A stretch of DNA of 64,000 nt from Streptomyces sp. ADI96-02 (GTDB lineage: Bacteria > Actinomycetota > Actinomycetes > Streptomycetales > Streptomycetaceae), in NCBI RefSeq assembly GCF_003846185.1, contig NZ_ML123034.1, positions 2,141,092-2,205,091 on the forward strand, written 5' to 3'. Of the stretch, positions 1 through 64,000 are shown piece by piece (the stretch's first letter is position 1; every line of letters begins with the position of its first letter). A model generated the notes under the pieces. That model saw only the letters and a list, made by a program, of their open reading frames with translations. It was not told where the DNA came from and did not search any database. The position numbers and the translations under genes were made by a program.

Positions 1-859
1 CCCAGCCGGCGAGCAGCCCGTGGCAGAGCGCGCCGCCGAAGGCGTCCCCGGCCCCGAGGCCGTTGACGACCTCGACCGGGAGCGGCGGCACGTCGGCGGT
101 GGAGCCGTCCCGGTGGACGGCGAGGACGCCCTTCGGCCCCTGTTTGACGACGGCGAGTTCGACTCCGGCGGCGAGCAGCGCGCGGGCCGCCGCGTGCGGT
201 TCGCGCTCACCCGTGGCGATCTCGCACTCGTCGACGTTGCCCACGGCGACCGTCGCATGGGCGAGCGCTTCGCGGTAGCGGGCCGGGGCGGCGGTGCCGC
301 GGTCGCCGCCGTCCCAGAACACGGGCCGCCAGTCGAGGTCGAACACGGTGGCGGTCCGGGCCCCGGAGTCGGCTCGGCTCTCGCTGCGGGCGCGGAGCGC
401 GGCCAGCGTCGCGGCCAGGCTCGGTTCGGCGCACAGGCCGGTGCCCGTCATCCAGAAGATCCGCGCCGCGCGCACCGCCTCCAGGTCCAGGTCCGCCGTC
501 CGGATCTCCAGATCGGGCGCCTTGGGCTGCCGGTAGAAGTAGAGCGGGAAGTCGTCCGGCGGGAAGATCTCGCAGAACGTGACCGGCGTCGGGTACTCCT
601 CGACCGCCGTCACCCACCGGTCGTCCACGCCGAACCCGCGCAGCTCCTGGTGGAGGTAGTCCCCGAAGGCGTCCTGCCCGGTGCGGGTGATCACGGCCGC
701 GCGCCGCCCGAGCCGGGCCGCCGCGACGGCGACGTTCGTCGGGGAGCCGCCCAGGAACTTGCCGAACGTGTCGACCCGGGCCAGCGGCACCCCGATGTCC
801 CGCGGGTAGATGTCCACCCCGATCCGCCCCATGGTGATCACGTCGTACGGCTCAGGCAT
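1..859 (-). CDS. iolC: PfkB-family sugar kinase, IolC-like (5-dehydro-2-deoxygluconokinase), 3' end cut by window
   Basis: About 286 residues are visible; the C-terminus lies beyond base 1. The N-terminus has the ribokinase-type lead-in (residues about 1-25, DVITMGRIGVDIYP), followed by a FLGGSPTNVAVAAARLG sugar-binding segment and, near the truncated end, NGLGAGDAFGGAL, which holds the PfkB catalytic Asp. This pattern fits IolC, which phosphorylates 5-dehydro-2-deoxygluconate in myo-inositol catabolism. Two in-frame ATGs exist, at 865 and 859. The AAGGG ribosome site abuts the first and sits 6 nt from the second, so 859 is preferred. The gene is divergent from an IolE/IolI-like gene across a 133-bp promoter region, which supports the inositol assignment. 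Another PfkB sugar kinase role remains possible. Confidence 0.82.
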   Translation of the reverse strand, partial: MPEPYDVITMGRIGVDIYPRDIGVPLARVDTFGKFLGGSPTNVAVAAARLGRRAAVITRTGQDAFGDYLHQELRGFGVDDRWVTAVEEYPTPVTFCEIFPPDDFPLYFYRQPKAPDLEIRTADLDLEAVRAARIFWMTGTGLCAEPSLAATLAALRARSESRADSGARTATVFDLDWRPVFWDGGDRGTAAPARYREALAHATVAVGNVDECEIATGEREPHAAARALLAAGVELAVVKQGPKGVLAVHRDGSTADVPPLPVEVVNGLGAGDAFGGALCHGLLAGW

Positions 860-897
860 ACGCATCCCTTCGACCCGCCGGCGGCCGGTTGACCTCA

Positions 898-985
898 GGT
901 CTAGCCCGCTTCCCGGAGCCCTGTCAACATTTTGTCCGGACATTCGGACGAACCCTTGACACTCCTCCGGAGAGGCCGCGAGGCT
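898..985. promoter_or_regulatory. Divergent promoters with candidate shared operator (inositol genes)
   Basis: On the minus strand a TTGACA -35 (927-922) is followed after 18 nt by TAGACC (903-898), a good promoter for the IolC-like gene. On the plus strand TTGACA (956-961) is followed after 18 nt by GAGGCT (980-985), placing transcription initiation at or very near the ATG at 993, probably leaderless. Between the two -35 boxes lies an inverted repeat at 931-952 whose core arms are GTCCG and CGGAC around a 6-nt centre. Its position suits one repressor controlling both genes; a GntR-type inositol regulator is a guess. Confidence 0.55.
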
Positions 986-992
986 GGGCGAT

Positions 993-1919
993 ATGACCGC
1001 CTCCGCGCCCCCTCCGGCCCGCATCCGCATCGGCTCGGCACCCGACTCCTGGGGAGTGTGGTTCCCCGACGATCCGCGGCAGGTGCCCTGGCAGCGCTTC
1101 CTCGACGAGGTGGCGGAGGCCGGTTACGCGTGGATCGAGCTCGGCCCGTACGGCTATCTGCCGACCGATCCGGCTCGGCTGGCGGACGAGACGCGCCGCC
1201 GCGGGCTCACCGTCTCGGCGGGCACGGTCTTCACCGGACTGCACCGCGGCCCGGACGTCTGGGACCGGACCTGGGCGCACGTCGCGGACATCGCCGAACT
1301 GACCCGGGCCATGGGCGCGGAGCACCTGGTCGTCATCCCTTCCTTCTGGCGGGACGACAAGACGGGCGAGGTGCTGGAGGACCGCACGCTCACGCCCGCC
1401 CAGTGGCACGACCTGACCACGCAGACGGAGCGCCTCGGGCGCGAGGTCCGCGAGCACTACGGCCTGCGGATCGTCGTCCATCCGCACGCCGACACGCACG
1501 TCGACAGCGAGGAGAACGTCAACCGCTTCCTCGACGCGACCGACCCCGACCTGGTCTCGCTCTGCCTGGACACCGGCCACTACGCCTACTGCGGGGGCGA
1601 CAGCGTCAAGCTGATCGAGACCTACGGGGAACGCATCGGCTACCTCCACCTCAAGCAGGTCGATCCGGAGGTGCTGGCGACGGTGATCGCGGAAGAGGTG
1701 CCCTTCGGCCCCGCCGTGGCCCGGGGCGTGATGTGCGAGCCGCCGGGCGGCGTGCCGGCGCTGGAACCGGTGCTGGACGCGGCCCGCGCCCTGGACGTCG
1801 ACCTGTTCGCCATCGTCGAGCAGGACATGTATCCGTGCCCGCCGGACAAGCCCCTGCCGATCGCCCGGCGGACGCGCGCGTACCTGCGCTCCTGCGGCGC
1901 GCCTCGGTCCCGGCCCTGA
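993..1919 (+). CDS. Sugar phosphate isomerase/epimerase family protein, IolE/IolI-like
   Basis: A 308-residue AP-endonuclease-2/xylose-isomerase-like TIM barrel protein. It opens with RIRIGSAPDSWGVWFP, the strand-1 pattern of actinobacterial inosose dehydratase/isomerase-like enzymes. Candidate metal-site segments are VVHPHADTHV (about residue 160), LCLDTGHYAYCGGD (about 190), YLHLKQVD (about 215) and the terminal VEQDMYPCP. Divergence from an IolC-like kinase suggests a role in myo-inositol breakdown, either 2-keto-myo-inositol dehydratase (IolE) or isomerase (IolI); the sequence alone does not decide between them. There is no convincing ribosome site, consistent with a leaderless transcript from the promoter described just upstream. 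Confidence 0.75.
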   Translation: MTASAPPPARIRIGSAPDSWGVWFPDDPRQVPWQRFLDEVAEAGYAWIELGPYGYLPTDPARLADETRRRGLTVSAGTVFTGLHRGPDVWDRTWAHVADIAELTRAMGAEHLVVIPSFWRDDKTGEVLEDRTLTPAQWHDLTTQTERLGREVREHYGLRIVVHPHADTHVDSEENVNRFLDATDPDLVSLCLDTGHYAYCGGDSVKLIETYGERIGYLHLKQVDPEVLATVIAEEVPFGPAVARGVMCEPPGGVPALEPVLDAARALDVDLFAIVEQDMYPCPPDKPLPIARRTRAYLRSCGAPRSRP

Positions 1920-1989
1920 GACCTGCGGCGGGTTCCCGGGTCGCCGCCCGCCCCCGGCACCTGGGTCCCGCCCGCCTCCACGGCCCCCG

Positions 1990-2640
1990 TCACCTCCGCC
2001 AGAAGAGATGGTGCGTCACACCGCTGCCGCTCGGGCTGGGCACGACGTCCCGGTGGAACCGGTCGAGCAGTTCGTCCGAGGACTCCCACAGCCGCAGTCC
2101 GGACCCGGCCTCGACCGGCGCGACGGCGACGTGCAGCGTGTCGACCAGGTCGGCGGCCAGGAACTCGCGGATGGTGCTCACCCCGCCGCCGAGCCGGACG
2201 TCCTTGCCCCGCGCGGCCTCCCGCGCCCGCTCAAGGGCCGTGGCGGGATCGGCGTCGACGAAGTGGAACGTGGTGTCGGCGAGCGTGAACGAGGGACGCT
2301 CGTGGTGGGTCAGGACGAACACCGGCGTATGGAACGGCGGCTCGTCGCCCCACCAGCCGCGCCACTCGTGGTCGCTCCAGGGGCCGCGCTGCGGCCCGAA
2401 CTTGTTGCGGCCCATGATCTCGGCCCCGATGTTGCGCCCGTAGTCCCGCGTCAGGTAGTCGTCGAGCCCTCTGCTCCCACCCGCGTCGCCGCGCATGGGC
2501 CAGCTCGCCGTGGCACCGGCCCAGGCGAACAGCCGCCCGGGGTCGACGTGCCCGAACGGCCGCTCCAGGCTCTGATCCTCGCCTGCGCCGATGCCGTCGC
2601 TGGAGATGGTGAAGTTCTGGACTCTCAGCAGTTGGGTCAC
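1990..2640 (-). CDS. RibD C-terminal / dihydrofolate-reductase-like protein
   Basis: A 216-residue soluble protein of the RibD-C (YyaP/YwjB-type) DHFR-fold group. It has the N-terminal QNFTISSDGIGAG strand-loop, a central GRNKFGP segment, the PVFVLTHHERPSF strand followed by TTFHFVD, and the Rossmann-like DVRLGGGVSTIREFLAADLVD helix-strand typical of the family. Members are NADPH-dependent reductases, mostly of unknown substrate. The start at 2640 is supported by GGGAGG with 6-nt spacing. It is convergent with the IolE/IolI-like gene, and nothing nearby specifies its substrate. Confidence 0.8.
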   Translation of the reverse strand: MTQLLRVQNFTISSDGIGAGEDQSLERPFGHVDPGRLFAWAGATASWPMRGDAGGSRGLDDYLTRDYGRNIGAEIMGRNKFGPQRGPWSDHEWRGWWGDEPPFHTPVFVLTHHERPSFTLADTTFHFVDADPATALERAREAARGKDVRLGGGVSTIREFLAADLVDTLHVAVAPVEAGSGLRLWESSDELLDRFHRDVVPSPSGSGVTHHLFWRR

Positions 2641-2971
2641 GGGGTCCTCCCTGTGGTGTCGGCAGGTCCTGTCCCGCCGGCGGTGCCGCGCGCCGCGCCA
2701 TCGACGACGACGAGACTGTGCGGACCAGGAAATCCCATCGCCGCCCCTGTGGCGGTGGGGCGCGCTGACGGCAGGCGAGACCGCACCCCGCGGCCCGTAT
2801 CCCGTATCTCCTATCTCGTATCCGTATCCCGTGAAAGCCGTGGCGTGGCCGCGGCCGAGCCGCCTTGATACCCCCTAGGGGTATAGTGGCCCGCGAGGTG
2901 GCCACCGCAGGGGCTCCGGGCCGGATGCCCGCCCGCATGCCGCCGAACCGTGCCTGCCGAAGGAGAACGCC
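2641..2971. other. Intergenic region with short pyrimidine-rich repeats and CsoR operator
   Basis: A 331-bp spacer between the divergent reductase and copper-chaperone genes. At about 2797-2832 there is a run of loosely repeated CGTATCC / CTATCT units without coding bias. The CsoR-type palindrome (separate entry) is nearer the chaperone. No open reading frame here has convincing codon usage. Confidence 0.6.
2868..2887 (+). promoter_or_regulatory. CsoR-type copper operator overlapping the -10 region
   Basis: A perfect 17-bp palindrome, ATACCCC-CTA-GGGGTAT, occupies 2868-2884. This is the classic arrangement bound by CsoR, which releases DNA when loaded with Cu(I). TATAGT at 2882-2887 overlaps its right arm and would serve as a -10, so bound repressor would block polymerase. 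The chaperone gene starts 85 bp downstream. Confidence 0.85.
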
Positions 2972-3289
2972 ATGACCGCCGAGACCGACACGCCCCAGAC
3001 CACCGACTCCTGCTGCTCGCCCGCCGGCTCGTGCCACGGCGGCGCGGCCGACGTGCGGATCGAGCCGACCGCGCAGACCACCGCGGTGTACGAGGTCAAG
3101 GGCATGACCTGCGGGCACTGCGAGGGCGCGGTGTCGTCGGAGATCGCGGAGATCGCGGGCGTGACCTCGGTCGAGGCCGTCGCGGCCACCGGCCAGGTCA
3201 CCGTCACCTCCGAGGCCCCGCTGACCGAGGAGGCCGTCCGCGCCGCCGTCGACGAGGCCGGTTACGAACTCGTCGGCCGCACCGCCTGA
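2972..3289 (+). CDS. copZ: CopZ-like heavy-metal-associated (HMA) domain copper chaperone
   Basis: A 105-residue protein whose C-terminal two thirds (about residues 38-103) form an HMA domain with the metal site GMTCGHC (Cys47, Cys50). This fold carries Cu(I) to P-type ATPases. The extra N-terminus holds a second cysteine/histidine group, CCSPAGSCH (Cys14, Cys15, Cys21, His22), not part of the standard roughly 68-residue chaperone; it may be an additional metal-binding or sensing tail. AAGGAG lies 7 nt before the ATG. The upstream CsoR-type palindrome indicates copper induction. No copper ATPase follows, although in many streptomycetes copA is adjacent. Confidence 0.88.
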   Translation: MTAETDTPQTTDSCCSPAGSCHGGAADVRIEPTAQTTAVYEVKGMTCGHCEGAVSSEIAEIAGVTSVEAVAATGQVTVTSEAPLTEEAVRAAVDEAGYELVGRTA

Positions 3290-3961
3290 CGACCTCACCG
3301 GGGTTCGTGGAGATCTCAAGGTGACGGCTGACGCAATCCGCCCTTCCAGGCGTACGCTGGCCACCATCAGGGGCGGCCTCCTCCGGACCTTCGGGTGCGG
3401 CGCGGCCTGGCCCCTGACGGCAAGTGGCCTGCTCAACCCAGTGTTCGCGGAAGCCTTCACGGCGTTCTTCACCCCTGCTCACCGTCACGGACAGCCACCG
3501 ACCGCGAGCCTTCACGTAACGCCCACAAAGAGATTTAGATCACATCGGTTTCAGGGTAACCATTCGGTGGGTTCGCGAGTCTTAGAGTGCGATTGCCAAG
3601 GATGTCTTGGGGGACGTCCGATGGAGTGTCTTGGGGGACGCTCCATGGCAAGCGTTGGCCGGGGCACGTGCACCGGGGAGCTTTGAGCGGCCCTCCCGTG
3701 CGTACGTTCCCCGGCAGACCGCGTCAGGACAACGGGAGTTCAGGCTCCCGACAGACGCCCGGCCGGATCCCGTGGGGGGAATCCGCTCCGGGATATGGGA
3801 AGCGCCCCGACCGTCGACCCGTGGGGGGATCGACGGCGGGGCGTTTCTCGCTCCGCGATCGGATGGAGCGGCCCGTCGCCACCGCGCCGACCGTCGCCCT
3901 CTTCCCACGCACGACCCCTCGCCGGAGAATGACCCTCCAAGTGAAGACCTCGGGGGGACAC
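3290..3961 (+). other. 672-bp intergenic region with structured leader
   Basis: No convincing gene is present, although one frame stays open in line with the downstream gene; its predicted peptide has poor codon bias. The region holds two direct copies of GTCTTGGGGGACG (about 3603-3615 and 3630-3642), a hairpin CGGGAG/CTCCCG at 3733-3750, two copies of CCGTGGGGGGA (about 3770-3780 and 3820-3830), and a long stem-loop at 3803-3843 (separate entry). Around 3525-3595 it is more AT-rich, and TTAGAG near 3582 could be a -10. This looks like a long structured 5' leader for the membrane-protein gene at 3962. Confidence 0.5.
3803..3846 (+). terminator. Long stem-loop upstream of the membrane-protein gene (terminator or attenuator)
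   Basis: CGCCCCG then CCGTCGA (3803-3817) pairs with TCGACGG then CGGGGCG (3830-3843), giving a 14-bp stem with one bulged A, a 12-nt loop and a trailing TTT. No plus-strand gene ends just upstream (the chaperone stops 510 bp away), so it may act as an attenuator in the leader of the next gene rather than as a simple terminator. Confidence 0.5.
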
Positions 3962-4768
3962 ATGCCGGATCAGCGCACTGTCTCAGTGCCGCCCGCGATA
4001 CGGGAAGCCGCGCGCGACTTCGAACTGGGCAGGCGTCGCGGGCTCGTGCACACCGAGCCGAGGCGTCTCGTCTGGCCGGTCCTGATACCGCTGGTCGTCT
4101 TCGGCGCGGCCATGCTGTGGTTCGGCGCCTCGTCGGCCGTCGAGGACCAGCGAACCAGCGGGGCCTGGTACTACTCGTCGCCGCTGCTCGTCCTGGGACT
4201 CGGACCGCTCGCCCTGGCCGCATGGATCTTCGCGCGAGCCTGGACGCAGCCTCAGATCTGGGTCGCCCATTACGAGCGCGGGCTGGTGAGGTGGATCACC
4301 GGGAGGGTGCCCGAGGTCTACGAGTGGGACGAGATCGCGGGCATCGCGCGGGAGGAGACCCGGGTGACCGACGGTCTCAGCAGTGCCACCTGGCGCACGC
4401 TCACCGTGATCCCGGAGGAGGGCGATCCGATCGTGGTGAGCGACTCGTACAGCGGGCTCGCCGCGTTCGCCGACGCCCTCGACACCGCGTTCAGCCGAGT
4501 GCGGCTGCTCCAGGACGCGGCCCGCCTGGAGGCGGGCGAACAAGTCGACTTCTTCCTCGTCCAACTCGACCCCACCGGGATCGGACACCTCGGCGAGCAC
4601 CTGGCATGGCGTGAGGTGGCGCGGGTCGAGGTGAAGAAGGGCATCCTGGACATCCACCGACTCGGCGTCAGGAAGCCCTGGTTGTCCATCCCCGCGTCCT
4701 CGGTCCGCAATCTCCGGGTCTTCCTGTCCCTCGCCGAGGCACTGCGCCGACAGCACCGCTCCAGGTAG
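3962..4768 (+). CDS. Membrane protein with two N-terminal TM segments and a PH-like C-terminal half
   Basis: 268 residues; I do not recognise a named family. Residues about 38-60 (VWPVLIPLVVFGAAMLWFGA) and about 81-103 are hydrophobic membrane segments. After them come two strand-rich modules containing IWVAHYERGLVRWITGR and EWDEIAGIAREE, then FFLVQLDPTGIGH, which resemble bacterial PH-domain repeats; that similarity is judged by eye. The ATG at 3962 is chosen because it follows a GGGGGGA site and begins the coding bias, although the frame is open further upstream. The gene has a long structured leader and ends before a bidirectional terminator shared with citrate synthase. Confidence 0.65.
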   Translation: MPDQRTVSVPPAIREAARDFELGRRRGLVHTEPRRLVWPVLIPLVVFGAAMLWFGASSAVEDQRTSGAWYYSSPLLVLGLGPLALAAWIFARAWTQPQIWVAHYERGLVRWITGRVPEVYEWDEIAGIAREETRVTDGLSSATWRTLTVIPEEGDPIVVSDSYSGLAAFADALDTAFSRVRLLQDAARLEAGEQVDFFLVQLDPTGIGHLGEHLAWREVARVEVKKGILDIHRLGVRKPWLSIPASSVRNLRVFLSLAEALRRQHRSR

Positions 4769-4852
4769 CCGACGCCTCACGCCTGCCCGGCCCGCCGTGC
4801 CCGGCCTGCGGAGCCCTGCCCCGGACGCGGACCCTCCCCCGAAACGCCGAAT

Positions 4853-4896
4853 CGCCCCGGACACCGCGCTCTGTGCGAAGCGCGGTACGCGGGGCG
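4853..4896. terminator. Bidirectional terminator between convergent genes
   Basis: A nested hairpin: ACCGCGCT (4863-4870) pairs perfectly with AGCGCGGT (4879-4886), and an outer CGCCCC (4853-4858) pairs with GGGGCG (4891-4896). It sits between the stop of the membrane-protein gene (4768) and the stop of citrate synthase (4948), so it can end transcription from both sides. Confidence 0.65.
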
Positions 4897-4947
4897 AAGG
4901 CAGTCGGCCGGAGCGGCCGGGTGTTACGGGGTGTTACGGGGTGGGGC

Positions 4948-6246
4948 TCAGCGGCCTTCGACCGGGACGAAGTCGCGCAGGACCTCGCCGGTGTAGATCT
5001 GGCGCGGGCGGCCGATGCGCGAACCGGGCTCCTTGATCATCTCGTGCCACTGGGCGATCCAGCCGGGGAGGCGGCCGAGCGCGAAGAGCACGGTGAACAT
5101 CTCGGTCGGGAAGCCCATGGCCCGGTAGATCAGGCCGGTGTAGAAGTCCACGTTCGGGTAGAGGTTGCGCGAGACGAAGTAGTCGTCGGAGAGCGCGTGC
5201 TCCTCCAGCTTGAGCGCGATGTCGAGCAGCTCGTCGGACTTGCCGAGCGCGGACAGCACGTCGTGCGCGGCGGCCTTGATGATCTTGGCACGCGGGTCGA
5301 AGGACTTGTACACCCGGTGGCCGAAGCCCATCAGGCGGACGCCGTCCTCCTTGTTCTTCACCTTGCGGATGAAGGAGTCGACGTCGCCGTCGTTGGCCTG
5401 GATGCCTTCCAGCATCTCCAGCACCGACTGGTTGGCGCCGCCGTGCAGGGGGCCCCACAGCGCGGAGATGCCGGCCGAGATGGAGGCGAACATGTTCGCC
5501 TGCGAGGAGCCGACCAGGCGCACGGTGGAGGTCGAACAGTTCTGCTCGTGGTCCGCGTGCAGGATGAGCAGCTTGTCGAGCGCCGAGACGACGACCGGGT
5601 CCAGCTCGTACTCCTGGGCGGGGACCGAGAAGGTCATGCGCAGGAAGTTCTCGACGTAGCCGAGGTCGTTGCGCGGGTAGACGAACGGGTGACCGATCGA
5701 CTTCTTGTAGGCGTACGCCGCGATGGTCGGCAGCTTGGCCAGCAGGCGGATCGTCGAGAGGTGGCGCTGCTCCTCGTCGAACGGGTTGTGGCTGTCCTGG
5801 TAGAACGTGGACAGCGCGCTGACGACCGAGGAGAGCATGGCCATCGGGTGGGCGTCGCGCGGGAAGCCGTCGAAGAACCGCTTGACGTCCTCGTGCAGCA
5901 GCGTGTGCTGGGTGATCTCGTTCTTGAAGGCCGACAGCTCGTCGACCTTCGGAAGCTCACCGTTGATGAGCGTGTACGCGACCTCCAGGAACGACGAGCG
6001 CTCGGCGAGCTGCTCGATCGGGTATCCGCGGTAGCGCAGGATGCCCTGTTCGCCGTCGAGGTAGGTGATGGCGGATTTATAGGCGGCGGTATTGCCGTAT
6101 CCGCTGTCCAGCGTCACCAGGCCGGTATTGGCCCGAAGCTTCCCGATGTCGAAGCCCTTGTCGCCGACGGTGCTGTCGATCACCGGGTAGGTGTACTCGT
6201 CATCGCCGTACCGCAGTACTACAGCGTTGTTGGTGTGCTCGCTCAC
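4948..6246 (-). CDS. gltA: Citrate synthase (type II, hexameric-like)
   Basis: 432 residues from the GTG at 6246, which follows GAGGG with normal spacing; an upstream in-frame ATG at 6300 adds a residue stretch unlike the family. It condenses acetyl-CoA and oxaloacetate at entry to the TCA cycle. Diagnostic segments are LLILHADHEQNCSTSTVRL (first catalytic His region), GPLHGGANQSVLEML (second His) and GFGHRVYKSFDPRAK (substrate and CoA contacts). The N-terminal beta-rich domain VLRYGDDEYTYPVIDSTVG matches the Gram-negative/actinobacterial long type. In S. coelicolor the homologue is, from memory, called citA. A perfect palindrome lies about 107 bp upstream of the start and may regulate it. 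Confidence 0.96.
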   Translation of the reverse strand: MSEHTNNAVVLRYGDDEYTYPVIDSTVGDKGFDIGKLRANTGLVTLDSGYGNTAAYKSAITYLDGEQGILRYRGYPIEQLAERSSFLEVAYTLINGELPKVDELSAFKNEITQHTLLHEDVKRFFDGFPRDAHPMAMLSSVVSALSTFYQDSHNPFDEEQRHLSTIRLLAKLPTIAAYAYKKSIGHPFVYPRNDLGYVENFLRMTFSVPAQEYELDPVVVSALDKLLILHADHEQNCSTSTVRLVGSSQANMFASISAGISALWGPLHGGANQSVLEMLEGIQANDGDVDSFIRKVKNKEDGVRLMGFGHRVYKSFDPRAKIIKAAAHDVLSALGKSDELLDIALKLEEHALSDDYFVSRNLYPNVDFYTGLIYRAMGFPTEMFTVLFALGRLPGWIAQWHEMIKEPGSRIGRPRQIYTGEVLRDFVPVEGR

Positions 6247-6352
6247 GTCATCCCTCACCGACGTAGTGCCTCTTCTTCGAGGTGCCCTGACTGTCTCCAC
6301 CCTCCCCCATTCGGCTCAGGAGAGTGCACTCGGGGTCGTCCATTGGACCTAC

Positions 6353-6373
6353 TGGCGGCACTGAGTGCCGCCA
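6353..6373. promoter_or_regulatory. Perfect 21-bp palindrome upstream of citrate synthase
   Basis: TGGCGGCACT, one central base, then AGTGCCGCCA: 10-bp arms with a 1-nt centre. The near-zero loop argues for a protein-bound operator rather than an RNA hairpin. It lies in the 214-bp spacer between the helicase stop (6461) and citrate synthase start (6246), both on the minus strand, so it most likely controls citrate synthase. I cannot name the regulator. Confidence 0.6.
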
Positions 6374-6460
6374 ACTTACTCATCCTGCCCCCTTGACCGC
6401 GGTTCCGGAAGACCTCCGTGATGTTTCCCACCGGTTTGATCGATCATTTCCGGGCGAGGG

Positions 6461-8686
6461 TCACGCGAAGTCTCCGCCGCCACCGCCCCGGAGCCGGAAA
6501 TCCAGTGCCGTACAGCGTCTGCCTGCGGAAACCGTGCGGACCGCCTGGGCGATCGCCTTGCGGGAGCCGACCAGCACGACGAGCTTCTTGGCCCGGGTCA
6601 CGGCCGTGTAGAGGAGGTTGCGCTGGAGCATCATCCAGGCGCTGGTGGTGACCGGGACGACGACGGCCGGATACTCGCTGCCCTGGGAGCGGTGGATGGT
6701 CATCGCGTAGGCGTGGGCCAGCTCGTCCAGCTCGTCGAAGTCGTAGCCGATCTCCTCGTCCTCGTCGGTGCGGACGGTCAGCCTCTGCTCGTCCGCGTCG
6801 AGGGCGGTGACGACGCCGACCGTGCCGTTGAAGACGCCGTTCTCGCCCTTGTCGTAGTTGTTGCGGATCTGGGTCACCTTGTCGCCGACCCGGAAGACCC
6901 GGCCGCCGAACCGCTTCTCCGGGAGGTCCGGGCGGCCCGGCGTGATGGCCTGCTGGAGCAGCCCGTTGAGGTGGCCGGCGCCCGCCGGTCCGCGGTGCAT
7001 GGGGGCGAGGACCTGCACGTCCCGGCGCGCGTCCAGGCCGAACCTGGCGGGGATCCGGCGGGCCGCCACGTCCACCGCCAGGACGCCCGCGTCCTCCGTC
7101 TCGTCCTCGACGAAGAGGAAGAAGTCGTTCATTCCCTCGGTGAGCGGCGGCTGCCCTGCGTTGATGCGGTGGGCGTTGGTGACGACGCCGGACTGCTGGG
7201 CCTGGCGGAAGATGCGGGTGAGCCTGACCGAGGGGACCGGGCCGCCGTCCGTCAGCAGGTCGCGCAGCACCTCTCCCGCCCCCACCGAGGGCAGCTGGTC
7301 GACATCGCCCACGAGCAGCAGGTGGGCACCGGGTGCCACCGCCTTGACGAGCTTGTTGGCGAGCAGCAGATCGAGCATCGACGCCTCGTCCACCACGACC
7401 AGGTCGGCGTCCAGCGGCCGGTCCCGGTCGTAGGCCGCGTCGCCGCCCGGCTTCAGCTCCAGCAGCCGGTGCACGGTGGACGCCTCGGCCCCGGTCAGCT
7501 CGGAGAGGCGTTTGGCGGCCCGGCCGGTGGGCGCGGCCAGCACCACCTTCGCCCGCTTCGCCCGCGCCAGCTCGACGATCGACCGGACGGTGAACGACTT
7601 CCCGCAGCCGGGCCCGCCGGTCAGCACCGCGACCTTCCGGCTGAGCGCCAGCCGGACCGCCTCCTGCTGCTCGGGGGCCAGACTCGCCCCCGTACGCGTC
7701 GCCAGCCAGGCCAGCGCCTTGTCCCAGTCCACGTCCTGGAAGGCCGGCATCCGGTCCTCGCCGGTGTTCAGCAGGCGGCGGACCTGCCCGGCGAGGGACA
7801 GCTCGGCCCGGTGGAACGGCACCAGGTACACGGCGGTGACCGGCTCCCCGCCCTCCGGCGAGGGCACCTTCTCCCGTACGACGCCCTCGGGATCGGCCGC
7901 CAGCTCGGCCAGGCACTCGATGACGAGGCCCGTGTCGACCTGGAGGAGCTTGACGCCGTCCGCGATGAGCCGTTCCTCGGGCAGGAAGCAGTGCCCCTGG
8001 TCGGACGACTGGGACAGGGCGTACTGAAGCCCCGCCTTGACCCGTTCGGGGCTGTCGTGCGGGATGCCGACCGCCTGGGCGATCCGGTCGGCGGTCAGGA
8101 ACCCGATGCCCCAGACGTCGGCGGCCAGCCGGTATGGCTGGTTCTTCACGACGGAGATCGAGGCGTCCTCGTACTTCTTGTAGATCCGCACGGCGATGGA
8201 GGTGGAGACGCCCACGCCCTGGAGGAAGACCATGACCTCCTTGATCGCCTTCTGCTCCTCCCACGCCGCCGCGATCATCCTGGTGCGCTTGGGGCCGAGG
8301 CCGGGGACCTCGACGAGCCGTTTCGGCGCGTTCTCGATGATGTCGAGGGTGTCGACGCCGAAGTGGGTGGTGATCCGGTCGGCCATCACCGGCCCGATGC
8401 CCTTGATCAGACCGGAGCCCAGGTAGCGGCGGATGCCCTGGATGGTGGCGGGCAGCACGGTGGTGTAGTTCTCCACGGTGAACTGCTTGCCGTACTGGGA
8501 GTGCGAGCCCCAACGGCCCTCCATCCGCAGCGACTCGCCGACCTGCGCCCCGAGCAGCGCGCCGACCACCGTGAGGAGGTCGCCGGCTCCGCGTCCGGTG
8601 TCGACGCGCGCGACCGTGTACCCGTTCTCCTCGTTGGCGTACGTGATCCGCTCCAGGACCCCTTCGAGGACGGCCATGTTGGACAT
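6461..8686 (-). CDS. recD2: RecD2-type ATP-dependent DNA helicase
   Basis: 741 residues. It has the N-terminal OB-like segment (about 1-90), helix-hairpin-helix region (GLIKGIGPVMADRI, VPGLGPKRTRMI, about 95-150), then an SF1B motor with Walker A AVLTGGPGCGKSF, Walker B VVVDEASM, motif III LVGDVDQLPSVGAGEVL, motif IV RLTRIFRQ and the C-terminal HRSQGSEYPAVVVP and LLYTAVTRAKK motifs. RecD2 proteins are 5'-3' helicases acting in DNA repair and replication, independent of RecBC. The ATG at 8686 lies 7 nt after a TAGCGT box, indicating a leaderless transcript; an ATG three codons later (8677) is an alternative. Confidence 0.92.
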   Translation of the reverse strand: MSNMAVLEGVLERITYANEENGYTVARVDTGRGAGDLLTVVGALLGAQVGESLRMEGRWGSHSQYGKQFTVENYTTVLPATIQGIRRYLGSGLIKGIGPVMADRITTHFGVDTLDIIENAPKRLVEVPGLGPKRTRMIAAAWEEQKAIKEVMVFLQGVGVSTSIAVRIYKKYEDASISVVKNQPYRLAADVWGIGFLTADRIAQAVGIPHDSPERVKAGLQYALSQSSDQGHCFLPEERLIADGVKLLQVDTGLVIECLAELAADPEGVVREKVPSPEGGEPVTAVYLVPFHRAELSLAGQVRRLLNTGEDRMPAFQDVDWDKALAWLATRTGASLAPEQQEAVRLALSRKVAVLTGGPGCGKSFTVRSIVELARAKRAKVVLAAPTGRAAKRLSELTGAEASTVHRLLELKPGGDAAYDRDRPLDADLVVVDEASMLDLLLANKLVKAVAPGAHLLLVGDVDQLPSVGAGEVLRDLLTDGGPVPSVRLTRIFRQAQQSGVVTNAHRINAGQPPLTEGMNDFFLFVEDETEDAGVLAVDVAARRIPARFGLDARRDVQVLAPMHRGPAGAGHLNGLLQQAITPGRPDLPEKRFGGRVFRVGDKVTQIRNNYDKGENGVFNGTVGVVTALDADEQRLTVRTDEDEEIGYDFDELDELAHAYAMTIHRSQGSEYPAVVVPVTTSAWMMLQRNLLYTAVTRAKKLVVLVGSRKAIAQAVRTVSAGRRCTALDFRLRGGGGGDFA

Positions 8687-8816
8687 GGGCCCGACGCTAC
8701 CGGGTGCCGCTGACAGGCGGTCCCCCCGGCGGGGATTCCCGCAGGGGAGCGGGCATTCCGCCGGGGGGCCGAGGCGGCGGGTGCTGCCCGCGCGCCTGGC
8801 CCGCCGCCTCTCGGGC

Positions 8817-9224
8817 TCATGGCACGTCTTCGCCCCGTTCGCCTTCTCCCGCACGGGGCTCCGGCCGGTCCGGCAGGAGCGCGTCGAGGCGCGATCCTCG
8901 GCTCACCGCGACGCGCACGACCTGTTGCAGCGATTCGGTCAGCCGGCCGGCAAGGAAGCGGATCTGCGGCCCGGTGGCCTCGCCGCCGTCGGACAGGAGG
9001 TCAGCGGCGTGGCCGAGCAGTTCGTCCGCCATGCCGAGCTGGACGCACTCGACGTCGTCGGCCATCCGCGACACCTGGCCGGTGCCGTCCCCCAGGACGT
9101 AACAGGGCTGCCCGCCCGTGCCCGTCCACGGAAGCAGCCGCACGGCGGAAGCGTCGGCGTGTCCGGCGTGTCCGGTGTGTTCGGCGTGTTCGGTGTGTCC
9201 GGTGTGATCACTGTGCCGCCTCAC
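8817..9224 (-). CDS. Conserved actinobacterial hypothetical protein with His/Thr-rich repeat N-terminus
   Basis: 135 residues. The core (about 30-110) contains LLPWTGTGGQPCYVLGDG then a helical stretch MADELLGHAADLLSD...IRFLAGRLTESLQQVV. From memory this resembles small streptomycete proteins often found near XRE/DUF397 gene pairs, with no known function. The first 25 residues are a repeat of H-T/A-G/E units made by a 9-bp tandem DNA repeat at about 9157-9213. The GTG start at 9224 forms a GTGA overlap with the stop of the upstream gene, implying translational coupling. A later start past the repeat is possible. Confidence 0.6.
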   Translation of the reverse strand: MRRHSDHTGHTEHAEHTGHAGHADASAVRLLPWTGTGGQPCYVLGDGTGQVSRMADDVECVQLGMADELLGHAADLLSDGGEATGPQIRFLAGRLTESLQQVVRVAVSRGSRLDALLPDRPEPRAGEGERGEDVP

Positions 9225-9544
9225 GCCACGGCCTCCTTCACGCGGCGGAGGTCCACCCCGCGTACGGCGACCAGCAGTCCCCCGCGCCGGATGCGCCGCC
9301 GCCTCGCTTCGGCCGCGCGCGCCTCGGCCACCTGCCGTTCGTGCGCCACGAAGTACGGGCGTACGAGCGGGCTGTCCTCGCCGCGCGGAGGGCGCTCACC
9401 GGTCCGGTAGACGGTCGGCCCGCCGACGTAGGAGCAGGAGTAGGCGGACACGTACGCGTACGTGTCCAGCGGGTGCCGTTGACGGCGCACCGGGATCAGC
9501 AATCGCAGTACGGGCTTCAGCAGCCGGGCGATAGCGTGCTTCAT
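9221..9544 (-). CDS. Hypothetical protein, basic, 107 aa
   Basis: Not recognised. The N-terminus is amphipathic and basic (MKHAIARLLKPVLRLLIPVRRQRHP), the middle is Tyr/Ser-rich (DTYAYVSAYSCSYVGGP), and the C-terminus is Arg-rich (RRRRIRRGG). Its stop overlaps the GTG of the next gene by 4 nt, so the two form one operon transcribed divergently from the XRE regulator gene. The ATG at 9544 is chosen because longer in-frame extensions lose coding bias. Confidence 0.5.
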   Translation of the reverse strand: MKHAIARLLKPVLRLLIPVRRQRHPLDTYAYVSAYSCSYVGGPTVYRTGERPPRGEDSPLVRPYFVAHERQVAEARAAEARRRRIRRGGLLVAVRGVDLRRVKEAVA

Positions 9545-9634
9545 CGTCAGCCTGTTTCTCTGGGGATGGCCAGGCCCCCGGACCGGTTGCGTCGGTCGCG
9601 GGGGTCCTCTTCGTTCGAGGTCAGCCACTTCTTT

Positions 9635-9678
9635 CTGTAGCGAACCCATCACAGAGTGGGGTCATCCGTCGCTACGCT
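9635..9678. promoter_or_regulatory. Divergent -10 boxes embedded in an inverted repeat
   Basis: GTAGCGA (9637-9643) and TCGCTAC (9669-9675) are exact inverted copies 25 bp apart. Each contains a -10-like box: CTACAG for the minus-strand pair and TACGCT (9673-9678) for the XRE gene. The symmetry suggests co-regulated divergent promoters, perhaps autoregulated by the XRE protein. Confidence 0.45.
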
Positions 9679-9731
9679 GCCAGGGGGTGGGGGATGACAG
9701 CGCGTCCGTCAAGACGGGGAGTTGGACTGCC

Positions 9732-10556
9732 ATGGGAACGAAACGAAGGCCGCGTACGCCTCGGGAGAAGTACGGCGAGGAGCTACGGCTGCGGCGTATC
9801 GCGGCGGAGCTGACGCAGGAGGCGCTGGGCGAGATGGTCGTCTGCTCGTCGACTCTCATCAGCCACTACGAGGCGGGGCGGCGGCTGCCGAGCCCCGAGG
9901 ACGCGCAGCGGATCGACCGGTCACTGGGCACGGACGGGTTCTTCGCGCGGTGGCTGGAGGATCTGGACTCGAAGTACGCCGATCATTTCGCGGCGGTGGC
10001 CGAGTTGGAGACGCAGGCGACGCTCATCCAGCAGTTCGCGCTCTCGCTCGTGCCGGGCCTGCTCCAGACGGACGGCTACGCGCGTGCGCTGTTCCAGGCG
10101 TACCGGCCCAACCACCGCAGGGACGAGGTTGACAAGGACGTTGTCATTCGAACAGAGCGTGCCCGCATCCTCGACGGTCCGTTGTGCCCGGTTCTCTGGA
10201 CCATGGTGGACGAGGCGGTTCTCCGGCGGCGCGTGGGTGGACCACAGGTCATGGCGCAGCAGTTGAACAAGATCGCGGACCTGGCCGAGGCCGGACGGCT
10301 CCGGCTGCACGTGCTGCCGTTCGGAGTGGGAGCGCATTCCCTTCAGCAGAGTCTGCTGACGCTGCTGAGCTTCGCGGACTCGGCTCCGGTGGCTTACGTT
10401 GAGGGCTTCCAGACAGGAAACCTGATGGACGATCCGCGCTCGGTGGCGTCCAGCCGCACGGCCTACGATCTCGCCCTGAGCGACGCGTTGTCGCACCAGG
10501 AATCACTCGCGCTTGTGCGGTCGGCAGCAGAGGAACACGAACATGGTCAGCAGTAG
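9732..10556 (+). CDS. XRE-family helix-turn-helix regulator with DUF5753-type C-terminal domain
   Basis: 274 residues. An N-terminal XRE HTH (about residues 13-67: YGEELRLRRIAAELTQEALGEMVVCSSTLISHYEAGRRLPS) is followed by the long alpha-beta domain common in streptomycetes (SLVPGLLQTDGYARALFQA, LHVLPFGVGAHSL, VAYVEGFQTGNLMDDP). Such proteins almost always pair with a DUF397 protein, as here with a 14-nt overlap, and act as regulator plus modulator, often in development or as antitoxin-like modules. A GTG at 9687, 9 nt after a TACGCT -10 box, could give a leaderless, 15-residue-longer form. Confidence 0.85.
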   Translation: MGTKRRPRTPREKYGEELRLRRIAAELTQEALGEMVVCSSTLISHYEAGRRLPSPEDAQRIDRSLGTDGFFARWLEDLDSKYADHFAAVAELETQATLIQQFALSLVPGLLQTDGYARALFQAYRPNHRRDEVDKDVVIRTERARILDGPLCPVLWTMVDEAVLRRRVGGPQVMAQQLNKIADLAEAGRLRLHVLPFGVGAHSLQQSLLTLLSFADSAPVAYVEGFQTGNLMDDPRSVASSRTAYDLALSDALSHQESLALVRSAAEEHEHGQQ

Positions 10557-10779
10557 GCGGAGTGTCGCGGATTCGACCACGCTCACCGGGTGGTTCAAGT
10601 CCAGCTACAGCGGCGGAGACCAGGGCGAGTGCCTGGAAGTCGCCGACGGCCACACCACCGTCCCCGTCCGCGACAGCAAGGCCCCCACCGGCCCGGCCGT
10701 CCTCTTCTCCGCAGCAGGCTGGTCGTCCTTCGTCGCCGCCGTCAAGGCCGGTGACCTCTCCACTCACCTCTCCGCCTGA
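10543..10779 (+). CDS. DUF397 domain-containing protein
   Basis: 78 residues with the DUF397 signature WFKSSYSGGDQGECLEVA followed by VPVRDSKAPTGPAVLFSAAGWSSFVAAVKAG. DUF397 proteins are small partners of XRE/DUF5753 regulators. The ATG lies inside the 3' end of the XRE gene, overlapping it by 14 nt, so translation is probably coupled. Confidence 0.9.
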   Translation: MVSSRRSVADSTTLTGWFKSSYSGGDQGECLEVADGHTTVPVRDSKAPTGPAVLFSAAGWSSFVAAVKAGDLSTHLSA

Positions 10780-10843
10780 TCGCGCGCCGTGCTGTAGGCG
10801 GCCCCGCGCTCACCACGCGACCGGGGCCGCCGCCAGGCCCATG

Positions 10844-11602
10844 TCACGCACGGGACAGGAACGCCGCGCGCAGGGCCCTGTCGCGGAGCAGGCCCAGGGT
10901 CTCCTCCTCGCCGGCGAACAGCAGGTCCGCCGCCCGATGGTCGGCCTGGTGGAACATCGCCGCCAGGACGTCCGCGAGAGGGCGGTTCCAGGCCACTCTG
11001 ACGATCTTGGCCGCCTTGTCGTCCCGGCCCCGGTCCGTGGCGATGCGCCACAGCTCCACCGACTCCTTGGCGGTCTCGTAAGCCGTTCTGCGTCCGTCGA
11101 CGAGCACGCCACGCGCGTTGAGCCCGAACACGGCTATGCAGGCGTCGCCCTGAGGCGTCAGCCCTCGGTACGTACCCACCGGCAGGATCAACCTCAGGTG
11201 GTCCAGGGGCTCCTGGAGCGTGGGGTCGAGAAGGAGCGGGCCGCCGTCCTCCTCGGATCGGGGGAAGGCGTTCCGCTTCTGGTTGCTGTTGCAGTACGCG
11301 CAGGCCAGTAAGTGGTTGAGCCATTCGAAGGTGCGCACCGGGGCAAGGCTCTTCGGCTCGAAGTGGTCGATGTCCGTGCCCTGGCTGTCTCCGCAGTACA
11401 TGCAGCGCTGGTGGCCCGGCGCCATGTCCGCGAGGGTGGACAGGAGACCGTCGCGGACACGACGGCGGACCGTGGTGTGGGCCCACAGAGCGGCTGCCGT
11501 GGCCTTGCGGTCGGTCTCGGCGGTCTGCTCGATCTCCTCGGTGTACGTCGCGAGTCGAGCCGACGTGTCCGGGGGCAGCGAAGCCCGTCGCAGGCGGATC
11601 AC
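10844..11602 (-). CDS. ptuB: PtuB-like HNH endonuclease (Septu-type defence, effector)
   Basis: 252 residues. A zinc-type HNH module sits at about residues 65-110: RCMYCGDSQGTDIDHFEPK then WLNHLLACAYCNSNQKR, giving CxxC, the D-x-D-H catalytic core, Asn and the second CxxC. The order and spacing match HNH proteins paired with AAA ATPases in Septu anti-phage systems. The GTG at 11602 overlaps the ATPase stop as GTGA, so the pair is coupled. Leu98 is encoded by TTA (11311-11309), a codon rare enough in Streptomyces to make expression depend on the bldA tRNA; it falls inside the HNH motif. General HNH nuclease function is the alternative. Confidence 0.8.
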   Translation of the reverse strand: MIRLRRASLPPDTSARLATYTEEIEQTAETDRKATAAALWAHTTVRRRVRDGLLSTLADMAPGHQRCMYCGDSQGTDIDHFEPKSLAPVRTFEWLNHLLACAYCNSNQKRNAFPRSEEDGGPLLLDPTLQEPLDHLRLILPVGTYRGLTPQGDACIAVFGLNARGVLVDGRRTAYETAKESVELWRIATDRGRDDKAAKIVRVAWNRPLADVLAAMFHQADHRAADLLFAGEEETLGLLRDRALRAAFLSRA

Positions 11603-13026
11603 TCCGTCTCGCCGCCCTCTCCGTGCCCGCTCTCCCCGCTCTCCCCGCTCTCCTCGATCTTCTCGGCGATGCGGTGGAGTTGGGCCGACATCTCGTGGAC
11701 CCGTGCGGCCGGTGAGCTGGTGAGCAGCTTCTTCAGCTCCTTGTAGCGCTCGACCGTCCTTGCCGAGGTGTCTCCCTCGTACACCCGGGACTCCAGCGCC
11801 ACGAACTCGGCACGGCGGCGTTCGGCCTGCTCGGAGTACGGGGTGTCGAGGCCGAAGAGGTCGGAGAGGACCGCGTCGTCGCCGCTGCCGTAGACCACCC
11901 TCTCGTACAGGTCCTCCGACACGACCTCGGGTGCCGCGTCCTCCTCCACGCCCGGCAGGCGGATCAGGCCGCCGGGGTCCGCCGCCTGGCAGATGTACGG
12001 GCTGTGGGTCGTCACGATGAACTGGATGTGGGGAAAGTGCTCGGTCAGCCAGGGACCGATGCGGCGCTGCCAGGACACGTGGAGGTGGGCGTCGATCTCG
12101 TCGATGATCACGACACCGGGCACCTGTAGGGGGCTGGGGCCGTCCTCGCCGCTCTCTCCGGTGAACGCGTCGTCGCCGAAGGCGTCGTGGATCTGCTTGA
12201 GCAGGTCGACGACGAGCGCGGCCACCGTGCGGAACCCGTCGCTCATCTCCCGCAGCGGGAACCGGTGCCCGTCGCGGGTGACCCACAACCCCTCGGAGTC
12301 GACGTCCTCCACCCGGTAGCCGTCGGGGAGCAGTCCGTGGCCCAGGACCGACAGCGCGGCCCGCTTGAGCGCTGCGGCCCCCTCCCGGCCTTCGAGTGCT
12401 CGCAGATGCTGCTCGATCAGCCAGGCCACGCCTTCCGCCAGTGAGGCGTCCTCGTGGAAGAGGCTCGCCTGCCGGGCCACCGGACCCGAGGCCAACATCA
12501 GCCGCTGCACCTCGCCCGATCCTCCGGCCATGCGCCGGAACGGCCCGTAGGCGGCGCAGAACCAGCCCATCGGGTTGTCCGCCCAGGGGCCGCGCTGAGC
12601 AGGAGTGGCGCTCGTGGCGTCGGGGTCCCGCCTGATGCCTTCCAGCGACGGCTGGGCGCTCTTGCGGCTGCTCATGGACTCGGCCGGAGCCGTCCAGCGC
12701 AGGCCCGCCCAGAAGTTGTTCTGGGTGCGCCCTCGGGCGCTGAACCCGTCGAACCCCGCGTCCCTGACGAGCTTCGCCTCGACCGAGCCGGTGGTCCGCC
12801 CCCGCGACAGCCAGTTCTCGAACCCCTGGACCAGACCGCGCGCCGCGACCGGCCCGCTCAGGGCCAAGGCAAGCGCCCGGAGCAGTGTGGTCTTTCCCGA
12901 TCCGTTGCGTCCCGCGAGGACCGTCCAGCCGGCGTGCGTACCGTCCGGGCGGGTCAGTGTCAGATCGACGACGCGCGGGCCGTGGAACGACTTGATGTTC
13001 TCGACGCGCACGCGGGAGACGTACAT
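11599..13026 (-). CDS. ptuA: PtuA-like AAA/SMC-type ATPase (Septu-type defence)
   Basis: 475 residues. Walker A GRNGSGKT is at residues 39-46, a signature-like LREMSDGFRTVAAL lies mid-protein, and Walker B VVIIDEIDAHLH is followed by an H-loop IVTTHSPYI. This is the ABC-type ATPase architecture of PtuA and OLD-like proteins, but without a TOPRIM domain. Being coupled to an HNH gene points to Septu, in which ATPase and HNH protein form a complex activated by phage infection. The C-terminus ends in ESG/GEG repeats produced by a short DNA repeat at about 11620-11658. The ATG at 13026 follows GGACGGAA at somewhat long spacing. Confidence 0.82.
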   Translation of the reverse strand: MYVSRVRVENIKSFHGPRVVDLTLTRPDGTHAGWTVLAGRNGSGKTTLLRALALALSGPVAARGLVQGFENWLSRGRTTGSVEAKLVRDAGFDGFSARGRTQNNFWAGLRWTAPAESMSSRKSAQPSLEGIRRDPDATSATPAQRGPWADNPMGWFCAAYGPFRRMAGGSGEVQRLMLASGPVARQASLFHEDASLAEGVAWLIEQHLRALEGREGAAALKRAALSVLGHGLLPDGYRVEDVDSEGLWVTRDGHRFPLREMSDGFRTVAALVVDLLKQIHDAFGDDAFTGESGEDGPSPLQVPGVVIIDEIDAHLHVSWQRRIGPWLTEHFPHIQFIVTTHSPYICQAADPGGLIRLPGVEEDAAPEVVSEDLYERVVYGSGDDAVLSDLFGLDTPYSEQAERRRAEFVALESRVYEGDTSARTVERYKELKKLLTSSPAARVHEMSAQLHRIAEKIEESGESGESGHGEGGETE

Positions 13027-13240
13027 GGGTGGCGGTTCCGTCCGGTAGGGGAGGGGCGGGCAGGCTGTTCCGGTGCCGCGTCGGCCGGGATACCGCCGCC
13101 CAGCGCCTCAGCCGGGCGCGGAGGGCGCTCCTCCCCTGCCGTTCACCCCGCCGGCGACGCCGTCCCGATCGTTCAGGCGGTCGAGTCTACGAGACACCGG
13201 CCGGACCGCCGGGGAAACGCCGCCCCTCCGGGCCCTCACG

Positions 13241-13507
13241 TCAGGTCGACGGAGACAGCTTCTTCGCCGTGGCGCAGTGGCTCGTCCTGCGGTGCCGCCA
13301 CAGCTGAATCACCGTCAGGACGAACAGGGCGGCGAACGCCGCGACCAGCGCCGCCGCGATCTCCACCTGCCGGCCGCCGGGTGTTCGGTCCGCCTGAAGG
13401 ATCAGGCCCAGCAGGGAGAGCACCATGCCGACGGCGTACACCGAGCGGACCCGCCGCAACTGTCGAACCGCGCGCGGGGCGAGAGCAACACGCTTCATGA
13501 AGGCCAT
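13241..13507 (-). CDS. Small membrane protein with two TM segments
   Basis: 88 residues, family not recognised. Residues about 22-39 (SVYAVGMVLSLLGLILQA) and about 49-68 (IAAALVAAFAALFVLTVIQLW) are hydrophobic, with a short polar hairpin between them and basic ends, fitting a two-pass inner-membrane protein. It lies upstream of the Septu-like genes on the same strand but 214 bp away, so co-transcription is uncertain. An internal ATG at 13498 is an alternative start; no good ribosome site precedes either. Confidence 0.5.
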   Translation of the reverse strand: MAFMKRVALAPRAVRQLRRVRSVYAVGMVLSLLGLILQADRTPGGRQVEIAAALVAAFAALFVLTVIQLWRHRRTSHCATAKKLSPST

Positions 13508-13619
13508 GTGCGCCGAATACCCCGGGGAACGGCCGCTCAGTCGTCAGGAGCGCCCCCGTTCCCCGGTCCGGGTGTACGCGGACGGGAGCGGCGGCGGTCG
13601 CGGGCGTCGGGGCGGGCGG

Positions 13620-13657
13620 CTGTTCGGGGGACGCGGGGGCCCGCGTCCCCCGAACAG
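13620..13657. terminator. Orphan 18-bp perfect hairpin
   Basis: CTGTTCGGGGGACGCGGG (13620-13637) is exactly complementary to 13640-13657, leaving a 2-nt centre. No recognised gene ends nearby on either strand: the closest is the start of the small membrane protein 113 bp to the left. It could terminate an unannotated transcript or insulate the RiPP region from the defence genes. Confidence 0.5.
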
Positions 13658-13940
13658 TGGAGGTGAGGGCTGGTTCCGTGGCCCTCATTCAGGTGTTCGG
13701 AGTCCGGACCTGGTTCGGATTGCCCGCACCCGGGATTTCTTCGCCCCGCGCTTCGGGGCTTACGCGACCCCGGCGTCCGTTCCGGAAAAGGCGTCCGCTC
13801 CGAAAAGGCGTCTGTTCGGAAAAGCGGAATGGGGCCCGGCCTCGCGGCCGGACCCCCTCTGCTTTCCCCCCGTCGGGCCTTCCCGTTCCCCCCGGACCCC
13901 TCCCCGGAAGTCCCGACGCCCTGTGTGACCCGGGAGGGTA

Positions 13941-13971
13941 CGCAAAGGTTGCATCTCTTTGCGATCTCTTT
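13941..13971. promoter_or_regulatory. Inverted and direct repeat upstream of the LacI gene
   Basis: CGCAAAG (13941-13947) and CTTTGCG (13957-13963) form a 7-bp inverted repeat with a 9-nt centre. ATCTCTTT also occurs twice in direct orientation with an 11-bp step (13953-13960 and 13964-13971). It lies about 380 bp before the LacI regulator; whether that protein binds here is unknown. Confidence 0.35.
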
Positions 13972-14346
13972 ACACGGGGTGTGGATCAGCTCTCTGAGCA
14001 GGCATGCGGTAGGCAGCGTTCGGCCACTTCGGTCACTTGAGCCACTTCCGTCACTTCCGTCACTTCAGCGGCCATGTCCGCCCCGCGTTCCGCCGGGGCC
14101 GGACCGGTGAGGAAGTCGCCCCGGCAGACGCCGGCGAACTCCTCAATGCCTTTCCCGCCAAAGCGGAGAGCACGTTCTACAGGAGAGGGCGCTAGCCTGC
14201 GGGCAGCGGCCCGGACAAGAGCGGTACAGGGGGCGGACCGGCGGCTCCCGACCGGCCCGCGACCGCCCCGCGACCGTTCGCCGATCGCTCGGCGGGCACC
14301 GGCGATCGCATCCGGCGTTCGCCTCCCGTGACCTCGGAGGACAGCG

Positions 14347-15414
14347 ATGACAGTCACCCTGGCGGATGTGGCGGCCCGCGCACGGGTGTCTCCCGCGACG
14401 GTCTCCCGTGTACTGAACGGCAACTACCCGGTGGCCGCGTCGACCCGGGAACGGGTGCTGCGCGCGGTCGACGACCTGGACTACGTGCTCAACGGGCCCG
14501 CCAGCTCCCTCGCGGCGGCCACCTCCGACCTGGTCGGCATCCTGGTCAACGACATCGCCGACCCGTTCTTCGGGATCATGGCGGGCGCGGCGCAGACCCA
14601 GATCGGCGGGCCGGGCGACGGCTCCGGGCGCGCGGGCGGCGAGAAACTGGCCGTCATCTGCAACACCGGCGGCTCCCCGGAGCGCGAGCTGACGTATCTG
14701 ACGCTCCTCCAGCGCCAGCGCGCCGCCGCCGTCGTGATCACCGGCGGCGCGGTCGAGGACCCGCTGCACCAGGCCGCGATATCCGCGAAACTGGCGAAGC
14801 TCGCGGACGCGGGCACCCGGATCGTCTTCTGCGGACGTCCCCCGCTGCCCGAGGGCGAAACGCTGGTCGCCGCGCTCGCGTTCGACAACCGGGGCGGCGG
14901 ACGGCGGCTGACCGAGCACCTGGTGTCGCTGGGCCACCGGCGCGTCGGCTATGTCGCGGGACCGCCGGAGCGGACCACCACCCGGCACCGGCTGGAAGGG
15001 CATCTGGACGCGATGCGGGCCGCCGCGCCCGACGCCGGGGACGCCGACCGGCTCACCGTGCACGGCCCCTACGACCGCCGCTCCGGTTATGAGGCCACCC
15101 TCGAACTCCTCCGCAGAGAGCCGGGGTTGACCGCCGTGGTGGCCGCCAACGACACCGTCGCCCTCGGGGCGTGCGCGGCGGTGCGCGACCGGGGGCTGCG
15201 CATTCCGCAGGACGTCTCCGTGGCGGGCTTCGACGATCTGCCGTTCTCGGTGGACGCGGTTCCGGCCCTGACGACGGTACGGCTGCCGCTCTTCGAGGCG
15301 GGCGCCCGCGCGGGGCGGCTGGCGATGGGCAAGGAGAACCCGCCGCCGGGCGGTATCGCGACCATCGCGGCCGAGCTGATGATCCGGGGGTCGACCGCGC
15401 CGCCCCGGGGGTGA
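14347..15414 (+). CDS. LacI-family transcriptional regulator
   Basis: 355 residues. The LacI HTH and hinge occupy residues 1-60 (TLADVAARARVSPATVSRVLNGNYPVA, then hinge helix PASSLAAA). The periplasmic-binding-protein-like core contains VGILVNDIADPFFG, GHRRVGYVAGP, TAVVAANDTVALGA and SVAGFDDLPFS. These proteins repress sugar or metabolite genes and release DNA on binding ligand. It is immediately upstream of the LanM gene on the same strand, with a 204-bp gap; it could regulate the RiPP locus, which would be atypical, or a distant sugar regulon. Confidence 0.9.
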   Translation: MTVTLADVAARARVSPATVSRVLNGNYPVAASTRERVLRAVDDLDYVLNGPASSLAAATSDLVGILVNDIADPFFGIMAGAAQTQIGGPGDGSGRAGGEKLAVICNTGGSPERELTYLTLLQRQRAAAVVITGGAVEDPLHQAAISAKLAKLADAGTRIVFCGRPPLPEGETLVAALAFDNRGGGRRLTEHLVSLGHRRVGYVAGPPERTTTRHRLEGHLDAMRAAAPDAGDADRLTVHGPYDRRSGYEATLELLRREPGLTAVVAANDTVALGACAAVRDRGLRIPQDVSVAGFDDLPFSVDAVPALTTVRLPLFEAGARAGRLAMGKENPPPGGIATIAAELMIRGSTAPPRG

Positions 15415-15526
15415 CCGGAGGGCTCCCGGGGCCGGTCGTCCTCGGAGCGGGTGACCGGAGGACCGACCGGGGCCGGTCGTGCCGGCCGGGGGTCGGGCAG
15501 GAGACTGCGCGCCGGGGGACGCAAAG

Positions 15527-15545
15527 ATGGGGGCGGTGCCCCCAT
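15527..15545 (+). promoter_or_regulatory. Inverted repeat before the LanM gene
   Basis: ATGGGGGC (15527-15534) and GCCCCCAT (15538-15545) form an 8-bp perfect inverted repeat with a 3-nt centre, about 75 bp before the LanM start. A related AACATGGGGGCG sequence occurs upstream of the SARP gene near 22231, so it may be a shared regulatory element, although a hairpin in the leader is also possible. Confidence 0.4.
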
Positions 15546-15618
15546 GCGCCCGCCGCCGCTCCGCGACCAGGATGAACCCGGGCGGAACGACCGGGCCGCT
15601 CCTGACCGGGGAGGTGCG

Positions 15619-18600
15619 GTGGCGGTGGCGGAGAAGGATCTGATCGACTGGGACATGAGCGGGTGCCTGGAGACGGGCGGCGGCCCTGCCTCCTCCTCGC
15701 CCTCCCCCTCCCCCTCCACCCCCGTCCCGCTCTCCGGCTCTCCGGCCGCCGCGACCGTCGCTTCCCCGGCCGCCACGTCCGCTTCCGCCTCCGCGACCGT
15801 CGCTTCCCCGGCCGCCGCCGCTCCCGCCGCCCCGCCCGTAGCCGCTCCCGTGTTCCCCGGGCCGGCGGGTGACCGGTGGTGGCTGCCCGGCGTGGTCGAC
15901 GGCCGGCCCCTGGACGAGCCCGACTGGGCGGCCTTCGTCCGCGAGGTCGTCGCCGGGGCACCGCGTGACGTGCTGGTCGCCGAGCGGGCGTACCCCGGGC
16001 TCAGCGGGTTCGGGCCGGTCGTCGCGCCGTTCGTGGAGACGGCGGCACGGCGGCTGCGGGACGCGCCGCCGCAGGACGGCCCGCCGTCCCGGCCGCCGAC
16101 CGCCGGCTCCTCGCCCGTACGGGAGGACTTCCGGCGTCACCTGACCCGCCGGCTCGCCCGGCTCGCGGCCCGCACCCTGGTCACGGAACTGCACGAGGCC
16201 CGGCGGCTCGGCCGGTTGCGCGGGGCGGGCCCGCAGGAGCGCTTCCGCGACTTCGTGCGGCTGACCGCCGCCCGCGACGGCCTCGCCGCACTCGTCACCG
16301 CCTACCCCGTCCTGGCCCGCGTCCTGGCACGGGCCGCCCTGAACGCCGCCGACGCCTTCGCGGAGATGGCCGCACGGCTCGACGCCGACCGCGCCCTGCT
16401 GGCCCCGTCCGGGGTCCTCGGCGAAAGCGGTACGGGTCCGCAGGGCGGCGTCCTCGGCGCGGGCGGCGGGCCCGGGGCACTGACCGGGGTCGAGGTCGGC
16501 GCGGGCGACAGCCATCGGGGCGGGCGGTCGGTGATGCTGCTGCGGTTCGCCGACGGGTCCCGCCTGGTCTACAAGCCGCGCCCGCTCGCGGCCCACCGCC
16601 ACTTCAACGCCCTTGCCGCGTGGTTCGGTTCACTGCCCGGCGCGCCGAGTCTGCGGGTTCCGCGCGTCCTGGACCGGGGTGACTACGGCTGGGCCGAGTA
16701 CATCGAGGAGCGGCCCTGTGCCTCGACGGCCGAGACACGGCAGTTCTACCGCCGCCAGGGCGCGCTGCTCGCCCTGCTGCACACGCTGGACGGTACGGAT
16801 CTGCACCACGAGAACCTGATCGCCTGCGGGCCGCACCCGGTCCTGGTCGACGTGGAGACGCTCTTCCACCCGCCGCTCGGCCCGGCCCGCTCCGCCGATC
16901 CGGCCGCCCGCGCCCTGCACGACTCGGTGCACCGGGTCGGGCTGCTGCCCCAGTTGCTGGTCGGGGACACCACCGCGCTCGACATGTCCGCCATCGGCGG
17001 GGGCCGGGCCGGCTCCTCCCCGATCGAGTCCGCCGACTGGGCGGAGGCCGGGACGGACACGATGCGGCTGGTGCGCCGGGCGGGGCGGTTCACGGAGTCC
17101 GCCAACCGGCCCCGGGTGGGCGGAGTGGCGGCCGATCCCTCGGCGTACACGGACGCCCTGTGCGGGGGCTTCGCCGCCGGATACACCGCGATCGGCGAGC
17201 ACCGTGACGAACTGCTCGGCGAGAAGGGGCTGCTGAGGCTCTTCGCCCGGGTCGAGGTGCGGGTCGTGGCCCGGCCGACCTGGACGTACACGACGCTGTT
17301 GGACGAGTCGACCCACCCCGACCTGATGCGGGACGCCGCCGAGCGGCACCGGGTGTTCTCGCTGCTGCGCACCTCCGTGTTGGGCGTGTCCGCGCTGCCC
17401 GGCCTGGAGGACGAGGAGATCGCGGAGCTGTGGAACGGCGATGTGCCGGTGTTCGCCACCCGGCCGGGCGGCGCGGAGCTGTGGAGCGGTACGGGCCGGG
17501 TGGCGCCCGCCGGGCAGGCCGCGGGCGTCAGCGGTCTGGCCCGGGTCGAGGCGAAGGTGCGCGCCCTGGACACCGTGGACCGGCAGGACCAGGAGCGGAT
17601 CATCCGGGCCGCCATGGTGAGCACGTCGCCCGAACCGCCGCACCGGGCGGGGCCCAGCGGCCGGGCGCGGGCGGCGGCGACGGCTCCCGAGCCCGAACGG
17701 CTCCTGTCGGCCGCGCGGTCGGTGGGCGACCAACTGGTCTCCCTCGCCTACCGCGACGACGGCCGCACCAACTGGATCGGGCTGGACCTGCTGGGCGAGC
17801 GCTACTGGCGGCTCACCCCGATGGCGGCGGACCTGGCGGGCGGCTACACCGGGCCCGCGCTCTTCCTGGCGCAGCTCGCCGCCCTCACCGGCGCGCCCCG
17901 GTACGCCGAGGCGGCCCGGGAGGCCCTGACGCCCGTACCGGATCTGCTGGACGCGCTGCACGGGCGGGCGGACGAGCTGGGGGCGCTGGGTTCGGGGGCC
18001 TTCGCGGGTCTCGGGGGCATCGCGTACGCGCTGACGGAGGTGGGCTCGCTGCTGGGCGACGGGGAGGTGCTGGACTGGGCCGGTCCGGCCACCCGGCTGA
18101 GCCGCGCGGCGAGTACGGCGGAGGACGGCCGCGGGGTGCGCGGCGGGGCCGCCGGCGGTCTGGTGGCGCTGCTCGCGGTGCACCGCGCGACGGGCCGGGC
18201 GGAGGCGTGGCGGGGCGCCGAGCACTGCGCCGAGCGGATCGCCGCCGCCTCCCTCCCCGCGGCGGGGGGCTTCGCCGAGGGGGCGGCGGGGATCGGCTGG
18301 GCTCTGCTGCGCTTCGCCGGGGCGGGCGGCGGCGCTTCCTACCGGGAGGCCGGGATGCGGGCTCTGCGCCGCGCCGTCGGCGCGGCGAGCGGGCCGGCCT
18401 GGTGCGACGGCGCGGCCGGTGTCGCGCTGGCCGTGGCGGACAGCCCCGACGCACTCGCCGACCCGGAGCTGTCCGGTTGGCTGGCGGCACGCTCGGGCGA
18501 GCTGGCCGACTGCGCGCCGCTCGCCGACGACAGCCTCTGCCACGGCGAGTTGGGCCTGCTGGAACTGCTCGGCCACGAGTCCCTGCCCGCCGCGCGCGCC

Positions 18601-18795
18601 GCGTGGGTGCGCCGGGCCGGGGCGCTGCTGGCCGCGGCGGACCGGGCGGGGCCGCAGTGCGGGACGCCCGGCCGCGTACCGCATCCGGGGCTGCTGACCG
18701 GGCTGTCGGGCATCGGGCACGGGCTGCTGCGGGCCGGGTTCCCCGACCGGATCGGCTCCGCGCTCCTCCTACGGCCGTCCCCGGCCGGCCGCTGA
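15619..18795 (+). CDS. lanM: Class II lanthipeptide synthetase (LanM)
   Basis: 1058 residues. The N-terminal dehydratase domain has a kinase-like ATP site (LVYKPRPLAAHRHFN) and an active-site block DLHHENLIACG followed by LVDVETLFHPP; it would dehydrate Ser/Thr in a precursor. The C-terminal LanC-like cyclase retains the zinc ligands, WCDGAAG and LCHGELG, so it should be able to form thioether rings. Residues about 20-80 are an Ala/Ser/Pro-rich linker built partly from a 42-bp in-frame DNA repeat. Start: GTG at 15619 or 15625, just after GGGGAGG; an internal ATG at 15655 would be too far. It is followed by a small peptide gene lacking Cys, and no dedicated LanT protease-exporter is adjacent. 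Confidence 0.92.
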   Translation: MAVAEKDLIDWDMSGCLETGGGPASSSPSPSPSTPVPLSGSPAAATVASPAATSASASATVASPAAAAPAAPPVAAPVFPGPAGDRWWLPGVVDGRPLDEPDWAAFVREVVAGAPRDVLVAERAYPGLSGFGPVVAPFVETAARRLRDAPPQDGPPSRPPTAGSSPVREDFRRHLTRRLARLAARTLVTELHEARRLGRLRGAGPQERFRDFVRLTAARDGLAALVTAYPVLARVLARAALNAADAFAEMAARLDADRALLAPSGVLGESGTGPQGGVLGAGGGPGALTGVEVGAGDSHRGGRSVMLLRFADGSRLVYKPRPLAAHRHFNALAAWFGSLPGAPSLRVPRVLDRGDYGWAEYIEERPCASTAETRQFYRRQGALLALLHTLDGTDLHHENLIACGPHPVLVDVETLFHPPLGPARSADPAARALHDSVHRVGLLPQLLVGDTTALDMSAIGGGRAGSSPIESADWAEAGTDTMRLVRRAGRFTESANRPRVGGVAADPSAYTDALCGGFAAGYTAIGEHRDELLGEKGLLRLFARVEVRVVARPTWTYTTLLDESTHPDLMRDAAERHRVFSLLRTSVLGVSALPGLEDEEIAELWNGDVPVFATRPGGAELWSGTGRVAPAGQAAGVSGLARVEAKVRALDTVDRQDQERIIRAAMVSTSPEPPHRAGPSGRARAAATAPEPERLLSAARSVGDQLVSLAYRDDGRTNWIGLDLLGERYWRLTPMAADLAGGYTGPALFLAQLAALTGAPRYAEAAREALTPVPDLLDALHGRADELGALGSGAFAGLGGIAYALTEVGSLLGDGEVLDWAGPATRLSRAASTAEDGRGVRGGAAGGLVALLAVHRATGRAEAWRGAEHCAERIAAASLPAAGGFAEGAAGIGWALLRFAGAGGGASYREAGMRALRRAVGAASGPAWCDGAAGVALAVADSPDALADPELSGWLAARSGELADCAPLADDSLCHGELGLLELLGHESLPAARAAWVRRAGALLAAADRAGPQCGTPGRVPHPGLLTGLSGIGHGLLRAGFPDRIGSALLLRPSPAGR

Positions 18796-18802
18796 GACCC
18801 GT

Positions 18803-18892
18803 CCGCTCCACCTGTTCCACCCGCGCCGGCCGCTCCACGCGTGCCGCTCGTTCCACCCGTTCCACCCGTTCCACCCGTTCCACGCGGGCGGG
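18803..18892 (+). repeat. 9-bp tandem repeat between LanM and peptide gene
   Basis: A run of degenerate CCGTTCCAC units, including about four near-perfect successive copies around 18848-18884. It fills most of the spacer between the LanM stop and the small-peptide gene; no gene is visible in it. Confidence 0.7.
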
Positions 18893-18950
18893 CGCTCCCG
18901 CTCCGACCCGCTGTCGTCGAGGACCGACCCCACCAGAGGATGAGGCAGAG

Positions 18951-19148
18951 ATGAAGCAGTTCAACGAATCGGCCATGCGGACGTCGGGCGAGACGGCACA
19001 CCAGGGTGCGCCCGAACACCCGGCCGGGCAGATCACGTTGGGGTCCACCGGAGGACTCGCGGCGCGGAGCAGACTCCTCAGCGCCTCGGAGGGGGAGGGC
19101 GGTTACACCATCGACCAGCCGTGGACCACCATGACGTCCCCCTTCTGA
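18951..19148 (+). CDS. Candidate LanM substrate peptide, 65 aa, no cysteine
   Basis: The ATG at 18951 follows a purine-rich GAGGCAGAG site. The peptide has an acidic/amide-rich N-terminus, a region LAARSRLLSASEGEGG ending in a double glycine, and a C-terminal tail YTIDQPWTTMTSPF. Position directly after LanM and a GG motif before a Thr-rich tail are typical of a lanthipeptide precursor. However, there is no Cys anywhere, so lanthionine cannot form within it; dehydration alone or another nucleophile would be needed. It could also be a non-substrate small protein. The gene is 78 bp upstream of the LAL regulator gene. Confidence 0.65.
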   Translation: MKQFNESAMRTSGETAHQGAPEHPAGQITLGSTGGLAARSRLLSASEGEGGYTIDQPWTTMTSPF

Positions 19149-19226
19149 CCGGATCCAGCCACGTCGTCGGCAATGCGGCGGAATGGACCGCTGCCGCGTG
19201 ACGTGCAGCTCCAGTAGCCTGCGGCC

Positions 19227-22148
19227 ATGCGAGCGACTTCGCCGGTCATCGTCGGACGGGACGAGGAGATCGGCCTGCTGAGCAGCGCCCTGGACGCCGT
19301 ACGACGGCGTTCGGGGCGCGCGCTGTTCCTCCTCGGGGAAGCAGGCGTCGGCAAGTCACGGCTGGTGGGCGAGTGCGCCTACCGGGCCTACGGCCTCGGC
19401 ATGCCCGTGCTGCGCGGCCGGGCCACGTCGACCGGGCTCGTCGTCCCGTTCCGGCCGCTCGTGGAGGCGCTGTCGTCCCGCTTCCGGGCGGCGGGCACCC
19501 CGACCGACCCGGAACTGACGCCCTACCACCCGGCGTTGGCGCGACTGGTGCCGGAATGGCGCAAGGACGCCTCCCCCGGCTACCCGGAGACGGTGGTGGA
19601 GCTGGCGGAGGCGCTGCTGCGGCTGCTGTCCGTGCTGGGGCGCGAGGCGGGCTGCGCGATCCTGCTGGAGGATCTGCACGACTGCGACACGGAGACGGTC
19701 GCGGTCGTCGAGTACGTCATCGACAACCTGGCCGATCTGCCGATCCTGCTGCTGGGCACCCTGCGCCCGGAGCCGGGGGCGGCCCTGGACCTCGTACGCT
19801 CCGCCGAGCGGCGCCACTGCGCGGCGGTGCGGGAGATGGGTCCGCTCGACGACGCGCAGGTGCGCGCGCTGACCGGTGCGTGCCTGGAGTCGCCGCCCGA
19901 GGAGATACCCGAGGCGGTGCACCGCCGGCTCACCGAACGCGCCGCGGGCAACCCGTACCTGCTCGAAGTGCTGCTGGCCGATCTCCTGGACACCGGCAGG
20001 CTCCGGCGGACCGACGGCGAGTGGGTGGCGGCGGACCAGGCGGAGGACTCCGTGCCCTCCGACATCGTCCGCAGCTGGGCCCGGCGGCTGAAGCGGCTGG
20101 ACGAGCCGGTGCGGGACCTCTTACTGGCGTCGGCCACGCTGGGCAGCCAGTTCTCGGTGACCGTGCTCCAGACCGTCACCGGCTTCGAGGACCGGGCCCT
20201 CTTCACCCACCTGCGGTCGGCGGTGGAGGCGGGCGTCATCGCGCCGGACGGCGCGGCCCCCGACCGCTACGCCTTCCGGCACTCGCTGACCGCCGAGGCG
20301 CTGATCTCCTCGCTCGCTCCGGCCGAGCGCGCGTCCCTGGCCCGCCGGGCCGCCGCGGCCATCGAGCACTCCGGCCGGCCGCTCGACGAGAACGGGCGGC
20401 AGCTCGTCGCCTCGCTGCAACTGGCCGCGGGCAACCGGGCGGACGCCGCCCTCCAGTTCGCGGAGGCCGGAAGACGCCTGCTCGCTTCGGGAGCGTACGG
20501 CTCTGCCGTGGTGCTCCTGGAGCGAGCGCACCCGCTGGCCGCCGAGGCCGACCGGGCCGCCGTCGCCGAGTCCCTGGCGGTGGCCCGCGCCCAGGGCGGC
20601 GATCTGGACGGCGCGTTGGCGCTCGCGGACGCGCTGCCGCCCATTCCGGCGCGTTCCGAGCCCGCCGCCCGGCGCGGCGAGGTCCATATCGAACTGGCCT
20701 GGGCGGCCGTCATGGCGGAACGTTCCGCCGACGCGGCACGGCAGGTCGACGCCGCCCGCGCCCTGCTGGGGCCGTCGCCGCCGCCGGGCCGCCGGGCCGC
20801 GCTCGTCGTGGTCGAGGGCCATCTGGCGCTGCTTCCCGGGCACGGGCAGCGGCTCCCGGGTCCGGCCGATGCCCGGCGGACCGTGCGGGAGGCGGCGGAG
20901 ACCGCGGAGGCCCAGGGGCTGCCCGTCGTCGCCTGCCAGGGCTGGCAGTTGCTGGCGCTGCTGCTGCGGGAGGAGGGGTTCGACGCGGCGGACGCCGCCC
21001 TGGAGCGGATGCTGGCGCTGTCCACCGAGCACGCCCTGCCGGTGTGGCGGGTGGAGGCACTGGTGAGGCTGGGTGCGAACGCCTTCATGCGGACCGGTGA
21101 CGCCTCCCGGCTGGTCTCCGCGCGGGCGGCGGCCACCGAGCTGGGCGCGCTGCTGCTGACCCGTACGGTCGACGGGCTGCTCGCGATGAACGCCGTGCTG
21201 GGCGCGCGGTGGCAGGAGGCGCGGGAGATCATCGACGGTTCGGCGGAGGCGAGCGCCCGCGTCGGCAACCTGTCCGCCCACCGCTATCTGCTGCTGGCCG
21301 GGGCGACGATGGCGGCGCACCGGGGCCGGCGGCAGGAGATGGACCGGGCGCTGGCCGCGTTCCGGCGGGCGGGCGGCGAGCAGTCCCTGCTGGTGCCGCT
21401 CCAGTCGGGGCTGTGCCGGGCGTTCGGCGCCCTCCTCGACGAGGACCGGGAGCGGGCCCTGTCGGGCCTGGACGCCGCGCTGGCCTGGGAGTCGGACCAT
21501 CCGAGCTACTTCTACCTGAGCGGGCGGTACGGGCTGCGCCCGCTGCTGCGCGTCCTGGCGGGCGAGGCGGACCGGGCCGAGCTGGCTCAGGTGCGGGCCT
21601 CGTCGGGGGCCTCGCTGGCCTGGAACCGGCAGTTCCTGGAGCTGGCCGAGGCGGTGCTGCTGGGCCGGGAGGGGGACGCGGCCGGGGCCGCCGGGGCGAT
21701 GGCGTCCTTCGACGTGTCGTCCGCCCCGTTCCCGGTGGCCCGCCATCTCGGGCTGCGGCTGGTCGCGGAGGCGGCGGGAACGGACGGGTGGGGCGAGCCG
21801 GTGGCGTGGCTGCGGACGGCCGAGGAGTTCTTCTACGGGGCCGGGGTGAAGCCGGTCGCGTTCGCGTGCCGGGCGGCGCTGCGGCAGGCCGGGGCGAGCG
21901 TGACGCAGCACCGGGGCGGCTGGGACCTGATCCCGTCGCCGCTGCGGACCAGCGGGGTGACCCCGCGCGAGTACGAGGTGTTCGTCCTGCTCCCGGAGCG
22001 GCCGGGGAACCAGCAGATCGCCCGGCGGCTGTCCATCTCGCCCCGCACGGTGGAGAAGCACATGGCGAGTCTGCTCAGCAAGACGGGGCGTGCGGACCGG
22101 GCCGCGCTGTGCGAGTTCGCCGCCGAGTGCGCTGTCGAGCCGGTCTGA
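19227..22148 (+). CDS. LAL-type LuxR-family regulator (large ATP-binding), TTA-containing
   Basis: 973 residues. Walker A GEAGVGKS is at residues 37-44 with Walker B ILLEDLHDCD at about 150, followed by long TPR-like alpha-helical repeats. The C-terminal LuxR HTH reads TPREYEVFVLLPERPGNQQIARRLSISPRTVEKHMASLL. LALs activate secondary-metabolite clusters. Codon 299 is TTA (20121-20123), expected to make translation depend on the bldA tRNA and so link the locus to development. TAGCCT six bases before the ATG indicates a leaderless transcript. The ELLPERPG segment of the HTH differs slightly from the usual ...LVARGLSN... pattern but the recognition helix is intact. Confidence 0.92.
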   Translation: MRATSPVIVGRDEEIGLLSSALDAVRRRSGRALFLLGEAGVGKSRLVGECAYRAYGLGMPVLRGRATSTGLVVPFRPLVEALSSRFRAAGTPTDPELTPYHPALARLVPEWRKDASPGYPETVVELAEALLRLLSVLGREAGCAILLEDLHDCDTETVAVVEYVIDNLADLPILLLGTLRPEPGAALDLVRSAERRHCAAVREMGPLDDAQVRALTGACLESPPEEIPEAVHRRLTERAAGNPYLLEVLLADLLDTGRLRRTDGEWVAADQAEDSVPSDIVRSWARRLKRLDEPVRDLLLASATLGSQFSVTVLQTVTGFEDRALFTHLRSAVEAGVIAPDGAAPDRYAFRHSLTAEALISSLAPAERASLARRAAAAIEHSGRPLDENGRQLVASLQLAAGNRADAALQFAEAGRRLLASGAYGSAVVLLERAHPLAAEADRAAVAESLAVARAQGGDLDGALALADALPPIPARSEPAARRGEVHIELAWAAVMAERSADAARQVDAARALLGPSPPPGRRAALVVVEGHLALLPGHGQRLPGPADARRTVREAAETAEAQGLPVVACQGWQLLALLLREEGFDAADAALERMLALSTEHALPVWRVEALVRLGANAFMRTGDASRLVSARAAATELGALLLTRTVDGLLAMNAVLGARWQEAREIIDGSAEASARVGNLSAHRYLLLAGATMAAHRGRRQEMDRALAAFRRAGGEQSLLVPLQSGLCRAFGALLDEDRERALSGLDAALAWESDHPSYFYLSGRYGLRPLLRVLAGEADRAELAQVRASSGASLAWNRQFLELAEAVLLGREGDAAGAAGAMASFDVSSAPFPVARHLGLRLVAEAAGTDGWGEPVAWLRTAEEFFYGAGVKPVAFACRAALRQAGASVTQHRGGWDLIPSPLRTSGVTPREYEVFVLLPERPGNQQIARRLSISPRTVEKHMASLLSKTGRADRAALCEFAAECAVEPV

Positions 22149-22150
22149 GG

Positions 22151-22194
22151 CCGGTGGGAGGCCGGTCCGCGGCCGGTGGGAGGCCGGTCTGCGG
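22151..22194 (+). repeat. Two tandem copies of a 22-bp repeat
   Basis: GGCCGGTGGGAGGCCGGTCCGC is followed at once by a copy with one change (CTGC for CCGC). It lies directly after the LAL stop, in the 225-bp spacer before the SARP gene, which also contains the palindrome GGGACCGGTCCC. Confidence 0.6.
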
Positions 22195-22373
22195 CGCACG
22201 GTCGGGACCGGTCCCGTCGGCGGGCCGGTCAACATGGGGGCGCGGGGCCGTTTCGGTCGGGTGCGGGCACGGAAAATGCGGGTGGGGCCCCGATGCGGCG
22301 GGGGCGCGGCGGTCGCAGGATCAGGACGTGCGTACGGCAGTCCGCCGCCCGTCCCCCTCCCGGAGGCCCGCCG

Positions 22374-24293
22374 ATGACCCGACCTCCCGCCCGTACCGGT
22401 GCCGCCGGTGCGGTGCACTTCTCCCTGCTCGGCCCGTTCAGGGCCCGGCTGGACGGCCGCGAGCTGCCGTTGGGCCCGCGCAAACAGCGCCTCGTCCTCG
22501 CCACGCTGCTCTGCCGCCCCAACACCCCTGTCCCGGTGGACGTGTTGACCGACGCGGTGTGGCCGGACGATCCGCCCCGCACGGCGCGCAAGAACCTCCA
22601 GGTGTACGTCAGCGCGGCCCGCACGCTTCTCGGCCCGGCCGGGGACGGCGGTCGCGACCGGGTGGTGCACGGCTGCGGGGGCTATCTGCTGCGCGTCGGC
22701 GAGGGCGAGTTGGACACGCTGCGCTTCGGCTCGCTGGCCCGCGCGGGGCGGGCGGCGGCCGAGCGGGGCGACCTGCCCGGGGCCGCGCGGCAGTTGCGGG
22801 AGGCGCTGGACCTGTGGGAGGGGCCGCCGATGAACGATCTGCGGGACTCCGCCGGGGTGGCCGGCGAGGCCGACCGGCTGGAGGCGCGCTGTCTGACCGT
22901 CTACGAGGACTGGGCGGAGACCGAGATCGAGTTGGGCCGGGCGGCCGTCGCGGTGGACGGGCTCGGGGAGTTGGTGGAGCGGCATCCGCTGCGCGAGCGG
23001 CTGCGGGTCGCGTGGATGAACTCCCTGCACCAGACGGGCCGGCAGGCCGAGGCACTGGCCGTGTTCGACGACTACCGGCAGCTGATGGCACGGGAGTTGG
23101 GCCTTGAGCCGAGCCCGGCGATGGCGGCGCTCTACCGCTCGATGCTCGGCCGCGGGCGGGAGGCCCGGCGGCCCGCCGCCGTCCGGGAGGCCGGGAGCCC
23201 GGTGGCGCTGCCCGCCGACGCCGGTCCTTTCACCGGCCGCCGCGACGAACTGCGCGACCTGCTGGACGTGTTGGACGGCCGGGGCGAACGGGTGGTGGTC
23301 CTCTCCGGTCCGGCCGGGGCCGGGAAGTCCGCGCTGGCCGTGCGGGCGGCGCACCTGCTCGCGGACGGCTTCCCGGACGGCCGCGTCCACGTACGGGTGC
23401 GGCGGGAGGACGGGACGGCGCGCGGCCCGGCGGAGGTGCTGGCCGAGCTGGGGCGGCTGTGCGGGGTGCGGGGCTTCGAGCAGGCGGGCGGCGGGGTGGA
23501 GGGGCCTGCGGGCCCGGGTCCGGCCGGGGCCCCGGCGGAGGGCGCGGCGGTCCTCGCGGACGCCTGGCAGCGGTGGCTGGCGCTCCACCGGGCGTTGGTC
23601 GTGCTGGACGACGTGCCGGACGAGGGTTCCGTGCGGGGGCTGCTGCCCCGGTCGGGGAACTGCTCGGTGGTGGTCACGGCCCGGGGGCAGCTCGCCGGGC
23701 TGGCTCCGGTGCACCGGATCGCGCTGTCCGCGCTGGCGGACGGGGAGGCCCTGGAGCTGCTGGGGAAGCTCATCGGGGCGGGCCGGCTGCGGACGGACCC
23801 GGGGGCGGCGCTGCGGATCGTGCGGGCCTGCGGGGCGCTGCCGCTCGCGGTGGGGGTGAGCGGGATGCGGCTGGCGGTGCTGCGGCATCTGCCGCTGGCC
23901 GAGTACGCCGCCCGGCTCGGCGATCCGTCGGCAGCCCTGGACGAGTTGGTCGCCGGAGACGTCTCCGTACGGGACCGGATCGCGTCCGGCTGGCGGGACC
24001 TGGCGGCCGGCGACCGGTGGGCGCTGGCGCGGCTGGCCCCTCTCGCGCAGGACGGCGGCTTCACCCTGGACCGGGCGGCGGCGGCGCTGGGCTGCGAGGA
24101 GCGGGCCGCGATCCGTGCCGTGGAGTCGCTGATCGACGCGGGCGCGGTGACCTCGCCCGCCGGGGAGGTCACCGCGCACGCCGCCCTGTACGAAGTGCCG
24201 CGCCTGCTCTGCCTGTACGCCGGTGAGCGGGACCGGGCGGAGGCTCGGGCGTCCCTGCTGTCCGAGCCGGCCGGGGCGCTCAGCCCAGGGTGA
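22374..24293 (+). CDS. SARP-type regulator with NB-ARC ATPase domain (AfsR-like)
   Basis: 639 residues. The OmpR-like winged-helix DNA-binding domain (about 12-105: FSLLGPFRARLDGRELPLGPRKQRLVLATLL) is followed by the bacterial transcriptional activation domain (about 110-260, with LREALDLWEGPPMNDL and LVERHPLRERLR). An NB-ARC module follows with P-loop SGPAGAGKSALA and Walker B VVLDDV. SARPs activate antibiotic or RiPP clusters by binding direct heptamer repeats spaced 11 bp; such a repeat is present at 28859-28879. GGAGG precedes the ATG. Its last 14 bp overlap the 3' end of the convergent LanKC gene. Confidence 0.92.
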   Translation: MTRPPARTGAAGAVHFSLLGPFRARLDGRELPLGPRKQRLVLATLLCRPNTPVPVDVLTDAVWPDDPPRTARKNLQVYVSAARTLLGPAGDGGRDRVVHGCGGYLLRVGEGELDTLRFGSLARAGRAAAERGDLPGAARQLREALDLWEGPPMNDLRDSAGVAGEADRLEARCLTVYEDWAETEIELGRAAVAVDGLGELVERHPLRERLRVAWMNSLHQTGRQAEALAVFDDYRQLMARELGLEPSPAMAALYRSMLGRGREARRPAAVREAGSPVALPADAGPFTGRRDELRDLLDVLDGRGERVVVLSGPAGAGKSALAVRAAHLLADGFPDGRVHVRVRREDGTARGPAEVLAELGRLCGVRGFEQAGGGVEGPAGPGPAGAPAEGAAVLADAWQRWLALHRALVVLDDVPDEGSVRGLLPRSGNCSVVVTARGQLAGLAPVHRIALSALADGEALELLGKLIGAGRLRTDPGAALRIVRACGALPLAVGVSGMRLAVLRHLPLAEYAARLGDPSAALDELVAGDVSVRDRIASGWRDLAAGDRWALARLAPLAQDGGFTLDRAAAALGCEERAAIRAVESLIDAGAVTSPAGEVTAHAALYEVPRLLCLYAGERDRAEARASLLSEPAGALSPG

Positions 24294-26862
24294 GCAGCGG
24301 CAGCAGGCCGTGCGGCCGGCCGCCCCCGGGGGCCGGGCCGTCGGCGGCCAAGACGTGCACGGCCAGCAGCAGCCCGGCCGCCCCGGTGGCCAGGTCGGCG
24401 GAGCAGCGCCGCAGCCGCGCGCCGGGCACCAGCAGCCGGTCCTCCCGGGCGATCAGATGCCAGGAGAGGTTGCGCACGGAGGCGAGGACGTCCGCTCCCA
24501 CCGGTCCCGGGCCCAGCTCCCGTGCGGCGGCGACGAGTCCGGCGCGTCCGGTGAACAACCCGGGTTCCCGGACGAATTCGCTGGTGCAGCCCTTGCGGAC
24601 GCCGGGCAGCAGGGCGGCCAGTTCGGGCGCTTCGCGCCGGGTCAGGTACTCCTGGGCGACGAGGGCGAAGCCGCTGCTGCCGTGGTAGACGTAGATGAGG
24701 TGGCGTTTGCCGTTCCTGACCTGGACGGTGCCGTCCGGCATGGCGACGCAGTGCGCGGCCTCCCGGCGCAGGGCCGCTCCCGCCGCGCGCAGCAGCCACT
24801 CCTCGCCGGTGAGCGCGTGCAGTTCGAGGTGGAGCAGGGCCGCACCGCTGAGCCCGCGCAGCAGTCCCGCCGAGGGCGGCGCGGCCGGTCCGCCGGCCAC
24901 CGGCTCGCCCCGGACCAGGCAGTCCAGGTCCCAGGCGGTGCGCAGGGCCGTGTCGAGGAGTTCCGGGTCCGGCGCGGTCCGCCCGGACGTGGCCAGCCGC
25001 AGGGCGGCGAGCGCCGTGCCCGCGCGGCCGGACATCAGGTCGGCGGAGGCGGACGGGGGCGCGGCGGCGGCCCGCGCGAAGAGTTCGCGGGCGTCGTCCG
25101 GGCGGCCGAGCCGGTCCAGCACGACCGCCGTGCCCGGCAGTCCGTCGAAGAGGCCGCCCGGCGCGGCCGGGTCCCGGCGGCGGGCCGCGTCGACGAGCCA
25201 GTCGGTCCAGGCGTCCGGGACCGGGGCGTGGACGCTGTGCAGGGCGTGGAGAACGCCCGCCGCGCCGTGGGCCAGGTCGGTGCCGCCGGTGGCGAAGGAC
25301 TTCGGGTCGCCGGGGAAGAGCCGGTCGCGGCGGTCGGGCGTCGCGCCCGCGTGGATGCCGGCCAGCAGGCGGGTGCGGAGTTCCGCCCAGTCGGGGGCGG
25401 GGCCGTCGAGGAGGGCGGCGATCTCCGCCTCCCGGTCGGTGCGGCCGGGGCCGCGCTCCAGGGCGGCCGGGCGGCGCGGGCCCGCGCCGGGCGCGAGGCC
25501 GTACCGTTCGCGGGCCCAGGCTTCCAGGGTGAGGGCCTTGGCCCGGTCGTGGCCGCCCATCTCGGTCAGCGGCATCAGCATGTTCAGCCAGGTCGCCCAC
25601 AGGGCGTAGGCGTCGGCCTCGGCGCCCGGAGTGCCGGGCGGGGCCTGGAGTCCGGGCGCGCCCGCGACGGGAGTGCGGGTGTCGTCGAGCGCGGTGGCGT
25701 ACTCGAAGTCGACCAGCGCGACGCGCCCGTCGGGGCGCAGGATGACGTTGGAGGGGTGCAGGTCTCCGAAGCGCAGCCCCCGGGCGTGCACGGCGTCCAG
25801 CGCGCGGGCGAGCTGCCCGGTCACGCTCTCCACCCAGGCGGTGTACGGGGCGAGTTCGGCCGGGGTGCCGGCTCCGCGCAGGAGGGCGAAGCGGGCGATG
25901 ATCTCGTCGAACAGGGTGGGGCCCTCGATGTACTCCGTCATCAGGAACCGGTGCTCCCACACGTTCCGCAGGCCGTACACCTCGGGTACGCAGTCGAGCC
26001 CGGCGAGCGCGGTCAGGGCCCGGTGTTCGCGGTGCAGCCGGGTCACCGCGTCGTCGCCGACGGCGTCGAGCCCGCAGTGCGGTCGGGCCTCGCGCAGCAC
26101 CACCCGCCGGCCGTTCCCCCGGTGCCGGGCGAGGTAGATGCCGCCGGCGTTGGAGAACTGGAGCGCTTCGTCGACGACGTACGGGAAGTCGTCGTCGCGG
26201 GCGGCGGCACGGGCGGCCAGGTGCGGGCGCAACTGCTCGGGCACCGGGACCCAGCCGGGCACCCGGAAGACCACGCCGCGCTCGTCGGGCACGAGTTCGC
26301 CGGAGGGGTGGCGCAGGGCGTGGACGCGCTCGCCCTCGGCGTCGAGGCACCAGCGTTCGACGAACGCCCCGTAGCGTACGTAGACGGGGGCGTCGCCGAT
26401 CCGCAGGTCGCTGAGGATGTACGGGCCGCGACGGCCGGTCAGCGCGCGGGTCAGGTCCTCCAGGACCCGGGTGAACGCCGTCTCGTCGCGCGGGTAGAGC
26501 GTGAGGAACTTGCCCGCGCCGCCGCGCGCCATGTACTTGTCGGACATCAGCAGCAGCGCCCGCTCGCTGCGCAGGAACTTGAACGGCACCCGGTGCTCCC
26601 GGCAGATCCAGGCGGTGTCCCGCAGGGTCTCCGCCGCCTCCTCCGGGACCGCGGAGACGTGGATCTTCCAGCCCTGTTCGGCCAGTTCGCCGTCCTCGGG
26701 CAGGTGGGAGGTCCACAGGCCGCCCGCGACGCGCCGCCATCCGGGGGGTGGCGGGGCCGCGTCGAGCGGGTAGCGGGAGTCCTCGTCCGGCAGCCGCGCC
26801 GGGGTGTCGTAGTACGTGCGGTCGGCGAGGCAGTAGAGCTGGGTCTCCTGAATGCCGGGCAT
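24280..26862 (-). CDS. lanKC: Class III lanthipeptide synthetase (LanKC)
   Basis: 860 residues in three parts: an N-terminal phospho-Ser/Thr lyase region (about 1-215, with FKFLRSERALLLMSDKYMARGGAGKFLTLYP split over the usual segments), a Ser/Thr-kinase-like domain (about 230-430) with catalytic loop FGDLHPSNV and DFE metal-binding triad, and a C-terminal LanC-like cyclase (about 500-860). The cyclase lacks the Cys-Cys-His zinc ligands (YVYHGSSGF occupies the CHG position), which separates class III from class IV. It would phosphorylate, eliminate and cyclise the peptide encoded at 28568-28723. Start ATG 26862 follows GAGGAGG. Confidence 0.93.
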   Translation of the reverse strand: MPGIQETQLYCLADRTYYDTPARLPDEDSRYPLDAAPPPPGWRRVAGGLWTSHLPEDGELAEQGWKIHVSAVPEEAAETLRDTAWICREHRVPFKFLRSERALLLMSDKYMARGGAGKFLTLYPRDETAFTRVLEDLTRALTGRRGPYILSDLRIGDAPVYVRYGAFVERWCLDAEGERVHALRHPSGELVPDERGVVFRVPGWVPVPEQLRPHLAARAAARDDDFPYVVDEALQFSNAGGIYLARHRGNGRRVVLREARPHCGLDAVGDDAVTRLHREHRALTALAGLDCVPEVYGLRNVWEHRFLMTEYIEGPTLFDEIIARFALLRGAGTPAELAPYTAWVESVTGQLARALDAVHARGLRFGDLHPSNVILRPDGRVALVDFEYATALDDTRTPVAGAPGLQAPPGTPGAEADAYALWATWLNMLMPLTEMGGHDRAKALTLEAWARERYGLAPGAGPRRPAALERGPGRTDREAEIAALLDGPAPDWAELRTRLLAGIHAGATPDRRDRLFPGDPKSFATGGTDLAHGAAGVLHALHSVHAPVPDAWTDWLVDAARRRDPAAPGGLFDGLPGTAVVLDRLGRPDDARELFARAAAAPPSASADLMSGRAGTALAALRLATSGRTAPDPELLDTALRTAWDLDCLVRGEPVAGGPAAPPSAGLLRGLSGAALLHLELHALTGEEWLLRAAGAALRREAAHCVAMPDGTVQVRNGKRHLIYVYHGSSGFALVAQEYLTRREAPELAALLPGVRKGCTSEFVREPGLFTGRAGLVAAARELGPGPVGADVLASVRNLSWHLIAREDRLLVPGARLRRCSADLATGAAGLLLAVHVLAADGPAPGGGRPHGLLPLLTLG

Positions 26863-26885
26863 GGCTGGCCTCCTCGGAGCGCGCC

Positions 26886-27052
26886 GGAACCGGCGGGCGT
26901 GGTGGGCGGGTCGGTTCGGGCCGGGTGCGGTTCGGCTCCGGTGGGTTCGGTTCTGGCCGGTTCGGCTCGGGTCGGGTCGGGTCGGCTCGGGTCGGTTCGC
27001 GCCGGTCCGGCTCGTTCGGCTCGTTCGGCTCGTTCGGCTCGTTCGGGCGGGG
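26886..27052. repeat. Degenerate 5-10-bp minisatellite between LanKC and exporter genes
   Basis: Most of the 207-bp spacer consists of GGTTCGG / GGTCGG-type units, ending in four consecutive CTCGTTCGG units near 27010-27048. No gene or clear promoter is visible; LanKC may be read through from the exporter gene or have a promoter hidden in the repeat. Confidence 0.65.
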
Positions 27053-27069
27053 TGGCCGGTGAGGGCGGC

Positions 27070-28371
27070 TCAGGTGGCGTTCGCGCGGCCGGGCGTCCCG
27101 GCGCTCTCGGGCCGGTCGCTTCGGGGCCGGTCGTCCTCCGAGGCGTCCGGCGGCTCCGCGTCGGCGTCCGGTCGTGCCCCGCCCCGGGCCGAAGGGGCGA
27201 GGGTGACCACGAGGGCGGAGACGCCCAGCACACCGGCCAGGACGCCGAAGGCGGGACCGCTGCCGAGGGCGGTCAGCAGGGCCCCGCCCGCCAAGGGGCC
27301 GAAGGGCTGGACGAGCGAGGAGAGGAAGCCCGCCGCGCTCTGGACCCGGCCGACCCGGTCGTCGGGCGTCACGACGAGCAGGGTGGACAGGAAGCCGATG
27401 CTGGCGATGGTGGCCAGGCAGGTGCACAGCGCGCAGAGCAGCCCGGCCACCAGCGGACTGCTGAACCAGGACAGCACGCCGGCGGTCAGCACGCAGGTCC
27501 AGCAGGTGGCGAGGATCAGGCCCCAGGTGTGGCGCTCGGGGTTCAGCCTCGGGGCCAGCAGCGCCCCGGCGAGCGACCCGGCGGACGTACAGGTGATGAC
27601 GAAGCCGCCGCCGAGGCCCGTCCGCCCGCTGTCGGAGAAGACGGTCAGCGCGGTGAAGGTAAGCGCGCCGAACGCGAAGTTCATGCCGAGGCCGAAGACG
27701 AGCAGCACGGTGCGCAGATAGGGCAGTCCCCAGAGGAAGGAGAGCCCGGCGGTCAGCTCCCGCTTGCTCAGCACCGGACCGGCCGCCTTGAGGGACCGGG
27801 ACCGGGTGCGGACGAGGGCGACGCAGAGGGTCGACAGGAGCAGCCCCACGACCTCGGCCAGGAACGGCAGGACGGGGTGCACCGTGAACAGCGCGCCGCC
27901 GATGAGCGGCCCGACCAGCCGGGCGGTGGCCGTCCGCGCCTGGAGCCGGGCGGTGGCCGTGCCCATCCGGTCCGGCGGCACCACCGCGCGCATCAGGCCG
28001 AAGGAGGCCGGACCGTACACGCTGTTGATCACCGCGGCGGCCGTCGCGGTGAGCAGGACGAGCGCGATCGGCGCGTGCCCGTTCCAGACGGCGAGGGCCA
28101 GGGCGCTCACCGCGATCAGGCTGCCGACGTCGCACAGCCGCATCAGCCGGCGGCGCTCGACCCGGTCCGCCATGACGCCCCCCGGCAGCATGGTGATCAG
28201 CACGGCGGCGACGGACACCGTTCCGACGGCTCCGGCCTGCATCGCCGAGCCGGTCGTCCGGAGCACGAGCAGCGGCAGGGCCAGGGCGGACATCTGGGTG
28301 CCCAGGACCGCGAAGAGGCCGCTCATCCAGAGCAGCCGGAAATCCCGGTTGGTGCGCAGCGGCGCGGCCAT
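27070..28371 (-). CDS. MFS transporter (EntS-like exporter)
   Basis: 433 residues with about 12 hydrophobic segments and the MFS loop-2/3 pattern PGGVMADRVERRRLM (about residues 64-78). The N-terminus FRLLWMSGLFAVLGTQMSALALPLLVL is typical of the drug/siderophore-export branch. It lies between the class III precursor and synthetase genes on the same strand, so export of the finished lanthipeptide or self-protection is the natural role. The C-terminal 40 residues are a polar Asp/Pro/Arg-rich tail. GGGAG precedes the ATG. Confidence 0.85.
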   Translation of the reverse strand: MAAPLRTNRDFRLLWMSGLFAVLGTQMSALALPLLVLRTTGSAMQAGAVGTVSVAAVLITMLPGGVMADRVERRRLMRLCDVGSLIAVSALALAVWNGHAPIALVLLTATAAAVINSVYGPASFGLMRAVVPPDRMGTATARLQARTATARLVGPLIGGALFTVHPVLPFLAEVVGLLLSTLCVALVRTRSRSLKAAGPVLSKRELTAGLSFLWGLPYLRTVLLVFGLGMNFAFGALTFTALTVFSDSGRTGLGGGFVITCTSAGSLAGALLAPRLNPERHTWGLILATCWTCVLTAGVLSWFSSPLVAGLLCALCTCLATIASIGFLSTLLVVTPDDRVGRVQSAAGFLSSLVQPFGPLAGGALLTALGSGPAFGVLAGVLGVSALVVTLAPSARGGARPDADAEPPDASEDDRPRSDRPESAGTPGRANAT

Positions 28372-28510
28372 CGACAGCTCCCGGAGGTCGTCGGGCGAGA
28401 GTCAGGGTCATGTGCCGCTGCGGGCAGCGGCGTCGTGCCTCGGAACCACGACGGGGGACGGCCCCTGTGCCACGGGGCCGCCCGGTCCGCCGGTCCGCCC
28501 GGCCGGCGCA

Positions 28511-28540
28511 GCGGGGGGAGGGAGACGTGTCTCCTCCCGC
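28511..28540 (-). terminator. Attenuator-like hairpin after the class III precursor gene
   Basis: GCGGGGGGAGGGAGAC and GTCTCCTCCCGC form a long stem with small bulges around a 2-nt centre, 28 nt downstream of the precursor stop on the minus strand. Placed between precursor and exporter/synthetase genes, it would let the precursor be made in excess, as is usual in lantibiotic operons. Confidence 0.55.
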
Positions 28541-28567
28541 CGCGGCGCCCTGGCCGGTGGAACCCGG

Positions 28568-28723
28568 TCAGCCCTCCAGGACGAGGCTGATCGTGCTGAC
28601 GCAGCTGCCGTCGATGTCGCGGTCGCGGACGGCGGTCGTCTCCTGGAGGTCCAGCACGGAGTGCGCCTCGACCTCGGGGGTCTCGTCGTTGTCGCCGGCG
28701 GCGGGCTTGGTGTTCTCGGACAT
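28568..28723 (-). CDS. lanA: Class III lanthipeptide precursor (LanA), 51 aa
   Basis: An acidic leader (MSENTKPAAGDNDETPEVEA) is followed by HSVLDLQ at residues 21-27; this hydrophobic-hydrophobic-D/E-L-Q motif is the recognition element of class III leaders. The C-terminal core region DGSCVSTISLVLEG holds one Cys (41), Ser40, Ser43, Thr44 and Ser46. Unusually, Cys precedes most Ser/Thr, so the standard Ser-x2-Ser-x3-Cys labionin pattern is absent. GGAGA lies 6 nt before the ATG. It heads the minus-strand operon with the MFS and LanKC genes and is divergent from the radical SAM operon. Confidence 0.85.
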   Translation of the reverse strand: MSENTKPAAGDNDETPEVEAHSVLDLQETTAVRDRDIDGSCVSTISLVLEG

Positions 28724-29058
28724 GGTGGTCTCCATCCACTCGTCACTGCGGGTCCCGGAGTCCGCGGAGTGTCACCGCGTTCCGCCGGAGCGGCCGGCCG
28801 GTCGTGCCTGCCGTTGCCGAGAAAGTTAGGAAGCCCGGCCTGGCGATCGCTTCGGCCCCGGTATGGCGTCGGTATCGCGCCAGTTGAGGCCGGTTCGAGG
28901 CTGCGGGGCCGACGGCCGGCGGGCCCCGCAGAGCCCCGTGCCGCCGCCCTGACCTGGGCCCATACCGGGGCCGAAGCGGCGGTGGACCGTCCGCGAACCG
29001 GCGCGCGGCAGCCTGGGTACGCGCCCGACGCGCCCCGGCCCCGAAGGAGGCGGCCCGC
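28724..29058. promoter_or_regulatory. Bidirectional RiPP promoter region with mirrored 19-bp element and 11-bp direct repeat
   Basis: CGCTTCGGCCCCGGTATGG (28848-28866) is repeated exactly in inverted orientation at 28960-28978, separated by 93 bp. Relative to the gene each copy faces, the element reads the same, 125 bp before the class III precursor and 81 bp before the radical SAM gene. Adjacent to the left copy, CGGTATG-GCGT-CGGTATC (28859-28876) is a heptamer direct repeat with 11-bp spacing, the form SARP regulators bind. No gene is seen in the spacer; the GC-rich stretch between the arms has no obvious role. Confidence 0.65.
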
Positions 29059-30216
29059 ATGGAACTCGCCGAACTCGTCGCGCGGCGGCCCTACCCGGCC
29101 GCCGGCCTGCTCATCGGCCTCACCCGCCGCTGCCCGCTGCGCTGCGCGCACTGCTCGACCGGGTCGGACCCGTCCACGCGGGAGGAGCCGGACGCGGACC
29201 GCCTGGTGCGCTTCGTGGGCACGTTCACCGAGGAGGACCGGCCCGACGTCGTGCTGCTGACCGGCGGGGAACCGCTGCTGCTGCCCGCGCTCGCCGAACG
29301 GCTGAGCGCGCTGGCGCGCCGCGCCGGTTCCCGCACCGCGCTGCTCAGCGGCATGTTCTTCGCCCGGTCCGGGAACCGTCGGGGCGGCCGGGCCGCGGTC
29401 GTCCCGCCCTCGATCCCGCCTCCGATTCCGCCCGCCGTCCTGCGCGCGATCCGGGGCGTCGACCACTTCTCGGCGAGCCTGGACGCGCACCACGAGCGCG
29501 AGGTCCCGCGCGCCGACGTGTTCCGCGCCCTGCACCGCATCCAGGAGGAGGGCGTGCCGGTGAGCCTGCACCTGACCGGGACCGGCGCGTCGGACCCCTA
29601 TCTCGCCGATGTCACCCGGGCCGTGGAGCGGGAGTTCGGCGGCCGGGTGCCGTGCCTGGTCAACGAGGTGCGGCCGTTCGGCCGGGCCGCCGCCTGGGCC
29701 CGGCCGGCCCGTACCGCCCCCGACGCCGGGGCCGTCTCGCCCTGCTCGATGGCCGCCTGGCCGGTGGTCGCCTTCGACGGGGCGGTCCTCGCGTGCTGCA
29801 ACCAGGACACCGTCGACCGGCGGCCCGTCCCGGCCCATCTGGACCTCGGCCACATCGGCGTGGACGACTGGGCGACCGTGCGCCGCCGCACGACGGAGTC
29901 GCCGGTGCTGCGCATGATCCGTACGGTCGGCCCGGCGCATCTGGCGGCCCGGTACGGCTCCGCGCCCCCGGCGGGCTCCTACTGCGACGGCTGCCGGGCG
30001 CTGGGCGGCGACGCGGCGGTGGCGGCCGGGGCGCGCGCGGTGGCGGCGGGGGCGGCCGGGGCGCTGCTGGACCTGACGGCCGCCGTGCGCGAGGCGCGGG
30101 ACGGCGCGCAGGGCATCGTCCGCCGCCACGGGTGCGCGGCGTACGCGCCGCTCGTCGGCGCGGGCGCGGCGCGGCCGGGCACCGGCGGCCGGACCGCACC
30201 CCGGGATGTCCGATGA
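29059..30216 (+). CDS. Radical SAM enzyme with SPASM-like C-terminal cysteines
   Basis: 385 residues. The [4Fe-4S] motif CPLRCAHC is at residues 25-32 (C25, C29, C32), followed by LLTGGEPLLLP, the SAM-binding GGE motif. Downstream cysteines in PCSMAAWPVVAF, AVLACCNQD and YCDGCRALGG suggest an auxiliary iron-sulfur cluster of SPASM/twitch type. Such enzymes install C-C or C-S links or other radical changes on RiPP precursors. It heads an ATGA-coupled operon with a heme-oxygenase-like protein and a 73-residue candidate substrate. An Arg/Pro-rich insert (about 114-128) and an Ala-rich helix near 320 are unusual. Confidence 0.88.
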   Translation: MELAELVARRPYPAAGLLIGLTRRCPLRCAHCSTGSDPSTREEPDADRLVRFVGTFTEEDRPDVVLLTGGEPLLLPALAERLSALARRAGSRTALLSGMFFARSGNRRGGRAAVVPPSIPPPIPPAVLRAIRGVDHFSASLDAHHEREVPRADVFRALHRIQEEGVPVSLHLTGTGASDPYLADVTRAVEREFGGRVPCLVNEVRPFGRAAAWARPARTAPDAGAVSPCSMAAWPVVAFDGAVLACCNQDTVDRRPVPAHLDLGHIGVDDWATVRRRTTESPVLRMIRTVGPAHLAARYGSAPPAGSYCDGCRALGGDAAVAAGARAVAAGAAGALLDLTAAVREARDGAQGIVRRHGCAAYAPLVGAGAARPGTGGRTAPRDVR

Positions 30217-30968
30217 ACTCCGCGGGACTCGGCCGGGAGGGCGGCGGTACGGGGGCGTCCGCCCGGTTGCGGGTCAAACTGCGGCTGCTGGAGCCGGAGT
30301 TCCGGGAGGCGACCAGCCATATGTGGCGCTCCGAAGGGTTGTTGCCGCGCTACCGGACGTATCTGTGCGTCATGCACACCATCGTGCGGGCCTCCGTTCC
30401 GCTGATGGAGCTGGCCCTCGAACGCGCCCGGCTCTCGGCGTCCTCGGGCGACCCGCTGGCCGCCCCGCTCGCCGCCTACCTGGAGGAGCACATCCGGGAG
30501 GAGGAGGGGCACGACGCCTGGCTGCTGGAGGACCTGCGGGCCGCGGGCGGCGATCCGCGCGACGCCCTGGACGCGATGCCGTCGCCCCTGATCGCCTCGC
30601 TCGTGGGGTCCCAGTACTACTGGATCGAGCACCACCACCCGGTGGCCCTCCTCGGGTACATCGCCGTGCTGGAGGGCTACGCGCCCGCCCCCGGCCTGAC
30701 CGACCGCATCGCCCGGCTGACCGGGCTGACCGCCGCCGCGCTGCGGACCGTACGGGAGCACGCGGTGCTCGATACCGGGCATCTGGACGCGCTGTACGCG
30801 CTGCTCGACGAGCTCGCGCCGGCCCGGGACCGGGAAGCGGCCGTGGCCGTCAGCGCACTGCACTCCCTCGACGCGCTCACCCGGCTGTTCGTCCGGCTCG
30901 GGCGCTCCGCACCGGCGCCGCCGCCGCGGGGGGCCGGACTCGTCCCACCGATGGGAGTCGCACCATGA
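30213..30968 (+). CDS. Heme-oxygenase-like iron-containing redox protein (HDO/PqqC-like fold)
   Basis: 251 residues, all-alpha. EEHIREEEGHDAWLLEDL (about residues 91-108) and YYWIEHHHPVALLGYIAVLEG (about 135-155) supply the Glu/His ligands expected of heme-oxygenase-like diiron oxidases or the related PqqC fold. These enzymes carry out oxygen-dependent oxidations such as C-C cleavage or N-oxygenation in natural-product pathways. Its ATG overlaps the stop of the radical SAM gene (ATGA), and its own stop overlaps the next ATG, so the three proteins are made together. The substrate is unknown; the 73-residue peptide is the obvious candidate. Confidence 0.78.
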   Translation: MNSAGLGREGGGTGASARLRVKLRLLEPEFREATSHMWRSEGLLPRYRTYLCVMHTIVRASVPLMELALERARLSASSGDPLAAPLAAYLEEHIREEEGHDAWLLEDLRAAGGDPRDALDAMPSPLIASLVGSQYYWIEHHHPVALLGYIAVLEGYAPAPGLTDRIARLTGLTAAALRTVREHAVLDTGHLDALYALLDELAPARDREAAVAVSALHSLDALTRLFVRLGRSAPAPPPRGAGLVPPMGVAP

Positions 30969-31186
30969 CCGGACCGCCAGAGAAGAACAGTCAACATCCG
31001 CCGCTGACCGATGAGTTGCGCGAGGCGGGTTTTCCCGTGGACCTGCTCACCGACGAGCAGCGCGAGGTGCTGAGCGCTCTGACCCCGGAGGAACTGGCCC
31101 TGCTGCTGGACGTCAAGAACCGGCTGGACGCCGTGGGGCCGGAGGTCCAGGCCCACGGCGAGATCGCCGGCGGCGCGCTGTTCTGA
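30965..31186 (+). CDS. Candidate RiPP precursor of the radical SAM operon, 73 aa
   Basis: The N-terminal two thirds are helical and acidic (LREAGFPVDLLTDEQREVL, ALTPEELALLLDVKNRLDAV), followed by a short tail VQAHGEIAGGALF. The layout suggests a leader that binds a peptide-modifying enzyme plus a small core ending in GGALF. From memory it resembles actinobacterial small proteins labelled aroma-sacti cluster domain, found next to radical SAM genes; that link needs a profile search. There is no Cys, so a sactipeptide bridge within this peptide is excluded. ATGA coupling to the upstream gene and a strong terminator 6 bp after its stop make it the last gene of the operon. Confidence 0.72.
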   Translation: MTGPPEKNSQHPPLTDELREAGFPVDLLTDEQREVLSALTPEELALLLDVKNRLDAVGPEVQAHGEIAGGALF

Positions 31187-31191
31187 CCGGT

Positions 31192-31233
31192 AGGGGGCCG
31201 GTCCCGGCGGATGCGGGCCGGGACCGGCCCCCT
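31192..31233 (+). terminator. Strong intrinsic hairpin ending the radical SAM operon
   Basis: AGGGGGCCGGTCCCGG (31192-31207) pairs perfectly with 31218-31233 around a 10-nt loop. It begins 6 bp after the stop of the 73-residue gene, separating this operon from the cyclase regulator gene at 31356. Confidence 0.8.
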
Positions 31234-31355
31234 GCCCGGGACGGCGGACCGGCCGCCGCCCTCGCGCCCGGGGCCCCCGGCCGCGGCCTGCCCGGCCGTG
31301 CGCCGGGCCCGCCCGACCACCCGACCGCACGGCTCCCGGGAGAGAAGGACCCGCC

Positions 31356-34300
31356 ATGAACTGCCCCTCGTGCCAGCAGGACCTGCCGCCGACGGCCCGG
31401 TTCTGTCCGTCCTGCGGGACGCCGTGCGCCCCCGCCGCCCCGGCTCCGGCCACGGCCGCCGGGGACCAACGCAAGCCGGTGACCGTGCTGTTCTGCGATC
31501 TCGTCGGCTCCACGGCGCTGTCCGGCGTACTGGACCCGGAGACGCTGCGCACGGTCACCCTGCGGTACTTCGACGCCATGAGCGCGGAGATCGTGGCGCG
31601 GGGCGGCACCCCGGAGAAGTTCATCGGGGACGCGGTGATGGCGGTGTTCGGCGTGCCGGTGGTCCGCGAGGACGACGCCCGCCGGGCGCTGGCGGCGGCG
31701 CTCGGGATGCGCCGCGCGCTGGCCCGGCTGAACGAGGAGCTGCGCGCGACGCTCGGGATCGAGCTGGCCGCCCGGATGGGCGTCAACACCGGTCAGGTGG
31801 TGGCGGGTTCGCAGACGACCGCCCGGCAGGCCCTGGTGTCCGGGGAGACCGTGAACATCGCCGCCCGGCTGGAGCAGAACGCGGGCCCCGGCGAGATCCT
31901 GATCGGCCCGCAGACGCTGCTCGCCGCCGGTCCGACGGTCAGCGCCGAGTCCGCCGGACCGCTGCGGCTGAAGGGCAAGCGCGACAGCGTGGTGGCCCAC
32001 CGGCTGCTCGCGCTCGGCGCGGACGACCCCGAGCTGCTGCGCCGCTTCGACGTGCCGTTCGTCGGCCGCCGGGAGGAAGGGCTCGCCCTGGACGCGGCCC
32101 TGGAGAGCGCGGTGCGCGGCACGGGCGCGGGGCTGCTGCGGGTCACCGGGGAGGCGGGCATCGGCAAGACCCGGCTGGTACGGGAGTGGCTGGCGCGGCG
32201 GTCCGCGACCGGCGGGCTCTCCTACGGGGCCGGGCGCTGCCGCAGTTACGGGGACCAGGGCACCCTCGCGCCGCTGGCCGACGCCGTACGGGCCCTTCCC
32301 GCGCTCGCGCCCCCGGAGGCCCCGTCGCAGGAGGGCCCGTCGCACGGCCCCTCGCACGGCCCCTCGCACGGGGAGGAGGCGGGCGGGCTGGCGGTGGACG
32401 ACGCGATGGCCCTGCTCTCCGGGGGCCTGCTGCGCGACGGTACGCCGAACGCGCCCTTCGAGGACATGTGCGCCGCGCTGGCGGTGGTCCTGGAGCGGGC
32501 GGCCCGTCTCCGCCCGGTGGTCCTGGTCCTGGACGACTGGCACGCGGCGGCCCCGCTGCTGGTCCGCACGGTGAACCGGCTGACGGACGGCACGGGCTGC
32601 GCCGGGCTGCTGGTGGTCTGCGCCGGGCGGCCCGACGGACCGGGCGCGGGCGACGAGCACCGCGGCGGTGCGGCCCGCCTCCAGCTCACCGGGCTGCCGC
32701 AGGAGGAGGCGGTGCGGCTCGCCGCCGGGCTGACCGGCCCGGACGGCGGGCCCGCGCGGGTCGTCGAGCGGCTGCTGGCGCGGGCCGGGGGCAACCCGCT
32801 CTACCTGGAGCAACTGCTGGTCGGCGACCGGGAGGACGCGGCGGCCTCCGCCGCTCCGGGCGCGCAGGAGGATCTGCCGCCCACGCTCCAGGCCCTGCTG
32901 GGCGCCCGGATCGGGGGCCTGGCGCGGGGGGAGCGCGCGGTGGTGGACCTGGCCGCCGTGATCGGCCGGGAGTTCACCGCGCCGGAACTGGTCCGCCTGG
33001 AGCAGTCCGTACAGACCTCGGAGGGCTCCGGCGCCGGGCCGCTCGCGGGCGGCGGCGACGGTGAGCGGCGGCGGCGCGTGGACGAGACGCTGGCGGCGCT
33101 GGGCCGCCGGCGGCTGGTGGAGGCGGGGCCGCCGGGGGGCCGGGAGGAGGATGCGTACCGGTTCAGCAGCGGGCTCGTGCACGAGGTCGCGTACGCCTCG
33201 CTGTCCAAGCGCGCCAAGGCGGAGGCGCACGCCTGGGCGGCGGAACTGCCCAGCGTGCTGCGGAGCGGGGACGGCGCGGTGGGCGGCCATCTGGAGCGGG
33301 CCTACCGCTACCGGGCCGAGCTGGGGCTGCTGGACGACCGGGCCGGGCGGCTGCGCGACCGGGCCGCCGCCGCGCTGGGCCGGGCCGGGGCGCAGGCCGC
33401 CGCCCGGTCCGACCTGCACTGGGCCCACGGCCTGTTGGAGCGGGCGGTGGACCTGTGCGCCGACGACGCGGCGGCGACCCGGCGGCTCGGCGAGGTGCGG
33501 GTGGCCCTGGGCCGCACGGAGGAGGGAGCCGCGCTGCTGCGCCGGGTGCGGGACGCGGAGGCCGCGCCGGTGGAGGCGGCGCACGCACGGCTGGCGCTCG
33601 CGGTGCTGGGTCCGGGCGGCCCGGGGCCGGGTCCCGCCGCCACCGCCCGTGCCGTGCTGCCGGTGTTCGAGGCGGCCGGGGATTCGACGGGCCGGGCCCG
33701 TGCCCATCTGCGGCTGGCCCAGCAGCTCCAGCGGTCCGGGCGGCACGAGGAGGCGGAGCGGGACCAGGCGCGGGCCCTGGAGCAGGCGGTCCTGGCCGGC
33801 GCGGAGCCCGAACGGGCCGCGGCGCTGGGCGCGATCGGCATCTCGCTGTGGCGCGGGCCCGTTCCGGCGGCCGGAGCGGTGGTCCGCTGCCGGACGCTGC
33901 TGGCGGCGCACGGCCCGGGGCGGCCCACCGTCCGGGTGACCCTCAACTGCCCGCTGGCGGTGCTGCACGCGCTTCAGGACCGGCCGGACGAGGCGTACGA
34001 CTGCCTGGCCGAGGCGGATCGGCTGGCCGGGAAGCTGGGGTTCGCCGAGGCGGAGGTCTTCCTTCCGGTGTTCCGGGCGGCGGTGGAGGCGCTGCTCGGC
34101 CGGAGCACCGCCGCCCTGGCGCTGCTGGACCGGGCGGACGCGGCGGCCCGGCGCACGGGGGCGACCGGGATGCGGACGGCGGTGGCGCTGGACGCGGCCC
34201 GGCTGGAGCTGGACGAGGGCCGGGCGGACCGGGCGGGCGCGCGCTTGGCGGCCGTCGGCGACGCGCCGGGACTGAGCCGGGCGGACGCGGTCGACCTGGC

Positions 34301-34595
34301 GGGGCTGCGGGCCCGGCTGGCGGCGCCGGAGCGTCCTGACGAGGCGGCGGACCACGCGGAACGGGCCGTGCGGGCCTCCCTGCTCACCGATTCGCCGCTG
34401 GTGCAGGCCACGGCCGAGCTGGACCGGGCGCACACGCTCGCCGCCCTGGGCCGCCCGGCGGAGGCCGCCGCGTGCGCGCGGGCGGCCAAGGCGCATTTCG
34501 CGGGCAAGGGGCATCTGCCCGGGAGCCGCGGGGCCGCCGGTCTCCTCGCGCGTACGCCCGGGGCGATGACCACGACGACGAGGGAGAGGAGCTGA
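31356..34595 (+). CDS. Zinc-ribbon / class III nucleotide cyclase / ATPase / TPR regulatory protein
   Basis: 1079 residues. Residues 1-30 are a double CxxC zinc ribbon (MNCPSCQQDLP, RFCPSCGTPC). A class III cyclase domain (about 38-215) has both metal aspartates, VLFCDLVGST and KFIGDAVMAVFG. An ATPase domain follows with P-loop GEAGIGKTRLV (about 268) and VVLVLDDWH, then helical TPR-like repeats to the end. The layout is that of LAL-like sensors, but there is no C-terminal HTH, so it probably signals through cyclic nucleotide or protein contact. Three 12-bp repeats at about 32332-32371 encode an SHGP repeat. The downstream subtilase ATG is 3 nt after the stop. Confidence 0.85.
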   Translation: MNCPSCQQDLPPTARFCPSCGTPCAPAAPAPATAAGDQRKPVTVLFCDLVGSTALSGVLDPETLRTVTLRYFDAMSAEIVARGGTPEKFIGDAVMAVFGVPVVREDDARRALAAALGMRRALARLNEELRATLGIELAARMGVNTGQVVAGSQTTARQALVSGETVNIAARLEQNAGPGEILIGPQTLLAAGPTVSAESAGPLRLKGKRDSVVAHRLLALGADDPELLRRFDVPFVGRREEGLALDAALESAVRGTGAGLLRVTGEAGIGKTRLVREWLARRSATGGLSYGAGRCRSYGDQGTLAPLADAVRALPALAPPEAPSQEGPSHGPSHGPSHGEEAGGLAVDDAMALLSGGLLRDGTPNAPFEDMCAALAVVLERAARLRPVVLVLDDWHAAAPLLVRTVNRLTDGTGCAGLLVVCAGRPDGPGAGDEHRGGAARLQLTGLPQEEAVRLAAGLTGPDGGPARVVERLLARAGGNPLYLEQLLVGDREDAAASAAPGAQEDLPPTLQALLGARIGGLARGERAVVDLAAVIGREFTAPELVRLEQSVQTSEGSGAGPLAGGGDGERRRRVDETLAALGRRRLVEAGPPGGREEDAYRFSSGLVHEVAYASLSKRAKAEAHAWAAELPSVLRSGDGAVGGHLERAYRYRAELGLLDDRAGRLRDRAAAALGRAGAQAAARSDLHWAHGLLERAVDLCADDAAATRRLGEVRVALGRTEEGAALLRRVRDAEAAPVEAAHARLALAVLGPGGPGPGPAATARAVLPVFEAAGDSTGRARAHLRLAQQLQRSGRHEEAERDQARALEQAVLAGAEPERAAALGAIGISLWRGPVPAAGAVVRCRTLLAAHGPGRPTVRVTLNCPLAVLHALQDRPDEAYDCLAEADRLAGKLGFAEAEVFLPVFRAAVEALLGRSTAALALLDRADAAARRTGATGMRTAVALDAARLELDEGRADRAGARLAAVGDAPGLSRADAVDLAGLRARLAAPERPDEAADHAERAVRASLLTDSPLVQATAELDRAHTLAALGRPAEAAACARAAKAHFAGKGHLPGSRGAAGLLARTPGAMTTTTRERS

Positions 34596-34598
34596 CCG

Positions 34599-35489
34599 AT
34601 GAGCGCCACGGAATCGGGAACGCGTACCGCGCCGGGGCAGGGCCTGACCTGGAGCCTGCGCGGGCGCGGCCCGCAGGACGTACCCGTGCTGGCGGACGCC
34701 GGGCCGCCCGGCGGGCGGCCCGCCGAGCCGGCCACGGGGCGGGGCGTCCGCGTCTGCGTGGTGGATTCGGGCGTGGAGCGGGACCATCCGCTGATCGGCC
34801 CGCTCGCCGGTTCGTGGGTGGTGGTCAAGGACGCGGAGAGCGGGCGGATCACGGTCGAGCCGACGACCACCGGGGACAGCTGCGGCCACGGCACCGCGTG
34901 CGCGGGCATCGTCCGCCGGACCGCCCCGGACTGCGAGATCCACAGCGTCCGGGTGCTCGGCGAGCGGTTCTCCGGCACCGGCGACATCCTGATGGCCGGG
35001 CTGCGCTGGGCGGTGGAGCAGCGTTTCGACGTGGTGAACCTGAGCCTGTCGACGACCCGCACCCGGTTCGCGCAGGAGCTGCACAACCTGGCCGACAGCG
35101 CCTACTTCGCCCGTACGGTGATCGTCGCCTCGGCCCACAACACCCCGGTGGAGAGCTTCCCGTGGCGGTTCGCCTCGGTGATCTCCGTCGGCAGCCACCA
35201 GGAGGACGACCCGGAGCTGCACCTGTACAACCCGCGGCCCCCGGTGGAGTTCTTCGGGCCGGGCCAGAACGTGAGCGTGCCGTGGCTGGGCGGCCGGACG
35301 ATCCGCACGACCGGGAACAGCTTCGCCACGCCGTACGTCGCCGGGCTGTGCGCCCGCGTCCTGTCCGCCCATCCGCGGATGACGGCCTTCCAGCTCAAGA
35401 ACGCCCTCTATCTGTCCGCGGCCAACGTGCGCCACGCGCCGCGCCCTTCCACAGCGGCAGGAGATTTCCGTGATGACCCAGAGAACTGA
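34599..35489 (+). CDS. Subtilisin-family (S8) serine protease without signal peptide
   Basis: 296 residues with an intact triad: Asp56 in VVDSGVE, His97 in SCGHGTACAG and Ser241 in TGNSFATPYVAG, plus oxyanion Asn181 in ASAHN. The N-terminus is polar with no signal peptide or pro-domain of normal size, so it should act in the cytoplasm. S8 proteases commonly remove leaders in RiPP pathways, and this one sits beside three candidate precursors. It is translationally close to the cyclase gene (3-nt gap) and overlaps the GAF gene by up to 20 nt. Confidence 0.85.
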   Translation: MSATESGTRTAPGQGLTWSLRGRGPQDVPVLADAGPPGGRPAEPATGRGVRVCVVDSGVERDHPLIGPLAGSWVVVKDAESGRITVEPTTTGDSCGHGTACAGIVRRTAPDCEIHSVRVLGERFSGTGDILMAGLRWAVEQRFDVVNLSLSTTRTRFAQELHNLADSAYFARTVIVASAHNTPVESFPWRFASVISVGSHQEDDPELHLYNPRPPVEFFGPGQNVSVPWLGGRTIRTTGNSFATPYVAGLCARVLSAHPRMTAFQLKNALYLSAANVRHAPRPSTAAGDFRDDPEN

Positions 35490-36108
35490 TTCCGCCTCCG
35501 CGCCCGCCCTCTCCCCCGCCGGTTCCGTCGCCTCCGACGCCGCCGACGCCCCGCGCAGCGAACTGCTCCAGTCGGTCGTGGACGTGGCGCGCGCCATCTT
35601 CGGGGCGGCGGCCAGTTCGGTCTTCCTGCTCGACGAGGAGGCGGACGAGCTGGTCTTCCAGGCGGTCTCCGGGCAGGGCGAGGAGTTCCTGGTGGGCCGC
35701 CGGTTCCCGGCCGGGCGGGGCATCGCCGGGTGGGTGGCGACCTCGGGCGAGCCGATGGTGGTGGACGACCTGACCGCCGACCCCTCCTTCGACCGCTCGC
35801 TGGCGGAGTCGACCGCGTACGTGCCGAACGCCCTGATGGCGGCCCCGCTGATCAGCGACGGGCGGGTCCTCGGCGTCCTGGAGGTGCTGGACCCCTCTCC
35901 GCAGGCGCGGTCGGACCTGCGCGAGCTGGACCTGCTCGCGATGTTCGCCCGGCAGGCCGCCGCCGCCCTGCGGGTGATCACCCCCGAGCGGTCGCCGGAA
36001 CCCGCGCCGGACGCGGTGTTCGCCGGCGGTGTGCTGGAGGGGGCGCGGCGCGAGGACGCGCTGCGGCTGCTCGGCAGCCTGGAGCGGCTGCTGCGGGGCG
36101 TCGGCTGA
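35470..36108 (+). CDS. GAF-domain protein
   Basis: 212 residues. A single GAF domain spans about 30-175, with SSVFLLDEEADELVFQAVSG, FPAGRGIAGWVATSGEPMVVDD and LMAAPLISDGRVLGVLEVLD. GAF domains bind small ligands such as cyclic nucleotides, which may matter because a nucleotide cyclase is encoded two genes upstream. No effector domain follows; the last 35 residues form a helix LEGARREDALRLLGSLERLL. AGGAG precedes both GTG 35470 and ATG 35473; the start overlaps the protease gene. Confidence 0.82.
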   Translation: MMTQRTDSASAPALSPAGSVASDAADAPRSELLQSVVDVARAIFGAAASSVFLLDEEADELVFQAVSGQGEEFLVGRRFPAGRGIAGWVATSGEPMVVDDLTADPSFDRSLAESTAYVPNALMAAPLISDGRVLGVLEVLDPSPQARSDLRELDLLAMFARQAAAALRVITPERSPEPAPDAVFAGGVLEGARREDALRLLGSLERLLRGVG

Positions 36109-36318
36109 GGAGCGCACCGCCGCTGGTCGGGGCGGGCGCGGCGGCCGGGTGGGGGTGGGAGTAGCGGCGGTTCCGCCGGGCAGGAGCGGGTGGGAACGCC
36201 GGGCCGGAGCGAGGGGTGAGCGCCGGGCCGGGCTCCCGCACGGGAACGCCTGGGCACGAGCGCTCGGGGCACGGCGCGTCGGCCCCGAGGCGTCGGCCCC
36301 AAGGGAAGGACATGCACG

Positions 36319-37107
36319 ATGAAGCTCGCTTTCTCGACCCTCGGAGTGCCGGGGACGCCGGTCTCCGAGGTCGTCCGGCTCGCCGCCGGGAACGGCTACC
36401 AGGGTGTGGAGCTGCGCGTCCACCCCGAGGAGCCGGTGCACCTGGGCCTGTCTCCGGCCGAACGGGCCGAGGTGGCCGGGCTGTTCGCGGCGGGCGGGGT
36501 GCGGATCCTGGCGCTGGCGGGCTATGTGCGGGTGGCCGCGGAGGGTGACGACGAACCGGTGCTGGCCGAGCTGGCGGAGCTGGTGGCGCTCGCCCGGGAC
36601 CTGGGCGCGCCGTATGTCCGCGTCTTCCCCGGCGGTGACGGCCAGGATCCGGCGGCGGCCGACGCGACGGCCGCCCGGCGGCTGGGCGCGGCGGCTCCGG
36701 CCGCCGCCGACCTGGGGGTGCGGATTCTGCTGGAGACGCACGACTCGCACCGCGCGGGCGCGGACGTGGCCCGGATCGTCGGCACGGTCGGGCATCCGCG
36801 GATCGGGGCCATCTGGGATGTGCTGCACACCTGGCTCGCCGGTGAGGAACCGGCCGCCAGCCACGCCGTGCTCGCCCCGCACCTGGGATACGTCCAGGTC
36901 AAGGACGTCGCGTCGGCGGACGACCTGACGCCGCTGGCGCTCGGGGCCGGGGTGCTGCCGCTGGCGGAGTGCCTGGACGGGCTGGACCAGGACGCGTGGG
37001 TGTGCTGGGAGTACGAGAAGCGCTGGCACCCCGGGGCGGCCGGGCTGCCGGAGCTGCTGGGCGCGGGCCGCGAGCACCTGCTGCGACTCGGAGCGCCCAA
37101 GCAGTGA
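36319..37107 (+). CDS. Sugar phosphate isomerase/epimerase-like TIM barrel protein
   Basis: 262 residues of the AP-endonuclease-2-like family. Strand 1 is MKLAFSTLGVPG, and likely metal ligands lie in ILLETHDSHRAG (about 136-147), IGAIWDVLHTWLAGEE (about 155-170), YVQVKDV (about 193) and CWEYEKRWHP (about 232). A conserved Glu/Asp/His/Glu metal site is thus present. The reaction is unspecified: isomerase, epimerase and dehydratase activities all occur in the family. It follows the GAF gene by 210 bp on the same strand; GAAGGACATGCACG gives a usable ribosome site. Membership of the RiPP locus is uncertain. Confidence 0.78.
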   Translation: MKLAFSTLGVPGTPVSEVVRLAAGNGYQGVELRVHPEEPVHLGLSPAERAEVAGLFAAGGVRILALAGYVRVAAEGDDEPVLAELAELVALARDLGAPYVRVFPGGDGQDPAAADATAARRLGAAAPAAADLGVRILLETHDSHRAGADVARIVGTVGHPRIGAIWDVLHTWLAGEEPAASHAVLAPHLGYVQVKDVASADDLTPLALGAGVLPLAECLDGLDQDAWVCWEYEKRWHPGAAGLPELLGAGREHLLRLGAPKQ

Positions 37108-37303
37108 GCGGGCGGCGGCGGGGCCGCGCCGGGCGGTAGGACCGCGCCGGGCGGCGGTCGTGGCCGCCGCCGGTGCGCGCCGGGACGAGCAGGGTGAACG
37201 GGGCGACGGACGGGGCGGGGTGGGCTGCCGCCGGCTCGGGCAGCGGGTCGGGCGGCGGGTCCACTCCTTCGCGCGCGTGTCGCTCCCGTCGCGGGAGGCA
37301 CCC

Positions 37304-37357
37304 TTGACCGGAAGTTACTTTCCCTATATCCGTACCTTCTTGGAAGTTTCTTTCACC
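37304..37357 (+). promoter_or_regulatory. Promoter region of GH3 gene with direct repeat
   Basis: TTGACC (37304-37309) resembles a -35 and TATATC lies 15 nt downstream (37325-37330). GGAAGTTACTTTC (from 37311) is repeated as GGAAGTTTCTTTC about 31 bp later, bracketing the putative -10, a layout suggesting a repressor site for a secreted glycosidase. Spacing is shorter than ideal, so the exact -10 is uncertain. Confidence 0.4.
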
Positions 37358-37374
37358 CCCCGGAAGGAGCTCAC

Positions 37375-39204
37375 GTGCACCACCGCACCTCAAGACGCAC
37401 CTTTCTCGCCACGACCGCCGTCGCCGCCACCGCGGCGGCCACCGCCGCCGCCGTCCCCGGCGCCGCGGCGCACCGGCCCGCGGACGCCTCCTCGGACCGC
37501 CGGCTGAAGCGGATCATCTCCGGGATGAGTCTGGAGGAGAAGGTCGGCCAGCTCTTCGTGATGCGGGTGTACGGGCACTCCGCCACCGAACCCGACCAGG
37601 CCGACATCGACGCCAACCTCGCCGAGATCGGGGTCCGCACGGCCGCCGAGCTGATCTCCACGTACCACGTCGGCGGCATCATCTACTTCACCTGGGCCCA
37701 CAACACCCGTGATCCGCGCCAGATCGCGACCCTCTCCAACGGCCTCCAGCGCGCCTCGCTCGCCGGGCGGCCGGGTGTGCCGCTGCTCGTCTCCACCGAC
37801 CAGGAGCACGGCATCGTGTGCCGGGTCGGCGAACCGGCCACGCTGCTGCCGGGCGCGATGGCCCTCGGCGCGGGCGGCTCGCGCTCGGACGCCCGCCGGG
37901 CGGCCCGGATCGCGGGCCTCGAACTGGCCGCGCTCGGCATCAACCAGAACTACGCGCCCGACGCCGACGTGAACGTCAATCCGGCCAACCCGGTCATCGG
38001 GGTGCGCTCCTTCGGCTCCGACCCCGACGCGGTCGCCGCGATGACCGTCGCGCAGGTGCGCGGCTACCAGGGCGCGGGAGTCGCCGCCACCGCCAAGCAC
38101 TTCCCCGGGCACGGCGACACGAACACCGACAGCCACACCGGCCTGCCGGTCATCGGCCACACCCGGGAGCAGTGGGAGGAGCTGGACGCGCCGCCGTTCC
38201 GGGCGGTGATCGGCGCGGGCGTCGACTCGATCATGACCGCGCACATCGTGGTCCCGGCGCTCGACCCGGCCGAGGACCCGGCCACCCTCTCCCGCCCGAT
38301 CCTCACCGGCATCCTCCGCGAGGAGCTGGGCTACGACGGAGTGGTGGTCACGGACTCGCTCGGCATGCAGGGCGTCCGCACCAAGTACGGCGACGCCCGC
38401 GTCCCGGTACTGGCGCTGCTGGCCGGCGTGGACCAGCTGCTGAACCCGCCGAACCTCTCCGTCGCGTGGAACGCCGTGCTCACGGCGGTGCGCGGCGGCG
38501 AGGTCAGCGAGGCCCGGATCGAGGAATCGGTCCTGCGCATCCTGCGGCTCAAGGCGAGACTGGGGCTGTTCCGGCAGCCCTACGTCAGCCTGCGCGAGGT
38601 GGACCGCACGGTCGGCTCCCGGGCCCACCGCGCCGCCGCCGACGCGATCGCCGAGCGGACGACGACGCTGCTCGCCGACCCGGGAGCGCTGCTGCCGCTC
38701 TCGCGCCGGCTGCACCGCGAGCTGCTGGTGGTGGGCGCCGATCCGGTCTCCCCGTCCGGCACGACGGGCCCGCCGACCACCACGCTGGCCGACGCCTTCG
38801 GCGAACTGGGCTTCTCGGCAAGTTCGTTGTCCACCGGCACGGCCCCGAACCAGGCGAAGAGAGCCGAGGCGGTCGCCGCCGCCCGGGGCAAGGACGCGGT
38901 GGTCGTGGCGACGTACAACGTGACGGCGGGCAGTGCGCAGCGGACCCTCGTCGACGCCCTCGTGGCGACCGGCGTCCCGGTCATCACCCTCGCCGTCCGC
39001 AACCCGTACGACGTCGCCCACCTCACCGGGCGCGGCGTGGCGGCGAGCCTGGCCGCCTACTCCTGGACCGACGTCGAACTGCGGGCGGCGGCACGGGTGA
39101 TCGCGGGCCGCGCGGAACCGGCCGGCACGCTCCCGGTCCCCGTCCAGCGGGCGGACGACCCGACGCGGGTCCTGTACCCGGTGGGGCACGGGCTGTCGTA
39201 CTAG
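37375..39204 (+). CDS. Glycoside hydrolase family 3 protein (beta-N-acetylglucosaminidase type), Tat-exported
   Basis: 609 residues. Residues 1-33 form a twin-arginine signal (TSRRTFLATTAVAATAAATAA, cleavage after AAA). The catalytic region contains KHFPGHGDTNTDSHTGLP, the His/Asp motif of the NagZ-type subgroup, and the nucleophile Asp in VVTDSLGMQGV. A C-terminal alpha/beta domain (about 420-609) follows, as in GH3 two-domain enzymes. It would release N-acetylglucosamine from chitin or cell-wall fragments outside the cell. Start GTG 37375 follows GGAAGGAG. A hairpin after the stop is shared with the convergent peptidase gene. Confidence 0.93.
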   Translation: MHHRTSRRTFLATTAVAATAAATAAAVPGAAAHRPADASSDRRLKRIISGMSLEEKVGQLFVMRVYGHSATEPDQADIDANLAEIGVRTAAELISTYHVGGIIYFTWAHNTRDPRQIATLSNGLQRASLAGRPGVPLLVSTDQEHGIVCRVGEPATLLPGAMALGAGGSRSDARRAARIAGLELAALGINQNYAPDADVNVNPANPVIGVRSFGSDPDAVAAMTVAQVRGYQGAGVAATAKHFPGHGDTNTDSHTGLPVIGHTREQWEELDAPPFRAVIGAGVDSIMTAHIVVPALDPAEDPATLSRPILTGILREELGYDGVVVTDSLGMQGVRTKYGDARVPVLALLAGVDQLLNPPNLSVAWNAVLTAVRGGEVSEARIEESVLRILRLKARLGLFRQPYVSLREVDRTVGSRAHRAAADAIAERTTTLLADPGALLPLSRRLHRELLVVGADPVSPSGTTGPPTTTLADAFGELGFSASSLSTGTAPNQAKRAEAVAAARGKDAVVVATYNVTAGSAQRTLVDALVATGVPVITLAVRNPYDVAHLTGRGVAASLAAYSWTDVELRAAARVIAGRAEPAGTLPVPVQRADDPTRVLYPVGHGLSY

Positions 39205-39211
39205 CCGATGT

Positions 39212-39250
39212 CCGCCGTCCCGCGGCCCGGTCGGGGTCGCGGGACGGCGG
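39212..39250. terminator. Bidirectional terminator, GH3 / S37 peptidase
   Basis: CCGCCGTCCCGCG (39212-39224) pairs perfectly with 39238-39250 around a 13-nt loop, between the converging stops at 39204 and 39257. Confidence 0.75.
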
Positions 39251-39256
39251 GGGCGG

Positions 39257-40741
39257 TCACGGGCGCAGCATGCCCTCGCCGCGCTCGATCTCGCCGTTGC
39301 GCAGGTCGAGCTTCGTGTCGAACTTCGCGAGCGGCTTCGCCTTCGCCGGGTCCGCCTCGACGGCCGCCGGGGTGACGCCCGCCCAGCGCAGGATCGCGGC
39401 GGTGGCCTTCGCCTTCTCGTCGGCGACGAGACCGGAGACCCGGGCCCCGTGGTTGCCGCCGGGCACGGTGTAGGTGTGGCTGTCCCGGGCGCCGCGTCCG
39501 AGGCGGAAGGGCTCCGCGCCCCACGGGTCGTTCTCCCCGTACACGTACATCATCTGCCGTGCGTTGCGCTTGACCCAGTTGTCCACGTCGCGCATGGCCC
39601 ACGGCTGGAAGGTCATGGGGATGGAGCGGGGCACGAAGTTGCGCGGCGGCTGGTAGCCGTAGCGGCTCAGCTTGCCGAGCCAGGGCTGCTTGATGTCGGG
39701 CGATCCGAGCTGGGTGCCCGCCTGGTAGTAGTACGGCGTGTACGTCTCCAGGCCCTGGTCGGCGTAGGCGGAGAAGCCGGAGATGCCGTCGACGGAGTCC
39801 CAGATCTCCTGGTCGGAGGCGTTCTTGGCGTCGGCCGGCAGCGCGGCGCAGTCGGCGACGAGGCTGTACTGCCAGAACGCCCAGACGTAGTCCATGACGG
39901 TCGCCTCGTAGGCGCGGTCGAGGGACCCGACCGTGTTGAAGGTGTAGCCGTTGGCGGCGGCGTACTCCTGGTACTTCTCCTCCAGCGGGGCCCGGCGGAT
40001 CAGCGCCTCGCGCTGCACCCCGGACAGCCGGTCGCGGCAGTCCTTGGTGCCGACCGACGCGAAGAACCGGTCGTACGCCGAATCCTCGTTGTTCACCACG
40101 TCGTTGGGGGCCACGTAGGCGACGACGCCGTCCATGTCCTTCGGGTAGAACCGCTCGAAGTACGTGGCGGTCATGCCGCCCTTGGAGCCGCCGGTGGCGA
40201 GCCACTTCTTCGCGTAGATCCTCTTGAGCGCCGTGAAGACCCGGTGCTGGTCGCTGGCGGCCTGCCAGATGTCCAGCTTGGACCAGTCGGCCGGGGCCGG
40301 GCGGGACGGCGTGAAGAACCGGTACTCCAGGGAGACCTGGTTGCCGTCGACGATCTGCGTGGGCTCGCTGCGGCTGGGGTTGGTGGAGACGTTGTAGCCG
40401 CTGGTGAAGAACACCGTCGGCCGGGAGGTGTCCTTGTGCAGCAGGGTGACGCGCTGCTTGAACGTTCCCTTGGACGGGCGCCGGTGGTCGACCGGCTGCG
40501 TGTAGTCGAGGACGAAGTAGCGGTACCCGGGGTACGGCTTCTCCTCGATCAGGCTCATTCCCGGGATCGCCAGGATCCGGTCCTTGATGTCCTCGGTGTT
40601 CGCCTCGCCTCCCGAGGCGGCGGCGCCGCCCCGCTGGGCGGTCGGTTCCGCGGCGGTGGCCGCACCGGCCGAGGCGCCCGTCGCGGCCACCGTGCCTATG
40701 AGCATCGCCAGCGACAGAACCCCTGTGAGCGACTTGCGCAT
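39257..40741 (-). CDS. Secreted S37-family (prolyl tri/tetrapeptidyl) aminopeptidase
   Basis: 494 residues. The ATG at 40741 follows GGGAGG. Residues 1-30 are a Sec-type signal peptide (MRKSLTGVLSLAMLIGTVAA...). The alpha/beta-hydrolase nucleophile Ser lies in ATGGSKGGMTATYFERFYP, with a C-terminal His in PGGNHGARV and an Asp in YGENDPWG. These match Streptomyces PS-10/S37 peptidases, which trim proline-containing tri- and tetrapeptides from protein N-termini outside the cell. It is convergent with GH3 and separated from the upstream small secreted protein by its own promoter region. Confidence 0.9.
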   Translation of the reverse strand: MRKSLTGVLSLAMLIGTVAATGASAGAATAAEPTAQRGGAAASGGEANTEDIKDRILAIPGMSLIEEKPYPGYRYFVLDYTQPVDHRRPSKGTFKQRVTLLHKDTSRPTVFFTSGYNVSTNPSRSEPTQIVDGNQVSLEYRFFTPSRPAPADWSKLDIWQAASDQHRVFTALKRIYAKKWLATGGSKGGMTATYFERFYPKDMDGVVAYVAPNDVVNNEDSAYDRFFASVGTKDCRDRLSGVQREALIRRAPLEEKYQEYAAANGYTFNTVGSLDRAYEATVMDYVWAFWQYSLVADCAALPADAKNASDQEIWDSVDGISGFSAYADQGLETYTPYYYQAGTQLGSPDIKQPWLGKLSRYGYQPPRNFVPRSIPMTFQPWAMRDVDNWVKRNARQMMYVYGENDPWGAEPFRLGRGARDSHTYTVPGGNHGARVSGLVADEKAKATAAILRWAGVTPAAVEADPAKAKPLAKFDTKLDLRNGEIERGEGMLRP

Positions 40742-40856
40742 GCACCCTCCCCATTCGATCACAACAGTCGCGGTGAACTTAGCGGGGGCAACACACGCCA
40801 CGCCAGACCCGGTTGTCCGTGTCCTGTTCCCGGAGCCGTCCGTGCCACGGGAGGAA

Positions 40857-41321
40857 TCAGCACAGAATCCAGCCGGTGGACGCCGATTTTCCCGCGACGG
40901 CCCCGGTGGCCCGGACGCAGCGGTTGACCGCGTTGACCGTCACGGGCCCCGCCATGGTCTTGTACCGGCCGCTGTCGCCGACCGCGCGACCGCCGCGCGG
41001 CTGGAGGGTGACGCTCATCGCGCGCCGTTTGCCGGGCTTCTTGGCGACGGTGACCGCGCAGACGAGGGCGCGGCTCTTGTAGACGCGCAGCTCCCCGGTG
41101 GCGAACCCCACGGTCCTGGCCGGACGGCCCGTGCAGGCGGAGGCGACCCCGGACGCGGCCGGGGCGCCGAGCAGCGGCAGCACCCCGGCGAGCAGCAACA
41201 GCACGAGGGGGCGCACCAGGAGGAGCGTGCGCACCGGTACGGGGCGGCCGTCCGCCGCCGCGGCGGCCGGCCGTGCGCGCCGCCGCGGTTCCCTCGACCT
41301 CTCGAACACCGTCGCCCCCAC
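40857..41321 (-). CDS. Small secreted or membrane-anchored hypothetical protein
   Basis: 154 residues, not recognised. An Arg-rich N-terminus precedes a hydrophobic stretch RTLLLVRPLVLLLLAGVLPLLGAPAASG (about 30-58) that could be a signal peptide ending at APA-ASG or a membrane anchor. The exported part has four Cys (two pairs possible), including SACTGRPARTVG, VCAVTVAKK, NRCVRATG and the final WILC. The annotated start is GTG 41321; GTG 41309 or a later start would give a shorter N-terminus. Confidence 0.55.
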   Translation of the reverse strand: MGATVFERSREPRRRARPAAAAADGRPVPVRTLLLVRPLVLLLLAGVLPLLGAPAASGVASACTGRPARTVGFATGELRVYKSRALVCAVTVAKKPGKRRAMSVTLQPRGGRAVGDSGRYKTMAGPVTVNAVNRCVRATGAVAGKSASTGWILC

Positions 41322-41429
41322 CTGACACCCGTCCGCACCGTGCGTTGCCGGTAACGACGCGGCGGAGGCCCGCGAGGTTGCGCGGGACCGGTGCCGGGGG
41401 CGGCGGGCGGGCGACGCTCCTCCGGGGGC

Positions 41430-44400
41430 TCAGACGCCCGCCGGCTCGTCCTCGCCTATGCCCTCGCCTATGCCCTCGCCGATGAACGTGCGCCACAGCC
41501 GGGCGTACTGCCCCTCCAGGGCCAGCAGTTCGTCGTGGGTGCCGTCCTCGACGACGCGCCCGTGGTCCATCACCACGACCCGGTCGGCGCGCGCCGCGGT
41601 GGTCAGCCGGTGCGCGACGACCAGCGTGGTGCGGCGGCCGGTGAGCCGGTCGGTGGCCTGGTTGACCTGGGCCTCGCTGGCGAGGTCCAGGGAGGCGGTG
41701 GCCTCGTCCAGGAGCAGGATGTCCGGATCGACGAGTTCGGCGCGGGCGAGCGCGATCAGCTGGCGCTGCCCGGCGGAGAGGTTGCGTCCGCGTTCGGCGA
41801 CCTCGTGCAGGTAGCCGCCGTCCAGCGTGGCGATCATGTCGTGCGCGCCGACCGCCCTCGCCGCGGCCTCCACCCGGGCGTCGGTGGCCTCGGGCAGCCC
41901 GTAGGCGATGGCGTCGCGGACCGTGCCGGCGAAGAGGTACGCCTCCTGCGGGACGACCCCGAGGCGGCGGCGGTAGGCGGTCATGTCGAGCCTGCGCAGG
42001 TCGGTGCCGTCGGCGGTGACCCGGCCCTCGGTGGGGTCGTAGAACCGGGCGACGAGTTTGACCAGGGTCGACTTGCCCGCCCCCGTCTCACCGACGAACG
42101 CGACCGTCTGGCCGGCCGGGACGACGAGGTCGACGCCGGTCAGGGCCTCCTCGCCGGAGTCCTCGGAACCGTACGCGAACGAGACGCCCTCGAACGCGAT
42201 CTCGCCGCGCAGCGACAGCACGTCCAGCGGTTCGTCCGGGTCGGCCGTCGACGTCGGCTCGCGCAGCAGCTCCTGGATGCGGCCGAGCGAGACGGTGGCC
42301 TGCTGGTAGCCGTCGAAGACCTGGGAGAGCTGCTGCACCGGGGCGAAGAACAGGTCGATGTAGAGGAGGTAGGCGACCAGCGCGCCGGTGGTCAGCGTGC
42401 CGCTGTCGACCCGGCCCGCGCCGACGATGATGACCGCGGCGGCGGCCACGGACGACAGCAGCTGCACGAACGGGAAGTAGATCGAGATCAGCCACTGGCC
42501 GCGTACCCGGGCCTGGCGGTAGTGGTCGCTGCGCGCGGCGAAGCGCTCGGACCCGGCCCGCTCCCGGCCGAACGCCTGGACGATCCGGAGGCCGGAGACG
42601 GACTCCTGGAGGTCGGCGTTGACGCCGCTGATGCGCTCGCGGGCCAGTTCGTACGCCTTGACGCTGCCGCGGCGGAAGTAGACGGTGGCGATGACCAGCG
42701 CGGGCAGCGTGGCGAAGACGACCAGGGCGAGCTGCACGTCGATGACGAGCAGGGCGACCATGATGCCGAAGAAGGTGACCACGGAGACGAAGGCGGTGAC
42801 CAGGCCGGTCTGGAGGAAGGTGGACAGCGCGTCCACGTCCGTCGTCATCCGGGTCATGATCCGGCCGGTCAGCTCGCGCTCGTAGTAGTCGAGGCCGAGC
42901 CGCTGGAGCTGGGCGAAGATCTTCAGGCGGAGCGCGTAGAGCACCCGTTCGCCGGTCCGGCCGGTCATCCGGGTCTCGCCGATCTGGGCGGCCCACTGGA
43001 CGAGCACCACGACCAGGCCGACGGCGGAGGCCGCCCACACCGCCCCGATCGACACCTGCGTGACGCCCTGGTCGATGCCGTGCCGGATCAGCACCGGCAG
43101 CAGCAGGCCCATGCCCGCGTCGACCGCGACGAGCCCGAGGCTGACCAGCAGGGCCGCGCCGAAGCCGCGCAGCAGGCGGCGCAGCCCGTAGGAGTCCTCC
43201 GCCCGCACGGCGCTCGCCTCGTCGACGTCCGGCACGTCGGTGGCGGGCGGCAGGGCCTCGACCTGGGCGAGCAGTTCGGGCGTGGCCGGCATCCCGGCGA
43301 GCGCGGCGTCGCGCTCCTCCTCCTCGCGGATCCACAGCTCGGGGGTGATGCCGCGTTCGGCGTCGAACTCGGCGTCCAGCTCCTGCTGGAGCGCGAGTTC
43401 GCTCTCGGGGTCCGGTTCGGCGGCGAGCGGACGGTGTCCGGGGGACGTGCCGCCCAGCTCGTCGGGGTCGGTGAGCAGGCGGCGGTAGAGCGGCGAGGTG
43501 CGCTCCAGCTCCTCGTGGGTGCCGAGGGCGGCGAGCCGGCCGCCGTCCAGGACGGCTATGCGGTCGGCGAGCTGGAGGGTGGAGCGGCGGTGGGCGATCA
43601 GCAGGGTGGTGCGGCCCGCCATCACCTGTTTCAGCGCTTCGTGGATCTCGTGCTCGACGCGGGCGTCGACGGCGGAGGTCGCGTCGTCGAGGAGGAGCAG
43701 CCGCGGGTCGGTGAGGATGGCGCGGGCGAGCGCGACGCGCTGACGCTGGCCGCCGGAGAGGGTGAGCCCGTGTTCGCCGACGGTGGTGTCGTAGCCCTGC
43801 GGCAGTTCGGCGATGAACCGGTCGGCCCGGGCGGCGCGGGCGGCCTGCTCGATCTGCTCCTGGGTGGCGTCGGGGACGCCGTAGGCGATGTTGGCGCGGA
43901 CGGTGTCGGAGAACAGGAAGCTTTCTTCGGGCACCAGCCCGATGGCCGAGCGCAGCGACGCCTGGGTCAGCTCGCGGACGTCGTGGCCGCCGATCAGCAC
44001 GGCGCCGTGCGACACGTCGTAGAAGCGGGGCAGCAGGAGGGAGACGGTGGACTTGCCGCTGCCGGACGCGCCGACGACGGCGACGGTCTCGCCGGGTTCG
44101 ACGGTGAGCGAGAAGCCGTCCAGGACCGGGCGGTCCTCGTCGTAGCCGAAGCGGACGTCGTCGAACTCGATGCCGGCCGGGGCGTCGGCGGGCAGTTCCC
44201 GCGTCCCGTCCTGGAGGGACGGCTCGGTGTCGATCAGCTCCAGGACCCGCTCCACGCCGGCGCGGGCCTGCTGGCCGACGGTGAGGACCATGGCGAGCAT
44301 CCGGACCGGGCCGACGAGCTGGGCGAGGTAGGCGGAGAAGGCGACGAACGTGCCGAGGGTGATCTCTCCCCGGGTGGCCAGCCAGCCGCCGAGGGCGAGC

Positions 44401-45182
44401 ATGGCGACCTGGCCGAGCGCGGGCACCACCTGGAGGGCCGGGGTGTAGCGGGAGTTCAGCCGGATGGTGCGCAGCCGCCCGGCGAACAGCCGGCGTCCGA
44501 CCTCGCGGAGCTTGCCGGTCTCCTGGTCCTCCTGGCCGAAGCCCTTGACGACCCGGACGCCGGAGACGGCCCCGTCGACGACTCCGGCGACGGCGGCGGC
44601 CTGGCTCTGGGCGTACCAGGTGGCGGGGAAGAGGCGGGTGCGGGAGCGGCGGGCGATGAACCAGAGCGCGGGGGCGACGGCGAGGGCGACCAGCGTCAGC
44701 GGCAGGGACAGCCACGCCATGATCACCAGGGAGATGAGGAAGAGCAGGACGTTCCCGATGGTCATCGGGAGCATGAACAGGAGTCCCTGGATCAGCTGGA
44801 GGTCGCTGGTGGCGCGTCCGACGACCTGCCCGGTGGACAGCTCGTCCTGCCGCCTGCCGTCGAGCCGCACGATCGTGGCGTACATGTCGGTACGCAGATC
44901 GTGCTGGACGTCGAGCGCGAGCCGGCCGCCGTAGTACCGGCGGATGTACGTGGCGATGTAGACGAGGACGGCCGAGGCGACGAGCAGCCCCGTCCAGACG
45001 GTGAGGGAGCGGGTGTGGTCGGTGACCACGTCGTCGATGATCACCTTGGTGATGAGCGGGACCAGCGCCATGACGCCCATGCCGGCGAGCGAGGAGCCGA
45101 GCGCGAGCAGGACGTTGCGCCGGTACCGCCAGGCGTACCCGGTCAGCCGCCGGCCCCACCCCTGTTGCTCTGCGCCCGTCAC
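41430..45182 (-). CDS. Fused ABC exporter (TMD-NBD-TMD-NBD), heterodimer-like
   Basis: 1250 residues. Two type-I exporter units are fused in one chain: TM regions at about 20-300 and 660-960, NBDs at about 340-570 and 1000-1230. NBD1 has Walker A GASGSGKST, signature LSGGQ, but LLLDDATSA with Asp in place of the catalytic Glu; NBD2 has GETGAGKST, LSAGQ and canonical LLLDEATAS. This asymmetry is typical of heterodimeric multidrug or lipid exporters with one degenerate ATP site. The C-terminus ends in GEGI repeats from a 12-bp DNA repeat at about 41450-41485. Start GTG 45182 follows GGGAGG. Its substrate cannot be inferred. Confidence 0.92.
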   Translation of the reverse strand: MTGAEQQGWGRRLTGYAWRYRRNVLLALGSSLAGMGVMALVPLITKVIIDDVVTDHTRSLTVWTGLLVASAVLVYIATYIRRYYGGRLALDVQHDLRTDMYATIVRLDGRRQDELSTGQVVGRATSDLQLIQGLLFMLPMTIGNVLLFLISLVIMAWLSLPLTLVALAVAPALWFIARRSRTRLFPATWYAQSQAAAVAGVVDGAVSGVRVVKGFGQEDQETGKLREVGRRLFAGRLRTIRLNSRYTPALQVVPALGQVAMLALGGWLATRGEITLGTFVAFSAYLAQLVGPVRMLAMVLTVGQQARAGVERVLELIDTEPSLQDGTRELPADAPAGIEFDDVRFGYDEDRPVLDGFSLTVEPGETVAVVGASGSGKSTVSLLLPRFYDVSHGAVLIGGHDVRELTQASLRSAIGLVPEESFLFSDTVRANIAYGVPDATQEQIEQAARAARADRFIAELPQGYDTTVGEHGLTLSGGQRQRVALARAILTDPRLLLLDDATSAVDARVEHEIHEALKQVMAGRTTLLIAHRRSTLQLADRIAVLDGGRLAALGTHEELERTSPLYRRLLTDPDELGGTSPGHRPLAAEPDPESELALQQELDAEFDAERGITPELWIREEEERDAALAGMPATPELLAQVEALPPATDVPDVDEASAVRAEDSYGLRRLLRGFGAALLVSLGLVAVDAGMGLLLPVLIRHGIDQGVTQVSIGAVWAASAVGLVVVLVQWAAQIGETRMTGRTGERVLYALRLKIFAQLQRLGLDYYERELTGRIMTRMTTDVDALSTFLQTGLVTAFVSVVTFFGIMVALLVIDVQLALVVFATLPALVIATVYFRRGSVKAYELARERISGVNADLQESVSGLRIVQAFGRERAGSERFAARSDHYRQARVRGQWLISIYFPFVQLLSSVAAAAVIIVGAGRVDSGTLTTGALVAYLLYIDLFFAPVQQLSQVFDGYQQATVSLGRIQELLREPTSTADPDEPLDVLSLRGEIAFEGVSFAYGSEDSGEEALTGVDLVVPAGQTVAFVGETGAGKSTLVKLVARFYDPTEGRVTADGTDLRRLDMTAYRRRLGVVPQEAYLFAGTVRDAIAYGLPEATDARVEAAARAVGAHDMIATLDGGYLHEVAERGRNLSAGQRQLIALARAELVDPDILLLDEATASLDLASEAQVNQATDRLTGRRTTLVVAHRLTTAARADRVVVMDHGRVVEDGTHDELLALEGQYARLWRTFIGEGIGEGIGEDEPAGV

Positions 45183-45388
45183 GCGTGCCTCCCGTCCGGC
45201 CCGATGCGGCCTGTCCACCTGTACCCCTGGTCTACCGGAGGCACCAACGCCGCGGATCGCGGATTTCATCCCGCCGCAACACTCGCTGGCGCAAACGCGG
45301 TCGATGGTCGCAGGCCGGTTCGGCCGAAGGTCCTCGGTCCGGAGCCCGGCGCGGCGGGCGACCGCGGGAGGGGAGCCCCTGACAGGCG

Positions 45389-45424
45389 GGGCCCCGGGAG
45401 CGGTCGTGCTCTCTCCCGGGGCCC
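45389..45424 (-). terminator. Terminator of the ureohydrolase/TPP-enzyme operon
   Basis: GGGCCCCGGGAG (45389-45400) pairs with CTCCCGGGGCCC (45413-45424) around a 12-nt loop, 37 nt past the TPP-enzyme stop on the minus strand and upstream of the ABC transporter promoter. Confidence 0.75.
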
Positions 45425-45460
45425 GCCCGCCGCCCGCCCCTCACCGCGGGCGGCGGCCCG

Positions 45461-47143
45461 TCACAGGTGCGTCGGCTCGAACATCCGCAGCAGGGCCGGG
45501 AGCACGACTACGGAGGGGCCCGGCTCCGCCAGCGCCTTCGCCAGGTCGGCGGCGAGCGATTCGGGCGTCGTACGGACGCCGGGGACGCCGAAGGACTCGG
45601 CGAGCGCGACGAAGTCCGGGCGGGCCAGCTCGGTGGCCGTGGCCTCGCCGAACGCGCCCGTCATGTACTCGCGCAGGATGCCGTAGCCGCCGTCGTCGAC
45701 GATCAGCCAGGTGACGGGCAGGCCGTACTGGCGGGCGGTGGCGAGCTCGGCGATGGAGTACATCGCGCCGCCGTCCCCGGAGACCGCGAGCACGGGCGTC
45801 GTCGGGTCGGCCGCGGCGGCGCCGACGGCGGCCGGGAAGCCGTAGCCGAGGCCGCCCGCGCCCTGCGCCGAGTGCATGGTGTTGGGGCGGCGGGCGTCGA
45901 AGGCGGACCAGGCCCAGTACGCCAGGATCGTCATGTCCCAGAAGCTGGGCGAGGCGTCGGGCAGCGCCTCGCGGACGGAGGCGAGGACCTGCTGCTCCAG
46001 GGTGAGGTCCTGGGCGTCGATCCGCGCCCGTACCTTCTCCAGCACCGTGCGCACCCGCTCGGGCGCGTCCTGGTCGGGACGCTCCTCGACGGCTTCGAGC
46101 AGGTCGGCCAGGGCCTCGCGGGCGTCGGAGTGGATGCCGAGCCCGGGGTGGTTGGACTCCAGCTTCCCGGCGTCCGCCTCGATCTGGACCACCCGGCCGC
46201 GCGGCCGGAACGTGTGGTAGTTCGAGGAGAGTTCGCCGAGGCCGGAGCCGACGACGAGCAGCACGTCGGCGGATTCCAGGAAGTCGGTGGTGTGCCGGTC
46301 CTCCAGCCAGGAGCGCAGCGAGAGCGGGTGCTCCCAGGGGAACGCGCCCTTGCCGCCGAAGGTGGTGACGACCGGGGCGTTGATCCGCTCCGCGAGGGCC
46401 AGCAGCTTGCCGGAGGCGTCGGAGCGCACGACGCCGCCGCCCGCGATGATCGCGGGCCGCTCGGCGTTCGACAGCAGGTGCGCGGCGGCGACCGTCAGCT
46501 CGGGGCGCGGGTAGAGCTCGCGCGGGGTGGCGTCCATGGGGCTGACGACCGGCAGGACCGTCTCGGCCAGCAGCACGTCCTGCGGGATCTCCACCCAGAC
46601 CGGGCCGTGCGGCGCGGTCAGCGCGGACTCCCAGGCGGCGGCGATCGCGGACGGGATCTGGGACGCGGTGCGCACGGTGTGGACGGACTTCACGATGTCG
46701 CGGACGGACGCCTGCTGGTCGCGCAGCTCGTGGAGGTAGCCGTGCCGGCCGCCGCCGAGCCCGGCGGTCGGGATCTGGCTGGAGATCGCGAGGACCGGAG
46801 CGGAGGCGGCGGCGGCCTCCTGGAGCGCGGCGAGCGAGGTCAGCGCGCCGGGCCCGGTCGACAGGAGCAGCGGGGCGACCTCGCCGGTGATCCGGCCGTA
46901 CGCGTCGGCGGCGAAGCCCGCGTTGTTCTCGACGCGGAGCCCGACGTACGAGAGGGAGGAGCGGCGCAACGCGTCGAACATGCCGAGCGCGTGCTGGCCG
47001 GGCAGCCCGAACACGGTGGTCGCGCCGAGGCCCTGGAGGGATTCGACGACGAGGTCGCCGCCGTTGCGGCCGGGCGGCGGGTTCAGCGCGGCCTCCGCCT
47101 GGGCGGGGGTGAGCTGCGGGCGGTCGTCGTGGTCGTGGCTCAC
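45461..47143 (-). CDS. Thiamine pyrophosphate-dependent enzyme (acetolactate-synthase/decarboxylase family)
   Basis: 560 residues with the three TPP-enzyme domains: N-terminal pyrimidine domain with catalytic Glu in [15 protein letters not shown], central FAD/DPANBD-like domain ([11 protein letters not shown]), and C-terminal diphosphate domain with [14 protein letters not shown]. The metal motif usually ends in Asn-Asn; here it reads VDDGGYG, with Asp replacing Asn. The GTG overlaps the ureohydrolase stop (GTGA), so the enzymes are coupled. A decarboxylase acting on a 2-oxo acid made from a guanidino or amino acid is plausible, given the neighbours. I would not call it IlvB. Confidence 0.82.
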
Positions 47144-48135
47144 TTGGCCTGCGCCTCCTTCGCGGTGGTGGACGCCTTCCGCGCCGCGATCTGCCGGGAC
47201 ATGATCGTGGTCAGCTCGTACGCGGTGTGGGAGGCGGCCACGGAGGTGATCTCGGCGTGGTCGTACGCCGGGGCGACCTCGACCAGGTCGGCGGAGACCA
47301 GGTGGCAGGAGGCGAGCCCGCGCAGGATCTCCAGCAGCTCGCGGGAGGTGAGGCCGCCGGCCTCGGGGGTGCCGGTGCCCGGGGCGTGCGCCGGGTCCAG
47401 GACGTCGATGTCGATGGAGATGTACAGCGGCCGGTCGCCGATGCGCTGCCGGAGCTGGTCGGCGATCTCGTCGACGCCGCGCCGCATGACGTCGGCGGAG
47501 GTGACGATGCCGAAGCCCATCTTCTCGTCGTCGGTCAGGTCCTGCTTGCCGTACAGCGGGCCGCGGGTGCCGACGTGGGAGAGGGCGGAGGTGTCGAGGA
47601 TGCCCTCCTCGACGGCCCGGCGGAACGGGGTGCCGTGGGTGTACTCCGCGCCGAAGTACGTGTCCCAGGTGTCCAGGTGGGCGTCGAAGTGGAGCAGGGC
47701 GACGGGGCCGTGCTTCTTGGCGACGGAGCGCAGCAGCGGCAGGGCGATGGTGTGGTCGCCGCCGAGCGTCATGAGGCGGGCTCCGGTGGCGAGCAGGTCG
47801 TCGGCGGCGGCCTCGACCGTCTCGACGGCCTCGTTGATGTTGAACGGGTTCGCCGCGATGTCCCCGGCGTCGGCGACCTGGGCGAGGGCGAACGGCGAGG
47901 CGTCCTGGGCCGGGTTGTAGGGGCGCAGCAGGCGGGACGCCTCGCGGATGGCGTTGCCGCCGAAGCGGGCGCCGGGGCGGTAGGAGACTCCGGAGTCGAA
48001 CGGCACACCGACCACGGCGACGTCGGTCCGGCCGACCTCGTCGAGCCGGGGCAGCCGCGCGAACGTCGCGGGCCCGGCGTAGCGCGGCACGCGCGAGGAG
48101 TCGATGGGGCCGCGCGGCGATGGGGTGCTGCTCAT
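47140..48135 (-). CDS. speB: Ureohydrolase (agmatinase / guanidinobutyrase family)
   Basis: 331 residues. All Mn-site motifs of the arginase superfamily are present: [24 protein letters not shown] and [20 protein letters not shown]. The enzyme hydrolyses the guanidino group to urea. Its partners (TPP enzyme, symporter, PucR regulator) resemble, from memory, Pseudomonas guanidinobutyrate gene sets, so 4-guanidinobutyrate or a related guanidino acid is as likely as agmatine. The start ATG is 48135. Its 3' end is coupled to the TPP-enzyme gene. Confidence 0.9.
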
Positions 48136-48257
48136 GGGGCGGAGTGCCTTTCCTTCGGATGTCGTACGGGATCAAGTGTGCGGGTGCGGACCGGGCGGAA
48201 CGGACGCGCCCGGCCGCGGGACGCGGCCGGGGAACGGGGCGCGCCCCGGGGGAACGG

Positions 48258-48289
48258 GGCGCGCCCGGCCGTCGGGGGCCGGGCGCGCC
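48258..48289 (-). terminator. Terminator of the symporter gene
   Basis: GGCGCGCCCGGCC (48258-48270) pairs perfectly with 48277-48289 around a 6-nt loop, 16 nt past the symporter stop. It separates the symporter from the ureohydrolase gene, which therefore needs its own promoter in the 170-bp spacer. Confidence 0.75.
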
Positions 48290-48304
48290 GCCGGTCCGCT
48301 CGGC

Positions 48305-49795
48305 TCAGGGAGCGGCGGGGGCGGGAGCGGAGGCGGGCGCGGGGGCCTCGGCCTCCGCCGTCTCCTCCGGGCCGCCGCGCCCGGCCAACCGCTCGCGCCA
48401 GGTCGCCAGCACGGCCGCGTCGGTCGGCGGGGTGGCCAGCGAGACGATGACGTAGACGGCGAGGGAGGCCAGCAGGCCGTAGTAGATGGGCTGGTTGGCG
48501 AGGATGCCGTACACCGCCATCAGTGCGATGACCGCGGATCCGCCGACACACACGGCGGCCAGGGCGCCGGCCGCCGTGCCGCGCCGCCACAGCAGACCGC
48601 CGAGGATCGGCACGAGCAGTCCGCCGACGAGCAGGTTGTAGGCCACGGTCAGCGCCTCGACCACGTCGTTGAGCGCGATGGCGATGAGGATGACGGCGAT
48701 GCCCATGATGAGGATGAAGGCGCGGTTGCCCTTCACCTCGTCGTGCGGGTCGCCGCCGCGCGTCGCCGCGCCGCGCAGCCTCGACCAGATGTCGTTGTTG
48801 GCGACGGTGGCGCAGGCGATCAGCGCGCCCGAGGAGGTCGACATCACGGCGGCGAGCGCGGCGGCCAGGACCAGCCCGCGCACCCCGACGGGCAGTTCGT
48901 CCTTGACGATCGTCGCGAAGGCGGCGTCGGCGCTGGCCAGGTTCGGGTACATCACCTTGGCGGCCGTGCCGATGACCGCTCCGGCGATCGCGTACACCAG
49001 GCAGTACGTGCCGGCGACCGTGCCGCCCCAGCGGGCCGTCCTGTCGCTGCGGGCGGTGAACACCCGCTGCCAGATGTCCTGGCCGATCAGCATGCCGAAG
49101 GTGTAGATCAGGACGTACGTGAAGATCGTCTCGCCGCCGATGCCCAGCACGTCGAAGTACTCGGTCGGCAGCTGGGCCTTCATCTCGCTGAAGCCGCCCG
49201 CCTTGACGACCGCGATGGGCAGCAGGAGCAGCAGCACGCCGATCGTCTTGACGACGAACTGGACCATGTCCGTGAGCGTGATCGACCACATGCCGCCGAG
49301 CGTGGAGTACGCGACGACGATCGCGCCGCCGAGGATGATCGACACGGTCCGGTTCACGTCGAAGAGGACGTCGAAGATGGTGGCGTAGGCGATGGTCGAG
49401 GTGACGGCGAGCATCAGGGTGTAGGCCCACATGACGACGCCGGAGATGATCCCGGCCCGGCCGCCGTAGCGCAGGTCGAGCATCTCGGAGACGGTGTAGA
49501 CCTTCAGCCGGGCGATCCGCGCGGAGAAGAAGACCGACAGCGCCAGCAGGCCGAGGCCGATGGTGAGGACCATCCAGGCTCCGGAGAGGCCGTACTGGTA
49601 GCCCAGGCCGACACCGCCGATGGTGGACGCGCCGCCGAGGACGATGGCGGCCATGGTGCCGGAGTACATCCAGGGGCCGAGGCGGCGGCCCGCGACCAGG
49701 AACTCGCTCTTGGACTTGGCGCGGCGCATGCCCCACCAGCCCATGGCCAGCATGCCGACCAGGTAGACGACGATCACGGCGTAGTCGACAGCCAT
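48305..49795 (-). CDS. Sodium:solute symporter (SSS family)
   Basis: 496 residues. The ATG at 49795 follows GGAGGGAAAG; longer in-frame extensions upstream are non-coding. There are about 13 hydrophobic segments, with the SSS pattern GGASTIGGVGLGYQYG in TM2 and AALAAVMSTSSGALIACATV in TM8, which carries the Na+-site serines. The cytoplasmic C-terminus is an Ala/Pro/Glu-rich tail. Divergent from a PucR regulator and followed by ureohydrolase genes, it probably imports the guanidino or amino compound they degrade. Confidence 0.9.
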   Translation of the reverse strand: MAVDYAVIVVYLVGMLAMGWWGMRRAKSKSEFLVAGRRLGPWMYSGTMAAIVLGGASTIGGVGLGYQYGLSGAWMVLTIGLGLLALSVFFSARIARLKVYTVSEMLDLRYGGRAGIISGVVMWAYTLMLAVTSTIAYATIFDVLFDVNRTVSIILGGAIVVAYSTLGGMWSITLTDMVQFVVKTIGVLLLLLPIAVVKAGGFSEMKAQLPTEYFDVLGIGGETIFTYVLIYTFGMLIGQDIWQRVFTARSDRTARWGGTVAGTYCLVYAIAGAVIGTAAKVMYPNLASADAAFATIVKDELPVGVRGLVLAAALAAVMSTSSGALIACATVANNDIWSRLRGAATRGGDPHDEVKGNRAFILIMGIAVILIAIALNDVVEALTVAYNLLVGGLLVPILGGLLWRRGTAAGALAAVCVGGSAVIALMAVYGILANQPIYYGLLASLAVYVIVSLATPPTDAAVLATWRERLAGRGGPEETAEAEAPAPASAPAPAAP

Positions 49796-50008
49796 GGGCT
49801 TTCCCTCCGTCTCGCTCAACAGGTTCGCGTCAGGTTCGCGTGTGATGAAGACGGTAGGTGGCCGAAAGACATCGCTGAAGTGTACGTTTCCTCCATTCTC
49901 GTCACACCTGCCGGATGAATCGTCCACACCGGTCCGCCTCACGGCGGCCGGCCGGCCCCCTCTCGCCCCCCTCTCGCCCTCTCGGCCCTCACCGATCGGA
50001 TCACCGAC

Positions 50009-51589
50009 GTGCCGGAATCGCCCGCCGGGCCCCCGACCCCGCCCGTCCCGCTCTCCGGCCTGCTGGCCCGGGAGGAGCTGGGGCTGCGGCTGATCGCCGG
50101 GCCCCGGGAGGCCGAGTTGCTGTGGGTCCACACCTCGGAGATGGCGGACCCGTATCCGTACCTCCTCGGCGGTGAGCTGCTGCTGAGCGCGGGCGTCCTG
50201 CTCACGGACGCCGAGCGGTACGTCGCGCGGCTGGTGGAGGCGGGTGCGGCGGCGCTGGGGTTCGGGGTGCGCCCGGTGCACGAGAGCGTGCCCGGGGCGC
50301 TGGTCGAGGCGTGCGAACGCCACGGGCTGCCGCTGGTCGAGGTGCCGCCCCGGACCCCGTTCACCGCGATCGCGCGGGCGGTGTGGCGGCTGATGGCCGA
50401 GGCGCGCCACCGCGAGCTGCGCCGGGTGACCAGCACGCAGCAGGCCCTGGCGACGGCGGCGGCCCGCCCGGACCCGGTGCCCGCCGTCCTGCACCAGTTG
50501 GCGAACCGGCTCGCGGGGCGGGCGGCGCTGCTGACGGGGCGGGGCGAGGTGCTGCACGCGGCGGGGGCCCTCCCGTCGCCGGAGGCGGGCGAGGCGCTGG
50601 CCCGGCTGGCCCGGCTGGTCGCGGGCGAACGGCCGGGCGCACCGGCCTCGGCGACCGACGCCCTCGGCGGCGCGCACCTGTCCGCGTACGCGCTGGGCGG
50701 CGGCGAGGGGCTGGTGCTGGCCCTGGCGACCCGGCGGCGGGAGTCCGGCGACCACACGGTGGCCGGGATCGCGGTCGTCCTGCTCTCCCTCCTCGCCGCA
50801 CGGCACCAGGGGGCCGGCGCGGCGGACCGCTCGGCCGCGCTCGTCCGGCTGCTGCTGGGCGCGGCCCCGGCCGAGGTGGCGCCGCTGCTGGGCGGCGGGG
50901 GCGACCGGTGGACGGTGGTGCACGCCCGCCGCGCGGACGGCACGCCCGCGGACCCGTTGACCGCGGGGGCGCTCGGGGCGGCGCTCGGCTCGGCGCTGGT
51001 GGACGCCGGGCGGGGCGGCGACGCGGTGCGCGTCCTGCTGCCGACCGGGGACGAAGGGCCGGGTGACGGCGGAGACGGGGACGGGGCCGGGCGGCAGGGA
51101 TCGGGGCGGCAGGCGGCGTACCAGGCGGACGCGCGGCGGGAAGCGGCCGGGCGGCGAGCGGCGGGGCGGGCGGGAGCGGGCCGGCAGGTGGCCGAGCAGC
51201 CGGGATGGACGCTGGGCGTCTCCGCCCCGGCCCCGGTCCCGGCGCTCGCCGAGGCCGACCGGCAGGCCGCCCGTGCCCTGGGCCACGCGGAGGCGACCCG
51301 CAGCGCCCTGGCGGTGGACTCCCCCGTCACCGGCCTCGCCGCCCTGGTCCCGCCCGGCCTGGCGGCGGCCCACGCCCGCGCACTGCTCGCCCCGCTCACC
51401 GCGCCGCTGGCCGACACCCTGCGCTGCTGGCTCTCCCTGCACGGGAGCTGGGACCGTACGGCCGTGGCCCTGGCCGTCCACCGCAACACGGTCCGCCAAC
51501 GCATCGGGCGGTGCGCGGCGTTGCTGGACGTGGACCTGGACGACATGGACGTGCGGGCGGAGCTGTGGTTCGCGCTGCGGCGGGGGTGA
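50009..51589 (+). CDS. PucR-family transcriptional regulator
   Basis: 526 residues. The N-terminal PucR domain (about 14-130: LSGLLAREELGLRLIAGPREAELLWVH, DPYPYLLGGELLLSAG) is followed by a middle GGDEF-like region and the C-terminal HTH_30 (TLRCWLSLHGSWDRTAVALAVHRNTVRQRIGRC). An insertion at about residues 350-400 is Gly/Arg/Ala-rich, encoded by short GC repeats. PucR proteins sense nitrogen-rich catabolites; divergence from the symporter indicates it controls the guanidino-compound genes. GTG 50009 is the best start, although its ribosome site is weak. Confidence 0.88.
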   Translation: MPESPAGPPTPPVPLSGLLAREELGLRLIAGPREAELLWVHTSEMADPYPYLLGGELLLSAGVLLTDAERYVARLVEAGAAALGFGVRPVHESVPGALVEACERHGLPLVEVPPRTPFTAIARAVWRLMAEARHRELRRVTSTQQALATAAARPDPVPAVLHQLANRLAGRAALLTGRGEVLHAAGALPSPEAGEALARLARLVAGERPGAPASATDALGGAHLSAYALGGGEGLVLALATRRRESGDHTVAGIAVVLLSLLAARHQGAGAADRSAALVRLLLGAAPAEVAPLLGGGGDRWTVVHARRADGTPADPLTAGALGAALGSALVDAGRGGDAVRVLLPTGDEGPGDGGDGDGAGRQGSGRQAAYQADARREAAGRRAAGRAGAGRQVAEQPGWTLGVSAPAPVPALAEADRQAARALGHAEATRSALAVDSPVTGLAALVPPGLAAAHARALLAPLTAPLADTLRCWLSLHGSWDRTAVALAVHRNTVRQRIGRCAALLDVDLDDMDVRAELWFALRRG

Positions 51590-51702
51590 GACGCGGCCCG
51601 CTCCCGGAACGCGATGGGTCCCCGCGGGCGGAAGTGCGGAGGCGGGAGCGGGCGATACGGTGCGGCCGGCCGGCCGCTCGGGTCGGCCGGCCGGTGCGCC
51701 GG

Positions 51703-53133
51703 TCAGTCCAGGATGCCGCCGAAGCGGACCGGGGACGGAGTCAGGCCGAGGGTCTGCTCGCCGAACGAGACGCTGCCCGGGGCCAGCGGGCCCGACGGGC
51801 CGCCCTTGAGCAGCCAGACCCCGCCGTGGCCCGCGTTCTCCCCCGGCGCGCCGATCGCGAGGGTGGCCGGGACGCCCTTGGCACCCGCCACGACGTGGAC
51901 CTCGCCGCCGAAGCCGTCGCCCTTCTCGTCGACGCCCGGGATGTCCGCCGTGGACTGGCCGATGACCTTCGTGTCCGCTCCGGTGATCCCGCCGGAGCGG
52001 CCCTTGAACACCAGCACCCCGCCCGCGTCCGGCGCTTCGCCGACGTCCTCGCCGGGCAGCCCTACGACGACCTCGCCGTAGCCGTCGCCGTCGAGGTCCC
52101 GGACGGCGGTGCTCTCGCCGAGCCGGTCGCCCACCTCGTCCGCGCCGGGCACCCCGGCGGCGTCCTGGGTGATCCACTTCGTCGTCAGGGCGGTGTTCTG
52201 GCCCTGGGGTCCGCCGTAGACGACCGCCAGCGCGCCGCCCTTCGACGGGAAGTCCACGTCGCTGTCCATGCCGGTGGGCCTGCGGGTGTGGACGAGGTCC
52301 GGGTAGGCGTCCCCGTTGACCGAGCCGACCGTCACCGTGGAGTGCTCCAGGAGGGTCCCGGCCGCGGTCTTGAACGGGACGTAGGTGAACGTGGCGCCGT
52401 CCGACAGGTACAGCGACATCCCGCCGCAGTCCGGCTCGTCGTCGCAGCCCGAGCTGACGAGCAGGTCGTCCTTGCCGTCGCTGTTCATGTCGACGGCCTG
52501 GACGCCCCGGTAGTAGCCGTAGCCGCTGTCCTCGGTCAGGGCCGTGCGGGTGCTCCCCACCGAACCGTCCGCGCCGATGTCGCCGGACAGGACGACCGTG
52601 GTCCCGCCGGCCCCGACGCCCGCCACCTCGGCGCGCCCGTCGCCGTCGTAGTCACCCACCGCGCTCCCGCGGCCCGCGAACTCCGCCGCCCGCGTGCCCA
52701 GCCCGGCCGAGCCGCCGAACAGGAGGACCGGAGCGCCGACGCCCGCGCGCACCAGCATGTCGGTGAATCCGTCCCCGTCGACGTCGGCGGTCGTGCCGCC
52801 CCCGAAGAGGCCGCCGGCCTGCGGCTCCCCCGGGACGTCCGGCGTCTTCCGGCTGATGATCTGGTGCCGGGAGGGGCTGATGCCCTTCGCGTCACCCAGG
52901 TAGACCGCGAGGTAGCCGGCCTTCTTCACTCCGGAGACCGTTCCTTCGGGCACCGAGGCGACCATGTCCTCGTAGCCGTCCCCGTTGAAGTCGACGCGCT
53001 GCTGGAGCGGCCCCGCGGGCGCGGCGGGCGCGGCGGGCGCGGCCGTGGCGGAAAGGGCGAGCGGTACGCCGGCGACGGTGACCCCGAGGGCCACCAGGAC
53101 CGCCGAAGCGGTGCGGAATCGATAAGACGACAA
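51703..53133 (-). CDS. Secreted FG-GAP/VCBS repeat (integrin-alpha-like beta-propeller) protein
   Basis: 476 residues. A TTG start at 53133 is chosen: AGGGGGA precedes it and it places a signal peptide (RFRTASAVLVALGVTVAGVPLALSATAAPA) at the true N-terminus; upstream in-frame codons are non-coding. The exported part has about seven FG-GAP blades, each with a calcium loop such as DFNGDGYED, DVDGDGFTD, DYDGDGRAE, DMNSDGKDD and DLDGDGYGE, and GLPGEDVGEAPDAGGVLVF-type turns. Such streptomycete proteins are extracellular propellers of unknown ligand. Confidence 0.88.
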   Translation of the reverse strand: MSSYRFRTASAVLVALGVTVAGVPLALSATAAPAAPAAPAGPLQQRVDFNGDGYEDMVASVPEGTVSGVKKAGYLAVYLGDAKGISPSRHQIISRKTPDVPGEPQAGGLFGGGTTADVDGDGFTDMLVRAGVGAPVLLFGGSAGLGTRAAEFAGRGSAVGDYDGDGRAEVAGVGAGGTTVVLSGDIGADGSVGSTRTALTEDSGYGYYRGVQAVDMNSDGKDDLLVSSGCDDEPDCGGMSLYLSDGATFTYVPFKTAAGTLLEHSTVTVGSVNGDAYPDLVHTRRPTGMDSDVDFPSKGGALAVVYGGPQGQNTALTTKWITQDAAGVPGADEVGDRLGESTAVRDLDGDGYGEVVVGLPGEDVGEAPDAGGVLVFKGRSGGITGADTKVIGQSTADIPGVDEKGDGFGGEVHVVAGAKGVPATLAIGAPGENAGHGGVWLLKGGPSGPLAPGSVSFGEQTLGLTPSPVRFGGILD

Positions 53134-53332
53134 GGTCCATCCCCCTGCTGCACGCGAACGTGCACGAACGGTCGGTAAGTGGGTGGCGGGCGGTACCCGC
53201 ACCTGCCAAGACCGCTGGTACGACGAATGGTTGTATCCCGGCCGAACGAGAATCGAACGGAAGGCGACTGCGGGCGGGTCGGAACGAGAGATTCCGTTCC
53301 GCCCCGCCCGCAGTCGTGCCGGCCCCGTCCGC

Positions 53333-53686
53333 TCAGACGCGGCGGTGGCGACCGTAGTGCTCACCGGTGGTCCGGTGGAAGTCGGAGTCGCCCAGGTGCT
53401 TGTCCTTGTCGAACTCCGGGGCGTCCTTGATCTGTTCCTTCGTCAGGTCGATGTAGACCTTCTTCTCGCCCGTGTCGATACGGCCGACCGTGCCGGCCGG
53501 GAGCAGGACGTGCTTGCCGAAGATCCATACGCCGGTGTCCACCACCAGATAGGCGGAGGTCACGTCGTCGGAGTGCTTGTCGACCTTTCCGATACTGCCG
53601 TCGGTGGCCTCGACCTTGTAACCGATCAGGTCGGTGCCGACGGAGTGACCGGCGTCCGGACGGTAGCCCCACAGGTTGTCGCTCAT
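53333..53686 (-). CDS. PRC-barrel domain protein
   Basis: 117 residues. The PRC barrel covers about 15-85 (SVGTDLIGYKVEATDGSIGKVDKHSDD, AYLVVDTGVWIFGKHVLLPAGTVGRID). The C-terminus is charged. Such small proteins are often stress-induced in streptomycetes and their binding partners are unclear. GAAGGAG lies before the ATG. The gene is followed on the same strand by the FG-GAP gene, but nearly 200 bp away. Confidence 0.85.
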   Translation of the reverse strand: MSDNLWGYRPDAGHSVGTDLIGYKVEATDGSIGKVDKHSDDVTSAYLVVDTGVWIFGKHVLLPAGTVGRIDTGEKKVYIDLTKEQIKDAPEFDKDKHLGDSDFHRTTGEHYGRHRRV

Positions 53687-53816
53687 GAATGACTCCTTCG
53701 GTACGGAATGGGAGAAGCGGAGTTCGGTGTGCGGCCCAGGCGGCCACGGCCGGGAATCACGTGGATTCCCCTGGGTGCGGAGAAGCGGACCGCGTGGCGA
53801 TTGCCGGCGGCGCCGA

Positions 53817-53978
53817 CTACCAGCGGTACCAGCGGGAATTGCCGCCCTTAGGCCGGGCCACGAAGCCCACCAGCCACAGGACGAGCACGATGGCCGCGAT
53901 GACCCACAGCGCCTTCAGTGCGAATCCCGCACCGAAAAGGACGAGGGCGAGAAGTAGAACGAGAAGCAGGGGAACCAT
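53817..53978 (-). CDS. Small hydrophobic two-segment membrane protein, 53 aa
   Basis: Residues 1-20 (MVPLLLVLLLALVLFGAGFA) and about 24-41 are hydrophobic, followed by ARPKGGNSRWYRW. Similar roughly 50-residue hydrophobic proteins ending in a basic Trp/Tyr tail are common in streptomycetes, usually near stress genes. GGAGG lies about 10 nt before the ATG. It is upstream of the PRC-barrel gene on the same strand. Function unknown. Confidence 0.8.
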   Translation of the reverse strand: MVPLLLVLLLALVLFGAGFALKALWVIAAIVLVLWLVGFVARPKGGNSRWYRW

Positions 53979-54309
53979 GATTATCAACCTCCGAGGAGCC
54001 TGATGCCCGGGACGCCGGGGGCCATGTGTTCGAATTCGTAGGTTTCTCCATGGATTTCACGGGAAATCGGTACGGTCCGGACCGGTCCGGGCCAGCCCAG
54101 GCCGGACCAGTCCGGGCCGGACCGGGCCAGTCCGGCGCGGTCCGGACCGGCCACGCGCCCTGCGGCCAAGATCTTTCGTGCCCCTCCCGCGTTTCGAAAG
54201 GGCTGAGGCGTCAACGCTATGAGGACACGCTTCGCGCTGGTGCCGGAGCGGCAGCGACGGGCCGTGGCGCACAGCATGGGGGACACAGTTCGACCGAGGG
54301 TGTCAGCGA
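53979..54309. other. 331-bp intergenic region containing a dense degenerate repeat
   Basis: Divergent spacer between the 53-residue hydrophobic protein and the MarR gene. Bases about 54067-54151 consist of GGTCCGGACC / GGGCCGGACC-type units, self-complementary in many places, so that stretch could fold extensively. Flanking AT-richer segments (about 54025-54060, and around 54175-54205) probably hold the two promoters. No gene is seen. Confidence 0.6.
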
Positions 54310-54819
54310 ATGGGCGTAGAGCGGTTCGGCTCCGACGACGGGCTGCACGAGGTGGCCAGGATCGTGCGGGTGGCGGTCGACGTACTGGACGGGCTGTGGA
54401 CGAACACGCATGACGGGCCGTCCGCCGCCTCCATGTCGGCGTCGCAACTGCGCGCGCTGACCGTCCTGGACCGTCACGAGGGCATCAACCTGAGCCGGCT
54501 CGGCGCGAAGACCGGCGCGGCCCCCTCCTCCGTGAGCCGGCTGTGCGACCGGCTGGAGGCGCTCGGGTTCGTCCAGCGTTCGTCGAGCCGGTCGAGCCGG
54601 CGGGAGGTGGAGCTGTGGCTGACCAGTCAGGGCAGGTCGCACCTCGAACGGATGCGCGCGGGACGCGAGGAGAAGCTGGCGTCGGTCCTGGAGACGATGA
54701 CGCCGGACGCCCGCAGGGGGCTGGCGGAGGGGCTGGAGGTGCTCTGCGCCGCCGTTCTGGCCGGCCGGCCGGACGCGTCCTCGCCGCCCGGGCCGTCCGG
54801 CACCGCGCACTCCGCGTGA
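54310..54819 (+). CDS. MarR-family transcriptional regulator
   Basis: 169 residues. The winged helix spans about 45-120: SASQLRALTVLDRHEGINLSRLGAKTGAAPSSVSRLCDRLEALGFVQR, then wing RREVELWLTSQGRSHLERM. MarR proteins are dimeric repressors responding to small aromatic or oxidative ligands. It is divergent from the small hydrophobic and PRC-barrel genes, a likely target set. Confidence 0.88.
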   Translation: MGVERFGSDDGLHEVARIVRVAVDVLDGLWTNTHDGPSAASMSASQLRALTVLDRHEGINLSRLGAKTGAAPSSVSRLCDRLEALGFVQRSSSRSSRREVELWLTSQGRSHLERMRAGREEKLASVLETMTPDARRGLAEGLEVLCAAVLAGRPDASSPPGPSGTAHSA

Positions 54820-54909
54820 CCTCGTGACGCCCGCGCAGGCGGCGGGCGGGCGGCGACCGCCCCGCGCACGCGCGGGATTGCCGTCCCGGCCAAGGGGCAC
54901 ACGCAGGGC

Positions 54910-55269
54910 ATGATCCTGGGTGACACGCGGAGTCCCGGCCCCTCCCGCAAGAGCGCGCGGCTCACCCGAGCCGGCGTCCGGCTCGTCCGATCGGCCTTCG
55001 CCGTCGTCACGAGCGTCCTCGCCTTCCTGCTGCTCCTCTCGGTCTCCACCCCGGGCAGCCCGTACGACGCGATCGTGATGCTGATGCTGCTGATGGCGGC
55101 CTCGTCGGCGGTGCTGCTCTGGTCCTCCTGGGTCCTGTGGGACGAACGCTCACCGGACGGCGGGCCCCGCCCCCGGCGTGAGGCGGTGACCGCCGGGCTG
55201 CCGTCCTGCCGCCGCCACGGACCGGCGACGACCCCGGGCGGCGGCGGCGCGTGCCGCCTCTGCGCCTGA
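54910..55269 (+). CDS. Small membrane protein, two TM segments
   Basis: 119 residues, not recognised. Hydrophobic segments lie at about 28-46 (SAFAVVTSVLAFLLLLSVS) and 53-75 (DAIVMLMLLMAASSAVLLWSSWV). The basic N-terminus suggests a cytoplasmic start. The C-terminal 40 residues are Arg/Gly/Pro-rich with three Cys, CRR and CRLC. It starts with ATG 91 bp after the MarR stop on the same strand and may be co-transcribed. Confidence 0.55.
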   Translation: MILGDTRSPGPSRKSARLTRAGVRLVRSAFAVVTSVLAFLLLLSVSTPGSPYDAIVMLMLLMAASSAVLLWSSWVLWDERSPDGGPRPRREAVTAGLPSCRRHGPATTPGGGGACRLCA

Positions 55270-55399
55270 CGCGGTGCACGCGCGGCATCCGATGTGACGC
55301 ACGAGCGCGCGGGCGCGGGAGCGCGCTCCCGCGGAGTCTCCCGCGTGCCGAGCATCACCCTGGACAGCTCCGTGACTGCCGGGTAACTTCGGTAGCAGT

Positions 55400-55415
55400 C
55401 TGAGCAAGCGCTTAG
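55400..55415 (+). promoter_or_regulatory. Candidate TetR-type operator before the acyl-CoA dehydrogenase
   Basis: CT-n-AGC-n4-GCT-n-AG, an imperfect 16-bp inverted repeat, lies 58 bp before the GTG and just downstream of a TAGCAG box (55393-55398) that could be the -10. The form is similar to operators of TetR-family lipid-catabolism repressors; no such regulator is adjacent. Confidence 0.4.
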
Positions 55416-55473
55416 CCATGCTCGCTCGCCCGGCGAAGCCGGCGAACACCACAGCCGACCAGGGAGGCACCCC

Positions 55474-56631
55474 GTGCGCCGTACGGTATTCAACGAGGAT
55501 CACGAGGCGTTCCGGGAGACCATCCGCGCCTTCATCGCGGCCGAGGTCGTGCCGGTGTACGACGAGTGGTTCGCCGCCGGCCAGGTGCCGCGCGACTTCT
55601 ACCTGAAACTCGGCGAGCTGGGCGTCTTCGGCATCGAGGTGGACGAGGAGTACGGCGGCGCCGGCATCGAGTCGCACAAGTACGAGGCCGTCATCTACGA
55701 GGAGACCGCCCGCGCGGGCGTCAACTTCGGCGGCTCCGGCGTGCACACGCTGCTCGGCCTGCCGTACATCAAGATGCTCGCCACCGACGACCAGAAGAAG
55801 CGCTGGCTGCCGAAGTTCGCCACCGGCGAGGAGATGTGGGCCCTGGCGATGACCGAGCCGGGCACCGGCTCCGACGTCGCGGGCATGAAGACCACCGCCA
55901 AGCTCTCCGAGGACGGCACGCACTACGTCCTCAACGGCTCCAAGACCTTCATCACCGGCGGTGTGCACGCGGACCGCGTGATCGTCTGCGCCCGCACCTC
56001 CGCCCCGCGCGAGGACGACCGCCGCTTCGGCATCTCCCTCTTCGCCGTCGACACCACGTCCGCGGGCTACTCCGTCGGCCGCAAGCTCGACAAGCTCGGC
56101 CTGAAGACGTCCGACACCGCCGAGCTGGCGTTCACCGACGTGAAGGTCCCGGCCGAGGACCTGCTCGGCGAGGAGAACAAGGGCTTCGGCTACCTCGGCA
56201 CCAACCTGGCCTCCGAGCGCTGGGGCATCGCCTTCGGCGCGTACGCGCAGGCCGCCGCCGCCGTCCGCTTCGCCAAGCAGTACGTGCAGGAGCGCACCGT
56301 CTTCGGCAAGACCGTCGCCTCGTTCCAGAACACCAAGTTCGAGCTGGCCGCCTGCCAGGCCGAGGTCGACGCGGCCCAGGCCGTCGCCGACCGCGCCCTG
56401 GAGGCCCTGGACGCGGGCGAGCTGACCGCCGCCGAGGCCGCCTCCGCGAAGCTGTTCTGCACCGAGGTCGCCCACCGCGTGATCGACCGCTGCCTCCAGC
56501 TGCACGGCGGCTACGGCTTCATGAACGAGTACCCGATCGCCCGCCTGTACGCGGACAACCGGGTCAACCGCATCTACGGCGGCACCAGCGAGGTCATGAA
56601 GTCGATCATCGCCAAGTCCATGGGCCTGTAA
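55474..56631 (+). CDS. Acyl-CoA dehydrogenase
   Basis: 385 residues, standard length. FAD/substrate motifs are LAMTEPGTGSDVAGMKTTA (about 126-144) and NGSKTFITGG (about 154-163), and the C-terminal signature is LHGGYGFMNEYPIARLYAD. The catalytic base is Glu in RIYGGTSEVMKSI, the late position used by short/medium-chain enzymes; isovaleryl-type enzymes place it earlier. It introduces the alpha-beta double bond in fatty-acid or related acyl-CoA breakdown. GTG 55474 follows GGGAGG. It lies 4 kb from the liu cluster and has its own promoter. Confidence 0.94.
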   Translation: MRRTVFNEDHEAFRETIRAFIAAEVVPVYDEWFAAGQVPRDFYLKLGELGVFGIEVDEEYGGAGIESHKYEAVIYEETARAGVNFGGSGVHTLLGLPYIKMLATDDQKKRWLPKFATGEEMWALAMTEPGTGSDVAGMKTTAKLSEDGTHYVLNGSKTFITGGVHADRVIVCARTSAPREDDRRFGISLFAVDTTSAGYSVGRKLDKLGLKTSDTAELAFTDVKVPAEDLLGEENKGFGYLGTNLASERWGIAFGAYAQAAAAVRFAKQYVQERTVFGKTVASFQNTKFELAACQAEVDAAQAVADRALEALDAGELTAAEAASAKLFCTEVAHRVIDRCLQLHGGYGFMNEYPIARLYADNRVNRIYGGTSEVMKSIIAKSMGL

Positions 56632-56723
56632 AGCACGGCACGAGTCCGAGCCCCAGGGTCTGACCGCGCGGGCCGCGCGGTCAGGCCGGGCCGCGCGGCC
56701 CGGAGTCGGACATACTCCCCACC

Positions 56724-57701
56724 ATGAGCGACGCGAAGGCCGAACCGGAGTCCGGTGGCGGGGAGTCCACGTTCACCGTGATCGTGGCCGCCGCCGCCAA
56801 CCTCGGCATCGCCGTGGCCAAGGCCGTCGCCGGGCTGATCAGCGGATCGAGCGCGATGCTCTCCGAGGCCGCGCACTCGGTCGCGGACACCGTCACCGAG
56901 GTCATGCTCCTCACCGCCCTGAAACGGAGCGGGAAGCCGGCCGACGAGGACCATCCGCTCGGCTACGGCCCCGAGCGCTACATCTGGGCGATGCTCGCCT
57001 CCATCGCCACGTTCGTCGGCGGCGCGGTCTTCTCGGTCTACGACGGGGTGCACACGCTGGCGGCGGGCGAGGAGCTGGGCGATCCGCTCGTCTCCTACGT
57101 CGTCCTGGCCCTCGCGTTCCTGCTGGAGGGCTTCTCGTTGCGCACCGGTCTGAAGCAGGTGCGCAGGGAGGCGTCCCGGATGGCGGTGCCGGACGCGTAC
57201 TACCTGCGCCACACGCCCGACACCGCCGTGAAGGCCGTCGTCATGGAGGACTCGGCGGCCCTGATCGGCCTGCTGCTGGCCGCGGGCGGACTGCTGGGCG
57301 GGCAGCTCTCCGGCTCCGGCGTCTGGGACGGGATCGCCTCGATCCTGATCGGCCTGCTGCTCGTGTACGTGGCCTGGGTGCTCGGCCGCTCCAACGCGCA
57401 GCTGCTCATCGGCCGGCCGCTGCCGCCGGGGGCGCGGGCGGGCGTCCGCGAGGAGCTGGAGGCCGTGCCGCACATCGTGGAGGTGCTGGAGCTGACCACG
57501 CTGATCCAGGGGCCGACCGAGGTGCTGGTGGCCGCGAAGGTCGACTTCCGGGACATCTCCACGGCCGAGGAGGTCGAGTGGGCCTGCGAGGCGGCGGAGG
57601 CCCGGCTGCGGGAGCGCTTCCCCTCGATCCGGCGGGTGTATCTGGACCCGACGCCGGGGCGCGGGCAGCGGCTGCGGAAGGCGGCGGAGCGGGACGGCTG
57701 A
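56724..57701 (+). CDS. Cation diffusion facilitator (CDF) family transporter
   Basis: 325 residues. About six hydrophobic segments occupy residues 18-230. The metal site is seen as SEAAHSVADTVTE in TM2 (HxxxD) and a second site region VMEDSAALIGLLLA in TM5 (ExxxD-like, where zinc transporters have HxxxD). The cytoplasmic C-terminal domain (about 235-310) carries VLELTTLIQGPTEVLVAAKVDF. CDFs export Zn, Co, Fe or Mn by proton antiport; the Glu in site A suggests a metal other than zinc. Single gene with a start ATG at 56724. Confidence 0.88.
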   Translation: MSDAKAEPESGGGESTFTVIVAAAANLGIAVAKAVAGLISGSSAMLSEAAHSVADTVTEVMLLTALKRSGKPADEDHPLGYGPERYIWAMLASIATFVGGAVFSVYDGVHTLAAGEELGDPLVSYVVLALAFLLEGFSLRTGLKQVRREASRMAVPDAYYLRHTPDTAVKAVVMEDSAALIGLLLAAGGLLGGQLSGSGVWDGIASILIGLLLVYVAWVLGRSNAQLLIGRPLPPGARAGVREELEAVPHIVEVLELTTLIQGPTEVLVAAKVDFRDISTAEEVEWACEAAEARLRERFPSIRRVYLDPTPGRGQRLRKAAERDG

Positions 57702-57726
57702 GGCCCGGCCCCGCCCCGCTCCCGCC

Positions 57727-58527
57727 TCAGGCCGCGGGCGGCTCCTCGGGCAGCAGACCGGCCGCGGCCAGCAGGTAGTCCGTCATCGGGTCGTAGAAGC
57801 GCGGGTCGGTGACGTGGTCGTCGAGCGGGACGGTGACCTGGAGGGCGCCCTCGGCCTCGCCGAGGAACAGGGCCGGGTCGTTGCAGTCCGCGTAGCCGAT
57901 CGCGTCCAGACCGCGCTGCCCGGCGCAGCCCGCCCAGCCGTGGTCGGCGACGACGAGGTCGGGCAGCGGGCGGCCCCGGTGCTCCAGGGCGTCCAGGATC
58001 GCCGCCATCGGGGCCGGGGAGTGGGTGTGCCAGAGGGTCGCCCCGCGCTCCAGCATCGCGACGTCGGCGAACTGGAAGACCATGCCCTCGTCCGCCGTCA
58101 GCCCGGACGGGATGCGGACGATCTCGCAGCCCGCCCGGCGCAGCGCGTCCGCCGTCCGCCGGTGCACGTCCAGCAGGCCGCCGGGGTGGCCGGTGGCGAA
58201 CAGCACCCGCTCCTCGCCGTCCGCCGCCTTGCGCAGCCGGGCCGCCATCCGCTCCAGCGCGTCGACCGTCAGCTCCGGGTCGATGGTGTCCTGGCCCTGC
58301 CGGTGCTCCGGGTCGTCGTTCACACCGCACCGCTCGGCCATGACGGCGAGCACGTCCTGCTCGTCGGTCCAGCGGTCGCCCAGCTCCAGGCCCAGCCAGT
58401 AGTGGCGGTCGCCGTTGGCGAGCTGACGGTAGTGGGAGAGGTTGTTGTCGCGCGGGGTCGCGACGTCCCCCGCGATACGCGAACGGACGAGGTGGTCGAC
58501 GAGGGCGGCGCGGCTGGGTATCGGCAT
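57727..58527 (-). CDS. Phosphatase-like conserved actinobacterial protein
   Basis: 266 residues. Conserved segments are DNNLSHYRQLANGDRHYWLGLELGDRW, VLFATGHPGGLLDVHR, LWHTHSPAPMAAILDAL and VVADHGWAGCAGQRGLDAIGYADCNDPALFL. Streptomyces homologues are labelled phosphatase from weak similarity; clustered His/Asp residues suggest a metal enzyme, but I cannot verify a reaction. The ATG at 58527 begins the conserved N-terminus. It converges with the CDF gene. Confidence 0.65.
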   Translation of the reverse strand: MPIPSRAALVDHLVRSRIAGDVATPRDNNLSHYRQLANGDRHYWLGLELGDRWTDEQDVLAVMAERCGVNDDPEHRQGQDTIDPELTVDALERMAARLRKAADGEERVLFATGHPGGLLDVHRRTADALRRAGCEIVRIPSGLTADEGMVFQFADVAMLERGATLWHTHSPAPMAAILDALEHRGRPLPDLVVADHGWAGCAGQRGLDAIGYADCNDPALFLGEAEGALQVTVPLDDHVTDPRFYDPMTDYLLAAAGLLPEEPPAA

Positions 58528-58565
58528 GGCCCCATTGTGCCGCCCGAGCCGTCCGGCGCGCCGGA

Positions 58566-59252
58566 TCAGGAGGTGGCGGTCACCACCGTCACCACGGTCA
58601 CCGCGGTCATCACGGTCTGGAGGGTGAGGATCGCCTCGCGCACGCTGTCGCCGGCCCACTGCCCTTCGGCGATCGCCGCCATGCGCGGCTCGACCCGCTT
58701 CTTCGGCAGGTCGGGGAACGCCTGCCGGTGCAGTCCCGCGGCGTGCAGGAGGGCGGTCAGGGCGCGCGTACGGGCGTCCGGCTCCGCGCCGTGGACCACG
58801 ACGGACGCCAGCCGGTCGCGCAGCTCCCGCTCCACGGATCCGTCGGCCTCCGGATAGCGGCGCACGGGGAAGAGGCCGAGCGCCCGGTGCTTCTCCTCGG
58901 TCACCAGACCGCGGGCGCAGAGGCGGTCCAGTACGTCCTGGACCCCGTGGGCGTGGTCCCGGGTCAGCCAGTCGGCCGCCTTCCGGCCGCGGGACGGCTT
59001 CCTTCCGCCGCCGGCCGGCTTTCCGGCCCAGCGGGCCAGCCGCTCCAGCCGCCCGTCCAGGAGCGCGTCGCCGGTCGGCGCCGGGTCGACGGCCTCGATC
59101 CGGCCGCCGGTCACCGTGACGCGGTCGGCCATGACCAGTTCCAGGAGGATGCCGCCGGTGACGCCCCAGCGCGCCGACGACTCCCCCTTGGCCGCGCCGG
59201 ACGTGTCGTCCAGCGTGAGCAGCATGATCTCTTCGCCCAGAGTGACGGTCAT
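58566..59252 (-). CDS. GPP34/GOLPH3-like protein
   Basis: 228 residues. The family core is TVTLGEEIMLLTLDDTSG, ILLELVMADRVTVTGGRI, VLDRLCARGLVTEEKHRALGLFPVRRYP and ILTLQTVM. In eukaryotes the fold binds phosphatidylinositol-4-phosphate; bacterial members are abundant in streptomycetes with unknown roles. ATG 59252 is preferred over GTG 59258 because GGGGAGG sits 5 nt from it. The last 16 residues are a Thr/Val repeat made by a 9-bp DNA repeat at about 58576-58620. Confidence 0.88.
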   Translation of the reverse strand: MTVTLGEEIMLLTLDDTSGAAKGESSARWGVTGGILLELVMADRVTVTGGRIEAVDPAPTGDALLDGRLERLARWAGKPAGGGRKPSRGRKAADWLTRDHAHGVQDVLDRLCARGLVTEEKHRALGLFPVRRYPEADGSVERELRDRLASVVVHGAEPDARTRALTALLHAAGLHRQAFPDLPKKRVEPRMAAIAEGQWAGDSVREAILTLQTVMTAVTVVTVVTATS

Positions 59253-59328
59253 CCGCACCTCCCCGTAGGTCCTTGCGAGGAAGACGCGAGCACGCCGCGC
59301 GAGGTTCCCCGCGCAGCCGCATTCCCGC

Positions 59329-59949
59329 TCAGGGCGCGACGGCAGCCGCCGCGAACGCGCCGCGGGCCAGCCGGTGCAGCAGGGCCGCCGTCGCCGCCCG
59401 GTTCGGCAGCGCCTCGGGGCGGGCCAGGTGCGGGGTGGAGTTCAACAGGCCGAAGACGGCGTGCACGGTGACGCGGGCCTCGTTCTCCGGGAGCAGCGGG
59501 TAGAGGGTGCGGACGACGCCGACCCAGACCTCGACGTACTCCCGCTGGAGGCGGCGCACCCGCTTGCGGTCCGTGTCGCGCAGCCGGTCCAGCTCCCGGT
59601 CGTGGAGGGTGATGAGCGGGCGGTCGTCCAGGGCGAAGTCGATATGGCCCTCGATGAGCGCGTCCAGGAGCGCCTGCGGTGAGCCGCCCCCGGCGGCGGC
59701 GTCCTCCGCCACCCGGAGCCGGCCGCCCGCCAGCAGCCGCTCGCTGATGCCCACCAGCAGTTCGGCGAGCATCGCGTCCTTGCCGGGGAAGTGCCGGTAG
59801 AGACCGGGGCCGCTGATCCCGACGGCGGCGCCTATCTCGTCGACGCCGACGCCGTGGAAGCCGCGCTCGGCGAAGAGGCGGGCGGCCTCCCGCAGGATCT
59901 GCTCGCGGCGGGTGGGAGCCGCGACGCGGGCGGCGGCATGGGTGCTCAT
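59329..59949 (-). CDS. TetR-family regulator of the liu (leucine/isovalerate) genes
   Basis: 206 residues. HTH at about 14-60 (RREQILREAARLFAERGFHGVGVDEIGAAVGISGPGLYRHFPGKDAMLAELL). The C-terminal domain resembles the actinobacterial group that controls acyl-CoA carboxylase operons (DDRPLITLHDRELDRLRDTDRKRVRRLQREYVEVW). It is divergent from the methylcrotonyl-CoA carboxylase operon across a 120-bp region bearing two operators, so it most likely represses that operon and itself, with an acyl-CoA as inducer. Confidence 0.88.
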   Translation of the reverse strand: MSTHAAARVAAPTRREQILREAARLFAERGFHGVGVDEIGAAVGISGPGLYRHFPGKDAMLAELLVGISERLLAGGRLRVAEDAAAGGGSPQALLDALIEGHIDFALDDRPLITLHDRELDRLRDTDRKRVRRLQREYVEVWVGVVRTLYPLLPENEARVTVHAVFGLLNSTPHLARPEALPNRAATAALLHRLARGAFAAAAVAP

Positions 59950-59972
59950 GGGGATTCATTCTAGACAGGGTC

Positions 59973-60017
59973 GTTAGCGATCGTTAACCTGGGCAGGGCG
60001 CGTTAACGCTCATTAAC
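59973..60017. promoter_or_regulatory. Two operator copies for the TetR regulator
   Basis: GTTAGCGATCGTTAAC (59973-59988) and GTTAACGCTCATTAAC (60002-60017) share the pattern GTTA-n-CG-n4-n-TAAC, with starts 29 bp apart, close to three helical turns. They lie between the divergent regulator start (59949) and carboxylase start (60070), positioned to block both promoters. Confidence 0.75.
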
Positions 60018-60069
60018 ACCTTTTCAGCGGTTCTTCCCTATCGCGGTACGGGCAAGGGGGCTCGACACC

Positions 60070-61692
60070 ATGCAGCAGGCACCGGTCCTGGCGAGTGCGG
60101 CCGATCCCGCCTCGTCGGCCTGGCAGGCCAACGAGGCGGCGCATCGGGCGTTCGCCGACGAGCTGGCGGCGCGGCTCGCCACGGCGCGGCTGGGCGGAGG
60201 TGAGAAGGCGCGGGCCCGGCACGTGGCGCGCGGCAAGCTGCTGCCCCGGGACCGGGTGGACACCCTCCTCGACCCGGGCTCGCCGTTCCTGGAGCTGGCT
60301 CCGCTGGCGGCCGAGGGGCTGTACGGGGGCGCGGCCCCGGCGGCCGGGGTGATCGCCGGGATCGGGCGGGTCAGCGGCCGGGAGTGCGTGATCGTCGCCA
60401 ACGACGCGACCGTCAAGGGCGGCACGTACTACCCGCTGACGGTGAAGAAGCACCTGCGGGCCCAGGAGGTGGCCCTGGAGAACCGGCTGCCCTGTCTGTA
60501 CCTGGTGGACTCGGGCGGCGCGTTCCTCCCGATGCAGGACGAGGTGTTCCCGGACCGGGACCACTTCGGCCGGATCTTCTACAACCAGGCGCGGATGTCG
60601 GGCGCGGGCATCCCGCAGATCGCCGCGGTGCTGGGCTCCTGCACGGCGGGCGGGGCGTACGTCCCGGCGATGAGCGACGAGGCCGTCATCGTCCGGAACC
60701 AGGGCACGATCTTCCTCGGCGGCCCGCCGCTGGTGAAGGCCGCGACCGGCGAGGTCGTCACGGCGGAGGAGCTGGGCGGCGGCGAGGTCCACTCCCGTAC
60801 GTCGGGGGTCACCGACCACCTGGCGGAGGACGACGCGCACGCCCTGCGGATCGTCCGCACCATCGTCGCGACGCTGCCCGAACGCGCCCCGCTGCCCTGG
60901 TCGGTCGAGCCGGCCGAGGAGCCGAAGGCCGACCCGGCCGGGCTGTACGGCGCGGTGCCGGTGGACTCGCGCACCCCGTACGACGTCCGCGAGGTGATCG
61001 CGCGCGTGGTGGACGGCTCGCGGTTCCAGGAGTTCAAGGCGGAGTACGGCACGACGCTGGTCACCGGCTTCGCCCGCATCCACGGCCACCCGGTCGGGAT
61101 CGTCGCGAACAACGGCATCCTGTTCTCCGAGTCCGCGCAGAAGGGCGCGCACTTCATCGAGCTGTGCGACCAGCGCGGCATCCCGCTCGTCTTCCTCCAG
61201 AACATCTCCGGCTTCATGGTCGGCCGCGACTACGAGGCCGGCGGCATCGCCAAGCACGGCGCGAAGATGGTCACCGCCGTCGCCTGCACCCGCGTGCCGA
61301 AGCTGACGGTCGTGGTCGGCGGCTCGTACGGGGCGGGCAACTACTCCATGTGCGGCCGGGCCTACAGCCCCCGCTTCCTGTGGATGTGGCCCAACGCGAA
61401 GATCTCCGTCATGGGCGGCGAGCAGGCCGCCTCGGTGCTGGCCACCGTCAAGCGCGACCAGCTCGGCGACGACTGGAGCGCCGAGGACGAGGAGGCGTTC
61501 AAGGCCCCCGTCCGCGCCCAGTACGAGACCCAGGGAAACGCGTACTACGCCACCGCCCGGCTCTGGGACGACGGCGTGATCGACCCCGTGGACACCCGGC
61601 AGGTGCTGGGACTGGCCCTGACCGCCTGCGCCAACGCCCCGCTGCCCCAGAAGGACCCGGCCGGGCCCGGCTTCGGCGTCTTCCGGATGTGA
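60070..61692 (+). CDS. liuB: 3-methylcrotonyl-CoA carboxylase, beta (carboxyltransferase) subunit
   Basis: 540 residues, the usual MCC-beta length. The carboxyltransferase N and C domains are visible: oxyanion glycine motifs [18 protein letters not shown] (about 194-211) and [22 protein letters not shown] (about 415-436), with [12 protein letters not shown]-type entry strand near 140. It transfers the carboxyl from biotin to methylcrotonyl-CoA in leucine breakdown. The 7-nt gap to the biotin-carrier subunit and the following HMG-CoA lyase gene support MCC over acetyl/propionyl-CoA carboxylase. Confidence 0.93.
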
Positions 61693-61699
61693 GGAACAG

Positions 61700-63643
61700 A
61701 TGACGATGTTCGACACCGTTCTGGTCGCCAACCGCGGCGAGATCGCCGTCCGGGTGATCCGGACCCTGCGCGAGCTGGGGGTGCGCTCGGTCGCCGTGTT
61801 CAGCGACGCGGACGCCGACGCCCGGCACGTACGGGAGGCGGACACGGCGGTACGGATCGGCCCGCCGCCCGCCTCCATGAGCTACCTGTCCGTGCCCGCG
61901 CTGCTGGAGGCGGCCCGCCGCACCGGCGCGCAGGCCGTCCACCCCGGCTACGGCTTCCTCGCCGAGAACGCGGGCTTCGCCCGGGCGTGCGCGGACGCCG
62001 GTCTGGTCTTCATCGGCCCGCCCGCCTCCGCCATCTCCCTGATGGGCGACAAGATCCGGGCCAAGGAGACGGTCGCGGCGGCCGGGGTCCCGGTGGTCCC
62101 CGGCTCCTCGGGCAGCGGCCTCACCGACGCCCAACTGACCGACGCCGCCCGCGAGATCGGCACCCCGGTGCTGCTCAAGCCCTCGGCGGGCGGCGGCGGC
62201 AAGGGCATGCGGCTGGTCCGCGACGCGGCGGTGCTGGCCGAGGAGATCGCGGCGGCCCGGCGCGAGGCCGCCGCCTCGTTCGGCGACGACACGCTGCTGG
62301 TGGAGCGGTGGATCGACCGGCCGCGCCACATCGAGATCCAGGTGCTGGCCGACGCCCACGGCACCGTGGTGCACCTGGGCGAGCGCGAGTGCTCGCTCCA
62401 GCGCCGCCACCAGAAGATCATCGAGGAGGCGCCCTCCGTCCTGCTCGACGAGGAGACGCGCGCGGCGATGGGCGAGGCCGCCGTGCAGGCGGCGCGCTCC
62501 TGCGGATACGTCGGCGCGGGCACGGTCGAGTTCATCGTGCCGGGCGACGACCCCGCCTCGTACTACTTCATGGAGATGAACACCCGCCTCCAGGTCGAGC
62601 ACCCGGTCACCGAGCTGGTCACCGGCCTGGACCTGGTGGAGTGGCAGCTGCGCGTCGCCTCGGGCGAACCCCTCCCGTACGCGCAGAGCGACATCACCCT
62701 CACGGGCCACGCGATCGAGGCCCGGGTCTGCGCCGAGGACCCGGCCCGCGGCTTCCTGCCCTCCGGCGGCACGGTGCTGGCCCTGCGCGAACCGCAGGGC
62801 GGTGGCGTGCGCACGGACTCGGGGCTCAGCGAGGGCGTCCCGGTGGGCAGCCTGTACGACCCGATGCTCTCGAAGGTCATCGCGTACGGCCCCGACCGGC
62901 CGAGCGCCCTGCGCAAGCTGCGCGCCGCGCTCGCGGACACGGTGATCCTGGGCGTCCCGACCAACGCCGGTTTCCTGCGGCGGCTGCTGGCCCACCCGGA
63001 CGTGGTCTCCGGCGACCTGGACACGGGGCTGGTGGAGCGCGAGGCGGAGGGACTGGTGCCCGACGGGGTGCCGGACGAGGTGTACGCGGCGGCGGCGGCC
63101 GTCCGCCTCGACGCGCTGACCCCGCGACCCGGCGCGGGCGGCTGGATCGATCCGTTCTCCGTGCCGAGCGGCTGGCGCACGGGCGGCACGCCGCTCCCGC
63201 CGGCGTTCTCGCTGCGGGTCGCGGGCGCGGAGCCGGTGACGCGGGAGGCGCCCGCCTCGGCGGTGGTGGACGCGGACCGGGTCACCGTCGAACTCGACGG
63301 AGTGACCGGGCACTTCCACCGCAGCGGCCACTGGCTCGGCCGCGACGGCGACACCTGGCACGTGCGGGACCACGACCCGGTGGAGGCGTCGCTGAGCGGC
63401 GCGGGCCGGGGCGGCGCGGACACCCTGGCGGCCCCGATGCCCGGCACGGTCACCGTGGTGAAGGTGGCCGTCGGCGACGAGGTCGAGGCGGGGCAGAGCC
63501 TGCTCGTCGTCGAGGCGATGAAGATGGAACACGTCATCTCCGCCCCGCACGCCGGCACCGTCACCGAACTGGACGTCACGGCGGGCGCCACGGTCGCCAT
63601 GGACCAGATCCTGGCCGTGGTGGCGCCGAAGGAGGACGCATGA
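61700..63643 (+). CDS. liuD: 3-methylcrotonyl-CoA carboxylase, alpha (biotin carboxylase/carrier) subunit
   Basis: 647 residues. Biotin carboxylase spans about 1-450: [36 protein letters not shown]-grasp [15 protein letters not shown], and [27 protein letters not shown] variable BT-like linker leads to the C-terminal biotinyl domain, with the biotinylated Lys in [11 protein letters not shown] at about 607. GAGGAACAG precedes the ATG. The stop overlaps the next ATG by 4 nt. Confidence 0.94.
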
Positions 63644-64000
63644 CGACCACCCCGCGCGCCCTGCCCATGAAGGTCGCCGACCCCGCCCTGCCCGCCCGTA
63701 TCCGCATCCACGAGGTGGGCGCGCGCGACGGCCTCCAGAACGAGAAGGGCGTCGTCCCGACCGAGGTGAAGGCGGAGTTCATCCACCGGCTGGCCGCCGC
63801 CGGGCTGACCACCATCGAGGCGACCAGCTTCGTGCACCCGAAGTGGGTGCCCCAACTGGCCGACGCCGAGCAGTTGTTCCCGCTCCTGGAGCCGATCGCG
63901 TCGCGCGGGGAGGTGGCCCTGCCGGTCCTCGTGCCGAACGAACGCGGCCTGGACCGGGCGCTGGCGCTCGGCGCCCGGTCGATCGCCGTGTTCGGCTCGG
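63640..64000 (+). CDS. liuE: Hydroxymethylglutaryl-CoA lyase, 3' end cut by window
   Basis: About 120 residues are visible; the rest lies past the window. The start ATGA overlaps the MCC-alpha stop and follows GGAGG. The DRE-TIM-type N-terminus reads [20 protein letters not shown], with the metal/catalytic Arg-Asp pair, then [20 protein letters not shown], characteristic of HMG-CoA lyase, which splits HMG-CoA to acetoacetate and acetyl-CoA at the end of leucine catabolism. Confidence 0.92.

Follow-up and report, generated by a model that had tools for sequence, protein, structure and literature searches.

A recurrent Streptomyces gene cassette combining an apparently EpeE-like radical SAM enzyme, a heme-oxygenase-like dimetal oxidase and a cysteine-free precursor peptide

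Several described systems share parts with the locus analysed here. The EpeX/EpeE system (YydF/YydG) has a radical SAM enzyme of the same fold and motif, the same C-x15/16-CC...CxxC layout with a tandem Cys at the proposed hydrogen-donor position, and a precursor that contains no Cys (YydF translations). However, its precursor sequence is different, and in the plasmid YydF/YydG loci, the oxidase, cyclase, S8 protease and GAF genes found here are replaced by a 'peptidase' gene and an ABC gene. The StsA-related/aroma-sacti families (NF045559 and NF045560) share a homologous leader domain with our peptide, whereas the core of the latter is Cys-free, a heme-oxygenase-like dimetal oxidase (HDO) is present and a SPASM domain is absent. 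According to the cited passages of a review, the characterised HDOs mostly use fatty or amino acids as substrates, and each of the five 3H/3C HDOs with a substrate-bound structure in the diferrous state has the substrate coordinated to Fe1 (PMC13108848). The one RiPP case that we found is VarO of the thiovarsolin pathway, a heme-oxygenase-like tailoring protein for which the cited passages suggest a dehydrogenase role on the evidence of a deletion mutant; it is likened to our HDO by description rather than by sequence alignment, and differs in its YcaO/TfuA partners and in its proposed site, an Arg side chain (PMC6511847). Among regulators, PimR-type SARP-LAL proteins offer a SARP, a cyclase-like/AAA part and heptamers with 4-bp spacers, as far as the cited passages go (PMC3367932, PMC5930380), and a TOMM system kinase/cyclase fusion (TIGR03903) likewise provides a cyclase/ATPase protein near RiPP genes.

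The locus lies in a 64,000-nt stretch of the Streptomyces sp. ADI96-02 genome, the whole of which is referred to as the window (Table 1). Its six-gene cassette is found repeatedly in Streptomyces, in most cases with a SARP gene linked to it and often with a divergent class III lanthipeptide operon. Our main reading, to which we give a probability of roughly 0.55 in its general form, is that the 73-aa peptide is a RiPP precursor whose aromatic C-terminal tail receives modifications from both the radical SAM enzyme and the HDO. No account of the cassette was found in the portions of the literature covered on aroma-sacti peptides, StsA, HDO/RiPP/radical SAM combinations, or lanthipeptides with radical SAM enzymes and SARPs.

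Table 1. Features of the locus (positions in the window)
Feature	Position	Strand	Basis
SARP (BTAD + NB-ARC) regulator, exact start uncertain	22176..24293	+	PF03704, 131.9 bits
Class III lanthionine synthetase LanKC	24280..26862	-	NF038151, 883.5 bits (cut-off 575)
Probable MFS transporter of the divergent lanthipeptide operon	27070..28371	-	Translation by eye, no profile; relatives in loci
Putative class III lanthipeptide precursor, 55 aa	28568..28735	-	Weak SapB/AmfS match, 11.3 bits (cut-off 25)
Sister operator of the lanthipeptide operon, GATACCG/CATACCG/CGAAGCG, 11-bp spacing	28844..28876	-	Upstream repeats
SARP-type operator of the radical SAM operon, four 11-bp units CATACCG/CGAAGCG/TGGACCG/CGAACCG	28961..29004	+	Upstream repeats
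Radical SAM enzyme, 385 aa	29059..30216	+	PF04055, conservation, AlphaFold model and PDB matches, hhalign with YydG
HDO (heme-oxygenase-like dimetal oxidase), 251 aa	30213..30968	+	PF14518, model and PDB matches, residue conservation
Precursor peptide, 73 aa, leader plus tail GEIAGGALF, Cys-free	30965..31186	+	NF045560, alignment
Long G+C hairpin without T run	31193..31232	+	Sequence; fold of 70 nt past the stop
Zinc ribbon, class III nucleotide cyclase, AAA/STAND ATPase and TPR protein, 1079 aa	31356..34595	+	PF00211, PF13191, PF13240, weak TPR
S8 subtilisin-like protease, 296 aa, candidate leader peptidase	34599..35489	+	PF00082, NF049966 below cut-off, catalytic residues
GAF-domain protein, gene overlapping the protease gene	35470..36108	+	PF01590

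The genes for the radical SAM enzyme, the HDO and the Cys-free peptide are all present where an earlier note on this DNA had placed them, and both junctions between them are 4-nt ATGA overlaps, as it had stated. In the window and 51 named loci, with starts called by script, the gap is -4 at 38 of the 50 radical SAM-HDO junctions and at 43 of the 52 HDO-peptide junctions. The constant gene order and the NF045560 score of the peptide (83.9 bits; cut-off 30) place the unit beyond chance. The earlier note had closed the unit with a terminator 6 bp after the peptide gene. A G+C hairpin does begin 6 nt past the stop (the 70 nt that follow the stop fold to -62.1 kcal/mol), but it has no T run and does not mark a conserved end. 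The operon is at least six genes long. All six genes are found at 45 of the 52 named-set loci, which were gathered by the pattern PEVQAH[GS]E just upstream of AGGALF, and their order and strand are the same at 44 of these 45; the exception, L106, has an over-long radical SAM gene call. The gap between the peptide and cyclase/ATPase genes is ≤32 nt at 10 of 50 loci, and the genes overlap at the shortest. These short or overlapping gaps and the unconserved hairpin sequence rule out a three-gene operon ended by a terminator. The hairpin probably sits inside the operon, where it may serve as an attenuator or a processing site. The proposed three-gene unit also left out the SARP regulator, the protease, the cyclase/ATPase and the lanthipeptide partners. 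Layout variants include L074 and L081, where the S8 and GAF matches are on the far side of the radical SAM genes, and L073, where no S8 match was found.

The peptide is a member of NF045560, the aroma-sacti cluster domain family, and the profile search thus placed it in a RiPP leader family rather than in an unrelated small-protein family. Most likely, it is a precursor in which a leader is followed by a short tail that is conserved. It is not a member of the StsA-related sactipeptide family NF045559 (32.1 bits against a cut-off of 75) and contains no Cys at all, so that a thioether within it is excluded, as had been proposed. This suggests that part of NCBI's aroma-sacti family is not sactipeptide. 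At five loci (L076-L080), a CxC peptide and a DLKLL peptide occur together and the cyclase-S8-GAF genes are kept; in genome G012, in contrast to the SPASM-free cassette described here, a PF13186 match lies approximately 1.1 kb from the CxC peptide. AGGALF is present in 50 of the 52 named-set peptides, although its coding DNA takes 18 forms, and the conserved tail is the likely site of modification. The mean identity of the leader and the tail is 0.69 and 0.83, respectively (34 unique leaders); this difference is small and was dropped as a strong argument, and only AGGALF is relied on. A tblastn search of plasmids with the 73-aa peptide gave no match.

The radical SAM protein appears to be EpeE/YydG-like and epimerase-like, as judged from its sequence and predicted structure. 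It had been described as a radical SAM/SPASM enzyme, but its Pfam domains are Radical_SAM and a sub-cut-off Fer4_12 only, and PF13186 (SPASM) has no match at E ≤ 0.001 anywhere in this genome. Its cysteines consist of CX3CX2C and C229, C246, C247, C309 and C312. The CX2CX5CX3C part of the seven-Cys motif, which we take to be the signature of SPASM, is reduced to CX2C in the family, and the extra conserved cysteines fit one auxiliary cluster and a free Cys. A SPASM/sactisynthase identity was rejected on the basis of the Pfam result, the Cys conservation and the genome-wide null. In an hhalign comparison with YydG relatives (96.2%, E 2.6e-9), the five extra cysteines are in register, pairing with C205, C221, C222, C288 and C291 of YydG, respectively, and C222 presumably corresponds, from numbering, to Cys223 of EpeE, a residue whose replacement is reported to lead to breakage of the peptide or to abolish the D-residue. 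The Cys layout is thus of the EpeE type, with cysteines for an auxiliary cluster and an extra Cys at the proposed hydrogen-donor position. The AlphaFold model matches EpeE in the PDB with Z 23.0, followed by SuiB with 15.7, and with Foldseek, EpeE again comes first (E 3.7e-12; next DesII, 5.9e-8). YydG is also the top match of the family profile against PDB sequences (1.7e-8; PqqE, 1.6e-6). Tandem GX4CC, which includes C247, is kept in 38 of 39 aligned rows (two of 41 were left out as too short, and one copy in L073 is without C247), compared with 0 of 11 SPASM proteins of the genus. We tentatively propose, at somewhat under even odds, that the enzyme takes a Cα hydrogen from the aliphatic stretch of the tail, at or near Ile67-Ala68 or Ala71-Leu72, and that C247 re-donates one from the other face to give a D-residue.

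The main alternative to D-residue formation is other Cα chemistry. The enzyme may be no epimerase and may instead introduce a C-C or C-O crosslink or another Cα change in the tail, to be finished by the HDO, a minority reading that is nevertheless a real possibility. SuiB, the sactisynthase structures 5why/5wgg, SkfB and PqqE share the fold at lower Z (14.2-15.7), although the next family falls 7 Z units short of EpeE (absence of a family from the VIA-align structure lists does not exclude that family). In scans with the single sequence, other radical SAM families rank above YydG: the NCBIfam scores are 32.9 for Rv1681, 30.9 for NirJ and 28.1 for EpeE/YydG (TIGR04078, cut-off 300), all far below cut-off, so that the protein is not a TIGR04078 member, and phmmer against the PDB places PqqE (6e-4) above YydG (0.029). 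In addition, there is no acid opposite Asp210 of EpeE. By hhalign, this position is taken by Trp234, beside a gap at Ala233; Asp210 itself was taken from the D210A titles in the PDB, and its position was inferred via a one-residue offset in Macrococcus homologues. Six loci with Trp-ending tails also carry a second radical SAM gene. On the other side, apart from the EpeE margin and the near-invariance of the tandem Cys, the tail GEIAGGALF has a single aromatic residue and is devoid of Cys, Lys and Ser. No PqqD-like recognition domain was detected by Pfam in either the radical SAM enzyme or the HDO.

The assignment of the second gene to an HDO-like oxidase stood up to analysis. The protein matches PF14518 with 41.6 bits (cut-off 28.9), and its model matches 3dde (Z 23.1), CADD (21.0), and UndA and HrmI (19.6 each); AetD and MboA are weak sequence matches only. 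E97, H100, E154 and H183 are conserved in 43 of 43 HDO rows and D187 and H190 in 42 of 43; in the HDO of L081, two ligands are missing in the alignment. Because the spacing is, presumably, UndA-like and follows the 3H/3C rule, these six residues are the probable iron ligands, forming the 3H/3C-type set also found in CADD, UndA, HrmI and AetD. The substrate would differ from the fatty or amino acids mainly used by those enzymes, being the tail of a peptide. The HDO may bind the free carboxylate of the terminal Phe or Trp at its iron site and oxidise this amino acid, with desaturation and oxidative decarboxylation as examples of the reaction, a step for which the chances come close to even.

The genus-wide distribution ties both enzymes to one precursor. 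Among 295 Streptomyces genomes, the HDO is found in 43, all of which have the peptide, and the radical SAM enzyme (E ≤ 1e-40) in 42, all within the HDO set, so that the suggested co-occurrence of the two was borne out. The remaining HDO genome, G028, has its locus cut at a contig start. All 45 peptides in HDO genomes end in F or W, compared with none of the 18 peptides in the nine genomes that have an over-cut-off NF045560 peptide but no HDO; six sub-cut-off NF045560 matches (G039, G071, G133, G166, G198 and G226) were left out of this count, five of which (all except G198) are in genomes with sub-cut-off matches only, and the locus for G133, L082, has no peptide match. The nine HDO-less genomes are also without this radical SAM enzyme, so the tail could follow the radical SAM enzyme alone. 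The HDO-tail link is, moreover, clade-structured, and the 43 genomes are not 43 independent events. L075 of G176 was considered as an exception to the association between HDO and aromatic tail and rejected, since HDO and radical SAM genes are present approximately 22 kb from the peptide. The proposal that the radical SAM enzyme and the HDO modify the GEIAGGALF tail is thus upheld in that both enzymes belong with a single precursor and probably act on its tail, but its SPASM assignment was not borne out and its unit was incomplete. Tracking of the tail aromatic with HDO presence offers a concrete candidate site for HDO action on the C-terminus of a peptide, which deserves attention given that characterised HDOs have mainly small-molecule substrates and that VarO is the one RiPP case found in the sources cited.

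PQQ- and pearlin-type pathways are precedents for biosynthesis on a peptide scaffold, and PQQ synthesis pairs the radical SAM enzyme PqqE with PqqC, a protein of heme-oxygenase fold. The terminal aromatic residue could similarly be rebuilt and freed as a small molecule or cofactor, with the leader discarded or reused. The nearly invariant AGGALF and the S8 protease encoded alongside agree with this. However, conservation extends to the GG and the aliphatic residues that precede the aromatic one, beyond the needs of a one-residue product, and no cofactor-using dehydrogenase is present among the six genes profiled. We regard this scenario as unlikely. Returning to a modified peptide with its tail retained, the S8 protease (D56, H97, N181 and S241 in 47 of 47 rows) would fairly probably remove the leader; it is probably cytoplasmic, with no signal peptide evident by eye. 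It is not a member of the QhpE leader protease family NF049966 (101.9 bits against a cut-off of 165).

The cassette probably does not make the sulfur-bridged peptide that the family name implies; its product is more likely a small molecule that is conserved and may act as a signal. In the cyclase/ATPase protein, D48, K88, D92 and R171 are conserved. It scores 143 bits against TIGR03903 over residues 32-630 (cut-off 705.75), which places it outside that family, and in contrast to the TOMM fusion, it has no kinase domain. The product could be read by the cyclase/ATPase/TPR and GAF proteins and may feed back on the cluster, with these proteins amounting to a separately encoded LAL half of a PimR-type regulator (SARP-LAL); this step we regard as doubtful. 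Unlike in the PimR type, the SARP and the cyclase/ATPase are two genes here, and the cyclase residues are kept, whereas PimR is said, in the passages cited, to be without the guanylate cyclase N-terminal signature. Alternatively, the peptide may be an antimicrobial or other effector and the cyclase/ATPase and GAF proteins ordinary cluster regulators, a substantial possibility that falls short of an even chance. Many bacteriocins vary between species, unlike this tail, which barely does so, and no immunity or ABC export gene is present among the six genes profiled. For an effector speak the activation of antibiotic clusters by SARPs (PMC3367932) and the inhibition of Gram-positive bacteria by the epipeptide, the product of EpeE (PMC8326336), both as given in the passages cited. 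The full combination of a SARP-driven peptide signal with EpeE-type D-residues and an HDO-oxidised C-terminal Phe or Trp, sensed by the cyclase/ATPase/TPR protein acting with the SARP and tied to the lanthipeptide operon, is rather improbable in all its parts at once. If true, the EpeE-type radical SAM enzyme and the HDO would be a new enzyme pairing for a Streptomyces peptide signal, and the interchange of modifying enzymes around a constant core would define a modular family of modified peptide signals. With modifying enzymes changing around it, the constant peptide-cyclase-protease-GAF core offers a way into a possible modified-peptide signal that is linked to regulators of the antibiotic type.

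Cassette members are present in strains of S. griseus, S. globisporus and S. albidoflavus. Across the 52 loci, a SARP gene is linked at 45, LanKC matches are found at 35 and relatives of the lanthipeptide precursor at 34. The shared operator and the LanKC matches would agree with the radical SAM enzyme and the HDO tailoring the divergent class III lanthipeptide into a hybrid, with the 73-aa peptide as an accessory or regulator. The cassette, however, is without a LanKC match at 17 loci (at some only through contig ends), and the 73-aa peptide varies in its tail with the presence of the HDO, so that we consider this very improbable; as the sole role, it is ruled out by the loci without LanKC. 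Upstream of the radical SAM gene, pairs of ACCG occur 58, 45 and 35 times at periods of 11, 22 and 33 bp, compared with 0-7 times at the other periods from 5 to 32 and with 0 in the coding control, save one at 22 bp. This count covers 45 loci, after exclusion of L106, L121, L128, L131 and L133 (doubtful radical SAM starts) and of L102 and L117 (no radical SAM gene); in the comparison of the lanthipeptide side, L120, L129, L136 and L138 (LanKC elsewhere or reversed) and the 17 loci without a LanKC match were left out. The heptamers are direct repeats one 11-bp turn apart, as in SARP operators. The SARP would probably bind these 11-bp-repeat operators and switch on the radical SAM operon and, in this clade, the divergent lanthipeptide operon. 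Within the 7-Mb genome, the operator core CATACCNNNNCCGAAG has only two occurrences, which lie at the two divergent promoters.

The radical SAM (rSAM) gene, the heme-oxygenase-like dimetal oxidase (HDO) gene, and the gene for the 73-aa Cys-free peptide were correctly recognized in the earlier note, together with their ATGA overlaps. The host genome measures 7.0 Mb and comprises two contigs. The 70 nt following the peptide gene fold with −62.1 kcal/mol. Hairpins that differ in sequence are present in many LanKC-linked relatives and are weaker where the gap is short. Because the gap between the peptide and cyclase genes is short or overlapping in relatives (≤32 nt in 10 of 50 loci, down to overlap), we read the hairpin of the window as internal to a single operon.

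Features of the cassette and its divergent neighbour, in window positions
Feature	Position	Remarks
Class III lanthipeptide operon	24280-28735	LanKC, probable MFS, 55-aa precursor; divergent from rSAM operon, operator in common
rSAM gene	29059-30216	ATGA overlap with HDO gene
HDO gene	30213-30968	ATGA overlaps with rSAM and peptide genes
73-aa peptide gene	30965-31186	ATGA overlap with HDO gene
G+C hairpin	31193-31232	Between peptide and cyclase genes; very stable, no T run
Cyclase/AAA/TPR gene	31356-34595	Profile match
S8 protease gene	34599-35489	Profile match
GAF protein gene	to 36108	Profile match

A one-pattern scan of genome contigs yielded 80 candidate stretches, 51 of which encode a relative, making 52 loci with the window. 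The cassette is real and conserved: HDO and peptide are found in all 52 loci, rSAM in 49 (absent from L102, L117, and L121, all short), cyclase in 50, S8 in 49, and GAF in 46. All six genes are present in 45 loci, in the same order in 44. LanKC is found in 35 loci and the SARP regulator in 45, L120 being the sole full-length locus among those lacking it (L089, L102, L109, L117, L120, L121, and L139). The relatives are nearly all Streptomyces, and the closest peptide is that of S. globisporus 1912-4Crt (86%; the window's own genome was possibly left out). NF045560, the aroma-sacti cluster domain to which the peptide belongs, was detected at E ≤ 0.001 in 57 of 295 genomes of the genus (52 above its cut-off). 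Of 396 genomes sampled from the phylum, six have a match, four of them above the cut-off; three of these four belong to the genus, the window's own genome among them. In two more distant relatives with a shuffled layout (L074 and L081), S8 and GAF matches are on the far side of rSAM; no S8 match was found in another, L073. In genome G176 (loci L075 and L140), a GGLLF-ending peptide lies ∼22 kb from the rSAM/HDO/cyclase genes and adjoins a prokumamolisin-type protease and a P450.

Two copies of CATACCGGGGCCGAAG face each other head to head in the intergenic region that separates rSAM from the divergent lanthipeptide gene. Genome-wide, CATACCNNNNCCGAAG occurs twice, exactly at these two sites; no occurrence of the reversed control pattern was found. 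When up to one mismatch was allowed, 25 of 31 loci carried both copies, 26 had the lan-side copy, and 28 had the rSAM-side copy. Upstream of rSAM in 45 loci, 58, 45, and 35 ACCG pairs are spaced at 11, 22, and 33 bp, respectively; the remaining periods between 5 and 32 have 0–7 each. For comparison, composition-shuffled sequences yielded 0.36 pairs at 11 bp, and the rSAM coding stretches yielded a single pair, at 22 bp. SARP sites are described as typically heptamers with 4-bp spacers (PMC3367932). In PimR, the model SARP-LAL regulator, the SARP is joined to a half resembling guanylate cyclases and LAL regulators. Unlike in PimR, the SARP and cyclase-like halves in the window are separate genes, which suggests that the cyclase/ATPase protein may work with the SARP. 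Cyclase residues D48, K88, and D92 are conserved in 49 of 50 rows (the remaining row is a gap), R171 in 50, and N167 in 46. Several relatives have two lanthipeptide precursor matches each.

The aromatic tail of the peptide tracks the presence of the HDO. The HDO profile (E ≤ 1e-6) matches 43 of the 295 genus genomes, all of which have the peptide; as clades recur among them, they do not count as 43 independent events. The last residue is F or W in all 45 peptides of these genomes (GGALF 35, GGVVW 3, GGVLF 2, and five others once each), but L, C, N, or E in the 18 peptides from the nine genomes where a peptide exceeds the cut-off and HDO is absent. This link was not built into the search, because the NF045560 match ends at residue 64, ahead of the tail. 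These nine genomes also lack the rSAM of the cassette, so the link does not tell HDO from rSAM. A second, more distant rSAM adjoins the first in all six fetched Trp-tail loci (L039, L054, L071, L073, L074, and L081; 176–987 bits against the L039 copy, L039 itself scoring highest). G176, with a Phe-ending peptide, has it too (192 bits); no match at that level was found in the other fetched loci, of which L049 and L056 are short contigs. AGGALF is conserved in 50 of the 52 named peptides, encoded by 18 DNA forms. This near-invariance argues, though softly, that the product has a single fixed partner rather than being a diversifying toxin, since the named loci were gathered by a pattern just upstream of AGGALF; GGALF nevertheless accounts for 35 of 45 tails in the genus set, which was found through the leader.

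The HDO model (pLDDT 88.5) resembles 3dde (Z 23.1), CADD (21.0), UndA (19.6), and HrmI (19.6). The fold by itself tells little, because TenA proteins and true heme oxygenases have similar scores (Z 18–21). The ligand set is more informative: E97, H100, E154, and H183 are conserved in every one of the 43 rows, and D187 and H190 in 42. In the HDO of L081 (7662-9968, minus strand), P and R align at D187/H190, being misaligned or degenerate. One in-frame TGA lies within the HDO match of each of two genomes (G269 and G261), possibly reflecting reading errors or decay. A review of HDOs describes Fe1 as ligated by the substrate in all five 3H/3C enzymes with a diferrous, substrate-bound structure, through the fatty acid carboxylate in the case of UndA (PMC13108848). 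VarO is one heme-oxygenase-like protein linked to a RiPP, through deletion (PMC6511847).

In the rSAM, CX3CX2C, C229, C246, C309, and C312 are conserved in all 39 relatives and C247 in 38, the exception being from L073. Pfam detected the radical SAM domain and a Fer4_12 match under its cut-off; the SPASM domain PF13186 had no match at E ≤ 0.001 in the window's genome, and 11 SPASM proteins from the genus all lack tandem GX4CC. AlphaFold modelling with 21 sequences (its own and those of relatives) gave a structure with a mean pLDDT of 86.3, whose best match is the peptide epimerase EpeE (Z 23.0, rmsd 3.5, 295 residues), followed by SuiB as a second structural family (Z 15.7); Foldseek likewise placed EpeE first. 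The family profile against PDB sequences ranked YydG (1.7e-8) ahead of PqqE (1.6e-6). When compared as profiles, the rSAM and YydG relatives encoded on Macrococcus and Lactococcus plasmids align at 96.2% probability, with the five extra Cys in register; Cys223 of EpeE is the proposed hydrogen donor (PMC8326336). However, with the window rSAM alone, Rv1681 and NirJ models outscore YydG, all far under cut-off, phmmer with the single sequence placed PqqE ahead of YydG, and no acid stands at the position of EpeE residue 210. The leading candidate for the chemistry is therefore epimerisation, at about 45%, a value that already takes these single-sequence rankings into account. In G161, the rSAM matched in two pieces, a possible reading error or decay.

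From the observed genes, co-occurrence, fold, conserved residues, and operator, we infer the chemical steps, their order, the cleavage, and a biological role. The SARP would switch on the rSAM operon, and the enzymes would bind the leader of the peptide; the rSAM may then work on aliphatic tail residues and the HDO on the free C-terminal Phe or Trp, and the S8 protease would release the product. The NCBI-named precursor domain, a close structural relative of the rSAM, and RiPP precedent for heme-oxygenase-like enzymes were already known. Within the literature searched, the gene combination, the absence of both Cys and a SPASM domain, the link between tail and HDO, and the arrangement of the regulators appear to be new.

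A true SPASM enzyme goes with a Cys-bearing peptide rather than the Cys-free one of the window, because in G012 a PF13186 match lies ∼1.1 kb from an StsA-like CxC peptide. In five genomes (L076-L080), two peptides lie beside cyclase-S8-GAF, one of them StsA-like with CxC and the other ending in WAHDLKLL; the rSAM and HDO of the cassette are both absent. In the HDO-less L067, a ∼500-aa radical SAM protein adjoins paired peptides, with cyclase, S8, and GAF still in place. The paired divergent peptides of L067, L069, L070, and L072 end in NVVC/NVLC and EGQDLKLL, and L067 and L072 contain one gene with sub-cut-off ATP-grasp matches.
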